In this document: one piece after another, positions 1 to 64,000 of the stretch
Layout: every line of letters starts with the position of its first letter
Position numbering within the stretch: position 1 is the stretch's first letter
Source of the DNA: Antedon mediterranea
Lineage: Eukaryota; Echinodermata; Crinoidea; Comatulida; Antedonidae
Length of the DNA stretch: 64,000 nt
Assembly: GCF_964355755.1 (NCBI RefSeq)
Contig: NC_092677.1
Span: 4,655,001-4,719,000, forward strand
Direction of reading: 5' to 3'
The notes under the pieces: generated by a model
Database searches by the model: none
Told to the model about the DNA's origin: nothing
What the model saw: the letters and a program-made list of their open reading frames with translations, nothing else
Position numbers and translations under genes: made by a program

Positions 1-3000
1 TCAAGATGTACACCCTATAACAAGACAATTGATGTATTGAACATTCAACTCATCCAGTCAAGATTACAACCTATAACAAGACAATTGATGTATTCAACAT
101 TCATCTCATCCAGTGAATTTGTACACCCTATAACAAGACAATTGATGTATTCAATATTCATCTCATCCAGTCAAGATGTACACCCTATAACAAGACAATT
201 GATGTATTCAACATTCAACTCATCCAGTCAAGATGTACACCCTATAACAAGACAATTGATGTATTCAACATTCATCTCATCCAGTCAAGATGTACACCCT
301 ATAACAAGACAATTGATATATTCAACATTCAACTCATCCAGTCAAGATGTACACCCTATAACAAGACAATTGATGTATTCAACATTCAACTCATCCAGTC
401 AAGATGTACACCCTATAACAAGACAATTGATGTAGCCAACATTCATCTCATCCAGTCAGATGTACACCCTATAAGAAGACAATTGATGTATTCAACATTC
501 AACTCATCCAGTCAAGATGTACACCCTATAACAAGACAATTGATGTAGCCAACATTCATCTCATCCAGTCAAGATGTACACCCTATAACAAGACAATTGA
601 TGTATTCAACATTCATCTCATCCAGTCAAGATGTACACCCCATAACAAGACAATTGATGTATTCAACATTCAACTCATCCAGTCAAATGTATACCCTATA
701 ACAAGACAATTGATGTATTCAACATTCATCTCATCCAGTCAAGATGTACACCCTATAACAAGACAATTGATGTATTCAACATTCAACTCATCCAGTCAAG
801 ATGTACACACTATAACAAGACAATTGATGTATTCAACATTCAACTCATCCAGTCAAGATGTACACCCTATAACAAGACAATTGATGTATTCAACATTCAA
901 CTCATCCAGTCAAGATGTACACCCTATAACAAGACAATTGATGTAATCAACATTCAACTCATCCAGTCAAGATGTACACCCTATAACAAGACAATTGATG
1001 TAATCAACATTCAACTCATCCAGTCAAGATGTACACCCTATAACAAGACAATTGATGTATTCAATATTCATCTCATCCAGTCAAGATGTACACCCTATAA
1101 CAAGACAATTGATGTATTCAACATTCAACTCATCCAGTCAAGATGTACACCCTATAACAAGACAATTGATGTATTCAACATTCATCTCATCCAGTCAAGA
1201 TGTACACCCTATAACAAGACAATTGATATATTCAACATTCAACTCATCCAGTCAAGATGTACACCCTATAACAAGACAATTGATGTATTCAACATTCAAC
1301 TCATCCAGTCAAGATGTACACCCTATAACAAGACAATTGATGTAGCCAACATTCATCTCATCCAGTCAGATGTACACCCTATAAGAAGACAATTGATGTA
1401 TTCAACATTCAACTCATCCAGTCAAGATGTACACCCTATAACAAGACAATTGATGTATTCAACATTCAACTCATCCAGTCAAGATGTACACCCTATAACA
1501 AGACAATTGATGTAGCCAACATTCATCTCATCCAGTCAAGATGTACACCCTATAACAAGACAATTGATGTATTCAACATTCATCTCATCCAGTCAAGATG
1601 TACACCCCATAACAAGACAATTGATGTATTCAACATTCAACTCATCCAGTCAAATGTACACCCTATAACAAGACAATTGATGTATTCAACATTCATCTCA
1701 TCCAGTCAAGATGTACACCCTATAACAAGACAATTGACGCATTCAACATTCATCTCATCCAGTCAAGATGTACACCCCATAACAAGACAATTGATGTATT
1801 CAACATTCAACTCATCCAGTCAAGAGGTACACCCTATAACAAGACAATTGATGCATTCAACATTCATCTCATCCAGTCAAGATGTACACCCCATAACAAG
1901 ACAATTGATGTATTCAACATTCAACTCATCCAGTCAAGATGTACACCCTATAACAAGACAATTGATGCATTCAACATTCAACTCAACCAGTCAAGATGTA
2001 CACCCTATAACAAGACAATTGATGCATTCAACATTCATCACATCCAGTCAAGATGTATACCCTATAACAAGACAATTGATGTATTCAACATTAATCTCAT
2101 CCAGTCAAGATGTACAACCTATAACAAGACAATTGATGTATTCAATATTCAACTCATCCTGTCAAGATGTACACCCTATAACAAGACAATTGATGTATTC
2201 AATATTCAACTCAACCAGTCAAGATGTACACCCTATAACAAGACAATTGATGCATTCAACATTCATCACATCCAGTCAAGATGTATACCCTATAACAAGA
2301 CAATTGATGTATTCAACATTAATCTCATCCAGTCAAGATGTACAACCTATAACAAGACAATTGATGTATTCAACATTCATCTCATCCAGTAAAGATGTAC
2401 ACCCTATAACAAGACAATTGATGTATTCAACATTCATTTCATCCAGTCAAGATGTAAACCGTATAACAAGACAATTGATGTATTCAACATTCAATTCGCC
2501 CAGTCAAGATGTACACCCTATAACAAGACAATTGATGTATTCAACATTCATCTCATCCAGTCAAGATGTACACCCTATAACAAGACAATTGATGTATTCA
2601 ACATTCATCTCATCCAGTAAGGATTTACACCCTATAACAAGACAATTGATGTATTCAACATTCATTTCATCTAGTCAAGATGTAAACCCTATAACAAGAC
2701 AATTGATGTATTCAACATTCAATTCGCCCAGTCAAGATGTACACCCTATAACAAGACAATTGATGTATTCAACATTCATCTCATCCAGTCAAGATGTACA
2801 CCCTATAACAAGACAATTGATGTATTCAACATTCAACTCATCCAGTCAAGATGTACACCCTATAACAAGACAATCAACATTCATCTCATCCAGTCAAGAT
2901 GTAAACCCTATAACAAGACAATTGATGTATTCAACATTCAACTCGCCCAGTCAAGATGTACACACTATAACAAGACAATTGATGTATTCAACATTCATCT

Positions 3001-6000
3001 CATCCAGTCAAGATGTACACCCTATAACAAGACAATTGATGTATTCAACATTCATCTCATCCAGTCAAGATGTACACCCTATAACAAGACAATTGATGTA
3101 TTCAACATTCATCTCATCCAGTCAAGATGTAAACCCTATAACGAGACAATTGATGTATTCAACATTCAACTCGCCCAGTCAAGATGTACACCCTATAACA
3201 AGATAATTGATGTATTCAACATTCATCTCATCCAGTCAAGATGTACACCCTATAACAAGACAATTGATGTATTCAACATTCAACTCATCCAGTCAAGATA
3301 TACACCCTATAACAAGACAATTGATATATTCAACATTCAACTCATCCAGTCAAGATGTACACCCTATAACAAGACAATTGATGTATTCAACATTCAACTC
3401 ATCCAGTCAAGATGTACACCCTATAACAAGACAATTGATGTAGCCAACATTCATCTCATCCAGTCAGATGTACACCCTATAAGAAGACAATTGATGTATT
3501 CAACATTCAACTCATCCAGTCAAGATTTACACCCTATAACAAGACAATTGATGTATTCAACATTCAACTCATCCAGTCAAGATGTACACCCTATAACAAG
3601 ACAATTGATGTAGCCAACATTCATCTCATCCAGTCAAGATGTACACCCTATAACAAGACAATTGATGTATTCAACATTCATCTAATCCAGTCAAGATGTA
3701 CACCCCATAACAAGACAATTGATGTATTCAACATTCAACTCATCCAGTCAAATGTACACCCTATAACAAGACAATTGATGTATTCAACATTCATCTCATC
3801 CAGTCAAGATGTACACCCTATAACAAGACAATTGACGCATTCAACATTCATCTCATCCAGTCAAGATGTACACCCCATAACAAGACAATTGATGTATTCA
3901 ACATTCAACTCATCCAGTCAAGATGTACACCCTATAACAAGACAATTGATGCATTCAACATTCATCTCATCCAGTCAAGATGTACACCCCATAACAAGAC
4001 AATTGATGTATTCAACATTCAACTCATCCAGTCAAGATGTACACCCCATAACAAGACAATTGATGTATTCAACATTCATCTCATCCAGTCAAGATGTACA
4101 CCCTATAACAAGACAATTGATGCATTCAACATTCAACTCAACCAGTCAAGATGTACACCCTATAACAAGACAATTGATGCATTCAACATTCATCACATCC
4201 AGTCAAGATGTATACCCTATAACAAGACAATTGATGTATTCAACATTAATCTCATCCAGTCAAGATGTACAACCTATAACAAGACAATTGATGTATTCAA
4301 TATTCAACTCATCCTGTCAAGATGTACACCCTATAACAAGACAATTGATGTATTCAATATTCAACTCAACCAGTCAAGATGTACACCCTATAACAAGACA
4401 ATTGATGCATTCAACATTCATCACATCCAGTCAAGATGTATACCCTATAACAAGACAATTGATGTATTCAACATTAATCTCATCCAGTCAAGATGTACAA
4501 CCTATAACAAGACAATTGATGTATTCAACATTCATCTCATCCAGTAAAGATGTACACCCTATAACAAGACAATTGATGTATTCAACATTCATTTCATCCA
4601 GTCAAGATGTAAACCGTATAACAAGACAATTGATGTATTCAACATTCAATTCGCCCAGTCAAGATGTACACCCTATAACAAGACAATTGATGTATTCAAC
4701 ATTCATCTCATCCAGTCAAGATGTACACCCTATAACAAGACAATTGATGTATTCAACATTCATCTCATCCAGTAAGGATTTACACCCTATAACAAGACAA
4801 TTGATGTATTCAACATTCATTTCATCCAGTCAAGATGTAAACCCTATAACAAGACAATTGATGTATTCAACATTCAATTCGCCCAGTCAAGATGTACACC
4901 CTATAACAAGACAATTGATGTATTCAACATTCATCTCATCCAGTCAAGATGTACACCCTATAACAAGACAATTGATGTATTCAACATTCAACTCATCCAG
5001 TCAAGATGTACACCCTATAACAAGACAATCAACATTCATCTCATCCAGTCAAGATGTAAACCCTATAACAAGACAATTGATGTATTCAACATTCAACTCG
5101 CCCAGTCAAGATGTACACACTATAACAAGACAATTGATGTATTCAACATTCATCTCATCCAGTCAAGATGTACACCCTATAACAAGACAATTGATGTATT
5201 CAACATTCATCTCATCCAGTCAAGATGTACACCCTATAACAAGACAATTGATGTATTCAACATTCATCTCATCCAGTCAAGATGTAAACCCTATAACGAG
5301 ACAATTGATGTATTCAACATTCAACTCGCCCAGTCAAGATGTACACCCTATAACAAGACAATTGATGTATTCAACATTCATCTCATCCAGTCAAGATGTA
5401 CACCCTATAACAAGACAATTGATGTATTCAACATTCAACTCATCCAGTCAAGATGTACACCCTATAACAAGACAATTGATATATTCAACATTCAACTCAT
5501 CCAGTCAAGATGTACACCCTATAACAAGACAATTGATGTATTCAACATTCAACTCATCCAGTCAAGATGTACACCCTATAACAAGACAATTGATGTAGCC
5601 AACATTCATCTCATCCAGTCAGATGTACACCCTATAAGAAGACAATTGATGTATTCAACATTCAACTCATCCAGTCAAGATGTACACCCTATAACAAGAC
5701 AATTGATGTATTCAACATTCAACTCATCCAGTCAAGATGTACACCCTATAACAAGACAATTGATGTAGCCAACATTCATCTCATCCAGTCAAGATGTACA
5801 CCCTATAACAAGACAATTGATGTATTCAACATTCATCTCATCCAGTCAAGATGTACACCCCATAACAAGACAATTGATGTATTCAACATTCAACTCATCC
5901 AGTCAAATGTACACCCTATAACAAGACAATTGATGTATTCAACATTCATCTCATCCAGTCAAGATGTACACCCTATAACAAGACAATTGATGTATTCAAC

Positions 6001-9000
6001 ATTCAACTCATCCAGTCAAGATGTACACCCCATAACAAGACAATTGATGCATTCAACATTCATCTCAACCAGTCAAGATGTACACCCTACAACAAGACAA
6101 TTGATGCATTCAACATTCATCTCATCCAGTCAAGATGTACACCCTATAACAAGAAAATTGACGCATTCAACATTCATCTCATCCAGTCAAGATGTACACC
6201 TCATAACAAGACAATTGATGTATTCAACATTCAACTCATCCAGTCAAATGTATACCCTATAACAAGACAATACATGTATTCAACATTCATCTCATCCAGT
6301 CAAGATGTACACCCTATAACAAGACAATTGATGTATTCAACATTCAACTCATCCAGTCAAGATGTACACACTATAACAAGACAATTGATGTATTCAACAT
6401 TCAACTCATCCAGTCAAGATGTACACCCTATAACAAGACAATTGATGTATTCAACATTCAACTCATCCAGTCAAGATGTACACCCTATAACAAGACAATT
6501 GATGTAATCAACATTCAACTCATCCAGTCAAGATGTACACCCTATAACAAGACAATTGATGTAATCAACATTCAACTCATCCAGTCAAGATGTACACCCT
6601 ATAACAAGACAATTGATGTATTCAATATTCAACTCATCCAGTCAAGATGTACACCCTATAACAAGACAATTGATGTATTCAATATTCAACTCAACCAGTC
6701 AAGATGTACACCCTATAACAAGACAATTGATGCATTCAACATTCATCACATCCAGTCAAGATGTACACCCTATAACAAGACAATTGATGTATTCAACATT
6801 AATCTCATCCAGTCAAGATGTACAACCTATAACAAGACAATTGATGTATTCAACATTCATCTCATCCAGTAAAGATGTACACCCTATAACAAGACAATTG
6901 ATGTATTCAACATTCATTTCATCCAGTCAAGATGTAAACCCTATAACAAGACAATTGATGTATTCAACATTCAACTCATCCAGTCAAGATGTACACCCTA
7001 TAACAAGACAATTGATGTAATCAACATTCAACTCATCCAGTCAAGATGTACACCCTATAACAAGACAATTGATGTATTCAATATTCAACTCATCCAGTCA
7101 AGATGTACACCCTATAACAAGACAATTGATGTATTCAATATTCAACTCAACCAGTCAAGATGTACACCCTATAACAAGACAATTGATGCATTCAACATTC
7201 ATCACATCCAGTCAAGATGTATACCCTATAACAAGACAATTGATGTATTCAACATTAATCTCATCCAGTCAAGATGTACAACCTATAACAAGACAATTGA
7301 TGTATTCAACATTCATCTCATCCAGTAGAGATGTACACCCTATAACAAGACAATTAATGTATTCAACATCCATTTCATCCAGTCAAGATGTAAACCCTAT
7401 AACAAGACAATTGATGTATTCAACATTCAATTCGCCCAGTCAAGATGTACACCCTATAACAAGACAATTGATGTATTCAACATTCATCTTATCCAGTCAA
7501 GATGTACACCCTATAACAAGACAATTGATGTATTCAACATTCATCTCATCCAGTAAAGATGTACACCCTATAAGAAGACAATTGATGTATTCAACATTCA
7601 TTTCATCCAGTCAAGATGTAAACCCTATAACAAGACAATTGATGTATTCAACATTCAATTCGCCCAGTCAAGATGTACACCCTATAACAAGACAATTGAT
7701 GTATTCAACATTCATCTCATCCAGTCAAGATGTAAACCCTATAACAAGACAATTGATGTATTCAACATTCAACTCGCCCAGTCAAGATGTACACCCTATA
7801 ACAAGACAATTGATGTATTCAACATTCATCTCATCCAGTCAAGATGTACACACTATAACAAGACAATTGATGTATTCAACATTCATCTCATCCAGTCAAG
7901 ATGTACACCCTATAACAAGACAATTGATGTATTCAACATTCATCTCATCCAGTCAAGATGTAAACCCTATAACGAGACAATTGATGTATTCAACATTCAA
8001 CTCGCCCAGTCAAGATGTACACCCTATAACAAGGCAATTGATGTATTCAACATTCATCTCATCCAGTCAAGATGTACACCCTATAACAAGACAATTGATG
8101 TATTCAACATTCAACTCATCCAGTCAAGATGTACACCCTATAACAAGACAATTGATGTATTCAACATTCAACTCATCCAGTCAAGATGTACACCCTATAA
8201 CAAGACAATTGATGTATTCAACATTCAACTCGACCAGTCAAGATGTACACCCTATAACAAGACAATTGATGTAGCCAACATTCATCTCATCCAGTCAAGA
8301 TGTACACCCTATAACAAGACAATTGATGTATTCAACATTCAACTCATCCAGTCAAGATGTACACCCTATAACAAGACAATTGATGTATTCAACATTCAAC
8401 TCATCCAGTCAAGATGTACACCCTATAACAAGACAATTGATGTATTCAACATTCAACTCGACCAGTCAAGATGTACACCCTATAACAAGACAATTGATGT
8501 AGCCAACATTCATCTCATCCAGTCAAGATGTACACCCTATAACAAGACAATTGATGTATTGAACATTCAACTCATCCAGTCAAGATTACAACCTATAACA
8601 AGACAATTGATGTATTCAACATTCATCTCATCCAGTGAATTTGTACACCCTATAACAAGACAATTGATGTATTCAATATTCAACTCATCCAGTCAAGATG
8701 TACACCCTATAACAAGACAATTGATGTATTCAACATTCAACTCATCCAGTCAAGATGTACACCCTATAACAAGACAATTGATGTATTCAACATTCATCTC
8801 ATCCAGTCAAGATGTACACCCTATAACAAGACAATTGATGTATTCAACATTCAACTCATCCAGTCAAGATGTACACCCTATAACAAGACAATTGATGTAT
8901 TCAACATTCAACTCATCCAGTCAAGATGTACACCCTATAACAAGACAATTGATGTAGCCAACATTCATCTCATCCAGTCAGATGTACACCCTATAAGAAG

Positions 9001-11050
9001 ACAATTGATGTATTCAACATTCAACTCATCCAGTCAAGATGTACACCCTATAAGAAGACAATTGATGTATTCAACATTCAACTCATCCAGTCAAGATGTA
9101 CACCCTATAAGAAGACAATTGATGTATTCAACATTCAACTCATCCAGTCAAGATGTACACCCTATAACAAGACAATTGATGCATTCAACATTCATCTCAA
9201 CCAGTCAAGATGTACACACTATAACAAGACAATTGATGCATTCAACATTCATCTCATCCAATCAAGATGTACACCCTATAACATGACAATTGACGCATTC
9301 AACATTCATCTCATCCAGTCAAGATGTACACCCCATAACAAGACAATTGATGTATTCAACATTCAACTCATCCAGTCAAGATGTACACCCTATAACAAGA
9401 CAATTGATGTATTCAACATTCAACTCATCCAGTCAAGATGTACACCCTATAACAAGACAATTGATGCATTCAACATTCATCTCATCCAGTCAAGATGTAC
9501 ACCCCATAACAAGACAATTGATGTATTCAACATTCAACTCATCCAGTCAGGATGTACACCCCATAACAAGACAATTGATGTATTCAACATTCATCTCGTC
9601 CAGTCAAGATGTACACCCTATAACAAGACAATTGATGCATTCAACATTCAACTCAACCAGTCAAGATGTATACCCTATAACAAGACAATTGATGTATTCA
9701 ACATTAATCTCATCCAGTCAAGATGTACAACCTATAACAAGACAATTGATGTATTCAATATTCAACTCATCCAGTCAAGATGTACACCCTATAACAAGAC
9801 AATTGGTGTATTCAATATTCAACTCATCCAGTCAAGATGTACACCCTATAACAAGACAATTGATGTATTCAACATTCAACTCATCCAGTCAAGATGTACA
9901 CCCTATAACAAGACAATTGATGTAGCCAACATTCATCTCATCCATTCAAGATGTACACCCTATAACAAGACAATTGATGTATTCAACATTCATCTCATCC
10001 AGTCAAGATGTACACCCCATAACAAGACAATTGATGTATTCAACATTCAACTCATCCAGTCAAATGTACACCCTATAACAAGACAATTGATGTATTCAAC
10101 ATTCAATTCGCCCAGTCAAGATGTACACCCTATAACAAGACAATTGATGTATTCAACATTCATCTCATCCAGTCAAGATGTACACCCTATAACAAGACAA
10201 TTGATGTATTCAACATTCAACTCATCCAGTCAAGATGTACACCCTATAACAAGACAATCAACATTCATCTCATCCAGTCAAGATGTAAACCCTATAACAA
10301 GACAATTGATGTATTCAACATTCAACTCGCCCAGTCAAGATGTACACACTATAACAAGACAATTGATGTATTCAACATTCATCTCATCCAGTCAAGATGT
10401 ACACCCTATAACAAGACAATTGATGTATTCAACATTCATCTCATCCAGTCAAGATGTACACCCTATAACAAGACAATTGATGTATTCAACATTCATCTCA
10501 TCCAGTCAAGATGTAAACCCTATAACGAGACAATTGATGTATTCAACATTCAACTCGCCCAGTCAAGATGTACACCCTATAACAAGACAATTGATGTATT
10601 CAACATTCATCTCATCCAGTCAAGATGTACACCCTATAACAAGACAATTGATGTATTCAACATTCAACTCATCCAGTCAAGATATACACCCTATAACAAG
10701 ACAATTGATATATTCAACATTCAACTCATCCAGTCAAGATGTACACCCTATAACAAGACAATTGATGTATTCAACATTCAACTCATCCAGTCAAGATGTA
10801 CACCCTATAACAAGACAATTGATGTAGCCAACATTCATCTCATCCAGTCAGATGTACACCCTATAAGAAGACAATTGATGTATTCAACATTCAACTCATC
10901 CAGTCAAGATGTACACCCTATAACAAGACAATTGATGTATTCAACATTCAACTCATCCAGTCAAGATGTACACCCTATAACAAGACAATTGATGTAGCCA
11001 ACATTCATCTCATCCAGTCAAGATGTACACCCTATAACAAGACAATTGAT
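1..11050. repeat. 57-bp satellite array, left part
   Basis: This is a continuous tandem array of a 57-bp unit built around 'caagacaattgatgtattc' followed by 'aacattcaactcatccag' and 'tcaagatgtacaccctataa'. It continues off the left edge of the window. Variant units carry 'ttcatctc' for 'ttcaactc', 'gatgtagcc' or 'gatgcattc' for 'gatgtattc', 'tcaatattc', or a 2-bp deletion ('gtcaaatgtacaccc'). Because 57 is a multiple of 3, long stretches stay open in two forward frames, giving a 19-residue periodic peptide. The open stretches end at variant units (gatgTAG, gatgTAA) or shift frame at the small deletions, so I read the array as non-coding satellite DNA. Marker variants recur together over kilobases, which shows higher-order repeats. 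Confidence 0.97.
2697..8551. repeat. Higher-order satellite block, copy A
   Basis: This block of about 5.85 kb recurs at 10081-16552. The offset is 7384 bp to the left of the Penelope-like insertion and 8001 bp to its right, a difference of 617 = 605 + 12. Shared rare variants include a truncated unit ('acaatcaacattc' at 2866/5024 and 10250/13025), 'aaggatttacacc' and 'cctgtcaagatg'. The uninterrupted sequence at about 3654-3666 is the empty site of the insertion. Confidence 0.85.
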
Positions 11051-11085
11051 CTTGAAAGAATTTCATTTAGCTTCGATTTTGTATA

Positions 11086-11180
11086 GATGACAAATTTCGT
11101 TTTTGTAAAAGCACAAGTTAACGGAGTACTTACTCGAACGTTTCGATCTCTATCAGAGATCCTTCTCAACTGACTGCGGA
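11086..11180. repeat. Left inverted arm of the Penelope-like insertion
   Basis: These 95 bp are the exact reverse complement of 11561-11655; I compared every base. The arm begins 'gatgacaaatttcg' and ends 'gactgcgga'. Inside is the short palindrome 'gatctctatcagagatc'. Perfect identity implies a recent insertion or arms copied from one template. Confidence 0.95.
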
Positions 11181-11560
11181 GTGTTAATGCAGCTTGGTCA
11201 TTCTTGACGTCATCTGTTGATGACGTTGTACGCCTCCGGTTGTAGGTTGGAGGTTGTGCGGGGCTCGGCCAGGTGATGTGTCTATCAAATCATTCTACAA
11301 ATGCGAGAGTTCGTGGGCTCCAGTGTCCCGGTTCATGGTCTTCTCTTTATTTCTCCTTATATGTAATGATTCTCTAATCTGTCTGTCTTTGCGTTTAGGC
11401 TCTTTGGTTAAGATGGTAGCCTCCCAGTTCGGTACATGATTGTGTTTTATGACATGTTCTGTAATGGCAGATTTGTGTATGATCGAAGATGTGGATGTTC
11501 TGGAGGCCCTAGTCATTACTCCCCCCGTGTTTGTTGTAACATCTTTTTTGTGATCATTGA

Positions 11561-11655
11561 TCCGCAGTCAGTTGAGAAGGATCTCTGATAGAGATCGAAA
11601 CGTTCGAGTAAGTACTCCGTTAACTTGTGCTTTTACAAAAACGAAATTTGTCATC
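11561..11655. repeat. Right inverted arm of the Penelope-like insertion
   Basis: This is the exact reverse complement of 11086-11180. It runs directly into the satellite unit 'aagacaattgatg', so the element ends at the arm on this side. Confidence 0.95.
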
Positions 11656-14600
11656 AAGACAATTGATGTATTCAACATTCATCTCATCCAGTCAAGATGT
11701 ACACCCCATAACAAGACAATTGATGTATTCAACATTCAACTCATCCAGTCAAATGTACACCCTATAACAAGACAATTGATGTATTCAACATTCATCTCAT
11801 CCAGTCAAGATGTACACCCTATAACAAGACAATTGACGCATTCAACATTCATCTCATCCAGTCAAGATGTACACCCCATAACAAGACAATTGATGTATTC
11901 AACATTCAACTCATCCAGTCAAGATGTACACCCTATAACAAGACAATTGATGCATTCAACATTCATCTCATCCAGTCAAGATGTACACCCCATAACAAGA
12001 CAATTGATGTATTCAACATTCAACTCATCCAGTCAAGATGTACACCCCATAACAAGACAATTGATGTATTCAACATTCATCTCATCCAGTCAAGATGTAC
12101 ACCCTATAACAAGACAATTGATGCATTCAACATTCAACTCAACCAGTCAAGATGTACACCCTATAACAAGACAATTGATGCATTCAACATTCATCACATC
12201 CAGTCAAGATGTATACCCTATAACAAGACAATTGATGTATTCAACATTAATCTCATCCAGTCAAGATGTACAACCTATAACAAGACAATTGATGTATTCA
12301 ATATTCAACTCATCCTGTCAAGATGTACACCCTATAACAAGACAATTGATGTATTCAATATTCAACTCAACCAGTCAAGATGTACACCCTATAACAAGAC
12401 AATTGATGCATTCAACATTCATCACATCCAGTCAAGATGTATACCCTATAACAAGACAATTGATGTATTCAACATTAATCTCATCCAGTCAAGATGTACA
12501 ACCTATAACAAGACAATTGATGTATTCAACATTCATCTCATCCAGTAAAGATGTACACCCTATAACAAGACAATTGATGTATTCAACATTCATTTCATCC
12601 AGTCAAGATGTAAACCGTATAACAAGACAATTGATGTATTCAACATTCAATTCGCCCAGTCAAGATGTACACCCTATAACAAGACAATTGATGTATTCAA
12701 CATTCATCTCATCCAGTCAAGATGTACACCCTATAACAAGACAATTGATGTATTCAACATTCATCTCATCCAGTAAGGATTTACACCCTATAACAAGACA
12801 ATTGATGTATTCAACATTCATTTCATCCAGTCAAGATGTAAACCCTATAACAAGACAATTGATGTATTCAACATTCAATTCGCCCAGTCAAGATGTACAC
12901 CCTATAACAAGACAATTGATGTATTCAACATTCATCTCATCCAGTCAAGATGTACACCCTATAACAAGACAATTGATGTATTCAACATTCAACTCATCCA
13001 GTCAAGATGTACACCCTATAACAAGACAATCAACATTCATCTCATCCAGTCAAGATGTAAACCCTATAACAAGACAATTGATGTATTCAACATTCAACTC
13101 GCCCAGTCAAGATGTACACACTATAACAAGACAATTGATGTATTCAACATTCATCTCATCCAGTCAAGATGTACACCCTATAACAAGACAATTGATGTAT
13201 TCAACATTCATCTCATCCAGTCAAGATGTACACCCTATAACAAGACAATTGATGTATTCAACATTCATCTCATCCAGTCAAGATGTAAACCCTATAACGA
13301 GACAATTGATGTATTCAACATTCAACTCGCCCAGTCAAGATGTACACCCTATAACAAGACAATTGATGTATTCAACATTCATCTCATCCAGTCAAGATGT
13401 ACACCCTATAACAAGACAATTGATGTATTCAACATTCAACTCATCCAGTCAAGATGTACACCCTATAACAAGACAATTGATATATTCAACATTCAACTCA
13501 TCCAGTCAAGATGTACACCCTATAACAAGACAATTGATGTATTCAACATTCAACTCATCCAGTCAAGATGTACACCCTATAACAAGACAATTGATGTAGC
13601 CAACATTCATCTCATCCAGTCAGATGTACACCCTATAAGAAGACAATTGATGTATTCAACATTCAACTCATCCAGTCAAGATGTACACCCTATAACAAGA
13701 CAATTGATGTATTCAACATTCAACTCATCCAGTCAAGATGTACACCCTATAACAAGACAATTGATGTAGCCAACATTCATCTCATTCAGTCAAGATGTAC
13801 ACCCTATAACAAGACAATTGATGTATTCAACATTCATCTCATCCAGTCAAGATGTACACCCCATAACAAGACAATTGATGTATTCAACATTCAACTCATC
13901 CAGTCAAATGTACACCCTATAACAAGACAATTGATGTATTCAACATTCATCTCATCCAGTCAAGATGTACACCCTATAACAAGACAATTGATGTATTCAA
14001 CATTCAACTCATCCAGTCAAGATGTACACCCCATAACAAGACAATTGATGCATTCAACATTCATCTCAACCAGTCAAGATGTACACCCTACAACAAGACA
14101 ATTGATGCATTCAACATTCATCTCATCCAGTCAAGATGTACACCCTATAACAAGAAAATTGACGCATTCAACATTCATCTCATCCAGTCAAGATGTACAC
14201 CCCATAACAAGACAATTGATGTATTCAACATTCAACTCATCCAGTCAAATGTATACCCTATAACAAGACAATTGATGTATTCAACATTCATCTCATCCAG
14301 TCAAGATGTACACCCTATAACAAGACAATTGATGTATTCAACATTCAACTCATCCAGTCAAGATGTACACACTATAACAAGACAATTGATGTATTCAACA
14401 TTCAACTCATCCAGTCAAGATGTACACCCTATAACAAGACAATTGATGTATTCAACATTCAACTCATCCAGTCAAGATGTACACCCTATAACAAGACAAT
14501 TGATGTAATCAACATTCAACTCATCCAGTCAAGATGTACACCCTATAACAAGACAATTGATGTAATCAACATTCAACTCATCCAGTCAAGATGTACACCC

Positions 14601-17600
14601 TATAACAAGACAATTGATGTATTCAATATTCAACTCATCCAGTCAAGATGTACACCCTATAACAAGACAATTGATGTATTCAATATTCAACTCAACCAGT
14701 CAAGATGTACACCCTATAACAAGACAATTGATGCATTCAACATTCATCACATCCAGTCAAGATGTATACCCTATAACAAGACAATTGATGTATTCAACAT
14801 TAATCTCATCCAGTCAAGATGTACAACCTATAACAAGACAATTGATGTATTCAACATTCATCTCATCCAGTAAAGATGTACACCCTATAACAAGACAATT
14901 GATGTATTCAACATTCATTTCATCCAGTCAAGATGTAAACCCTATAACAAGACAATTGATGTATTCAACATTCAACTCATCCAGTCAAGATGTACACCCT
15001 ATAACAAGACAATTGATGTAATCAACATTCAACTCATCCAGTCAAGATGTACACCCTATAACAAGACAATTGATGTATTCAATATTCAACTCATCCAGTC
15101 AAGATGTACACCCTATAACAAGACAATTGATGTATTCAATATTCAACTCAACCAGTCAAGATGTACACCCTATAACAAGACAATTGATGCATTCAACATT
15201 CATCACATCCAGTCAAGATGTATACCCTATAACAAGACAATTGATGTATTCAACATTAATCTCATCCAGTCAAGATGTACAACCTATAACAAGACAATTG
15301 ATGTATTCAACATTCATCTCATCCAGTAGAGATGTACACCCTATAACAAGACAATTAATGTATTCAACATCCATTTCATCCAGTCAAGATGTAAACCCTA
15401 TAACAAGACAATTGATGTATTCAACATTCAATTCGCCCAGTCAAGATGTACACCCTATAACAAGACAATTGATGTATTCAACATTCATCTTATCCAGTCA
15501 AGATGTACACCCTATAACAAGACAATTGATGTATTCAACATTCATCTCATCCAGTAAAGATGTACACCCTATAAGAAGACAATTGATGTATTCAACATTC
15601 ATTTCATCCAGTCAAGATGTAAACCCTATAACAAGACAATTGATGTATTCAACATTCAATTCGCCCAGTCAAGATGTACACCCTATAACAAGACAATTGA
15701 TGTATTCAACATTCATCTCATCCAGTCAAGATGTAAACCCTATAACAAGACAATTGATGTATTCAACATTCAACTCGCCCAGTCAAGATGTACACCCTAT
15801 AACAAGACAATTGATGTATTCAACATTCATCTCATCCAGTCAAGATGTACACACTATAACAAGACAATTGATGTATTCAACATTCATCTCATCCAGTCAA
15901 GATGTACACCCTATAACAAGACAATTGATGTATTCAACATTCATCTCATCCAGTCAAGATGTAAACCCTATAACGAGACAATTGATGTATTCAACATTCG
16001 ACTCGCCCAGTCAAGATGTACACCCTATAACAAGGCAATTGATGTATTCAACATTCATCTCATCCAGTCAAGATGTACACCCTATAACAAGACAATTGAT
16101 GTATTCAACATTCAACTCATCCAGTCAAGATGTACACCCTATAACAAGACAATTGATGTATTCAACATTCAACTCATCCAGTCAAGATGTACACCCTATA
16201 ACAAGACAATTGATGTATTCAACATTCAACTCGACCAGTCAAGATGTACACCCTATAACAAGACAATTGATGTAGCCAACATTCATCTCATCCAGTCAAG
16301 ATGTACACCCTATAACAAGACAATTGATGTATTCAACATTCAACTCATCCAGTCAAGATGTACACCCTATAACAAGACAATTGATGTATTCAACATTCAA
16401 CTCATCCAGTCAAGATGTACACCCTATAACAAGACAATTGATGTATTCAACATTCAACTCGACCAGTCAAGATGTACACCCTATAACAAGACAATTGATG
16501 TAGCCAACATTCATCTCATCCAGTCAAGATGTACACCCTATAACAAGACAATTTATGTAGCCAACATTCAACTCATCCAGTCAAGATGCTCGCCCTATAA
16601 CAAGACAATTAATGTAGCCAACATTCAACTCATCCAGTCAAGATGTACACCCTATAACAAGACAATTGATGTATTCAACATTCATCTCATCCAGTCAAGA
16701 TGTACACCCTATAACAAGACAATTGATGTATTGAACATTCAACTCATCCAGTCAAGATTACAACCTATAACAAGACAATTGATGTATTCAACATTCATCT
16801 CATCCAGTGAATTTGTACACCCTATAACAAGACAATTGATGTATTCAATATTCAACTCATCCAGTCAAGATGTACACCCTATAACAAGACAATTGATGTA
16901 TTCAACATTCAACTCATCCAGTCAAGATGTACACCCTATAACAAGACAATTGATGTATTCAACATTCATCTCATCCAGTCAAGATGTACACCCTATAACA
17001 AGACAATTGATGTATTCAACATTCAACTCATCCAGTCAAGATGTACACCCTATAACAAGACAATTGATGTATTCAACATTCAACTCATCCAGTCAAGATG
17101 TACACCCTATAACAAGACAATTGATGTAGCCAACATTCATCTCATCCAGTCAGATGTACACCCTATAAGAAGACAATTGATGTATTCAACATTCAACTCA
17201 TCCAGTCAAGATGTACACCCTATAACAAGACAATTGATGTATTCAACATTCAACTCATCCAGTCAAGATGTACACCCTATAACAAGACAATTGATGTAGC
17301 CAACATTCATCTCATCCATTCAAGATGTACACCCTATAACAAGACAATTGATGTATTCAACATTCATCTCATCCAGTCAAGATGTACACCCCATAACAAG
17401 ACAATTGATGTATTCAACATTCAACTCATCTAGTCAAATGTACACCCTATAACAAGACAATTGATGTATTCAACATTCATCTCATCCAGTCAAGATGTAC
17501 ACCCTATAACAAGACAATTTATGTATTCAACATTCAACTCATCCAGTCAAGATGTACACCCCATAACAAGACAATTGATGCATTCAACATTCATCTCAAC

Positions 17601-20600
17601 CAGTCAAGATGTACACACTATAACAAGACAATTGATGCATTCAACATTCATCTCATCCAATCAAGATGTACACCCTATAACATGACAATTGACGCATTCA
17701 ACATTCATCTCATCCAGTCAAGATGTACACCCCATAACAAGACAATTGATGTATTCAACATTCAACTCATCCAGTCAAGATGTACACCCTATAACAAGAC
17801 AATTGATGTATTCAACATTCAACTCATCCAGTCAAGATGTACACCCTATAACAAGACAATTGATGCATTCAACATTCATCTCATCCAGTCAAGATGTACA
17901 CCCCATAACAAGACAATTGATGTATTCAACATTCAACTCATCCAGTCAGGATGTACACCCCATAACAAGACAATTGATGTATTCAACATTCATCTCGTCC
18001 AGTCAAGATGTACACCCTATAACAAGACAATTGATGCATTCAACATTCAACTCAACCAGTCAAGATGTATACCCTATAACAAGACAATTGATGTATTCAA
18101 CATTAATCTCATCCAGTCAAGATGTACAACCTATAACAAGACAATTGATGTATTCAATATTCAACTCATCCAGTCAAGATGTACACCCTATAACAAGACA
18201 ATTGGTGTATTCAATATTCAACTCATCCAGTCAAGATGTACACCCTATAACAAGACAATTGATGTATTCAATATTCAACTCATCCAGTCAAGATGTACAC
18301 CCTATAACAAGACAATTGATGTATTCAACATTCAACTCATCCAGTCAAGATGTACACCCTATAACAAGACAATTGATGTAGCCAACATTCATCTCATCCA
18401 TTCAAGATGTACACCCCATAACAAGACAATTGATGTATTCAACATTCAACTCATCCAGTCAAATGTACACCCTATAACAAGACAATTGATGTATTCAACA
18501 TTCATCTCATCCAGTCAAGATGTACACCCTATAACAAGACAATTGATGTATTCAACATTCAACTCATCCAGTCAAGATGTACACCCCAAAACAAGACAAT
18601 TGATGCATTCAACATTCATCTCAACCAGTCAAGATGTACACACTATAACAAGACAATTGATGCATTCAACATTCATCTCATCCAGTCAAGATGTACACCC
18701 TATAACATGACAATTGACGCATTCAACATTCATCTCATCCAGTCAAGATGTACACCCCATAACAAGACAATTGATGTATTCAACATTCAACTCATCCAGT
18801 CAAGATGTACACCCTATAACAAGACAATTGATGCATTCAACATTCATCTCATCCAGTCAAGATGTACACCCCATAACAAGACAATTGATGTATTCAACAT
18901 TCAACTCATCCAGTCAGGATGTACACCCCATAACAAGACAATTGATGTATTCAACATTCATCTCATCCAGTCAAGATGTACACCCTATAACAAGACAATT
19001 GATGCATTCAACATTCAACTCAACCAGTCAAGATGTACACCCTATAACAAGACAATTGATGCATTCAACATTCATCACATCCAGTCAAGATGTATACCCT
19101 ATAACAAGACAATTGATGTATTCAACATTAATCTCATCCAGTCAAGATGTACGACCTATAACAAGACAATTGATGTATTCAATATTCAACTCATCCAGTC
19201 AAGATGTACACCCTATAACAAGACAATTGATGTATTCAATATTCAACTCATCCATTCAAGATGTACTCCCTATAACAAGACAATTGATGTATTCAACATT
19301 CATCTCATCCAGTCAAGATGTACACCCCATAACAAGACAATTGATGTATTCAACATTCAACTCATCCAGTCAAATGTACACCCTATAACAAGACAATTGA
19401 TGTATTCAACATTCATCTCATCCAGTCAAGATGTACACCCTATAACAAGACAATTGATGTATTCAACTCATCCAGTCAAGATGTACACCCCATAACAAGA
19501 CAATTGATGCATTCAACATTCATCTCAACCAGTCAAGATGTACACCCTATAACAAGACAATTGATGCATTCAACATTCATCTCATCCAGTCAAGATGTAC
19601 ACCCTATAACATGACAATTGATGTATTCAACATTCATCTCATCCAGTCAAGATGTACACCCTATAACAAGACAATTGATGTAGCCAACATTCATCTCATC
19701 CAGTCAAGATGCTCACCCTATAACGAGACAATTGATGTAGCCAACATTCAACTCATCCAGTCAAGATGTACACCCTATAACAAGACAATTGATGTATTCA
19801 ACATTCATCTCATCCAGTCAAGATGTACACCCTATAACAAGACAATTGATGTATTGAACATTCAACTCATCCAGTCAAGATTACAACCTATAACAAGAAA
19901 ATTGATGTATTCAACATTCATCTCATCCAGTGAATTTGTACACCCTATAACAAGACAATTGATGTATTCAATATTCAACTTATCCAGTCAAGATGTACAC
20001 CCTATAACAAGACAATTGATGTATTCAATATTCAACTCATCCAGTCAAGATGTACACCCTATAACAAGACAATTGATGTATTCAATATTCATCTCATCCA
20101 GTCAAGATGTACACCCTATAACAAGACAATTGATGTATTCAATATTTAACTCATCCAGTCAAGATGTACACCCTATAACAAGACAATTGATGTAGTCAAC
20201 ATTCAACTCATCCAGTCAAGATGTACACCCTATAACAAGACAATTGATGTATTCAACATTCATCTCATCCAGTCAAGGTGTACACCCTATAACAAGACAA
20301 TTGATGTAGCCAACATTCATCTCATTCAGTCAAGATGCTCGCCCTATAACAAGACAATTGATGTATTAAACATTCAACTCATCCAGTCAAGATGTACACC
20401 CTATAACAAGACAATTTATGTAGTCAACATTCATCTCATCCAGTCAAGATGTAAACCCTATAACAAGACAATTGATGTAGTAAACATTCATCTCATCCAG
20501 TCAAGATGTACACCCTATAACAAGACAACTGATGTATTCAACATTCATCTCATCCAGTGAATTTGTACACCCTATAACAAGACAATTGATGTAGTCAACA

Positions 20601-21829
20601 TTCAACTCATCCAGTCAAGATGTACCCCCTATAATAAGACAATTGATGTATTCAATATTCAACTCATCCAGTCAAGATGTACACCCTACAACAAGACAAT
20701 TGATGTATTCAACTCATCCAGTCAAGATGTACACCCTATAACAAGACAATTGTTGCATTCAACATTCATCTCATCCAGTCAAGATGTACACCCCATAACA
20801 AGACAATTGATGTATTCAACATTAATCTCATCCAGTCAAGATGTACAACCTATAACAAGACAATTGATGTATTCAATATTCAACTCATCCAGTCAAGATG
20901 TACACCCTATAACAAGACAATTGATGTATTCAACATTCAACTCATCCAGTCAATATGTACACCCTATAACAAGACAATTGATGTAACCAACATTCATCTC
21001 ATCCAGTCAAGATGTACACCCTATAACAAGACAATTGATGTATTCAACATTGAACTCATCCAGACAAGATGTACACCCTATAACAAGACAATTGATGTAT
21101 TCAATATTCAACTCATCCAGTCAAGATGTACACCCTATATCAAGACAATTGATGTAGCCAACATTCAACTCATCCAGTCAAGATGTACACCCTATAACAA
21201 GACAATTGATGTATTCAATATTCATCTCATCCAGTCAAGATGTACACCCTATAACAAGACAATTGATGTATTCAACATTCATCTCATCCAGTCAAGATGT
21301 ACACCCTATAACAAGACAATTGATGTAGCCAACATTCAACTCATCCAGTCAAGATGCTCACCCTATAACAAGACAATTGATGTAGCCAACATTCAACTCA
21401 TCCAGTCAAGATGTACACCCTATAACAAGACAATTGATGTATTGAACATTCAACTCATCCAGTCAAGATATACCCCCTATAACAAGACAATTGATGTATT
21501 CAATATTCAACTCATCCAGTCAAGATGTACACCCTATAACAAGACAATTGATGTATTCAACATTCATCTCATCCAGTCAAGATGTACACCCCATAACAAG
21601 ACAATTGATGTATTCAACATTCAACTCATCCTTTCAAGATGTACACCCTATAACAAGACAATTGATGTATTCAACATTCATCTCATCCAGTCAAGATGCT
21701 CACCCTATAACAAGGCAATTGATGCATTCAACATTCAACTCATCCAGTCAAGATGTACACCCTATAACAAGACAATTTATGTAGTCAACATTCAACTCAT
21801 CCAGTCAAGATGTACACCCTATAACAAGA
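11656..21829. repeat. 57-bp satellite array, right part
   Basis: The same 57-bp satellite resumes immediately after the insertion and ends near 21829, where 'caagaca' runs into unrelated sequence ('gtaggctatttctg'). Units become more varied toward the right edge: more 'gatgtagcc', 'gatgctc' and truncated units appear after about 19450. This is typical of array edges that exchange less. The stretch 11656-16552 is nearly identical to 3655-8551 at a constant offset of 8001 bp. Long open frames here (for example 11557-13599) are products of the period being a multiple of three. Confidence 0.97.
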
Positions 21830-22380
21830 CAGTAGGCTATTTCTGTACAACCTTTGGCAGTTTTCTTATGGGTGTGGTTTGTTTTGATACTCCTTCTATT
21901 TCGTAAGTATTATGTTAGGTAAGTTTGATGTTCCCATCATTGGTAAAGTCCTATTTTATATACATGAAAGAAATGTATATTTTATTTTTTTTAAATAAAT
22001 ATTCTTCATCAAAATGGAACACAAAACATTTGTTACCAGCTGAATATCTTTAAAACAATTAGTATGACAGAGGTACATGCTTTATGATAATTGATATTAA
22101 ATGTTTTGATCAGCAGGGAGAGAGCACCTGACCCCACAGATGACAAACGTCTTGTTCATAGGCTATCCATATGGTACACATATAATAAAGGTATGTGTTA
22201 ACAGAAGTGAGGGTAAGTACGATAAAGGTAAGAATTATCTACTATTTTTCTTCTCCAGCTTTCTATTTAGATCTATAGGTTGCTTAAATGCAAGAGAGTC
22301 CACATGAGATCAGAGAATGCGACTCAGCATATATGTCCTACATTATCTACCAAACTTGATTTCAGGATTGGAACAGCTAG
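21830..22380. other. Intergenic spacer, no gene seen
   Basis: This AT-rich sequence lies between the satellite and the next tandem array. I see no ORF with family resemblance, no RNA gene and no clear repeat. Confidence 0.6.
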
Positions 22381-22519
22381 CTGTAAGTTTTGGATACTGT
22401 AAGTTTTGGATACTGTAAGTTTTGGATACTGTAAGTTTTGGATACTGTAAGTTTTGGATACTGTAAGTTTTGGATACTGTAAGTTTTGGATACTGTAAGT
22501 TTTGGATACTGTAAGTTTT
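22381..22519. repeat. 16-bp tandem repeat
   Basis: There are eight exact copies and one partial copy of 'ctgtaagttttggata'. Each unit contains GTAAGT, the consensus 5' splice-site hexamer on the plus strand. The homogeneity suggests recent expansion. Confidence 0.97.
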
Positions 22520-22592
22520 TATATATTAATATCTATTTTTTTGAGGTATTGTTTTTGTATACAATTAATATGCTAATTTTTCTAAAACATGT

Positions 22593-24918
22593 TAATAATT
22601 TACAGGTTTCTTTCCCATATTAGCATAATATTGATTGTTTTTCTATGTATTTTATTATTAAAATGTTAATAATTTACAGGTTTCTTTCCCATATTAGCAT
22701 AATATTGATTGTTTTTCTATGTATTTTATTATTAAAATGTTAATAATTTACAGGTTTCTTTCCCATATTAGCATAATATTGATTGTTTTTCTATGTATTT
22801 TATTATTAAAATGCTAATAATTTACAGGTTTCTTTCCCTTATTAGCATAATATTGATTGTTTTTCTATGTATTTTATTATTAAAATGCTAATAATTTACA
22901 GGTTTCTTTCCCTTAGTAGCATAATATTAATTTTTTTTTTTATGTATTTTATTATTAAAATGCTTATAATTTACAGGTTTCTTTCCCATATTAGCATAAT
23001 ATTGATTGTTTTTCTATGTATTTTATTATTAAAATGCTAATAATTTACAGGTTTCTTTTCCATATCAGCATAATATTGATTGTTTTTCTATGTATTTTAT
23101 TATTAAAATGCTAATAATTTACAGGTTTCTTTCCCTTATTAGCATAATATTGATTGTTTTTCTATGTATTTTATTATTAAAATGCTAATAATTTACAGGT
23201 TTCTTTCCCTTATTAGCATAATATTGATTGTTTTTCTATGTATTTTATTATTAAAATGCTAATAATTTACAGGTTTCTTTCCCATATTAGCATAATATTG
23301 ATTGTTTTTCTATTTATTTTATTATTAAAATGCTAATAATTTACAGGTTTCTTTCCCATATTAGCATAATATTGATTGTTTTTCTATGTATTTTCTTATT
23401 AAAATGCTAATAATTTACAGGTTTCTTTCCCATATTAGCATAATATTGATTGTTTTTCTATTTATTTTATTATTAAAATGCTAATAATTTACAGGTTTCT
23501 TTCCCATATTATCATAATATTGATTGTTTTTCTATGTATTTTATTATTAAAATGTTAATAATTTACAGGTTTCTTTCCCATATTAGCATAATATTGATTG
23601 TTTTTCTATGTATTTTATTATTAAAATGTTAATAATTTACAGGTTTCTTTCCCATATTAGCATAATATTGATTGTTTTTCTATGTATTTTATTATTAAAA
23701 TGCTAATAATTTACAGGTTTCTTTCCCTTATTAGCATAATATTGATTGTTTTTCTATGTATTTTATTATTAAAATGCTAATAATTTACAGGTTTCTTTCC
23801 CTTAGTAGCATAATATTAATTTTTTTTTTTATGTATTTTATTATTAAAATGCTTATAATTTACAGGTTTCTTTCCCATATTAGCATAATATTGATTGTTT
23901 TTCTATGTATTTTATTATTAAAATGCTAATAATTTACAGGTTTCTTTTCCATATCAGCATAATATTGATTGTTTTTCTATGTATTTTATTATTAAAATGC
24001 TAATAATTTACAGGTTTCTTTCCCTTATTAGCATAATATTGATTGTTTTTCTATGTATTTTATTATTAAAATGCTAATAATTTACAGGTTTCTTTCCCTT
24101 ATTAGCATAATATTGATTGTTTTTCTATGTATTTTATTATTAAAATGCTAATAATTTACAGGTTTCTTTCCCATATTAGCATAATATTGATTGTTTTTCT
24201 ATGTATTTTATTATTAAAATGCGTATAATTTACAGGTTTCTTTCCCATATTAGCATAATATTGATTGTTTTTCTATTTATTTTATTATTAAAATGCTAAT
24301 AATTTACAGGTTTCTTTCCCATATTAGCATAATATTGATTGTTTTTCTATGTATTTTCTTATTAAAATGCTAATAATTTACAGGTTTCTTTCCCATATTA
24401 GCATAATATTGATTGTTTTTCTATTTATTTTATTATTAAAATGCTAATAATTTAAAGGTTTCTTTCCCATATTATCATAATATTGATTGTTTTTCTATGT
24501 ATTTTATTATTAAAATGCTAATAATTTACAGGTTTCTTTCCCATATTAGCATAATATTGATTGTTTTTCTATGTATTTTATTATTAAAATGCTAATAATT
24601 TACAGGTTGATTTCCCTTATTAGCATAATGATTGTTTTTCTATGTATTTTATTAATAAAATGCTAATAATTTACAGGTTTCTTAACCATATTAGCATAAT
24701 GATTGTTTTTCTATGTATTTTATTATAAAAATGCTAATAATTTACAGGTTGATTTCCCATATTAGCATAATATTGATTGTTTTTCTATGTATTTTATTAT
24801 TAAAATGCTAATAATTTACAGGTTGATTTCCCATATTAGCATAATATTGATTGTTTTTCTATGTATTTTATTATTAAGATGCTAATAATTTACAGGTTTC
24901 TTTCCCATATTAGCATAA
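22593..24918. repeat. 74-bp minisatellite array
   Basis: This is about 31 tandem copies of a 74-bp AT-rich unit containing 'taataatttacaggtttc', 'tttcccatattagcataa' and 'tgattgtttttctatgta'. Variants are single substitutions (cccttatt/cccatatt, tatgtatt/tatttatt) plus a poly-T variant. A group of about 12 units is itself duplicated: the marker 'tgcttataattt' recurs at 22961 and 23850 with matching neighbours. Near the right end units lose 3 bp ('cataatgattg'). Each unit has TTTACAG, which looks like a 3' splice site on the plus strand. Confidence 0.97.
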
Positions 24919-25607
24919 ATATACATTTTTTGTTTTGTTTTCAAAGGAAGGTTTTTTCCCTTACTAGCATGATTGTCTACATTCCTGTTTTTTTGTTTGT
25001 TTATTTGGGTATGTAAACAATAATTATACAGTACTGTTTTGCTATGTATGCCAATGTTTTATTTGTTTTTAATATCAAATAAATATATATTTTTTTCTAA
25101 TATAAATAACATATCATAGCTAAAATAAAGCAAAATATGCATGCCAATTTTATTATTTGAAACTTTTGAATTAAAAATGTTAATGTTCTAATTTTTAATG
25201 CTGAAATTTTCTTTTAATATGCATGGCTGTATGTTTTTTTTCTTTTCTTTAACCAATCAAGGAGCATAATTACAAAGTGCTACTGCCCTCGCTCTGATCA
25301 TCAACCTTGACGTGGTAGCGAGGCTTGTGTGTCTACAATTTGGAGGCCAGACTAATGATGATCATAACCATTCCTAATATTTTAATTCCGTTATTATTTA
25401 TATTAAAGCTTGTCAGATGCATGCTAAACTAATTAATCTGAGTTTAGTCACTTTTAGCGTTCCATATGCGTAGTGAGCTGTATTTGGGGTACATAATAAG
25501 TACTCAAAATTTACCTCAAGTTGTTGGTTTACAAAATAAATATCAGCAAAAATACAGATGTCTAAAACAGTGGTATATCATAATACTATAGTGGTACTGG
25601 TGGCAGT
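24919..25607. other. Spacer and probable promoter region of the coiled-coil gene
   Basis: This is AT-rich sequence with no recognisable coding region. A less AT-rich patch at 25280-25370 carries a short stem (cctcgct/agcgagg, about 25288-25320) of unknown meaning. The region just before 25608 must contain the 5' untranslated region and promoter of the downstream gene. I see no clear TATA box at a fixed distance. Confidence 0.4.
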
Positions 25608-27743
25608 ATGTCTGAAATAACTACACTCAAAGGACGTGTCAAAGAGGTAAGTAACAAGAATCATACTTAATCAGCCTAGGCTCCTAGCTAGCATACTGTA
25701 GCTATAGCTAGCTTTGGCTTTGGTGTTGGTGGATTGTTGTTGTTTGTAGGGCAGTGCCAGTGCACTGCTGACCACCCACTGTGTACTTTCTTCAGGCCTA
25801 GCATGCAGGCCTAGCCTCTAGGCCCTAGAATGGATTGGCTAATTGCTTAATGCGTTCATTATCTTTCTGTAGCTTGAAAACCTGGTTTCATCTTTAAAAA
25901 AGCGACTAGAAGAACTCAGGAAGGCTAAGAGCACAACTGTACTCAAAAAAGAAAAAGAATATATTTCAACAGCAAATCCAAAACATCAAAAAAGGTATGG
26001 TGAATACTGTGTTATTTTAAAAAACCCATCATGCTAAAATACATTTTGTGACCAGCCTAATGACCACGTGCATTTAATGATAATAACTAGGCCTAAACAT
26101 ATAATTTTGTCTTTCCTTTCCAACAGTAGGTCATCTAAACCTGATGCAACGTTAGAACAGAAATTGGAACAGTTGAAAATTCAGCACGAGAAAGAAATAA
26201 GAAAGTTAATGGAGAGAAAACCAGTCGAGGTAATGTATGACGAGGTTTAAGAATATTTAATTAATATAAGCAGGCAGAGCTCAAATTGTTTGCTTACAAA
26301 TTCAAACCATCATGATACGTCGCCGCCTATTGGTGGATCCACAAGAAGGTGAAGGCTAGGGTTGCTAGCTAAAATAAAACTACTTTTTTATATTTTTACC
26401 AAAAAGTTATTGTATTTATGTGCATGTTTCTTTGGACAAACCTAATTTAATTAATTGTCTACCCACAAAGGACTTTAAATTGAATAGATACAATGTATAA
26501 ACTGGTAATGGATGTTTTTTTTATATTACTCTAGGTGAAGTGCAATCATTTAGAGGAAATATCAAAATTAAAGGCACAAAATGAATCTTTAGAAAGAAAA
26601 ACTGAGGAATTGGAACATAAAAATGAAGATCTCAAAGAAGAAAATAACTCGCTTCTGCACAAGTTCGAAGAGTTGTTTACAGAGTTGAGCATCAAAGAAG
26701 CACATTGGTGTGAGAAAGAAGAGCAACTAAATTTAAAGGTTTGTTGGCTTAAAGATCTGTCTACACTATCAAACTTCATGTGACAAAAAAATGTGATGTG
26801 CCCATATATGGACATATCACTACCATATATGGGAACATCCCACTTTTGTTTAGGATTACCATGTGCAGAGATGTTTCTTCTTGAATGTCAAAGGAGGCAA
26901 GGTCATGTAAAAGACAGCACAGAAGTACAGGAGCACTCTACATTTGTATTCCAACAAGTTTATATGAAAAATAAGTTTTCATTACTTATTCATTGGTTTT
27001 ATATTATATATATATATATAAATTATATATATATTGCAGAATTACATATTGTACTTACAGATTTTATTTTTTTCTATACAGTTAAAATTGCAATGGGGAG
27101 AGAAATACAGAGAGTGGATGGCTGTAACTGAAGCTAAGATATCAGAACTACAAGCTGCCAATGATCTATTGTAAGTAAGTTATTATACAAAGCATGGTAC
27201 CTGTTGTTACTTAGTAAATATGTCTTATTGTGTACACTTCTACCACCATAAAGGGTCTTTCACACCTGTTCCGGCACGGATCCGGTCCGGCGAATCGAAC
27301 ATTAATGTTTCATTTTCATGACGCTCCGTGCAGCTATGAGCCAATCGTGTGCATAGCCACCTGAAAACGAAACATTGACATTCGCTTGGATTTTTCGGCG
27401 CCAGACCGGAACCGTGCCGGAACGGGTGTGAAAGACCCGTAATACAATTATTTGCTTTTGGTACTTTTTGGAATGTAAACATAAATCGAAACACATATAA
27501 TAAAAAACGAATATGAATTTATAGGTATAAACCAATTCTATATATAAAGTTTGATAGAGACCGTGCTTTAGTAAGTATGGCTTATTGTATACTGCTATAC
27601 TACTGTGTGTATGTACCTATATACTGAATATGAATTAAAGTGATAATGAATTCTCTTTTCATAATTTGTACCAAGGTTTTTATACACCTTCTGATTATTT
27701 TTGTTTCAGGCGACGATATGTGAAGCCACCAGAAGACGATTGA
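25608..27743 (+). CDS. Small coiled-coil protein, 6 exons, 196 aa, family not recognised
   Basis: The spliced model uses exons 25608-25646, 25873-25994, 26127-26229, 26535-26738, 27082-27170 and 27710-27743. All introns have GT-AG ends and the frame closes to a TGA stop. The start (MSEITTLKGRVKE) is the first ATG before a strong donor (gag/gtaagt). The product is charged and almost wholly helical, with heptad-like runs (LENLVSSLKKRLEELRK near residues 14-30; KLKAQNESLERKTEELEHK near 100-118). A less repetitive C-terminal part follows, with HWCEKEEQ, WGEKYREWM and the final RRYVKPPEDD. I see no signal peptide, membrane segment or catalytic motif. Its neighbours are centrosome-related genes, so a cytoskeletal or ciliary role is possible, but that is only context. 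A MITE lies in the intron after exon 4 and another in the last intron. Confidence 0.8.
26747..26846. mobile_element. MITE remnant, 'tctgtctacactatcaaac' family
   Basis: One end of a small inverted-repeat element lies just inside the intron after exon 4 of the coiled-coil gene. It shares 'tctgtctacactatcaaac' and 'catatatgg' with better preserved copies at 36148-36287 and 60672-60806. The matching right end is not adjacent; a degenerate version ('agtttgatagagaccgtg') appears near 27548. Confidence 0.6.
27252..27439. mobile_element. PIF/Harbinger-like MITE, 188 bp
   Basis: Terminal inverted repeats of about 28 bp start 'agggtctttcacacc' on the left and, reading inward, 'cgggtctttcacacc' on the right. 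TAA flanks both sides (27249-27251 and 27440-27442). A 3-bp TWA duplication with 'GGG'-type ends fits PIF/Harbinger. There is no transposase. It sits in the last intron of the coiled-coil gene. Confidence 0.75.
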
Positions 27744-28584
27744 TAATCATTGGTTCTTCAAATACAAATAGATTCCGTCCATTATTCAAGATATAATTAA
27801 TTTAAATATAATTTATTATAAATGTAAATCATTCATAATTGTGGCCACTCAATTTAATTTTTTTTCTTGTCATAAGCATTTAGTTGGAGCCAAATTAAAG
27901 TAAAAATTGCTTGTATTGTTCAGCATATATCCTCTGTTAATGAAATATCATACAATATTGGTTTATTACAATATTATTGTCTCGCATTTTACTGCAACTA
28001 ATTTGTTATTCAATCTATATGAAGTGAACCATTTATTCCTGCCTTGTTGTGTGCGCAGGCAGCAATGCTTTTGGATGCTTTTGGTTGTCAATTAAATGAT
28101 TTTTTGTGTAACAAGACATTAACTTGTACCTCCCACAAGGAATCATTGGGGTTCAAGTTAATTTATTATGTGGTGTAACTATTTCTTTCATCCATAAATT
28201 ATCTGTTCCATGTCAAACCTCTCAAAAAATTATTTAGATAGAAATGGATTATTCTTATATGTAAACATTTATTTTTGAGTAAAAGTATGATTTTTGTTAA
28301 ATAAAACTATAAAAAAAATATAGTTTAGATTCTCCTTGTTGTTAGATGTAAATGTTTATTTTTATACTATCTAGGATGTTATGTGTACAATTTTGATATA
28401 AGAAAATATAATAATAATCTTATAATCAAATCAAAGCAATAGTTCATGAAAGCTCCATAATTCTTGTTTTTGAGTACATGTATGATTTTTGTTGAATAAA
28501 AACTTTAAAAAAAATACAGTTCAGATTCTTTGTTTTGTCAAAAAAGTACTAATATAATATGAAATATATAATACATTTATAGTT
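27744..28584. other. 3' untranslated/intergenic region of the coiled-coil gene
   Basis: No coding region is seen. Candidate AATAAA signals lie at 28300-28305 and in a duplicated stretch near 28496. The motif 'aaaaaaatacagttcagattc' and its relatives occur three times (about 28310, 28508, 28920), so part of this region is a dispersed or locally duplicated repeat. Confidence 0.5.
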
Positions 28585-28870
28585 TAGTTTAGTTTAGTTA
28601 TAATGGGAAAGTTTAGGCGAGGTGCCTTTTTAACCCCATATCAACTACATTGTGTCGATGCGATTCTTGAAGGTGTTAGTGGTCTCAGAATTAACAACGT
28701 CGGCTGGTAAACTGTTCAATGGTTTATTACTTGTTGCGAGAAGGTATGTCTTCTACAGTTCAATCCTTTATGGAAAATAGGCTTGAAAAATCTCAGGTGA
28801 TGTCCTCAAGTTATTTTCTGCTAATGTTACTTCTCATTTGGAAAAAGTCATCAAACTGTTTTTTAAATCA
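28585..28870 (-). mobile_element. 3' end of a decayed non-LTR (LINE) retrotransposon
   Basis: The minus strand reads 'NSLPADVVNSETTNTFKNRI' followed by DTM and a stop near 28647. This is the characteristic C-terminus of reverse transcriptases of CR1/L2-type LINEs, where a W usually precedes NSLP; here it is L. An in-frame stop lies upstream, so it is a dead 5'-truncated copy. It lies between the coiled-coil gene and CENATAC. Confidence 0.75.
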
Positions 28871-29119
28871 AAGCAATAGTTCATAACAGTTTTAGAATTC
28901 TTGTTTTAAGTACAAACAAAAAATACAGTTCAGATTCTTTTTTTTTGTCAAAAAAGCAATAATATAATAAGAAAATATAATAAATTTAAATCAAAGCAAA
29001 GTTTTAGAATTCTTGTTATTGTTCTGACGTTGGGGGTGCATGTCTTTCGGATAAAACGTCTGGAATTGTAGAGCCTACAATGTTGATACTTTTTAAGTCG
29101 GGCGAAAAAAAAAGTTACT

Positions 29120-32100
29120 ATGGAAGATCCTTACTCGTTTTGTGAAATTTGTAGAATAAACCACACATCTGGAAAGAAACATTCATTTTCGTCAAAACAT
29201 ACAGCACGATTGAAAACAATTTTGAAAAAGTTTGGATCAAAGGTAAGGTCATATTTGAATCATAAAGCTAGGCCCTCATATGACCGGTTTTCTGAATATT
29301 ATTGATTGGGGTGGTAGGCTATGTACTCTCCCGGCGGGGCACCCATCGCGGTTGGTGACCATTCATGTAGGCCTAGCCTAGTCAAAAGGTTCAGTGCCAA
29401 ATAATGCACTTCTGGCCATTTTAATGTTCATCCACAATCATTCAAAATAAAAATTCACTGACCGGCATTAACAAATTATATACTAACTTAACTAACTAGC
29501 TAGGCCACAAAGTTAAAAAGGCGCTAGTTCCGTTTCGCACCTGTTTTTATTTCGACTTCCTTTTGACTCCAAATTGTTAAGCAGCTTATTGTGAATACTA
29601 CACCTTAACATTGGGCCTCATAAGTACTTTTATGAAGAAGAATCACATAACAAGTAACAAATAAATCCTTAAATTGATGATTTTACAGACATGTTTCTCG
29701 CATACCGTTCGCGAATTTAGCATACTCGAAGTTCAATATTTTCGTTTCTATGGAGCGCCAAAAGAGCAACAACAATAGATGGTTAAAACCTCAGTGGAAT
29801 GCGTCTTCTTTTAATGCATTTATTATTGAAATACACGTTTAATTTTAATATATTTTGTCAATAAAAATGCTGTAACATTTTACTGCTAATAATTTGCTGT
29901 TTTCAAATAGCAACCAACCCTAGGCCTAAGACTAAGAGGAATATTATTTAGATCAGATATACCCCTACAGTACATGTAATATGATGATGAATTTGTCGAT
30001 TTTCATTCCTAAAAGTTCCTGCAAAAACCATGTACAGTATCAACAGTAATATTTTTGTTGCATTAACATTGACAAAATATGATAAAATTGAACGTAATTT
30101 TGACCAATAAATGCATTAAATATACGCAATTTACTGAGTTTTTAGCCCTCTATTATGATTGCTCTTTTGGCGCTCCATAGAAACAACAACATTGAACATG
30201 GAGTATGCGAAATTCATGAACCGATTGCGAGAAACACGTCTGTAAATTCATCAATTTAAAGGATTTGTTTTTTACTTTTTGTGTGACCTCCTTCGTAAAA
30301 GTATTTTTGAGGCCTAATTCTAAGGTGTGGTACTCACGATAAAGTTACTTAACCAATTTTGAGTCGAAATAAACGATAGGTGCGAAACGGAACTAGCGCC
30401 AATAAAAAAGCCTACACACACAGTTAACACTAAACTGAGGAGTGTAGGCCCTAGCTATTACTGATCATAAATGATTACTAAACAATAATAAACAAATGAT
30501 TATTAATATTAAATCATAAAATATATATATGTTAGAAAATGTTTGTAATTTTAGATTTCAGATAGTAAGAAAAAGCTCCTAAATCCAGTGATCTCTAAGG
30601 CTAGTTCAGAGTTATCAGCTGTCAATGTGTGGTGCTACATGTGCTCTGTAGAGGTCAAAAGACATGTCGCAGACCACCATGCCATCATTATGGATGCAGG
30701 TCTACTGGAACACCTTGCAACGTATGTTCCTCTTTTAAACCTTTTTAATGTATATATGAAGTTGGGTTAGGGCACCTTCCACCCACCCTAATTTTATCAC
30801 AGCACTCACTCATTCTGGATTCTTGGAAGAACTTACTCTTTACTTTTGTAATTTATGACCTAGACTCGCCTGACAGTTCCTATTGCATATCATAATTTTC
30901 TAGTACATTTGGTTATGCATTTAATAATATTTTTTTTGTAGACCTGAGCATGCCAAAAAAGTTCACCAGTTCTTTTGGGAAAATAGGTTAAGCAAGGAAC
31001 AAAAAAAGAATTATCTTGTAAATGAGGAAGGACTAGATTCATTCAAAGAAGCTTTAAAAAATGCTCTTGCCTGCTACGAAAATGAGGAAGAAACACAGTT
31101 GAAGAAGGTAATAAATGATGATAGATGTAATCTAAGAGCTACCGTTTAGGTTCCCCCCAGACTATATGCATTGCACGTCTTTGAATGAAGAGTTAATACT
31201 GTGAAGTGATAATACAAATATTAAATTAATGGTTATTTCTACAGCAAGCTATGAAGATAAAAGAAATTGAGTGTACACAGACGAATGTAGTCAACCAGAA
31301 AGAAGAAGACCTACAAATCACTACACAGAGTGAACAACAGGTGTGGACGACATGTAACAGAATCAGTACCCACTGCTTACTGTATACCTTTGAATATAAT
31401 TTTTAATTTATTTATATTTTTTTGTTTTGTACTGAAATTTGTTGTGTATACTGTATTGTCAGTGGTGGTTTTTTTTATTTTGAAGTAGGCAAATAATACA
31501 TTTTTCAAAATTTAGGATCCCCCTATGACTGTTGCATATTTGTCACAATATGTATCATTTTACCTAAAGTAAATAGGTAATAAATTCCTCTTTTAAAATA
31601 AATTACGTTACTGTGAAATTATTTCCTGAACCTCTTTAGAGTGGGCCAAGTTCTGGGCATTCATCTGGTAGTTGGTAAGTGTTTGTTTTTATTGTAATTA
31701 AATTTGAAATTTATCTTCTTAATTTCATCTTTATCCATAATAGCCCATGTATAACAATGAAGTGCACACAATTTAAAAAAGTGTATTATGCAATATTTGT
31801 GCATATATTTGTAAAAACCAACAAATATATCCTTAGACCAATAACAATATTATTATTTTTTAGGGGAAACTCATCAAGTGGAATTAAACCTCATTCAAAA
31901 GTACAAACAGAGGGTGTAAGTAAACCTCATTCAAAAGTACAAACAGAGGGTGTAGTCTACAGTGATGGATTGACATTTATTGGCAAAAGTGTACGTTTCT
32001 CTTTCGTTTTATGTTCACAAAGAAACTAATGATATAGTAGTATATAGTACTTCATAGCATCATATTATCTATTTAAATATATGTTATATTTCATTTTTGG

Positions 32101-32854
32101 AGCGAAAGGCTAGGAATATGAACCGAAACCGCTTTACTATAAAGTTTGTGGATGTAATTGTTGCAAATTATTCCTAATTATATTGATTGTTTTAGAACTG
32201 TTTACCTGATGGCAATGTCCACACCGGTGCTGTGCCTCCATGGTTGAGAGCTGATGATGGTGAGCCAACACAGACAAAACCCATAGGACCAACTGAGCAA
32301 GACTTCCAAGAACATTGTAAGTTGTGGTATATTCAGTTTGAAAGGCGTACCATGCCCACTCACAATGTCATATCTTAAATGTAATATCTAGTCTAAATAG
32401 TATTTGTGTTGCAAGTTATCTTCATGGTTGATTAAAGTCGGTGTAATTTTCTTCTTTCAGTGAAAAAAGAACGTAAACGTAAGTTAAATCCTGCCCGTGT
32501 TGGAGCAAATTTTGATCGTACATCAACAAACAATCCTGATTGGATGCCTTCATTTGGCCGTGTTTGGAACTCGGGAAGACGATTACAATCAAAGTAGGTT
32601 GAATATGTCACTGGTACATAATTATTTTATCATTTCGCTCAATTTGAGAATAACAGAATATATTTTACCTACCTACTGGCCTGTAACGCTGCAAATTTTT
32701 TCCCCCAGTGAATCTGGCCTTTGCCTGCAAGTTTTACTTTGTTTTATATTTATTTATATGTTTGTGTTCTTTTTTTAGACAACAATACCAACGTGAAACA
32801 GGCAACTGGAAAAAACGCAAAACAATGAATGGACATCATAGTGGAAAATATTAA
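29120..32854 (+). CDS. CENATAC: CENATAC (CCDC84) orthologue, 9 exons, 347 aa
   Basis: Exons are 29120-29242, 30555-30721, 30942-31107, 31245-31340, 31640-31674, 31864-31990, 32196-32316, 32461-32593 and 32779-32854. All are GT-AG and the frame closes at TAA. The protein starts MEDPYSFCEICRINHTSGKK and has a zinc-finger-like CxxC-x9-H-x5-H at residues 8-27. A second finger region has WCYMCSVEVKRH and GLLEHLATPEH. The C-terminal conserved box includes GLTFIGKS, HTGAVPPW, ARVGANFDRTS, WMPSFGRVWNSGRRLQS. Order and motifs match the vertebrate protein (about 330 aa). In vertebrates CENATAC helps splice AT-AC minor (U12-type) introns and is also linked to centrosomes. The exon at 31864 contains a 36-bp tandem duplication (KPHSKVQTEGVS twice). 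Intron 1 holds an 881-bp foldback element. Confidence 0.95.
29520..30400. mobile_element. Large foldback element (about 881 bp) in CENATAC intron 1
   Basis: The outer ends are perfect inverted copies ('ggcgctagttccgtttcgca'). The two arms, about 29520-29774 and 30157-30400, stay alignable in inverted orientation over about 250 bp with substitutions and small indels. Examples are 'ggagcgccaaaagagcaa' against 'ttgctcttttggcgctcc', and 'acagacatgtttctcgca' against 'tgcgagaaacacgtctgt'. The roughly 380-bp centre has no coding capacity. It looks like a non-autonomous DNA transposon with long inverted repeats. The superfamily is unknown and no target duplication is clear. Confidence 0.8.
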
Positions 32855-32982
32855 CTATTCACCAACTACAGTTATACACACAGAACAAGATGTTGGCATA
32901 ACAATGCAGATTGCTTAGAGACCATGTCAAAATTATTCTACTGCAGTAACTACATTACTGCAGTAGATCACCTTATTGCATA

Positions 32983-32988
32983 AATAAA
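32983..32988 (+). terminator. Poly(A) signal AATAAA for CENATAC
   Basis: A canonical AATAAA lies 129 bases after the CENATAC stop, within 'cataaataaaagac'. It is the first such signal downstream. Confidence 0.7.
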
Positions 32989-33023
32989 AGACAATGTAAT
33001 ATTGCAGTACAAAACTTCCGTAT

Positions 33024-33029
33024 TTTATT
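33024..33029 (-). terminator. Poly(A) signal AATAAA for CEP164
   Basis: On the minus strand an AATAAA lies about 600 bases after the CEP164 stop, giving a 3' UTR of about that length. It is only 36 bases beyond the opposing CENATAC signal, so the two transcripts probably overlap or abut. Confidence 0.6.
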
Positions 33030-33632
33030 TGTTGAAAACATTCATGACAAACCATAACAAGATGAACATCATACAAGTGTATTTACACAGAAAAAAGGTA
33101 TAAAAGTTACTGTTAGAATACCAATAGGTAGGGATGGAATCTTAATTACACGGAGAGTACTGGACATATTTTTGGGTGTTTTGGTCACCGACATTGGTTT
33201 CATACTATTACCAAAACAATATGGCTATAATTTTAAATTTACATAAATATATATACAAACAGTCGAAGTAGAATCAAGGCTGTCATTGAAAATACTATTG
33301 CTATAAACACATTACGGACATATCAGGAAACCTAGTCAATATCTTTGTGCACACAAATCTACCGATAATTAACGAAAACTGTATAACATTAATAAAAGCA
33401 TGATATAGTACTTTGCTATAGATTATTAGCATTTCAAGGTGATTTTTCGCAATACAAACATCTTATCTCCGAACTATTACTGGGTGATATTAATTAGGGT
33501 GGGAAAATTAATCAAATATACTTCAAAAATATTATACAGGATACTATCACAGTAGTATCAAACTACAGAATTGTGATTTTGTTTTTAGACACTCTGAAAT
33601 ATAAATGATCCTAGCCAACTTTATCCACAACT

Positions 33633-36600
33633 CTAGGTAACTGGTTTTACTCTAATCTGGTTATTTTCATCTAGCTCCAATCTTGTAGATCCAAACTTAT
33701 GCTGATCAACCGAGTTACCACTTGTGAGAGGCGTGGCAAGTCTGCTGTTTTCACGGAAAGTGCGTAACTGTTCACTGAAATAAAAATTCAAAATATATCA
33801 TTTTTCTATATATAATTTGTCTTATGACTTGAACATTTCAGTGAGAGTTGTACAACAATTCTATTATGAAACATAACTAACCTGGCTGGTATGTAACCTC
33901 TAAACTTTGACACTGATAGTGATGATAGACCGGGTACAGTTGATGACCCTGAATTTTTATCTAAATAAGAACAATTTTAAAACATTGTAACCGCATTAAT
34001 AATACTAATATAACACTGTGCAAACCAACATCACTGTCAACGAAAAAGCAGTTTTTTGTCCGAGCAGGATCTAATGAATTGTAATGTGCAACGCTTTTAG
34101 CATTAAGATTGACATTATATACCATTAGCCTACTACTAGACTAATAAATAATTTTAAACTAACATTTACCTCCAAAATATTTGCGCCATTTCCTCTCTAG
34201 CACCTGGTCAGCAGATTCATGTTGAGGCTCTCTGAAAGCTGGTGAATTCCTAACAGTGGAGTAAACTGGATACCCTGTTGAAATATTCCTCCTATAAGAA
34301 CTGGTATAATCCGATGGTACGTAACGACTTGATGGAGGGAGTCTATTGGTTGGCTGGTAACCATAAGCAGGCTGTGTATCATATGGCAAGTACGAGCCGT
34401 TGTGGAACGGTTGAAGGGATGGTGGTTGGCGAGACGGTTGCTGTGGCTGGAGGATTGCATCATTGATGGACGCGTGTGGTGTACCTTTTTGTGTTTCGCT
34501 GTTTTGCGGTAGTTGTTTTTGTAATAGTCCCATGACGTCTGTTAACTGTTTGTTGACTTTGTCAATGGATGATGTGATTGGCTGAATCATGGAATCGTTC
34601 ATTGTCACTCTCTGCGTTAATAATGAATCAAGTCCCTTTAAGATATCTGAGGTTTGGTCATTCTGCATGCCTATTCTTTCTGCAGAGAAAAACAAACATC
34701 ATTCATTCAAATTTAATAGGCAAAGTGGATAATATAGGGAGCGTTATATATGTGAGGACCTATGATCTAGTTATGTCATGTTAATTCATTATGCACAAGA
34801 CAAGTTTTGGGAAACTGGTTCAGATGACGACAAACTACCCAGGATCGTCGCAATTCTAAAGCTTCTTATTGCCAAAATGTATGTATGTTTGTACCTGTCT
34901 GAGGTAAGCCACCTCCTTCTGGTCGATATCTTAGTGTTTTAGTATCCTCCTCATCTTCTTCGTTTTCATCAGATGAATGGCTAAGGCTTAGTTGATGTGT
35001 ATGTCGTCTCTGACTCTGGTGAGGTATATCACTCAGATCACTATCTGAACTCTAGCAATTAAAACAAAAATCATTTTAAGTTTATTTTAAGTTAAGATTA
35101 TAAGTTGTCTGCAACAGGCAAGTATACATTTTAGTATATGGGATACAAACAATGCATGATGCCAACCAAATGGTGGGTTATACAATATTTTATGCTGTAT
35201 TCTCTATAGTTTCTAGAATCTGTCAATTTGAATTAAATGAATGAACTGTTTCTTACATAATTAAGTGATTCTTCTAACTGTTTCAATTTCTGTTCTTTTT
35301 CTCGGACTAGTCTCCGTCCAGCAGTTACATTAATAACTGCTTTATCCAACTCTATGGCTTCCTAGAAAAAAGAAAAAAAAAACATTTTAAATCTTTCAAT
35401 AAATATTTCTCTGTTGTCTCTTATAATAAAAATATGGTATATCCGCATTGAACATCCACCACTTCACCAAATACATTAAGGTACTAACTTACCCTCTCTA
35501 AGCTAAGCTTAACATCATCCAGCATTGATGTACTGCTTGTTGACAGACCAGCAATGTATTGATTGCGTACATCTCTTCTCCATTCCTGCTTGGCATTCTG
35601 TAGCTTTGACTGACGGTGTTTCAATGTGTTCTTCTGTTTCTTGAGAAAAGCCTTTGCACGGTTTATTGCGCTGCCCTCTTCTATTAGTCGCACACGCAGT
35701 TGACTTAAAAAGTAAGTATTAATAATCAGTTATTTTATAGCTCTCTTTTATTCAAATATTATATCATAATATATATACATATATCATTTATTCAGAAGTT
35801 ACTAAGGTACTCTATCCCTGAGTCAAATAGATAATATTAGTAAGTCAACCTCTGTTGTTCACTGGTAATAGAATAGATTATAGAGAAGTACATGATTGAA
35901 GTACCTTTCTAAATTGTAATGATAATTAAATACAAAATTCTACCTTTGTTGCAGGTGATTATGAATATTCAAATTAGCAAACTCTTCCGGGTCACTTGTA
36001 TCAAATTCATCATCTTCAACATCAAGCCACGCATAGTGATGATTAGCTCTTGGCTTACTCTGCTGTAAAGAAGAAAATATCAAAACTAATTTTGATGAAA
36101 TAATGATTTTGATTTTATCATTCTGGTTGGTTGTAATCACAGTGTAAAACCCGGTCTACACTATCAAACTTTATGTGACAAACAAACGTGATGTGCCCAT
36201 ATATGGATTTGATGTCAAATCACTACCATATTTAAGTATATCACTATCGTATTTTTCCACATAAAGTTTGATAGTGTAGAGAGAGCTTTAGAAACGCCTG
36301 TAATCTCCCTGAGAAACACTTCAATTCTGTTTCAGCTAATGTACTTATTAATCTCTTAATATACTTATGGTTTTCTATATAAATACATTTCAAGGTACTT
36401 ACTAAAGTAGATTGTTTATTCCTAGTCCAGAGGCTCTCTGTGTGGTAGCTTCTACCACTATGTTGACGTGACCTGGGAACATCTGTGTCGTGTTGTGGAT
36501 GACTCACATTTGTAAACATTTCTCTGGAATTCTCTTCAAAATCTTTAGGATTATTAAACAAAAGACAAGATATATTATATAACATAGGATGTTTAAATCA

Positions 36601-39600
36601 TAATAGAATGTATTTGTTGATTGTAGTTTTTTATGCCATTTCATGCAATTGTCTATTAAGACAAAGGAAAAATAATTTTCTTACCATCAACATCGTTTTC
36701 CAACGACGGTCTTGAAAAATCTCTTGGATGAACCATTTCTATCCGCTAAAAAATGATGAAATTCATTGGCTCATCAAAAAATATATTGATACATAACAAT
36801 CATATGGAAAAAACAGTTTCATATACAGTAAGCATGTACGAATTAAGACATGGACAGTACAGAATGACTATCAGTACATTGCATTGCAAATCAAGTCTTC
36901 CAATGCAAAAATATTTTGGTTACCACATATGACCAAGTATTATAGTCCCAGGGGGCCTAGGTATGAAATTTGGGGAAAATTAACAATGGAACTATCACTA
37001 AAAACTTGTTACCAAATTAACCTAGGGAATGAGATTATATTCCTGCATGGGATTATGCAATATGGTATGGTATGTATTTGAGTCAAATCCCTGTTGTTTT
37101 CTTACATGTTTTGAGGGTGTAAGAAGTTCATTTATGTCCATCACGTCTGCACTCGGTGTCATTCCTACAATGTTGCCATGGCGACCATCTTCAGTGCTAA
37201 CATCTCCATTCATAGATTGGTGTTCTTGGCTTGGCTCTCTACGTTGTCTACAAACACAATGTGATGATTTTTTTCAAATAATATTTAAAAATAATGAAAT
37301 AGTATTTTGACCGTCAATAATACTATACCATTCAGCATTAATGTGTAAAGTTTATTATAATATGATTATTATTAACATCGTTGTTAGACAGAGCATCATG
37401 GCCCGGGTGTGTTTCAAGTGGACCAGTGTAATTTAATAATTGTTTTCAAGTCATTTTCTTTGGTCTTCCAACTGGATTTGATTATTTCATTATATTAGGT
37501 CTGCCACTGTTAAGAAATGCTGAATATTGTCTGTTTTTTGAAGAAGATTTAACTTGAATCACTCACCTTCCTTCTAGTTCCTGTTTCTCTTGCTTCATCC
37601 GCTGGACATCATGTTCAAGGTCTTCTCGTTCACGTTTCAATATATTTAGCTGATTTCGTTCTTGTTTAATCTCATCCCTAATGTGTTTTAGTTGTGAATG
37701 CAACTCTTCAAGTTCTTTGGAGTTCAGTGGGGCTGCTTGGTTTGCAAATGTTTCCTACAAAAATCAAATCAAATCATTTGTTCATTGTACCTAACGATTC
37801 AATTTTAAAATTAAAAAATAAACATAATAATCATAAAATAAAATTGAAAATGCTCACATCTTTTTCCTCTTCAAACTTTATCTGATCATCTTCAAACTTC
37901 TTTCGTCTTTTTTTCAGATCATTTTCTTCTCTTTCAATCTGTGCAGCCAACTTCTCCAATTTTCTTTTTGTCTCATTTAATGAATCACCAGTTTCCTTAA
38001 GGGCACTTTCCTCATCTTCGTGTTTTCTATGGAGTTCTTCCTTCCTATCTTCAAACTCCCTCCGTAGAGTCTTCAGTTCTTTTTCATGGTCTTTTGCTAG
38101 CCTTGACTTTTCACTTTCAAGTTTAGAAGTAATTGATGTCCTCTCCTTCTCTTCCTGTAAAATAATACAAAACGATAAAAATCAATTATTATTATCAAAC
38201 CTGTGTTGGGAGCAATATATCCACGTATGCCCACAATGAACTAACATGACATAGTTTGGTCGTTGCAAAATTGAAAGCTCCCTAATAACATGGACAGCAT
38301 CAATGTTCAATACAGTACACTTAATATTGACCTAGAGTTTCTTTTAAATTGTACACACCTTTTTCTTATATTCCATCTGTATGCTCTTCATCTCCTTTTC
38401 ATGTTCTTTCTTCAAATTATCAAGTTGTTTTCTTTGCTCTTCTTTGATTTCACTTTTTCTTTCTTTTAGGACATTTTCCAGCTTAAAAATTAACAATAAC
38501 ATTATAATAGTAAGTGAATCACTGTAATATAACACATTTTAAAGGTGAAAAGAGAACCCAAACATCAGAGTATTTTTTTATTTTTATTTATTCGACTTCT
38601 CACTAACTCAGTTAATGAAGGATCTGGACCAACAGGTGGTAAACACCTCTAAACCGGCCCAGTCCCAATTTGCACAGTGGCTGTGTGTGACAGTGGCTGT
38701 GTTTGTGTGGACTAGTACACCGGGGTAACCCCCTATTCGTCTCGAAAGATGTACTAGGTTCTTTAAAGTGCGCATGAGCTATGTGTACACTGGACCTACG
38801 GTTTATAGTCCTTATCCGAGAAGACTCGTTCTACCACCAGAACCATGGAGCGAGTGAGCCTCGAACCCTTGCCGATGTTATGGCTAATTAATTACGGTTC
38901 CACTGTCTTAACCGCTCGGCCACTCACTCACTCACTAATTATTAATTTAATCAATATTTAAGACCCAAGATATTTAAATATTTTAGAAATGTATTTACTC
39001 CATCCTCCATTTCTTCAACAGCAGCTTGTTTTTGTCTTGATGTTTGTAATTTTTCTTCTGTTCTCTTCATTTCTTCTTCATTGGCAACTTGTAACTTTGC
39101 AAGAACATCATCTAAATTCTAAAGAAAGAAAATCAAAGTAGAATAAAGAAAGCAAAAAAGAAAGTATAATAATTTAAAAAATTAATATATCTTGAATATA
39201 AATACTGGTACAGTTAGGTAATTGCAATACTGTATCAAATGGATGTCATGCTGTACATCATTTTTCTGAACTAAAATACTGTTGCTTTTATATGATCATA
39301 AAGTACATCTCTTAAAGTTGCAATCATCCTTTCCCTTATAGTTGTTTTATATTTAACATTTTTTGGTACTGCCTCACACAAGCGTTTTTTTTAAATTTTG
39401 GCCCTTTTAGTTTAATCAAATTATTTTAAATTATTATTATGAACTTATAAGAGAAATAAATGTTACTTTGATTGATTGATATCTCCTAAGAAATAATTTA
39501 CATTTCTGGATGTGCATAACAAAGTACTGAGCATGAAGCAAATGAGGACACTAACCCGTTGATGATTATCCATGACTTCTTTCCTCTTTGTTTCTACTTC

Positions 39601-42600
39601 CTTTTCACACTCAGTTTCTAAATCCTTTAGAGCTGCTTTCAAATCACCCTCATACTTTTCTTCCATTTTACTTATTTCCTAAATAAACCAAAATTATTAT
39701 TAGGTAATGTTTACAAATGAAAGAACAATTTTCTTTAAGTTAGCAAGTACAATATAAGTACTGTACAACATGTATCCTATTTTTTTTTATTTAGAAGTTC
39801 TACTACAAACTATTTTAATATTTAAAAGTACTACTAGAGTATATAGTACTACTACTGTATACATTTAAATAAGTCCTATCAGTGTCACTTGCTTTCTGCT
39901 AGCCATTGTAGCATATTAGAAGGTGAAAAATCACTCTAAAACTTGAAGATGCGTTTTAGCTTATATGTAAGCAGTATTTGTGGCATTTGCATTTTGTTAA
40001 AGGCAATTTTCCCTTCATAAGCCGGTTCTTCCCTACTTTTTTTAATGCACAAGATAACGCATAGGATTGTACTGTACACAGAATACTAACTTTTTCATTG
40101 TTATCTTCTAATTTCTTTCGTTGCTCTTCCTTATGTTCTTTAAGCTCATTTTCAATCTTTTCCGTCACTCGCTTCTTTTCTTTATTTAACTTCTCATCCT
40201 CACTTTCTTTCACTTCGTGGAGTTCTTCTTTGATTTCATTAATTTTCTTTTTCATGTCATTCCTTGAAAATTAATAAACATTAATATATTAGTATATAAC
40301 ATAATACAGCAGTGATGAATCTGTCTATTTCAATTATTCAGCAGCACAGTGGGTCCTTAATTAAAATCACTTTTAGAATCACAATTGTAATGTATATCTT
40401 TGCAGCACAGTCCATGTTCCCTCTGTGGAGGCCTTTGGTTTTAAAGTGAGTCAGTATCCTATTATACTGACCTCAACCTTTCCTCTTCTTCCTCCTCCTC
40501 TTTCCTGATTCTCTCTTTCATTTTTCTCAAGTTGTCAGTTTTCCCTTCCATCAGCATTGCTTCTTCATCTTCTGCTTCCTCTTTTACTTGACTTCTTAAT
40601 TCTCTAACATTTTTGAAAAAGACAAATATTAATAATTTGATTGGCTTGTCAAAGCAAAGAATGAGAAAGAATGGTTGTGTAAATCTGCTTGACATTAGGG
40701 TAACATATCTAATAAATAATAATTTAATAACTCAACCCCAAAAGACTCACTTTATTGTTTGTTCTTTTTCTTTCTTCAATTTTTCTTCCTCTTTCTCCAC
40801 TTCATTATCTATTGTTTTCTTCAATTCCTTTATCTTCTCTTCTTTGTCATCCAAAAGATCCAGTTTAACATCCTCCAATTCACTCTGTAATCGTTCCTTC
40901 ATCTCTTTTATTTCCTTCTCATTTTGCGCTCTTAATTTCTTCTCTTCTTGTTGGAGGTCATCTTGCATTTCTATTCGTCTATAAAGTATAGTACACGATA
41001 TAATTGGTTTTTCTTTTAACACTATTTGGGTAAGGAAATTAGAAGAACCTCTATTAAGTGTCCTCTGAATAGGTATATGTTACCTCTTGTTCTCTGACAA
41101 AACCCTTAAGGTCTAATATAAAATCCCTCAACAGTTTTTATAAATTCATCAGTGTATCTACATGTTCAGTTTTATAATTGAATTCCTAATAAAAAAAAAT
41201 AAAATGAGCAGTTTACTTAAGTGCTGCACTAGCTTGGATTTCTGCTTTATGTTTTCTCTCCAATTCTTCATTTTCTTTCTCCTCCTTTTTCTTCCTCTCT
41301 TCTTCCTTTACTGCACTGTCATTATTCTTACTACTTATTGGTTTCTTCATCCATTTATCCATTGGGTTTATCTATAACACAAATTATTAATAATAGTCAT
41401 AAATATATATAAATATTTTTTAAATTTTTGTTTGAAGTTGGTAAGTATTGGGAATCGAGTACTAAAGTCATTGGTGAAAACATCAATTTAGCTTTTATAT
41501 TTTAAATGAACACTATCCTCAATGTACCTCATCTCTGGGAGTTGGCGAGTCGACAGGCTCTAGATCAGCTACGTCCATCACACCCAATCGTTTTGATATG
41601 CCAACACCAATTCCAAAATCCTAAGATAACAATAATAAATCTAAAATTAATATAAACAAATAGGAATATTGTGTTGTTGTACAGTGAAGATTAGTAATGT
41701 GTGCTTTATAAGATATTGATTATTAAAGTGGTTGATGCTGATTAAAAAATAAAAATACTCACTACATTAACATCGTCATCGTCACTATCTGAAACTCCAG
41801 CACCTTTCAGCATCCTTAGTTCAGATTCCGATTCCTGTTGAGCCATAACATAAACATAATATATAACATATTTATAATTTATGCGCATTGTATTTTCTAG
41901 ATAAATAAAATTCTAATCCCAAGTATCTGAGATTTTAAACAATGTTTTCATTAACAAAGAAAATCATCACAAATAGCTTTATAAGAGGAGCTAGTTTTCA
42001 TTTGACACATTGTTTGACACGTTCCTTAAATACAAAATATGGCAAATATCACCACTATTACATAATTGATGAGTAGAAATATTAAATAGTGAAAGTTTAA
42101 TTAACTAAAAATGTGCTTACCCCATAGCTCAGGTCATTAATGTCCTTCAAATCGAGGTCAAGGTTCAATCTTGGTGTTTCAGATTCTTGCGACTAAGTAA
42201 AGGAAAATTCATAATACAGTATTAACAAATTTAATTTTGTTTAAGTATACCCATTTAAATGTATATGAAAGTTGAAAACGATTGATTGATTTTACATAAT
42301 TTAAAGTTTGCGGTAATTTGTTGTTGATCAACTCTCCCAAAACTAGACTTTTCTTGAGGTCCAAAACACATTCCGAATACCAGACTTTAGGTAAATTAGG
42401 TCAGCCCAAAGGAGAGTTGACTGTACTTGAAAAAATAAAATTTACCTCATCTGAGAAGTCTGGCATCATTTGTACTTTTTCCTCTCGAGCACCCTGTAAT
42501 ACTGTTGTTTTCTGAGAACCATTTTTGCTTTTCAAAAACCGAGATGGATCATTTGACTGGCCTAGATCACTCTATATAACAAAACAACACATTGTATACA

Positions 42601-45048
42601 GTAACTATGTGGTCAACTGTATACTCAACAAAGTACAGATTTTACTAATAAAAACAGTTCTAACTTTTGTTTCCTTTATTCTGAACTATATATAATTTTA
42701 AAACTATTTAATACAGTATAATATTTAACAACATTTCTTGTTGCTACTAAATTCACTAAGTAACAATTGTCCATAGGACTAATCATCCTTATAAAATGGC
42801 AGAAAAAAAAAGTTAACTAGTTTAACAATTTCCTTTTTTTTATAAATATTTTCTGTTTATCATACTAGATAAATAAATTTAAGAATTAATTACACCAAAT
42901 GTTGAGCCCAATGTTCCCTTCAGTGGGTCTTTTATTGAGCCAAGACCACCTAGTTTGCCACCAGCTGTACTGCCTAGAGACCCTACACTAGAGCCTAGAG
43001 TTGTGTCTTTTTTCAATGGTGCAAGAGACTGAAAAAGAACAAGCACAAAAGTTTAGCAATTTTATACAGTACTACAATACAATCATAAATTTGTAATTAA
43101 CTTATGATCAGCAAGAAACCAATATGGTAAACACATACCAAGTGACTATCATCATCATGAGCTACGCTAGTTAGATCAATTAATTTGCTGCTGGTCTCTA
43201 GTTTAAAAAGGGCATTATATAATTAGTATAATCTCAAGCCATTTTTATTATTTAAAACGCTGATAAAATAATAACATACTGATCCTAAGAGTCCAATTTT
43301 CTTCTCATTAACATCCTTCTTAGCTGCTTTTTTTTCTTTCTTGTCTTTTTTCTTCTTTCCATCTTTCTTACTTCCGGACGCTTTTCCAGACAAGGCTAGC
43401 TTCTCTCGCTCTTCCTTGACCATTGACCGGTAGAATTCATCACAAGGGTGATCCCACACACTGTCCCCAGTTGAAAAGTTGAAGTAGTAGATGTCTTGAT
43501 TTGTGTCTTGACTATCGGATTTAAATATAATTTTAATACAGTAAAACCCCTTCTTTGATATACCCCTATTCAGGGGACACTCCTATTCTTAATCTCAGCA
43601 AGATGAATTTTGTTTGGTCCTGAAGGTGTTCCCTTAATAGGAGTTTTACTGTACACCCATCAGTCTCATTTATTAGTCATGCTTAAACATGGTATTTGCT
43701 ATGATCCAGAGATTGGATTTTAACCAGTTTGCCAGCTTATCTGAAATCTACAGTAGCCCTTACCATGGTTTCCAGTCTTCTGGTAAAGGTGCAATGATGC
43801 CTTCACGGGCAATCCACATCAACTCTGGGTCTTCATCTGGGTCTATACCAATCACACCTGCATACTCTCTAATTTCTATCAAAAGCAAACACAACATTTT
43901 GTTTCAATAATTTGTGATTGGGATTTGAGCTTCATCAGGCATGCCTATCTATGGAATGTTGGGTAATTTTATTCTGAGAGGTGATCAGAGGAGTACGAAA
44001 TATTTAAGCGTAACCAATTGAGGATATGTCTAATTATATGTCAAATCATTACATTGAATATCTGAATAGCCTATAGTATAGTATAAGATACAGAACAGAA
44101 CAAGTAACCTGAGTAGCCTATAGTATAGTATAAGATACAGAACAGAACAAGTAACCTGAGTAGCCTATAGTATAGTATAGATACAGAACAGAACAAGTAA
44201 CCTGAGTAGCCTATAGTATAGTATAAGATACAGAACAGAACAAGTAACCTGAGTAGCTTATAGTATAGTATAAGATACAGAACAGAACAAGTAACCTGAG
44301 TAGCCTATAGTATACAAATAATGAATGTTTATGAGTGCAATGGTACAAATAATGGCACGAGGTGAATGATGAAAGGTTATATCAACGAGGCAAAGCCGAG
44401 TTGATATAACCTTTCATCATTCACCAAGTGCCATTATTTGTACCATTACACGAATACAAAACATTCATTATTTGTTTTATATAACATCTAGACGTTTTTT
44501 TTTCGTACACAAAAATGTTTCAAAAAGTACTATTTAACGATCGTTGAATAGTGCGTACTATTGCACGCCATGTGACCCACATTCGTCCAATCAAATGACA
44601 GGAATTTATATAGGTGTTATATAATATAGTATAAGAAACAGAACAAGTAACCTGAGTAGCCTATAGTATAGTATAAGATACAGAACAGAACAAGTAACCT
44701 GAGTAGCCTATAGTACAGTAGAAGATACAGAACAGAACAAGTAACCTGAGTAGCCTATAGTATAGTAGAAGATACAGAACAGAACAAGTAACCTGAGTAG
44801 CCTATAGTATAGTATAAGATACAGAACAGAACAAGTAACCTGAGTAGCCTATAGTATAGTATAAGATACAGAACAGAACAAGTAACCTGAGTAGCCTATA
44901 GTATAGTATAAGAAACAGAACAAGTAACCTGAGTAGCCTATAGTATAGTATAAGATACAGAACAGAACAAGTAACCTTCTTCATTTGGTTGGTAGTTCTC
45001 ATCATAGTCTTCCTCCAGAATAAGCTGATCTCCCATTAAAGAAGACAT
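33633..45048 (-). CDS. CEP164: CEP164 orthologue, 28 coding exons, 1391 aa
   Basis: Coding exons 5' to 3': 44976-45048, 43764-43875, 43280-43511, 43139-43195, 42894-43028, 42446-42571, 42121-42192, 41763-41834, 41528-41620, 41217-41371, 40751-40978, 40472-40603, 40091-40262, 39556-39678, 38999-39118, 38359-38481, 37858-38154, 37567-37754, 37106-37247, 36685-36745, 36403-36542, 35944-36062, 35493-35703, 35257-35361, 34895-35051, 34170-34679, 33882-33960, 33633-33774. The frame closes across all introns. The N-terminus ([29 protein letters not shown]) and the WW domain ([18 protein letters not shown]) match vertebrate CEP164. Residues about 340-840 are Glu/Lys-rich coiled coil, mostly on roughly 40-codon exons. 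The C-terminal boxes [15 protein letters not shown] and [10 protein letters not shown] are also present. CEP164 is a mother-centriole distal-appendage protein needed for cilium formation and, through its N-terminal region, binds TTBK2. Human CEP164 is about 1460 aa, so this copy looks complete. Confidence 0.95.
36148..36287. mobile_element. MITE, 'ctacactatcaaac' family, in a CEP164 intron
   Basis: Inverted ends 'ggtctacactatcaaacttt' and 'aaagtttgatagtgtagaga' bound about 140 bp. The internal 'cactaccatattt' words are shared with 60672-60806. No coding capacity is present. Confidence 0.75.
38572..38930 (-). mobile_element. tRNA-derived SINE in a CEP164 intron
   Basis: On the minus strand an RNA polymerase III A box (TGGCCGAGCGGTTAAGAC, 38905-38922) and B box (GGTTCGAGGCTC, 38865-38876) mark a tRNA-like head. 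It most resembles a Leu/Ser-type tRNA start. A tRNA-unrelated body follows, including 'gacgaataggggg' and 'accggtgtactagtcc'-like words, and then an A/T-rich tail ending near 38572 (minus 'aataaataaaaataaaaaaa'). A tRNA gene is unlikely because the body continues for about 300 bp and there is no clear cloverleaf closure. Confidence 0.8.
42322..42426. mobile_element. Possible small MITE in a CEP164 intron
   Basis: Short inverted ends 'caactctcc' and 'ggagagttg' flank about 100 bp without coding capacity. Only one copy is seen in the window, so the call is weak. Confidence 0.35.
43537..43653. mobile_element. Tc1/mariner-like MITE in a CEP164 intron
   Basis: The ends read 'tacagtaaaaccc' and 'aggagttttactgta', with TA at both outer edges. 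The inside has 'ctattcaggggacac' and 'gttcccttaatagg', which form a second imperfect inverted pair. A 'TACAGTAAAAC' end with a TA target fits a mariner-derived MITE. Confidence 0.6.
44066..44313. repeat. 47-bp minisatellite in CEP164 intron 1, part 1
   Basis: About five copies of a 47-bp unit contain 'gtagcctatagtatagtata' and 'agatacagaacagaacaagt'. The array is split by a foldback insertion at 44314-44625 and then resumes. Confidence 0.93.
44314..44625. mobile_element. Foldback insertion inside the CEP164 intron minisatellite
   Basis: An imperfect hairpin has arms 44314-44386 and 44400-44475 ('acaaataatgaatgttt' with its inverse; 'gatgaaaggttatatcaac' with 'gttgatataacctttcatc'). A further 150 bp follow, with inverted ends 'tatataacatcta' and 'ataggtgttatata'. 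It has no coding capacity and lies between two minisatellite units, so it entered after the array formed. Confidence 0.7.
44626..44975. repeat. 47-bp minisatellite in CEP164 intron 1, part 2
   Basis: About seven more 47-bp units, some with 'gtagaagata' or a 9-bp deletion. The last unit ends in 'gaacaagtaac', which is itself the 5' splice site (minus GTTACTTG) of CEP164 coding exon 1. Every unit therefore repeats that donor-like sequence. Confidence 0.93.
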
Positions 45049-45878
45049 TATTATGGTTTCTAACTACAGGTTATTCTTCAATGAATAAGTTCCTATAAAG
45101 AAAAAAAAAGAGGTTTGATAACAAAATAATAATAATAGGTAGGTTTATAATAGTTATTACTAGAATAATTCTAGGCCCTATTACATTACATACCTAAATA
45201 AATACAATTAATTAATATAATCCTATTTTATGCAGGGTCTGTGCAGTGTCAATCATAGTCTTTGCTTGTGCACGTAACACACGAAATTAAAATGCATAGG
45301 CTAAAAGATCTAACGGTCTAGCCTAGCCTAACTAACACAGAATATCCTAGGCCTTCTAGCTCGTTCGCTAATCAACCAAGGCTACGGCCTCCTAACCTAT
45401 AGATAGGCTAGATAGGCCTTTTTTAGTTTAAATAGAGGAGAGGAGAGCCAGCAGAATGCAGGCCTAACTAAAATACTAATAAATATACTCAGATTGTACA
45501 CAACAATGCGGTTGTGATATTGTTGATGTAAACCATAAATATATACTTTGTAAACATACACATTGTTCGTAGACTTCAATGCATTCAAAACAGTAGATTT
45601 CGATCAAAAATGATGTCCTTATAAACATTGTGTTTAGTGATTGTTTTTGTATTTTTTATTTAGCGTCGTTTTATTGTCAGCCGACGTTGAGGGCCAGCTA
45701 TGAGCGGCCACATTCGTATTATTTCCCGTGGTAAAGTAGTAATAAACTCTTAATAACAACTTTAGTAAAACAAAACAAAAACATATTCAATTTGTTTCCT
45801 TGCTAATTTATTTTGTGTATAGTTAACATAAACATTTATAGAAAGCTACAATTTTAAAGCAACATAAATTGAAATAAC
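45049..45878. other. CEP164 upstream region
   Basis: No ORF of substance is seen. An acceptor-like 'ctttatag' (minus) at about 45093-45100 suggests that exon 1 begins there, with a non-coding exon further upstream whose position I cannot fix. The promoter probably lies between 45100 and 45750. Confidence 0.45.
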
Positions 45879-45914
45879 TAGATGGTACGCTCGCTTCGCT
45901 CGCGTACCATCTAG
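45878..45914. repeat. Perfect hairpin with 13-bp arms
   Basis: 'ctagatggtacgc' (45878-45890) and 'gcgtaccatctag' (45902-45914) flank an 11-base loop (tcgcttcgctc) that is itself nearly palindromic. It is probably the tip of a small foldback element. Confidence 0.85.
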
Positions 45915-46160
45915 GTTGTAGCCGCGACCTACACGTACTGCTTGTTTTTAAATTCAAATTCTATATAGTTTATATATAATTCATTGGTGCAGATTATCTA
46001 TTTGTTGTTATTTTTTATATCGTTATATACTTTTTACAGTACACCAAACACATATTGGTAAGTTTCATCATGGGATTTGAACAATATAATGTTTGATTGC
46101 TTGTTTGGTGCACGTCATAATGACGTAATTGTTTTTATACGTTTAGGTCTAGTCTACAAC

Positions 46161-49100
46161 TTATGTATTCCGAATGTTACTATAAGGTGATTCTACTAGA
46201 ACTTTCCCTTCATTTGATGACGTACTGACAACACATTTCCCCTCACTTAGGTTCGGCTCTTCGTAAATGGCAGCACTCTCCGAATCGTTCACTTCTTGGT
46301 ATTGATTATTAATTTCGATTTCTCTTACTCGTCTCTGCACCCGTCTATGCGCCTGTATTTCCTTGAAGAAAAAAATGATAAAAAGATATGCACCGTAAAT
46401 TTGATTGATAAATTAATGAACGTATCCTATACTGTGAAAAATAATACCATCTGTCCCGATGTCATAGATAATACAATGGTTTGCCAATGGTATCTTCTCT
46501 ATTTCTACTAGTTTCTGTCGAAGCAAAGTTCATCATACATGTTTACATTAGTCGCTCGTGATCTTAAGAGTTTGTTCCCAATTGTTTGGATAATTGGCAG
46601 TCGTTTGATTTGATTTGCCTGACTGGAAACGGAACCGTGCCGGAATATTTATTTTAAAATACCTTGAGTTCTTCAGAAGAGGTTTTACGTGACGTAGTCC
46701 TACTGGCACTACCAGTGCTGAGCTCTTGGTAAACACCAGAACCACTTGATGCAAACTGCAGTGCTTGATACTGAGAATGTTGACATTTTATTTCTCTTAT
46801 TCGTCTTTCCTACACAAACAATATTATAGATACGTTTTGGTGAAAGTGTAACATTATAAATATTGACACATTAGTTAGTTGCAAACACCGCCTGTGTCAT
46901 AGGCTACAATTTGAATTATCATACATGATTGGATAAAAAGCATCATGTGAATAATAATAATGCGTAGGTCCTATAACATACAGAATCATATAAGTAATGA
47001 TGTTAAATGCGCGTTTGTCTATCTAAAATAGTGTTGTGGGATTTAATCATGTACTTATACATTTATCCAATTTAATCTAATATATATAGGTACATGATTT
47101 AATAAACATCTACTTACATAAATATAACGGGTTGTTATGAATGTAGGAACGGAGCCGAAGATAAATGCAAAAATAGCTACTAGTACTGTAACTATCGGAA
47201 ACGATTCATCTAGAACGAGCTGATCTAGAAAATTAAATAATTGAACATTGTAAACACAAGAATAGAATAAATACAGTTTGCATTGCCGCTTGGTATGAGG
47301 TACTTTCTCATTATTCACTATATCTTTTAATTATTACTAAAGTTAATTCTTAAATGTTACCGTTAGACTGAATTCTTGTTTTGAATCCGTTCTATTTCAA
47401 AGAGTATAAATTAAGGTCATAAAACATAAAAAACGCAGGTGTACCTGTATAACAGTTCTTTAGTATTGTTATGTCATTAAACTTTTCATTCTCTGCATAA
47501 CATGTAATATTTGATTGACATGTCTCATCATTAATTTCTATAGTTGCTGTACTTTCTCCTCCTCTCTTAATCTCTTTTCCATCTTGTAATATCAATACTG
47601 ATGATGGCTTGGGATTGCCCTCTGCTGTACATGTTGCTACACCATCTTTAGATGTGAAATCAACATGAATATCTAAGAAAACAATAAAACAATCGGCTGG
47701 ATGAAACTCGATTCGTAATTATTAGTTGTTTAGCGAAGAATTGGTGTAGTACGGCCAAAAGCTAGGCGGTTTTGGTGGTATGGAGTGGTGTGTATGGGAC
47801 GGGTTTTCAACTGTTGTCAAAATAAGAACAGTGTTATTTGTACATACAATATACAATTAATTCTCTTGCTTCACTTGTTTTAGCATCCTCTCCTTTAAAC
47901 TGGTCACTTAATGCTTTACATGTATATCTCCCACCATCTTCTCCAGTTGCTGATTTAATTTTAAGAACTGACTCTGATCTGTATTGTGCAATTTCATATC
48001 TAGAAGGGTTGTTGGTGTTGACTGTCTGTCCATCTTTATACCAAGTAATGTGAGGAATAGGATCCCCATCAGCTTTACTACAGATAAAGGTCACTGATTG
48101 ACCTTCGTTGATGACATTTTCTGACGCAGAAAGAAGTGGTTGATCCAAGTCTGAGTAAAATTAAAATAGTGCAAGTAGTATCGTAGTTAATATACCAAAT
48201 TTCAATCAATCAATAAAGTAATCTTGAAATACAACCTTATTTAAAAAGAGAAATTTCCTTGTCTTTACAGTTGCCAGATATGGCATACAGTCGGGAAGCA
48301 TTACATATTTTAGACATTTAGGCCCCTATGCTTATTTTGTATGATTAGAATTATTCTAATTTCAGGAAAATTTTACATCATTTCTTTCCTCTCGGGAAGT
48401 TTGTTTTAGCAAACGAACTATTTAAAGGGCAAAATGATGCTTTCAATGTGAAAAAAAATTAAAATTTCTGTCAATAAGTTTTGTTATATGAATATGAATA
48501 ATAATAAGAAGTTGTTAAAATGAGTATGTTACTCACAATATACAGTTAGAATAGACTGATTTGATCTTCCAATTTCTCCATCCATTGTTCGTATCTCACA
48601 CAGAAATGTTCGTCCAGAATCATATCTCATTGGCTGTGACATCACCAAGTCAGCTTTCCCAGGTTTTATGTTTAATTTAAAACGTCCATTTTGTATCTTC
48701 TTATCATTAACAAGTACAAGAATAAATAAATTGCCATCTAGCATACCGGTACCCCATTCTATTGCATAAGGTGCAGTAGTAAACTGTGAATAATCACAAG
48801 TTATAACCACTTCAGCATCACCTTCCTTGGCTGTCTGGTCAGATGTTGTCACTAATTGGCATCGTGATTCTATAAAGATTATCAAACGTCCAGTCTTTAT
48901 TATACAGTAATAGGCTATTAATTGAAAACTGTATATAAGATGTTTTTTTTTTAAACTTTAATTGAAATTATTGATGAATTCATTCATATATTTGTAATAA
49001 TAATTGAGATAAAGTGTCTTGATAAAGCAATAATCATACATAACAACATTATAAATCTTATTTTGATTTAACATTCATTTGTCTGTTATTTTAAACAGAT

Positions 49101-49221
49101 ACAAATTATAATGCCTTTATCAGACCATATTCTATTGCATAAAAACTATAATTAGGTAGTACTGAATTAGTTTACCGAATAAAGAGTGTATAACAACTAA
49201 CAGCACCAACCATACAGTCAT
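46161..49221 (-). CDS. Ig-superfamily receptor, copy 1, 7 coding exons, 451 aa, tail type A
   Basis: Exons are 49176-49221, 48537-48869, 47848-48150, 47445-47672, 47118-47224, 46663-46809 and 46161-46352. The frame closes exactly. The start MTVWLVLLVVIHSLF is a signal peptide. Residues 16-126 form a V-type Ig domain (VVITCDYSQF, ending DSGRTFLCEIRT). Residues 127-227 form a C2-type domain (SVTFICSKADGD, TWYKDG, GGRYTCKA). Residues 228-303 form a third domain with four cysteines and no Trp. The membrane segment is FPIVTVLVAIFAFIFGSV near 312-329. The tail has SQYQAL and SPYSNI, both fitting the ITIM pattern, plus VYQEL, YQEV and YEEP. It looks like a cell-surface receptor signalling through SH2 proteins. 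The ligand is unknown and I cannot name an orthologue. Confidence 0.88.
46602..46650. mobile_element. Fragment related to the 27.3-kb MITE
   Basis: 'ggaaccgtgccgga' matches the inner terminal repeat of the element at 27252-27439. It lies in the last intron of receptor copy 1. The match is short, so the call is weak. Confidence 0.35.
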
Positions 49222-50798
49222 ATCTGTGGGGAAATGATAATATTTACATTCAATAGGCTTAATTAATATTGAAGTTCCCATCTATAATGGATGTAGTGTA
49301 TACCTTATCTGTTTCACTATTTTTTCATTTCATTTCATTCATTTTATTCATCAATTAAAATAATTATAAAACATGTCAAAGATAAAATGCATACAAGATG
49401 AAAAGGATCAACAACAAAAAGCTAAAAGCTTCAACAGGGTTGAAGACAACTATAAAACAGCTAATACTATCAATATGCCTAAATAAAAATAATAACAACA
49501 GATATCAGAATCGTCATAATGATTCTACTTACGGTAACTTATCATCATTGATAAAGTCTTCAAATCAATGTTGACAACGCGCTCCTCCTTTACCCTCTTA
49601 CACATAAACAAATTTAGATTACACTTTTTCATTAGAAACCAATCAATAAACGCCAATAACCATTATTACTATTAAATTAATTACTCACCTCTATTTCTGT
49701 GTACCTGCATGTCTGCGTTTTCATTTTTGTTAAAGATATACAGACAATCTTTGATATATATGTAATTTATTTGTTTCGATCTCGTGAAAAGAAGTTGGTT
49801 CGTTAGTTTCAATTATGTTATATCGTATTATTGCTGATTTGATTAATTTGTTACCACACAAACAAAATGACAACTTTTGTAAAAAGTAAACACTAATAGT
49901 CTCCATTTAATCTCGCCTTTTAAACTAACTTTTCGGAGATTTTCGATTACATTGCAACTCGTTTCCAATTGAAACTATATTTCTTCTACCCACCCGGAAA
50001 AGAGTGTTGTTATAAGTTTAATTGCTCAAATACTAGAGGAAAAAACTCCACAATTGTTGTTGATTGGTCTACACCTGTGTAGTTAAAAAAATGTCACATA
50101 ATCTACAACATGCTGCTGCTTATGTTTTATATTTTATACCTAAATAATGTATTATTATATGTGTGTTGATAAATACTAAATACATTTAGGCCTAAGAAAT
50201 ATAATAATAACACTAAAAACTTGAGTCAACTAATAATACTCATTTATACAGTTCAGTTTAATTATTGTCTAATTAAACATTTGTGTACAAAAATAGGGTT
50301 GTACTGGCTAATTTGAATTATCCCCTTACAGACATGCTTATTTAAAGACAAATCGTGTGACACAAAAACAATCCTCAAAATTATGAAACACAAGAGAACT
50401 AGGCCTATAGATTTATTATTGGAATATAATCATATAGATTTTTTTGCTGTGCACATGTCCTTTAAACAACGCGATAAAAACAGTATAATAACACTACTTA
50501 TTTCTACCTATTTTATAATGCTGCTTTCATTACATTAGTATGCCTGGTCCCCTAGATGATAATAACGAGAATAAACAAACGTATTTTATACATAAATTAC
50601 GCTTAGGCAACTTTCAATTGTTATTGTACCGTAGTCCTATATTATGTTTTTGTTATGACTCTCGTATACTTACAGAAAACCATTTTGTATAACACTTTCG
50701 CTTATATATTTCCTCGTTTACCATCTACTTTATGTTATATATTTATTTCCTTCATGCAAAATTAAACAACATTTTTTTGTATTTATTAATTTATATTT
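49222..50798. other. 5' region of receptor copy 1 and spacer to copy 2
   Basis: This holds the start of the first coding exon, a 5' UTR intron, the non-coding exon from 49689 and the promoter. Beyond about 49850 there is AT-rich sequence with no gene seen. Parts are alignable with 54230-55750 (for example 'cctagatgataataacgaga' words near 50550 and 55480), so the duplicated block extends through the spacer. Confidence 0.6.
49689..49770 (-). promoter_or_regulatory. 5' UTR exon and TATA-like promoter of receptor copy 1
   Basis: On the minus strand 'ataaattacatatatatcaa' (about 49750-49770) lies upstream of a short exon ending 'cagaaatagag/gtgagt' at 49689. The same order recurs at copies 2 and 3, with 'tgatatatatgtaattta'-type sequence (plus strand) conserved. 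A TATA box with transcription starting about 30 bp downstream is inferred. Confidence 0.55.
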
Positions 50799-53700
50799 TT
50801 AGTTATAGAACTGTTGAGAATAATGTGTTTCTGGAGTCTTTCCTTTTAGTGATGTACTGGTAACACCATCACGTGACGTATGTCCTTCGTACTGGGGATT
50901 TTGACATTCTATCTCAATCTTTCCTCCTCTTTTCTGAAAACAATAACATTAGGCCTATTGACTATTTTTAGATTAATCAATAAACCAAAAAATCAAACAT
51001 TTTACTGAACCTTGACAGTAAATGAAATATCAATAATCATAAAGAGGATGTGTGCCAATTTGACTAAGTATGTAATATCTTTAAAAGATACATTTGATTA
51101 TAATATTTCCGCGATAATACTGAATGTGCCACAGGAAATAATCAATAAAAGTGAGAGTTACACCCACAAAAGGGGGTTGTTGTTATGCAAACAAGATGCC
51201 TTAACAATTAATATTGTTTAGTTAGATAAGTTGTGTTACACTCCAAGGCATTATTGTACTGCGTCGTTTATTCAGAATTATTAATTTAAAAATGTTTACC
51301 TCTATTTTGCGCAATTCTTTCTTGGACGTAGTGAAGTCTTTTTTTATGTGTTGAAACTGAGGGTGTTTTATTTCTCTTTCCTAAAAAAATAATTGAGTTA
51401 AATCGAATGTTGTGGAATACTTAAGTAATACCTATAATATGTAGACGTTATTGTATATCATAACTGAAGGATAATATTTATTCCCAATTAATTTTTAAAT
51501 ACATACTACTTTATTAGACATAGGCTTGGTATATCTATCATCGTCTATGTCGGAGCTTGCTGAGCCTTTCAGACCTTGGTACTGAAGATTTTTGCATTCA
51601 ATTTCTATCACTTCTTTTTTCTAGAAAAAAAGTAGTTCCTATTTGTTAATTAGAAAGGTGTTGATAAACGTCTTATGTGGCGATGTCTAGTAATGGTGCG
51701 CTGAGTATTGTTCGTTTAAAGTGTTTTATTTTACTTTTAAAATACATACTATTTTTGATGTAGGCTTGACATATCCCTCCTCATCTATGGCGATAATAGA
51801 GTTTTCCGAAACTTGCAGATCTTGGTAGTCATGGTCTTGAAGTTCGATTTCTCCTACTTCTCTCTGTTAAACAATACCGTAGATGATGATTGTGTAAACA
51901 TTGATGTTTAGTTTTATATAGTTTGCATGTATGTATCCCTTACAAGTACTATTACTATTAGTTTGAACCTTACTTTACAGTGTGCAAAAATGGTAACACT
52001 TGCGTTTGAATTGTTACACATTAGTATAATTATAATGTTTAAAATGTATGTATACCTGTATTCTTGTTCTGGATATAGCTTTATTTGACGTCCTGTTAGC
52101 ACTAGCCTCCACTGTAGGACCTTTGTTGAGCTCTTTGCAGTCTCCAGCATTTGAAGAAAATTGCAATGATTGATATTGATGAAGACTTTGACATTTGGAA
52201 ATGATTTCTTCTTTCATTCGTTTTACCTTAAAAAATAACAGTAAAAACAGATAATAATACAAGTTTGTTTAAACGTACAAATATTAAGTTTCAAGAAAAA
52301 AAAAATGATATAATTTAGAACTATACTTACATAGATATAACGGATTATTAGGAAAGTCGGAGCAGAGCAAAGAATTGCAGTTATTGTTATAGTTATCAAT
52401 ATACTCATTGTACATGAACAGCCACCTAGAAAATTCAATGTGGAATGTTGAAATATATATTATCGTAGCACACTTTGCTGCTAAAACAATATTAACCATA
52501 AATCATTATAATATCATGCCAACTGGTACAACAATTTAAATATCAATTTGCGCAGTAAGATATACTTAGCACAACTATGAGAATACATATTATAGCGCCT
52601 ATGCACAGGATATTTTTACGGCAGAAACACTTGTACTATACCTGTGTTACACTCAAGTGGTGCTGTTTCACGAAGCCTTTCATTCTTTGCATAACATGTA
52701 GGTCTAATACTTGTTTGACATATCTCATCATTAATTTCTATAGTTGCTGTATTGTTTCCTTTCTTAACCACTTCTCCATCTTGTAATATCAATACTGATG
52801 ATGGCTTGGGATGGCCCTCTGCTGTACAGGTCGCAAAACCATTTGCAAGTTTAAATGTTACAATAATATCTAACAAAAGGGATAAAAAAAAGTTCTGAAC
52901 TCTAGTAGTCATTTTCACTTATGACGCAACAAACGTATATTTGTACATTATTTACCGGAAAATATGGAAAAAAAATGTGTTAATGATAATGGTGGAACAT
53001 TTCAAGAACTTATAAGCTTTACATACTATATATGTTAAACTGTCTTCCTTCACTTGTTTTACCATCCTCTCCTATAAACTGATCACTTTCTATTTTACAT
53101 GTATATCTCCCATCATTTTCTTCAGTAGCAGATATAATTGTAAGAAATGACTCTGTACTGTTGTTTGCAATCTCATATCTAGAAGGGTTGTCGGTGTTGA
53201 CTTTCTGTCCATCTTTGTACCAAGTAGCCCTAATGTAAGGAATGGGATCACCATCAGGTCTATAACAGGTGTAGGTCACTGATTGACCTTCATATGCTAA
53301 TGCTGCTGATGCAGAAAGGAGTGGTTGATCTAAGTCTGAATAAAAATATGATGATAGATTACTGTGCTGGCCAATATTAACCACCTGTACAGTGTCATAC
53401 AGGTGGACTATTATTATATTACAACCAGAAAACTATTATATTATATTAAATTATAAATTATAAAAATGGAAGATTCGTTTATCAGATTCTTTGTTATTTG
53501 AAGAAGACAAAAAATCAATGTTAACAATTGAATTATTGTTATATTATAATTTAACCTTACTCACAATAAACAGTTAGAATAGATGGATTTGAGCTTTTAA
53601 TATCTGCACTTGTTGTTAGTATCGCACACCGAAATGTTCGTCCAGAATCATTCCTCATTGGCTGTGACATCACCAAGTCAGCTTTCTCCGGTTTTATGTT

Positions 53701-54226
53701 TAATTTAAAACGACCATTTTCTAGCTTATTATCATCTACAAAGTTAATAGTAGATCCATCTTCATATAGTTCATACCATTCTATTGCATACGGTGTAGTA
53801 GTAGTAAATTGTGAATAATCACAAGTTATCACTACTTCAACATCACCTTCTTTGGCTGTCTGGTCAGACGTTGTCAACAATTGACCACGTGATTCTAAAG
53901 ATTAAGAATGCAAAACGTTACTGTCTTGCTTATGCATAAATTTATAGGCTATTATTATGGAAAACTAATGTAAGCAATATAGCCTTTTCCATTTTTTAAA
54001 ACTTTAAGTAACATGATTGATGAATTGATACATTTTCTGATAATAAAGTATAAGTTATAAAGCAAAGAAGTAATCATGTATACATAACAACATTTATTCG
54101 CAGATACAAATTATAATGCATCTGGCAGAACATTATTAATTGAAAACTATCACTGGTATATTACTCTGAATTTAGTTTACCGAATAAAGAGTGTATAACA
54201 ATTAGCAGCACCAACCATACAGTCAT
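50799..54226 (-). CDS. Ig-superfamily receptor, copy 2, 10 coding exons, 540 aa, tail type B
   Basis: Exons are 54181-54226, 53565-53894, 53027-53335, 52642-52869, 52331-52425, 52056-52226, 51750-51863, 51507-51620, 51300-51380 and 50799-50933. The frame closes to TAA. The layout is as in copy 1: signal peptide (MTVWLVLLIVIHSLF), V domain, C2 domain, four-cysteine domain, and membrane segment MSILITITITAILCSAPTFL. The tail differs. After a linker exon (HQYQSL) come two 38-codon exons, each with a YxxL-type motif followed by YxxP: DYQDL then GYVKP, and LQYQGL then RYTKP. The next exon carries a decayed version with Phe (QFQHI). The last exon has PQYEGH and ends HYSQQFYN. LQYQGL fits the ITIM pattern; YxxP is the motif preferred by Crk-type SH2 domains. 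Introns are nearly identical to those of copy 4 around the V exon. Confidence 0.87.
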
Positions 54227-55849
54227 ATCTGAGGGGAAATGATAATATTTACATTCAATAGGATTGATTAATATTGAAGTTCACATCTATAATAGATGTA
54301 GTGTATGCCTTATCTGTTTCACTATTTCACTATCAATAGGCCTAATAATAGGCCTAATAGAATATAAAGAATAATGTACAAAACATGTACTATATAAACA
54401 AAGCTAACAGTTATCAAATCATATTAAACATAATATACATTGATGATAATACATCTGTGTATTCGATACTCATGTCGATTGGTTAGAAAGTGTATAATAA
54501 TAAAAACAACAGATATGTAACATTTCTTGTCTTCAGCGGCTAACGTAATCCTAGTAACTTATTGATAACGTCATTAAAAATATCAATGTCAACAACATGC
54601 TCCTCCGTTACCCACTTACAATACAATTATCTTTCTTGGTCATAATTGTAACCATTTAATAATTATCAGTTATCATAATAATCAGTTACATTAATTACTC
54701 ACCTCTATCTCTGTGTACTTGCATCTCTGTGTTTTTAATTTTACGCAATAAGATATACATATACAATCTTAGATATATATGTAATTTATTTGTTTCGATC
54801 TCGTAAAAAGAAGTCATTTTATTCTCGCTTTTTAAACTAACTTCTGAGACAGGTAGTTAATAAGTTCGATTATATGCTCCTTGTTTTCCAATTAAAATGA
54901 TTATTTCTGCTACCCGGAAAAGTATATTGTTTAATTATTCAAATAATGTAGTACAAAGATACTGATGGCCACAAATGTATTGTTGATTGTTGTTAATATC
55001 AGGCAACACTGTGATTTCACTCTGCAGCTGTGTCAGTTATTTCCAGCCTACTTATTATAAACATGTTGCTGCTTTATGTATTTTATACGGCGATGTTATA
55101 ACTAATTACACTTCATTTCATAAATACAATAATATTCAACTCACAACACTATTTGCCACACCGTTTATTTTTAATTATTGTCTTAAAATGCCTCTCTATA
55201 AAATATTTGTATACAAAAATGGTATCTCACTGGGTAATGTAAACAATCCCCGTTCTTATTGAAATAAAAAAGTATAGCACAAACAATAATCCTCCAAAAA
55301 CACCAAGGAACTATAATAGATTGACTATTAGAATATAATTGATACATTTTTTGCTGTATATAAAACTACGCTAGAAAAGCAGTACAATTAAGAATAAACT
55401 ATAACTACACAAATTTAAGTATAAACATTTCTACCTATTTTACAATGCTCTAATTACATTAGTAGGCCTAGTCCCTTAGATGATAATAACGAGAATAAAC
55501 AAAACTTATTGTATACATAAATTACGCTTAAGCAGCTTCCAATTGTTATTGTACTGTAGGCCTATATTATACTTAAGTTTTTGTTATGACTCTCGTATAC
55601 TCATAAACAATTGGATAAACTCTCGCTTAGAGCAAGGTTTCATTTCCTCGTTAACCATTTATTTTATGTGTTTGTTATTAATTTCCGTCATGCAGAATAA
55701 TATAACAATTTGTGTTTGTATTTATTAAGTTATATATTTAGTTATAGAACTGTTGAGAATAATGTAGTTCTAGAGCCTTTCCCGTTTGTGACGTACTAGT
55801 AACACTATCACGTGACACATCCTTCGTACTGGGGATTCTGACATTTTAT
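54227..55849. other. 5' region of receptor copy 2 and spacer to copy 3
   Basis: This contains the 5' UTR intron and non-coding exon (from 54703) of copy 2 and then AT-rich spacer. No independent gene is seen. The last about 100 bases hold the decayed remainder of copy 3's final exon (55748-55849), which lies beyond that copy's stop codon. Confidence 0.6.
54703..54792 (-). promoter_or_regulatory. 5' UTR exon and TATA-like promoter of receptor copy 2
   Basis: A donor (cagagatagag/gtgagt, minus) lies at 54703. The 'agatatatatgtaatttatt' block at about 54771-54790 (plus) corresponds to the block at copies 1 and 3. Confidence 0.55.
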
Positions 55850-58800
55850 CTAAATCTTTCCTCCTGTTTTCTGAAGAAAAAAAATATAACAATATTGATT
55901 ATTATCGAGATTAATTGATTTTTAAAACTCAAAACAAATAATAATGTTTTTATGGACTTTGACATTATATAAAATATTAATATCAATGCTATTACAAACC
56001 AGTGCACATCCTTTTCCTAAACAAAATTAGAGTTCCAAGTTTGTTAATTAGTTTAAATTAGGTCAAACGTCTTGTGTGGCGATGTCCGGTAATGTTATGG
56101 TGACATAGCCCTACGTTTATTATTGTTCGTTTAATATGTTTACTTGTACTTTTGAAATGCATACTATTATTGACGCAGGCATGACATATCCCTCGTCATC
56201 TTCGATATCAGAGTTTGCTGAAACTTTCAATTCTTGGTAGTGATGGTCTTGACATTCGACTTTTACTTCTCTCTGTTAAACAATAGATGGTATTTATTTA
56301 ATCAAGTTTAGTTTTTGTGTGAAATAAGAAAATGTAAATGAACTGTAATTATTTGTTGAGTTTAAATTGTGTTACTTGAATTTACTCTCCACTTTTGAGA
56401 TACATACTTCTTTATCAGACATAGGCCTAACATATTCCTCGTCATCATTGTCAACATCAGTGTTTGCCGAAACTTGTAAATCTTCATATTGGTGACTTTG
56501 ACGTTCTATTTCTCTTACTTCTCTCTGTTAAACAATAGAGACGGTGTTTTGTAGTAAACATACTTTTAAGGTCAATTTAAACAGACGAGCTTAACTTAAA
56601 TTTTACCCGTATTCCTGTCCTGGATCTTTGTTTATTTGTCGTCCCGGTAACAGCAGACTCCATGGGTTCTTTCTTTAGCCATTTGTAATCCTCAGAATTT
56701 GAAGAAAATTGCAATGCTTGATACTGAGACTTTTGGCACTTGGAAAGGATTTTTTTTATTCGTTTAACCTTATAAAAGAGAAAAGTAACGATAACTCATA
56801 ACAAATTACCTCCGCCAAAGTTATATTTTCACCCATGATTGTGTATGTTAGTGTGTTTCATTTTTAAATCTCACCAAACTCGGAGACAAAGATCTACAGG
56901 TATGACTCAATTCTCACCGGAGGTTGGATATTATATAGGGGAATTACTGTAGGTGGATGTATGCATTCTTAGATTAGCCTCTAGTGTATATCTGAATTAT
57001 ATTTGAATTTGAAATATTTCTTAATTAACCTAAAAATACTTACATAGATATGACGGGTTATTATAAACGTCGGGACAACGCATAGAATTGCCGTTATTGC
57101 TATTGTTAGCACTGTACTTATTGCATGCGAACAACCACCTAAAAGGTACAAAGTAACATGTTGAAATTGACCTCTGCATTCACCAGCAGCACACACCAAC
57201 ACTCATACATTCAAACAATGAACAAGCGCTGTATCCCAAATGTATCAAACCATCGTGTGCATAACAAAATACTCTATGTTATCTTTTCGACCACTACAAC
57301 CCTAAGTTAAATCATATATGCATTTTCTATAATCTAATTCTTTCTTGGTTAAATACATTTGATGCCATGCTCTTAAGTCAAATTACCTGCGTTACAGTTC
57401 TCTAGAATAGCTGTATTACTCATTTTTTCATTCTCTGCATAACATGTAAGACTTGACTGACATATCTCATCATTAATGCCCAAGGTTACTGAATTTTCTC
57501 CTTTTATAACCAATTCTCCATCTTGTAAGATCAATATTGTTGTTGACAGTTTGGGATAGCCCTCAGCTGTACAAGTTGCAAAACCATTTTTAGGTTTAAA
57601 TGTCACAGTGATATCTAAACAAGTTAGAATAGAAATGTAGCTTATTAATTGTGGGACAACTCTCTGGAATTGACAAACAAGTTGTATACCTGTTTGCATT
57701 CATTAAAAAACTGTTTATTTAAACCACCATAAAAAGCCTGCCAAAGCTTCGGAAGGCAATTAAAATGTAGACAACCAATGCAAACAAACATTCTGAACCG
57801 TTTATCTTTTATCGAAAGCATTAAAAGCTTCGAATCAATGCTTTATAGGTTGGCAGGACCAAGGAAGAGTGAAGTTGTAATCACTCTTACCTGGCAAAAC
57901 ATTTTAGGCCTATTGAAGATTGTACATTTACATACGGTATATATCCAACTGTTTTTCAACACTTGTTTTAGCATCGTCTCCTTTAAACTGATCACTTTCT
58001 GCTTTACATGTATATCTCCCACCGTCTTCTTCAGTAGCTGATTTAATCTTAAGAACTGACACTGTACTGTTATTTGTAATGTCATATCTAGATGGGTTGA
58101 TATTTATTCTGCATCCATCTTTATACCACGTTAGGTCAGGAATAGGGTCTCCATCAGGTTTACTGCATGTAAATGTTACTGTTTCGTTTTTGAAGGTATT
58201 GGATGCGGAAGCACGAATAAGAGGTTTCTCTAAGTCTGAGAAAACAGATGGAAGAGACTACAATATTAGAGATAGTATAATTGGTTGTTTGCCTAATGTC
58301 TAGCAGATTGTCTATTTAGTTTTTGTGCGCATGATTTTTATAATCTGTTTAAACCATAATTTATTGTAGGTCTATTTAATGATTTTGGTACTCACAATAC
58401 ACAGTTAGAACAGATGGATTAGATAAGTGATCTAATCCATATGTTGTTTGTATCTCGCACCGAAATCTTCGCTGAGAATCATTTCTCGTTGGCTGTGACA
58501 TCACCAAGTTAGCTCTCACAGATGTTATGTTCAATTTAAAACGACCATTTTCTAACACCTTATCATTAACAAAACCAGGAGTAGTGACTACGCCATCTTC
58601 ATTTAATTCATCCCATTGTACTGTATTAGATGTAGTAGAAGTAAATTGTGAATAATCACAAGTTATCACCACTTCAGCATCACCTTCTTTAGCTATCTGG
58701 TCAGATGTTGTCACCGAATGACCATGTGATTCTAAAGATAAGGATACTATACTTATTTATTCAGTAAAACATAGGATATTAATTATGGAAAACTATTGCA

Positions 58801-59119
58801 ACCGGATTGAGCCTTTATATTTCAATTGCACTATTATTGTATAGATATTTTTTTTTAATTGTCTCTTAATAAGTTAAGTTGGAGATAACGTGTCTTGGTG
58901 GTAAAAGAAAGAATCAAAAAGTAGTAACAGGCGTCTACTTGTGTCTTTTTTTGATTTAAAATGTCTTTGTCTTTTATTTAAACAGATACAAGTTGTAATG
59001 CATCTAGCATGCAGAACATATATATTATTACTTAAAAACTACTAATAGGTAGTGTGTTACTAAATTGGTTTACCGAGTAAAGAGTGTATAACAACTAACA
59101 GCGGCAACCATAACACCAT
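55850..59119 (-). CDS. Ig-superfamily receptor, copy 3, 9 coding exons, 470 aa, tail type B truncated
   Basis: Exons are 59074-59119, 58396-58731, 57936-58235, 57387-57614, 57044-57138, 56607-56768, 56408-56524, 56165-56272 and 55850-55870. The domain order is as in the other copies. The signal peptide is MVLWLPLLVVIHSLL. In the V domain the usual DSGRTF is DSQRRF; the C2 domain has an extra Cys (KDGCRI). The tail has SQYQAL (ITIM pattern), then two cassette exons with HQYEDL...EYVRP and HHYQEL...GYVMP. The last exon meets a TAG after six codons (KTGGKI), where copy 2 reads on. Beyond it, a one-base deletion also breaks the old frame ('ggatgtgtcacg' against 'ggacatacgtcacg'). Loss of the final tyrosine segment is therefore real, but the receptor core is intact. 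Confidence 0.83.
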
Positions 59120-59371
59120 ATCTGAGAAAAAATAAGGATTTTTACATTCAATAGATTAATTAATATCTACCGTTGATGTTGTTATAATCAACACTTAGTT
59201 CATTCACGGCCTAAAAATGTCATTATATCAACATTTCTGTCGTTGTCTTGTTGTTGCCAACCTCACATCGCCATTGATAACGTAATAACCGTAATAAAAG
59301 AATGAGATGATTCTAAATCACCGACTTCTTCTGCGCATTTCGAAGTAATGGCAACATGCTCCTGCTCATGA

Positions 59372-59547
59372 GACCAATTCAGACAGCTTCGTACGATGAG
59401 TCGTCTCGTCGGGAGAAAATAAACATGTTTGAATTTCTCCTGACACACCGGGCAAGACGACTCGTCTCGTCGGGATTCAACTCAGACAGCACCGACGAGT
59501 CAAGAAGTTTCGTGGGGCCTCGTCGTACAACGCTGTCTGAGTTGGCC
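59372..59547. mobile_element. MITE, 'caattcagacagc' family
   Basis: The ends are 'gaccaattcagacagcttcg' and the inverse of 'cgctgtctgagttggcc'. Internal 'gactcgtctcgtcggga' words are repeated in direct and inverted form. There is no coding capacity. It lies in the 5' UTR intron of receptor copy 3 and is absent from the equivalent introns of copies 1 and 2. Confidence 0.6.
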
Positions 59548-59658
59548 TTACACGTTTACACATAAATATAATATATGGATTACAGTCATTGTCGAACACC
59601 AATCAACAAGGGCTTAAAAACTTTTATAAATTTTATTTAAATCATATTTATTACTCAC

Positions 59659-59755
59659 CTCTATCTCTAGGCCTATACATGCTTATCAGCGTTTTCGATT
59701 TTTACGTATAAATAAGATATAAAGACAATATTTGATATATATGTAATTTATTTTT
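59659..59755 (-). promoter_or_regulatory. 5' UTR exon and TATA-like promoter of receptor copy 3
   Basis: A donor (gagatagag/gtgagt, minus) is at 59659, and 'tttgatatatatgtaattta' at about 59730 (plus) matches copies 1 and 2. Confidence 0.55.
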
Positions 59756-60212
59756 TCAGAACAATTGATGATGCTAAGAAGCTAAGCGTTAGTTTCAATT
59801 ATGTTATATCTAAATCTACAAACTTCTTTGTACAGTACAGTAGACTCTCGAATCAGATCGACTGATGTCTTGTTCCCCGAAAACATGAAAAATGAAGATT
59901 AATATAAAAAAAATCAGACTTTCCATTTGGCATTTCAAATAAAGTTATTCACTTCCGTAGACAAAAAACGAACATAAATAATGATTTCACACAAAAAAAC
60001 GGATAGGCCTATATTTCAGGTAAATAATTAGTCAATAAAAAATATGTGAAATTAAAATGGCATTTTCAACAAATCAATGTGTTTTAAATATATTTTCTAA
60101 GGAGACAATATGCCTATCTTTAATCAAAACTGTAGTAAAAATACAATAAATACGCAATTTTCCTTGCTAATTTATTTTCTTTAAAGTTAAAATAAATGTA
60201 CGTGAAAACGAC

Positions 60213-63200
60213 TTATGTATTCCGAATGTTAGAATAATGTGATTCTCCTCCTAAAACGTTTCCCTTATTTGACAACGTACTGACAACACATTTCCCCTCA
60301 CTTAGGTTCGGCTCTTCGTAAATGGCAAGACTTTCCGAATCTTTCACTTCTTGGTATTGATTGTTACTTTCGATTTCTATTACCCGTCTCTGCACCCGTC
60401 GATGCGCCTGCTTGAAACAAATATGTATTTATATATTAACAATGATAAAGATATGCACACTGAATTTGTTATTAAAAGAATACCGTATATAAATAAAGAA
60501 CATAAATATAGAAAAAAAGATGCAACCTGTCCCGATCTATCATAGGGATAACCGGTATGGTTCACTAAAATATTTATATTTCTAGTTTCTGTAGAAGCAA
60601 CCACACGTGTTATTATCAGTGTTGCTTCTGATCACACAACTTTGTTTATGGAGGACGTAAGCGTAACGTAAAGCTCTGTCTATTCTAACAAACTTTATGT
60701 GATAAAAAAATGATGTAATATCACTACCATATTTGAGCATATCACTACCATATTTGGGCACATCACACTTTTTTTGCAAAACTAGTTTGATATTGTAGAC
60801 AGAGCTTAATTGATTTGGCCAATCACAAGCGATGGATTATTTTAACTTTCACTTGTCATTGATCAATTCGCATGTGTTGCGTCTAAACAAAAGAAGTTAA
60901 AGCGTGGTTCCCACTAGCGACGCATCACAAGGATGTAACGCAACGCAAGTTAATTGACCAATCACAAGCGATGGCTTATTCGCTTGTGATTGCTAACTGT
61001 CTATAACTTCGCTTGTCATTGGTTAAAACGCTTAAGTTGCGTTTACGTCCTTGCGTTACGTTCTAGTGGGAACCAAGCTTTAACGAGGGTTAATCAAAGA
61101 TTACATGTAATAGTAGTTTTTTGGTACCTCGAGTTCTCTAGAAGAAGCTTTACGTGACGTAGTCCTGGTACTGCGTCCATTATTTACTGAAGTATTTTTG
61201 CTGAGTTCTTGGTAAACACCAGAACCACTTGATGCAAACTGCAGTGCTTGATACTGAGAATGTTGACATTTTATTTCTCTTATTCGTCTTTTCTAAAGAA
61301 ACAATAAAAATAGTGGGTGACAATATTAATATTAGATATAAATATTTATACATTTAGTATATGTGGTTTTTAAATCCTGTGTACACATCCTAAAATACTG
61401 CGTTCAAATCGCGACTCTATAATAGTCCACACCAAGATGTTACTCGTGTGTTATAAGCATCAAATATGAGACTTAATGACTTTCCCATATTCTATAATTG
61501 GCGAAACGGAATAATTTTAATCACTTACGTTAAAGGAAATTATAAAGACAACATTTTAATAATCTGACCTACTGTATGTTGGTACCGTATTTATAGTAAG
61601 ATCTTTAAAAAAGGTTTCTTCCTCTCTTTTAACCTTCTTATTATCTGTATGATCCCTTTATAATCAGGTGGTTAAATGTCGTTCATGTTAAAATATATGC
61701 GTGCGTGTTAATAATCGAGAGTCTATACTTACATAAATATAACGGGTTGTTATAAAGGTAGGAACAGAGCCGAGAAAAAGCGCAGTTACTATAATTGCTA
61801 CAGTTAGTACTGTAAATATTGGACACGATTCACCTGGAAATATAATAAATTTTAACATATGAATACCATTATTACAATGTTTAGGGCATTCAAAATCTTC
61901 ATCCGCCACCCTGCTATGCTTGTTATACACCAAATAGAAACATAGCTTGCAAAATTATTTTATTGGTGATTTGATAAGAAAACTTAATGTTAATAAAAAT
62001 ACGTTATATCTACTTCTTACATTGATCGTAGTTCATAGATTTATTTTTTATTATTTCCAATCGATTAAAAGACCTTTTCATATCACAAACAATGATCGTG
62101 TGCGTGGTCCAAAACAAGAACTTAAATAAAATAAACTATAGGCTATGCATACTGGAAAATTATATCAAGGCCTATACCTGCTTTACAGTTCTCAAGTGTT
62201 GCTGTTTGTTTTAGCTTTCCATTCTCTGCATAACACGTAATATTTGGTTTACATATCTCATCATTAATTTCTATAGTTGCTGTATTGTCTGCTTTTACAA
62301 CCACTTCTCCATCTTTTAATATCAATACTGATGTTGGCTTGGGATGGCCCTCTGCTGTACAAGTTGCAATACCATCTCCAAATGCAAAAGTAACATGAAT
62401 AGCTAAAAAAATAATAATACAATCGGCATTATAGGCTACGGTTGATGCAACTCGATTCGTAATGACCATTTGTTTTTAGCATTTGGGTAAAATATATTAG
62501 TTAGAAGAATTGGTGTAGAGGCGGGTGGGGGCGGGGGGGGGGGGAGGGGGTCCAAAAGGGAAAGGTTTATACTGATATTGTCCAAATAAGATCAATATTA
62601 ATTTGACATACTATAAACAAGTATGTTCATCTGTTTTCCCAAAAGGGAAAGGTTTATACTGATATTGTCCAAATAAGATCAATATTAATTTGACATACTA
62701 TAAACAAGTATGTTCATCTGTTTTCCAACACTTGTTTTAGCATCCTCGCCTTTAAACTGATCACTTTCTGCTTTACATGTATATCTCCCACCATCTTCTT
62801 GAGTAGCTGATTTTATTTCAAGAACTGACTCTGTACTGTTATTGGTAATCTCATATCTAGAAGGGTTGTTGGTGTTGACTGTCTGTCCATCTTTATACCA
62901 AGTAATGTGAGGAATAGAATCACCATCAGGTTTACTACAGGTAAAGGTCACTGATTGACCTTCATAGACACTACTTGATGAGGCATCAAGAAGTGGTTGA
63001 TCTAAATCTGAAGAAAAATAAGACGCTAGATTACTGGGCTTGCCATATTCAACACCTGTAAACAGGTGGACTGAGAAATCTGTGATCATCAACAAGAAAA
63101 CTAAAAACGAAAATATCCTTTAGCAGATTCTTTGCTATTTAAGAGAATTTAATCTGTGTTACTCACAGTATACAGTTAGAATAGATGGATTTGAGCCTCT

Positions 63201-63882
63201 AATTATCCCCTCCGTTGTTCGTATTTCACACTGAAATGTTCGTCCAGAATCAGATCTCATTGGCTGTGACATCACCAAGTCAGCTTTCTCGGGTGTTGTA
63301 TTTAATGTAAAACGCCCGTTTTTAATCTTAATATCATTAACAAGGTTAATAGTAGATCCATCTTCATTTAGTTCATTCCATTCTATTGCAACAGGTCTAG
63401 TAGAAGTAAATTGTGAATAATCACAAGTTATCACTACTTCAACATCACCTTCTTTGGCTGTCTGGTCAGACGTTGTCACCAATTGACCACGTGATTCTAA
63501 AGATTAAGAATGCAAAACGTTACTCTCTTGCTTATGCATAAATTTATAGGCTATTATTATGGAAAACTATAAGCAATATAGCCTTTTCCGTTTTTTAAAA
63601 CTTTAAGTAACATGATTGATGAATTGATACATTTTCTGATAATAAAGTATAAGTTATAAAGCAAAGAAGTAATCATGTATACATAACAACATTTATTCGT
63701 CCAATTGTGTCCTGTTTTAGATTTAACATTCATTTGTCTTTTTTTTAAACAGATACAAATTATAATGCATGCGTCTGGCTGAACATTGATTATCAATTGA
63801 AGACTATTACTGGCATATTACTCTGAATTAGTTTACCGAATAAAGAGTGTATAACAATTAACAGCACCAACCATACAGCCAT
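60213..63882 (-). CDS. Ig-superfamily receptor, copy 4, 7 coding exons, 456 aa, tail type A
   Basis: Exons are 63837-63882, 63167-63496, 62699-63007, 62178-62402, 61733-61833, 61128-61292 and 60213-60407. The frame closes to TAA. The signal peptide is MAVWLVLLIVIHSLF. The V, C2 and four-cysteine domains follow, then membrane segment IFTVLTVAIIVTALFLGS. The tail is of copy-1 type: SQYQAL and SHYSNI fit the ITIM pattern, with VYQEL, YQEV and YEEP. The 5' half, including introns, is closest to copy 2, while the tail exons are closest to copy 1, so the gene is a mosaic. The donor of the C2 exon lies in an 87-bp direct duplication, so a second identical donor sits just downstream. The non-coding 5' exon is beyond the window edge. 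Confidence 0.87.
60672..60806. mobile_element. MITE, 'ctacactatcaaac' family, 135 bp
   Basis: Ends 'agctctgtctattctaaca' and 'tgatattgtagacagagct' are flanked by TAA on both sides (60669-60671 and 60807-60809). It is a relative of the copies at 26747 and 36148. The TWA duplication suggests PIF/Harbinger. It lies in the last intron of receptor copy 4. Confidence 0.7.
60901..61079. mobile_element. piggyBac-like MITE, 179 bp
   Basis: Inverted ends 'agcgtggttcccactag' and 'ctagtgggaaccaagct' are flanked by TTAA on both sides (60897-60900 and 61080-61083), the piggyBac target signature. Internal inverted words 'caatcacaagcga' and 'tcgcttgtgattg' form a hairpin. It lies in the last intron of receptor copy 4. 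Confidence 0.7.
62519..62550 (+). repeat. G-rich tract with quadruplex potential
   Basis: Runs of G (ggcgggtgggggcggggg followed by a 12-base G run region and gaggggg) give at least four G-runs of three or more. It lies in the intron between the C2 and four-cysteine exons of copy 4, on the non-transcribed strand's complement (C-rich in the RNA). Confidence 0.85.
62552..62727. repeat. 87-bp direct tandem duplication
   Basis: 'aaaagggaaaggtttatact' through 'gtatgttcatctgttttcc' occurs twice with period 87 (copies starting at 62554 and 62641). It duplicates the last bases of the C2 exon together with its donor (minus GTATGT) in receptor copy 4. Confidence 0.92.
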
Positions 63883-64000
63883 ATCTGAGGGGAAATGATA
63901 ATATTTACATTCAATAGCATAAATTAATCTTGAAGTTCACATATATCATTGATGTAGTGTATGCCTTATCTGTTTCACTATTGTTACTATCAATAGGCCT

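Follow-up and report, generated by a model that had tools for sequence, protein, structure and literature searches.

Putative cis-ITAM-like recognition receptors in a large cluster of immunoglobulin superfamily genes of Antedon mediterranea

Gene structure and ectodomain of g1-g4

The window, a stretch of 64,000 nucleotides, carries four genes (g1-g4) on the minus strand between positions 46161 and 63884, with introns delimited by AG..GT and with open joined frames. An echinoderm origin is also indicated by tektin-1 (8SNB, which is from sea urchin according to PMC10973386 and PMC12551952); COX1, sought for a taxonomic test based on the mitochondrial code, was not found. That four same-strand genes follow one exon plan, as the original prediction stated, was confirmed exon by exon: each gene encodes a signal peptide (SP), a V-set domain (D1), a C2-like domain (D2), an Ig-like domain (D3), a membrane segment (TM) and a tyrosine tail (Table 1). 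The shared plan holds for the ectodomain, whereas the tails are of two types, with two exons in g1 and g4 (type A) and three to five in type B (five in g2, three and a remnant in g3). The identity of g1-g3 to g4 amounts to 59-79% per Ig domain, and the splice phases are kept among the family members. g1, g2 and g3 share a conserved 5' exon with an earlier ATG, which is in frame as read by eye from the joined letters; the matching 5' stretch of g4 falls beyond the window.

Table 1. Location of the window and features of the four genes, with spliced lengths (gene positions are counted within the window)
Feature	Position	Strand	Remark
Studied window	C8:4,655,001-4,719,000		354-Mb assembly
g1, class I, tail type A	46161..49223	-	joined frame 454 aa, introns AG..GT
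g1 exons	SP 49223-49176, D1 48869-48537, D2 48150-47848, D3 47672-47445, TM 47224-47118	-	
g1 tail exons	46809-46663, 46361-46161	-	
g1 upstream coding start (ATG, 5' exon, donor GTGAGT)	49689..49710	-	start counted from letters; layout as in g2, g3
g1 ITAM-like pair YQAL-x9-YQEL, first tail exon	46720..46770	-	coordinates counted from exon
g1 last tail exon: NNQYQEV, AIYEEP, SPYSNI	46161..46361	-	
g2, class I, tail type B	50799..54228	-	joined frame 539 aa
g2 exons	SP 54228-54181, D1 53894-53565, D2 53335-53027, D3 52869-52642, TM 52425-52331	-	
g2 five tail exons	52226-52056, 51863-51750, 51620-51510, 51380-51300, 50933-50799	-	
g2 upstream coding start, 5' exon	54703..54724	-	start counted from letters
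g3, class I, tail type B	55850..59121	-	joined frame 470 aa
g3 exons	SP 59121-59074, D1 58731-58396, D2 58235-57936, D3 57614-57387, TM 57138-57044	-	
g3 tail exons	56768-56607, 56524-56408, 56272-56165	-	last exon stops early
g3 upstream coding start, 5' exon	59659..59680	-	start counted from letters
g3 ITAM-like pair YQAL-x8-YKWL, first tail exon	56676..56723	-	coordinates counted from exon
g4, class I, tail type A	60213..63884	-	joined frame 456 aa
g4 exons	SP 63884-63837, D1 63496-63167, D2 63007-62699, D3 62402-62178, TM 61833-61733	-	
g4 tail exons	61292-61128, 60407-60213	-	
g4 ITAM-like pair YQAL-x9-YQEL	61203..61253	-	coordinates counted from exon

The domain search of the four spliced proteins, which had been proposed as a check, returned Pfam Ig matches with E values of 1e-14 to 1e-21, the best stretch being D2. 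The residues characteristic of the immunoglobulin superfamily (IgSF), namely the B-strand and F-strand cysteines and the C-strand tryptophan, are all canonical. Searched alone, D1 matched the V-set model (E 2e-4) and D3 the Ig_3 model (E 0.001-0.008), both under the cut-off. The predicted fold of D1 is that of a V-set domain and resembles an antibody light chain (VIA Z 15.0, 1.8 Å over 103 residues), with TCR V domains, SynCAM2 and nectin-like 1 also present in the list of similar folds. For D3, one of five AlphaFold models was confident (74 vs 37-43), and this model resembles domain 2 of CD58, CD2 and CD48 (VIA Z 10.2, 1.7 Å over 70 residues); Foldseek alone gave no match to D3 under E 0.001. 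The four-Cys domain described in the original prediction is therefore present, but on the modelled fold it looks like a third Ig domain; a non-Ig module is disfavoured by the Pfam, profile and fold results. No sushi domain was detected in the four spliced proteins by Pfam at E<=0.1, and Rfam gave no matches at gathering scores in the 64-kb window.

The V-C2-C2 layout, SynCAM2 and nectin-like 1 in the fold list of D1, and Dscam, Robo and JAM among the sequence matches are the features expected if the family were an expanded set of adhesion or wiring proteins (nectin, SynCAM, JAM or Dpr-like) or of gamete-recognition proteins. Their tyrosine motifs would then steer the cytoskeleton and endocytosis, YxxP acting through Crk/Abl and YxxL through AP-2.

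Tyrosine motifs of the class I tails

The ITIM-like motifs SQYQAL (g1, g3 and g4), SPYSNI (g1), SHYSNI (g4) and LQYQGL (g2) had been predicted together with several YxxP sites, and these sites are AIYEEP in g1 and g4, EGYVKP and DRYTKP in g2, and EEYVRP and EGYVMP in g3. All are present, and both kinds exceed the shuffled expectation. The four window tails spliced by hand contain 24 Tyr; the core Yxx[ILV] occurs in them 15 times vs 4.0 in shuffles (0/2000 reach 15), YxxP six times vs 0.5 (0/2000 reach 6), and the strict ITIM six times vs 1.2 (1/2000 reaches 6), with at least one in each gene; these counts are not independent, because g1-g4 are paralogues. The tails of 24 class I loci were retrieved with a profile made from the window's own cassettes, and therefore the counts on the hand-spliced tails were used as a control. 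In this larger set, whose paralogues are likewise not independent draws, the strict motif [SIVL]xYxx[ILV] occurs at least once in 16 of the 24 loci (20 sites vs 7.3 in shuffles). YxxP is the most enriched single-Tyr motif counted (46 vs 5.6), which also speaks for the adhesion functions considered above.

The first tail exon has a further property. Two YxxL/I motifs are separated by 6-8 residues in 11/24 class I loci and by 6-9 residues in 15/24 (shuffles mean 0.05-0.06), and such an ITAM-like pair was found in none of the 52 other tail exons. Three of the four window tails have the x6-9 pair (shuffles mean 0.03), with a spacing of x8 in g3, within the 6-8 range, and of x9 in g1 and g4. Nine of the 24 loci are devoid of it, g2 among these, where the second ITAM Tyr is replaced by Cys. 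A canonical ITAM comprises two Yxx[LI] 6-8 residues apart and an acidic residue before the first Tyr. The spacing in g1 and g4 is one residue longer, the 24 first tail exons, aligned and inspected by eye, lack the acidic residue immediately ahead of the first Tyr, and the Pfam ITAM model gave no match in six first tail exons. The later tail exons are repeated cassettes of the form YxxL...DDEGYxxP with well-kept anchors (Y 29/33, L 31/33, second Y 31/32, P 29/32), and position -2 of the cassette YxxL is mostly H or P. Neither hemITAM, searched with a loose pattern, nor ITSM was matched in the 76 tail exons.

The genome contains tandem-SH2 genes of both the Syk type and the SHP2 type. The presence of the latter, the many YxxL per tail and the strict ITIMs in two thirds of the class I loci and in all four window genes are consistent with mainly inhibitory ITIM receptors, in which SHP2-type phosphatases, recruited to YxxL, would dampen the activation of coelomocytes. 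However, the two motifs of the first tail exon show an ITAM-like spacing, the usual residue at -2 of the cassette YxxL is H or P, and ITSM is absent. Taking both sides together, we regard a mainly inhibitory function as rather unlikely; the predicted ITIMs are right in their letters, but interpreting the tails as purely ITIM is not supported.

Gene cluster, head-to-head pairs and sequence evolution

The family had been described as small and tandem, which was ruled out by a search of the whole genome. At E<=1e-24 the genome has 48 D1 exons, of which 45 lie within C8:4.70-5.79 Mb; outliers are located on C3 and C4, and g1-g4 represent one edge of a 1.1-Mb cluster with at least 45 D1-bearing gene copies. 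The reading frame is stop-free in 47 of the 48 strong D1 matches, and one copy (L026) has a stop within D1. A second class of genes in the cluster (class II) has the D1-D2-D3 ectodomain of class I and a different TM and tail. Divergent neighbours occur 17 times, involving 34/45 gene copies, and 0/20,000 strand shuffles reach as many. Class I faces class II in all 12 divergent pairs with both members classed, where 5/45 gene copies are unclassified and one class II exon is without a nearby D1. The run formed by g1-g4 and the next tandem copies is unpaired; the head-to-head pairs of other copies are located outside the window. The class II exon X is stop-free in 19/19 scored places. EEYxMM-type motifs are present in three of five aligned class II tails, in which the tail end is not fixed and signalling is weakly defined.

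The D1 domains of divergent partners are slightly more alike than random ones (16 pairs; nucleotide identity 0.788 vs 0.761; protein identity 0.643 vs 0.625, p 0.015). Partner-specific co-evolution of D1 was rejected, the protein identity being 0.635 for divergent partners vs 0.637 for convergent neighbours. Class I as a single clade is rejected by D1 (AU p 0.001). The D1 sequences are not grouped according to tail class, which looks as though V exons moved from one class to the other. Moreover, a whole gene pair has been copied recently. Together with the copy number, the stop-bearing copy and the mixing of D1 across classes, this would be unusual for wiring genes, and ITAM spacing is rare in adhesion families. 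An adhesion, wiring or gamete-recognition family is accordingly given a fairly low probability.

The dN/dS ratio is 0.56-0.63 over the Ig exons; counting gave 0.53-0.81 for D1, D2, D3 and the tail exons, with the first tail exon near neutral (0.81). Such values, the stop in L026 and the early stop in the last exon of g3 could reflect a largely neutral expansion of paralogues under relaxed constraint, with few functional members. The nearly complete absence of stops from D1 and exon X, the purifying selection at 20-25 sites per Ig exon (p<0.05) and the conserved splice phases make such an expansion improbable. The original prediction also proposed a survey for positive selection in the V exon. 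Tested on paralogues, excess replacement at p<0.1 was found at 5/107 sites of D1, 3/100 of D2 and 5/74 of D3, no more than chance, and the BC and FG loops are modestly faster (p 0.037 vs strands, p 0.13 vs all other sites). These site tests give no clear sign of positive selection; the description of the family as actively evolving is borne out by copy number and by D1 mixing across tail classes, but not by selection of this kind.

Known receptor systems and the proposed role

The best reading of these genes, by analogy, is a family comparable to Botryllus FF/FcoR and Hydractinia Alr, yet neither. The fuhc locus of Botryllus schlosseri is described as containing clustered type I IgSF receptors with a V and two C2 domains, the FF/FcoR tails carry ITIM, hemITAM or core YxxI/L/V, and each FF adjoins its cognate FcoR (PMC12065747). 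The likeness lies in neighbouring pairs with different tails, seen here in the classed divergent pairs and not in the unpaired window genes. FcoR contains a sushi domain, whereas none was detected by Pfam in g1-g4, and fester and uncle fester are said to encode no known signalling domain, whereas class I and class II have three Ig domains in common. In contrast to FcoR tails, those studied here have duplicated YxxL/YxxP cassettes and are devoid of hemITAM, and the host is an echinoderm, not a tunicate.

Hydractinia Alr is a cluster of 41 IgSF genes whose domains are of the V-set and I-set kinds, with ITAM/ITIM-type motifs in candidate genes (PMC11999971, PMC11067881, PMC12065747). The Antedon domains differ from these in their canonical Cys and Trp and in their strong Pfam Ig matches. 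Alr domains reportedly lack many canonical V/I motifs (Huene, 2022), and we know of no divergent gene pairing for Alr. Vertebrate paired receptors (KIR, LILR/PIR, SIRP, CD300) form tandem clusters in which related ectodomains are placed on different tails and exons are exchanged, to which the ectodomain common to both tail classes and the D1 mixing bear a likeness. Their activating members usually signal through an ITAM adaptor recruited via a charged TM residue, whereas in g1, g3 and g4 the ITAM-like motif is part of the receptor itself (in cis) and no charged residue was seen by eye in the TM core of g1-g4; the cis-ITAM receptor Fc-gamma-RIIA is the vertebrate comparison. The V-set D1 and the modelled small C2 domain near domain 2 of CD2/CD58/CD48 recall the CD2/SLAM family, but there are three Ig domains instead of two and no ITSM. 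Echinoderms have very large innate repertoires. Sea urchin SpTransformer (185/333) is likewise a clustered, duplicating echinoderm immune gene family, but its products are not IgSF receptors. Among the matches listed for open PubMed Central text, judged by title and abstract start, none concerned clustered echinoderm IgSF receptors whose tails are ITAM-like or echinoderm Ig receptor genes arranged in divergent pairs, which is weak evidence of absence.

A tyrosine-tailed V-C2 receptor family with recent duplicates in a marine invertebrate, the core of the original prediction, is thus supported. In our view, g1-g4 belong to class I of a large, clustered and rapidly duplicating family, which probably consists of paired recognition receptors of a cis-ITAM-like kind; their immune function, ligand and phosphorylation are what we infer from the sequence. 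The V domain may bind a cell-surface or microbial ligand, and the resulting clustering would allow a Src-type kinase to phosphorylate the ITAM-like pair, to which the tandem SH2 domains of Syk could be recruited. The extra YxxL and YxxP sites might attract further SH2 proteins (SHP2, Crk/Nck type), by which the signal would be tuned or spread. The class II partner may serve as a co-receptor or counter-receptor, perhaps co-expressed from the region shared between the two starts. Passage of V exons between the classes by duplication or conversion would mean that related specificities are retained among receptors whose outputs differ. The most likely role is recognition by coelomocytes, directed at pathogens or at self and non-self.

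More tentatively, an echinoderm lineage might have independently built a germline recognition locus of head-to-head pairs. Each pair would join an ITAM-like subunit to one with another tail, both having the V-C2-C2 ectodomain in common, and would act either as a two-V heterodimer or as matched activating and modulating receptors, while V exons would pass from one signalling class to the other. The predictions are co-expression of partners, recruitment of Syk and haplotype variation in gene-pair content. Such a 45-copy IgSF cluster with many divergent, differently tailed pairs would permit direct and testable comparisons between it, Botryllus FF/FcoR and Hydractinia Alr, and it raises the question of whether unrelated systems of self/non-self recognition converge repeatedly on YxxL signalling and paired genes. 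If true, the independent head-to-head locus would correspond, in an echinoderm, to the leukocyte receptor complex and to fuhc.

Gene structure and predicted folds of the four window receptors

The four minus-strand IgSF receptor genes of the window (g1-g4), predicted to follow a single exon plan, were rebuilt with splice phases, and the plan was recovered in each: a signal-peptide exon, a V-set domain (D1), a C2-like domain (D2), a third domain (D3), a membrane segment (TM) and tail exons. The D1, D2 and D3 exons are all of phase 1-1, the TM exon is 1-0 and the tail exons are 0-0, giving joined frames of 454, 539, 470 and 456 aa in g1, g2, g3 and g4, respectively. Upstream of g1, g2 and g3 lies a conserved 5' exon with an in-frame ATG and a GTGAGT donor (the corresponding stretch of g4 falls beyond the window), which would add a basic N-terminus to the signal peptide. 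The identity of g1-g3 to g4 is 66-79% in D1, 73-76% in D2 and 59-70% in D3. Tail type A is present in g1 and g4 and type B in g2 and g3, and the last exon of g3 contains a premature stop.

The domain search of the four spliced proteins assigned Ig domains by Pfam, most strongly for D2 (E 1e-14 to 1e-21). Searched alone, D1 matched V-set (E 2e-4) and D3 matched Ig_3 (E 0.001-0.008), though neither match reached the curated cut-off. AlphaFold, supplied with four sequences per domain, gave a mean pLDDT of 81 for D1 (range over five models 81 to 32) and of 74 for the best D3 model, the remaining four reaching 37-43, so the D3 model is less safe than that of D1. Foldseek paired the D1 model with V domains of antibody light chains and TCRs (E 1.6e-7), and VIA gave it Z 15.0 (1.8 A, 103 residues). 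The Foldseek match of D3 was weak (best E 0.015); a second look by VIA ranked domain 2 of CD58, CD2 and CD48 at the top (Z 10.2-9.5, 1.7-2.0 A, 69-72 residues), and a profile search retrieved Dscam Ig domains (E 0.0013-0.009). The original prediction had described D3 as a four-Cys domain; the domain exists, and these structural and profile matches, along with Pfam, make a third Ig domain of C2-like type its most likely identity.

Coordinates of features in the window and elsewhere in the assembly (C8, contig holding the window; C3, C4 and C6, other contigs)
Feature	Location	Remarks
57-bp satellite array	window 1-21831	~383 copies, strong strand skew; apparent higher-order copy of 8 kb, with ORFs and repeats recurring at a spacing of ~8,001 bases; open frames fragmented, pieces <=719 codons
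74-bp tandem repeat	window 22589-24918	31.5 copies, 96% matches
Glu/Lys-rich frames	window 40-41 kb	alongside the WW-domain-like exon; look like coiled coil
WW-domain-like exon	window 43223-43582 (-)	Pfam WW E 1e-4, under cut-off; presumably resembles CEP164
47-bp minisatellite	window 44062-44314 and 44637-44977	two blocks, downstream of g1
Perfect 87-bp tandem duplication	window 62552-62726	spans 3' end and donor of g4 D2 exon; long G run adjoins
Second V-type exon group	C8:1.02-1.63 Mb	13 matches, 31-39% identity to g4 D1
Main D1 cluster	C8:4.70-5.79 Mb	45 matches at E<=1e-24
38% D1 copy	C8:5.80 Mb	
Exon X	C8:5,079,596	without a D1 of its own
Exon X	C8:5,750,168	no D1 nearby
Exon X of locus L017	L017 about 3209-3475	Cys-rich hydrophobic second segment VCQFVCYCCLYFCGFFC, 3' of TM
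SHP2-type gene	C3:14.098-14.101 Mb	four exons, both SH2 domains
Class II gene (+)	C3:26.14-26.20 Mb	convergent with class I-type exons (-) starting ~32 kb further on
Class II gene	C4:12.70 Mb	outlying
Tandem-SH2 gene	C6:0.543-0.545 Mb	

Family size, paired arrangement and probable exon exchange

The window occupies C8:4,655,001-4,719,000 of the assembly (354 Mb, 18 contigs). Tektin-1, pieced together from locus L045, scored higher against the sea urchin doublet chain (8SNB, 499 bits) than against the human one (7UNG, 339 bits; PMC10973386, PMC12551952), which points to an echinoderm and, less probably, to a hemichordate; no COX1 was found among the contigs. The assembly was searched by tblastn with the D1 of g4, and all 92 candidates were scored, 64 of them at E<=0.01. 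Besides the main cluster, matches at E<=1e-24 (48 in total) comprised two on C3 and one on C4; the remainder were one partial copy, the 38% copy and 14 weaker matches, 13 of which form the second V-type group. Searches with D3 plus TM and with a blended tail cassette returned 60 and 36 matches. The 43 fetched loci cover the 44 strong D1 exons beyond the window (one locus holds two). For 42 of these loci and for g1-g4, an automatic exon caller recovered a D1 flanked by phase-1 splice sites; the exception was L026, where a stop lies inside D1. Two D3 exons are present in L018, L019, L033, L038 and L042, and L010 carries tandem D1 exons (starts ~570 bases apart) ahead of a single D2. L053, a locus of the second V-type group, contains two sets of D1-D2 exons and a pair of similar TM exons, and no YQxL module was seen in it by eye.

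The family comprises two tail classes. Class I genes have tails like those of g1-g4, whereas class II copies, with D1-D2-D3 in common and sometimes two D3, differ in the TM exon and add a second Cys-rich hydrophobic exon (X). Genome-wide, 19 copies of exon X were counted, 17 of them on C8; none contains a stop, and X had no Pfam match above cut-off. In an alignment of five class II loci, inspection by eye shows the TM followed by X, by a small exon of phase 1 to 2 and by a putative tail with a provisional 3' end, EEYxMM-type in three and with the Tyr substituted in two. The symmetric phase (1-1) of the class II TM exon would allow it to be skipped, which makes any topology for this class provisional. 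Next to the TM there is a juxtamembrane YKNI, and further downstream lies a putative acidic-dileucine exon, not joined to the gene model.

The 45 gene copies mapped on C8 (L010 being counted once despite its second D1, and the partial copy omitted) include 25 of class I, called by a tail exon or tail match (TM only in L010), 15 of class II, called by a same-strand X no more than 30 kb downstream, and five unassigned, all on the plus strand; the TM of one of these five, L043, looks class II-like by eye. Head-to-head (divergent) neighbours numbered 17, compared with a mean of 10.6 and a maximum of 16 in 20,000 strand shuffles, and wherever both members were assigned, class I faced class II (12/12, one pair oppositely oriented). 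The median D1-D1 gap was 7.4 kb in divergent neighbours (2.5 to 42.6 kb) versus 29 kb in 16 convergent ones. Six regions were scanned for signal-peptide-like exons, with hydrophobicity as the sole guide. In three of them, such exons of both partners were recognized at distances of 2.1, 3.2 and 3.4 kb from each other; of the other three, one was ambiguous, one showed a single partner's exon and one none. Such an arrangement may permit co-expression of the partners. The genes g1-g4 and the next tandem copies form the unpaired left edge of the cluster.

Two divergent pairs, L022/L006 and L024/L007, situated ~465 kb apart, have D1 sequences 99.7% identical on both sides, which suggests duplication of the pair as a unit. 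The D1 sequences of the two classes are intermixed: with unclassified rows left out, class I as a single clade was rejected for D1 (lnL loss 100, p-AU 0.001, 43/47 rows) and was not rejected at 0.05 for D2 (21.9, p 0.072, 39/43 rows) or D3 (17.2, p 0.127, 43/48 rows). Movement of V exons between the classes would produce such a pattern; D2 and D3 may have moved less than D1, but being shorter or less varied they make for a weaker test. Locus L042, with L032-like first exons, an L016-like second D3, TM and tail, and two differing D3 types, looks like a chimera of two such genes. The D1 identity of divergent partners is higher than that of random pairs, and at the protein level is not above that of convergent neighbours. 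Counting gave dN/dS values of 0.62, 0.56 and 0.63 for D1, D2 and D3, and site tests on the Ig exons did not show positive selection. The BC and FG loops evolve somewhat faster than the strands (p 0.037); compared with all other sites, their excess is not significant (p 0.13).

Class I tails and candidate signalling partners

ITAM, ITIM, hemITAM and YxxP motifs have known consensus forms and SH2 partners. The four hand-spliced window tails are enriched in such motifs, with Yxx[ILV] at 15 of 24 Tyr (shuffles 4.0) and six YxxP (shuffles 0.5). Three profile-search rounds seeded by these tails extended the set to 24 loci (20 fetched plus g1-g4; L010 with a TM match only), with 76 automatically bounded tail exons and 177 Tyr; one of the five g2 exons was missed and some ends are doubtful, e.g. 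in L034. This set contains 84 core Yxx[ILV] (29.3 +- 4.7 in shuffles), 46 YxxP (5.6) and 20 strict ITIM (7.3), counts which are descriptions and not tests because the search is biased towards such exons and the copies share ancestry; ITSM and hemITAM were absent from these 76 exons.

The first tail exon carries YQxL-x7/8/9-YxxL/I, an ITAM-like pair with x6-8 spacing in 11/24 and x6-9 in 15/24 first exons (shuffles expect 0.05-0.06) and in 0/52 other tail exons. The spacer is x8 in g3 and x9 in g1 and g4, and in g2 a Cys replaces the second Tyr. An orthodox ITAM is disfavoured by the dN/dS of this exon (0.81), by the lack of an acidic residue immediately before the first Tyr, and by the absence of a Pfam ITAM match in the six first tail exons scanned. 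The later tail exons are cassettes of the type REIExQHHQYQDLQVSANSDVDIDDEGYVKPTSNK (dN/dS 0.53). Their anchors were kept in most of the 33 modelled (first Tyr 29/33, Leu+3 31/33, second Tyr 31/32, Pro+3 29/32), with one to three replacement changes each versus a mean of 4.9 (186 across 38 sites).

Syk has been reported from the egg transcriptome of a sea star (PMC11593052). In the present assembly, the first SH2 exon of the C6 gene matched SYK best among PDB entries (133 bits), followed by ZAP-70 (123), with CSK (45) best outside the family, and the C3 gene is 66-80% identical to human SHP2; both calls are based on SH2 exons. With these two tandem-SH2 genes, the animal could have an ITAM-Syk route as well as an ITIM-SHP2 one, and the class I tails may signal through the former.

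Comparison with other IgSF receptor clusters

The domains of Hydractinia Alr are reportedly non-canonical, a view ascribed to Huene 2022. Alr is described as an IgSF gene cluster with ITAM/ITIM-type motifs (PMC11999971, PMC11067881). The closest system in working principle is Botryllus FcoR/FF, with V and two C2 domains, YxxL tails and paired genes (PMC12065747). The FcoR described there carries a sushi domain (PMC12065747), so the g1-g4 family is not the same. No such IgSF cluster in echinoderms was described among the matches listed in the literature searches. The receptors are probably expressed at the cell surface and may play a role in coelomocytes. One family can carry ITAM-like and ITIM-like outputs together, and therefore the best and the rival explanations of this family are not mutually exclusive.
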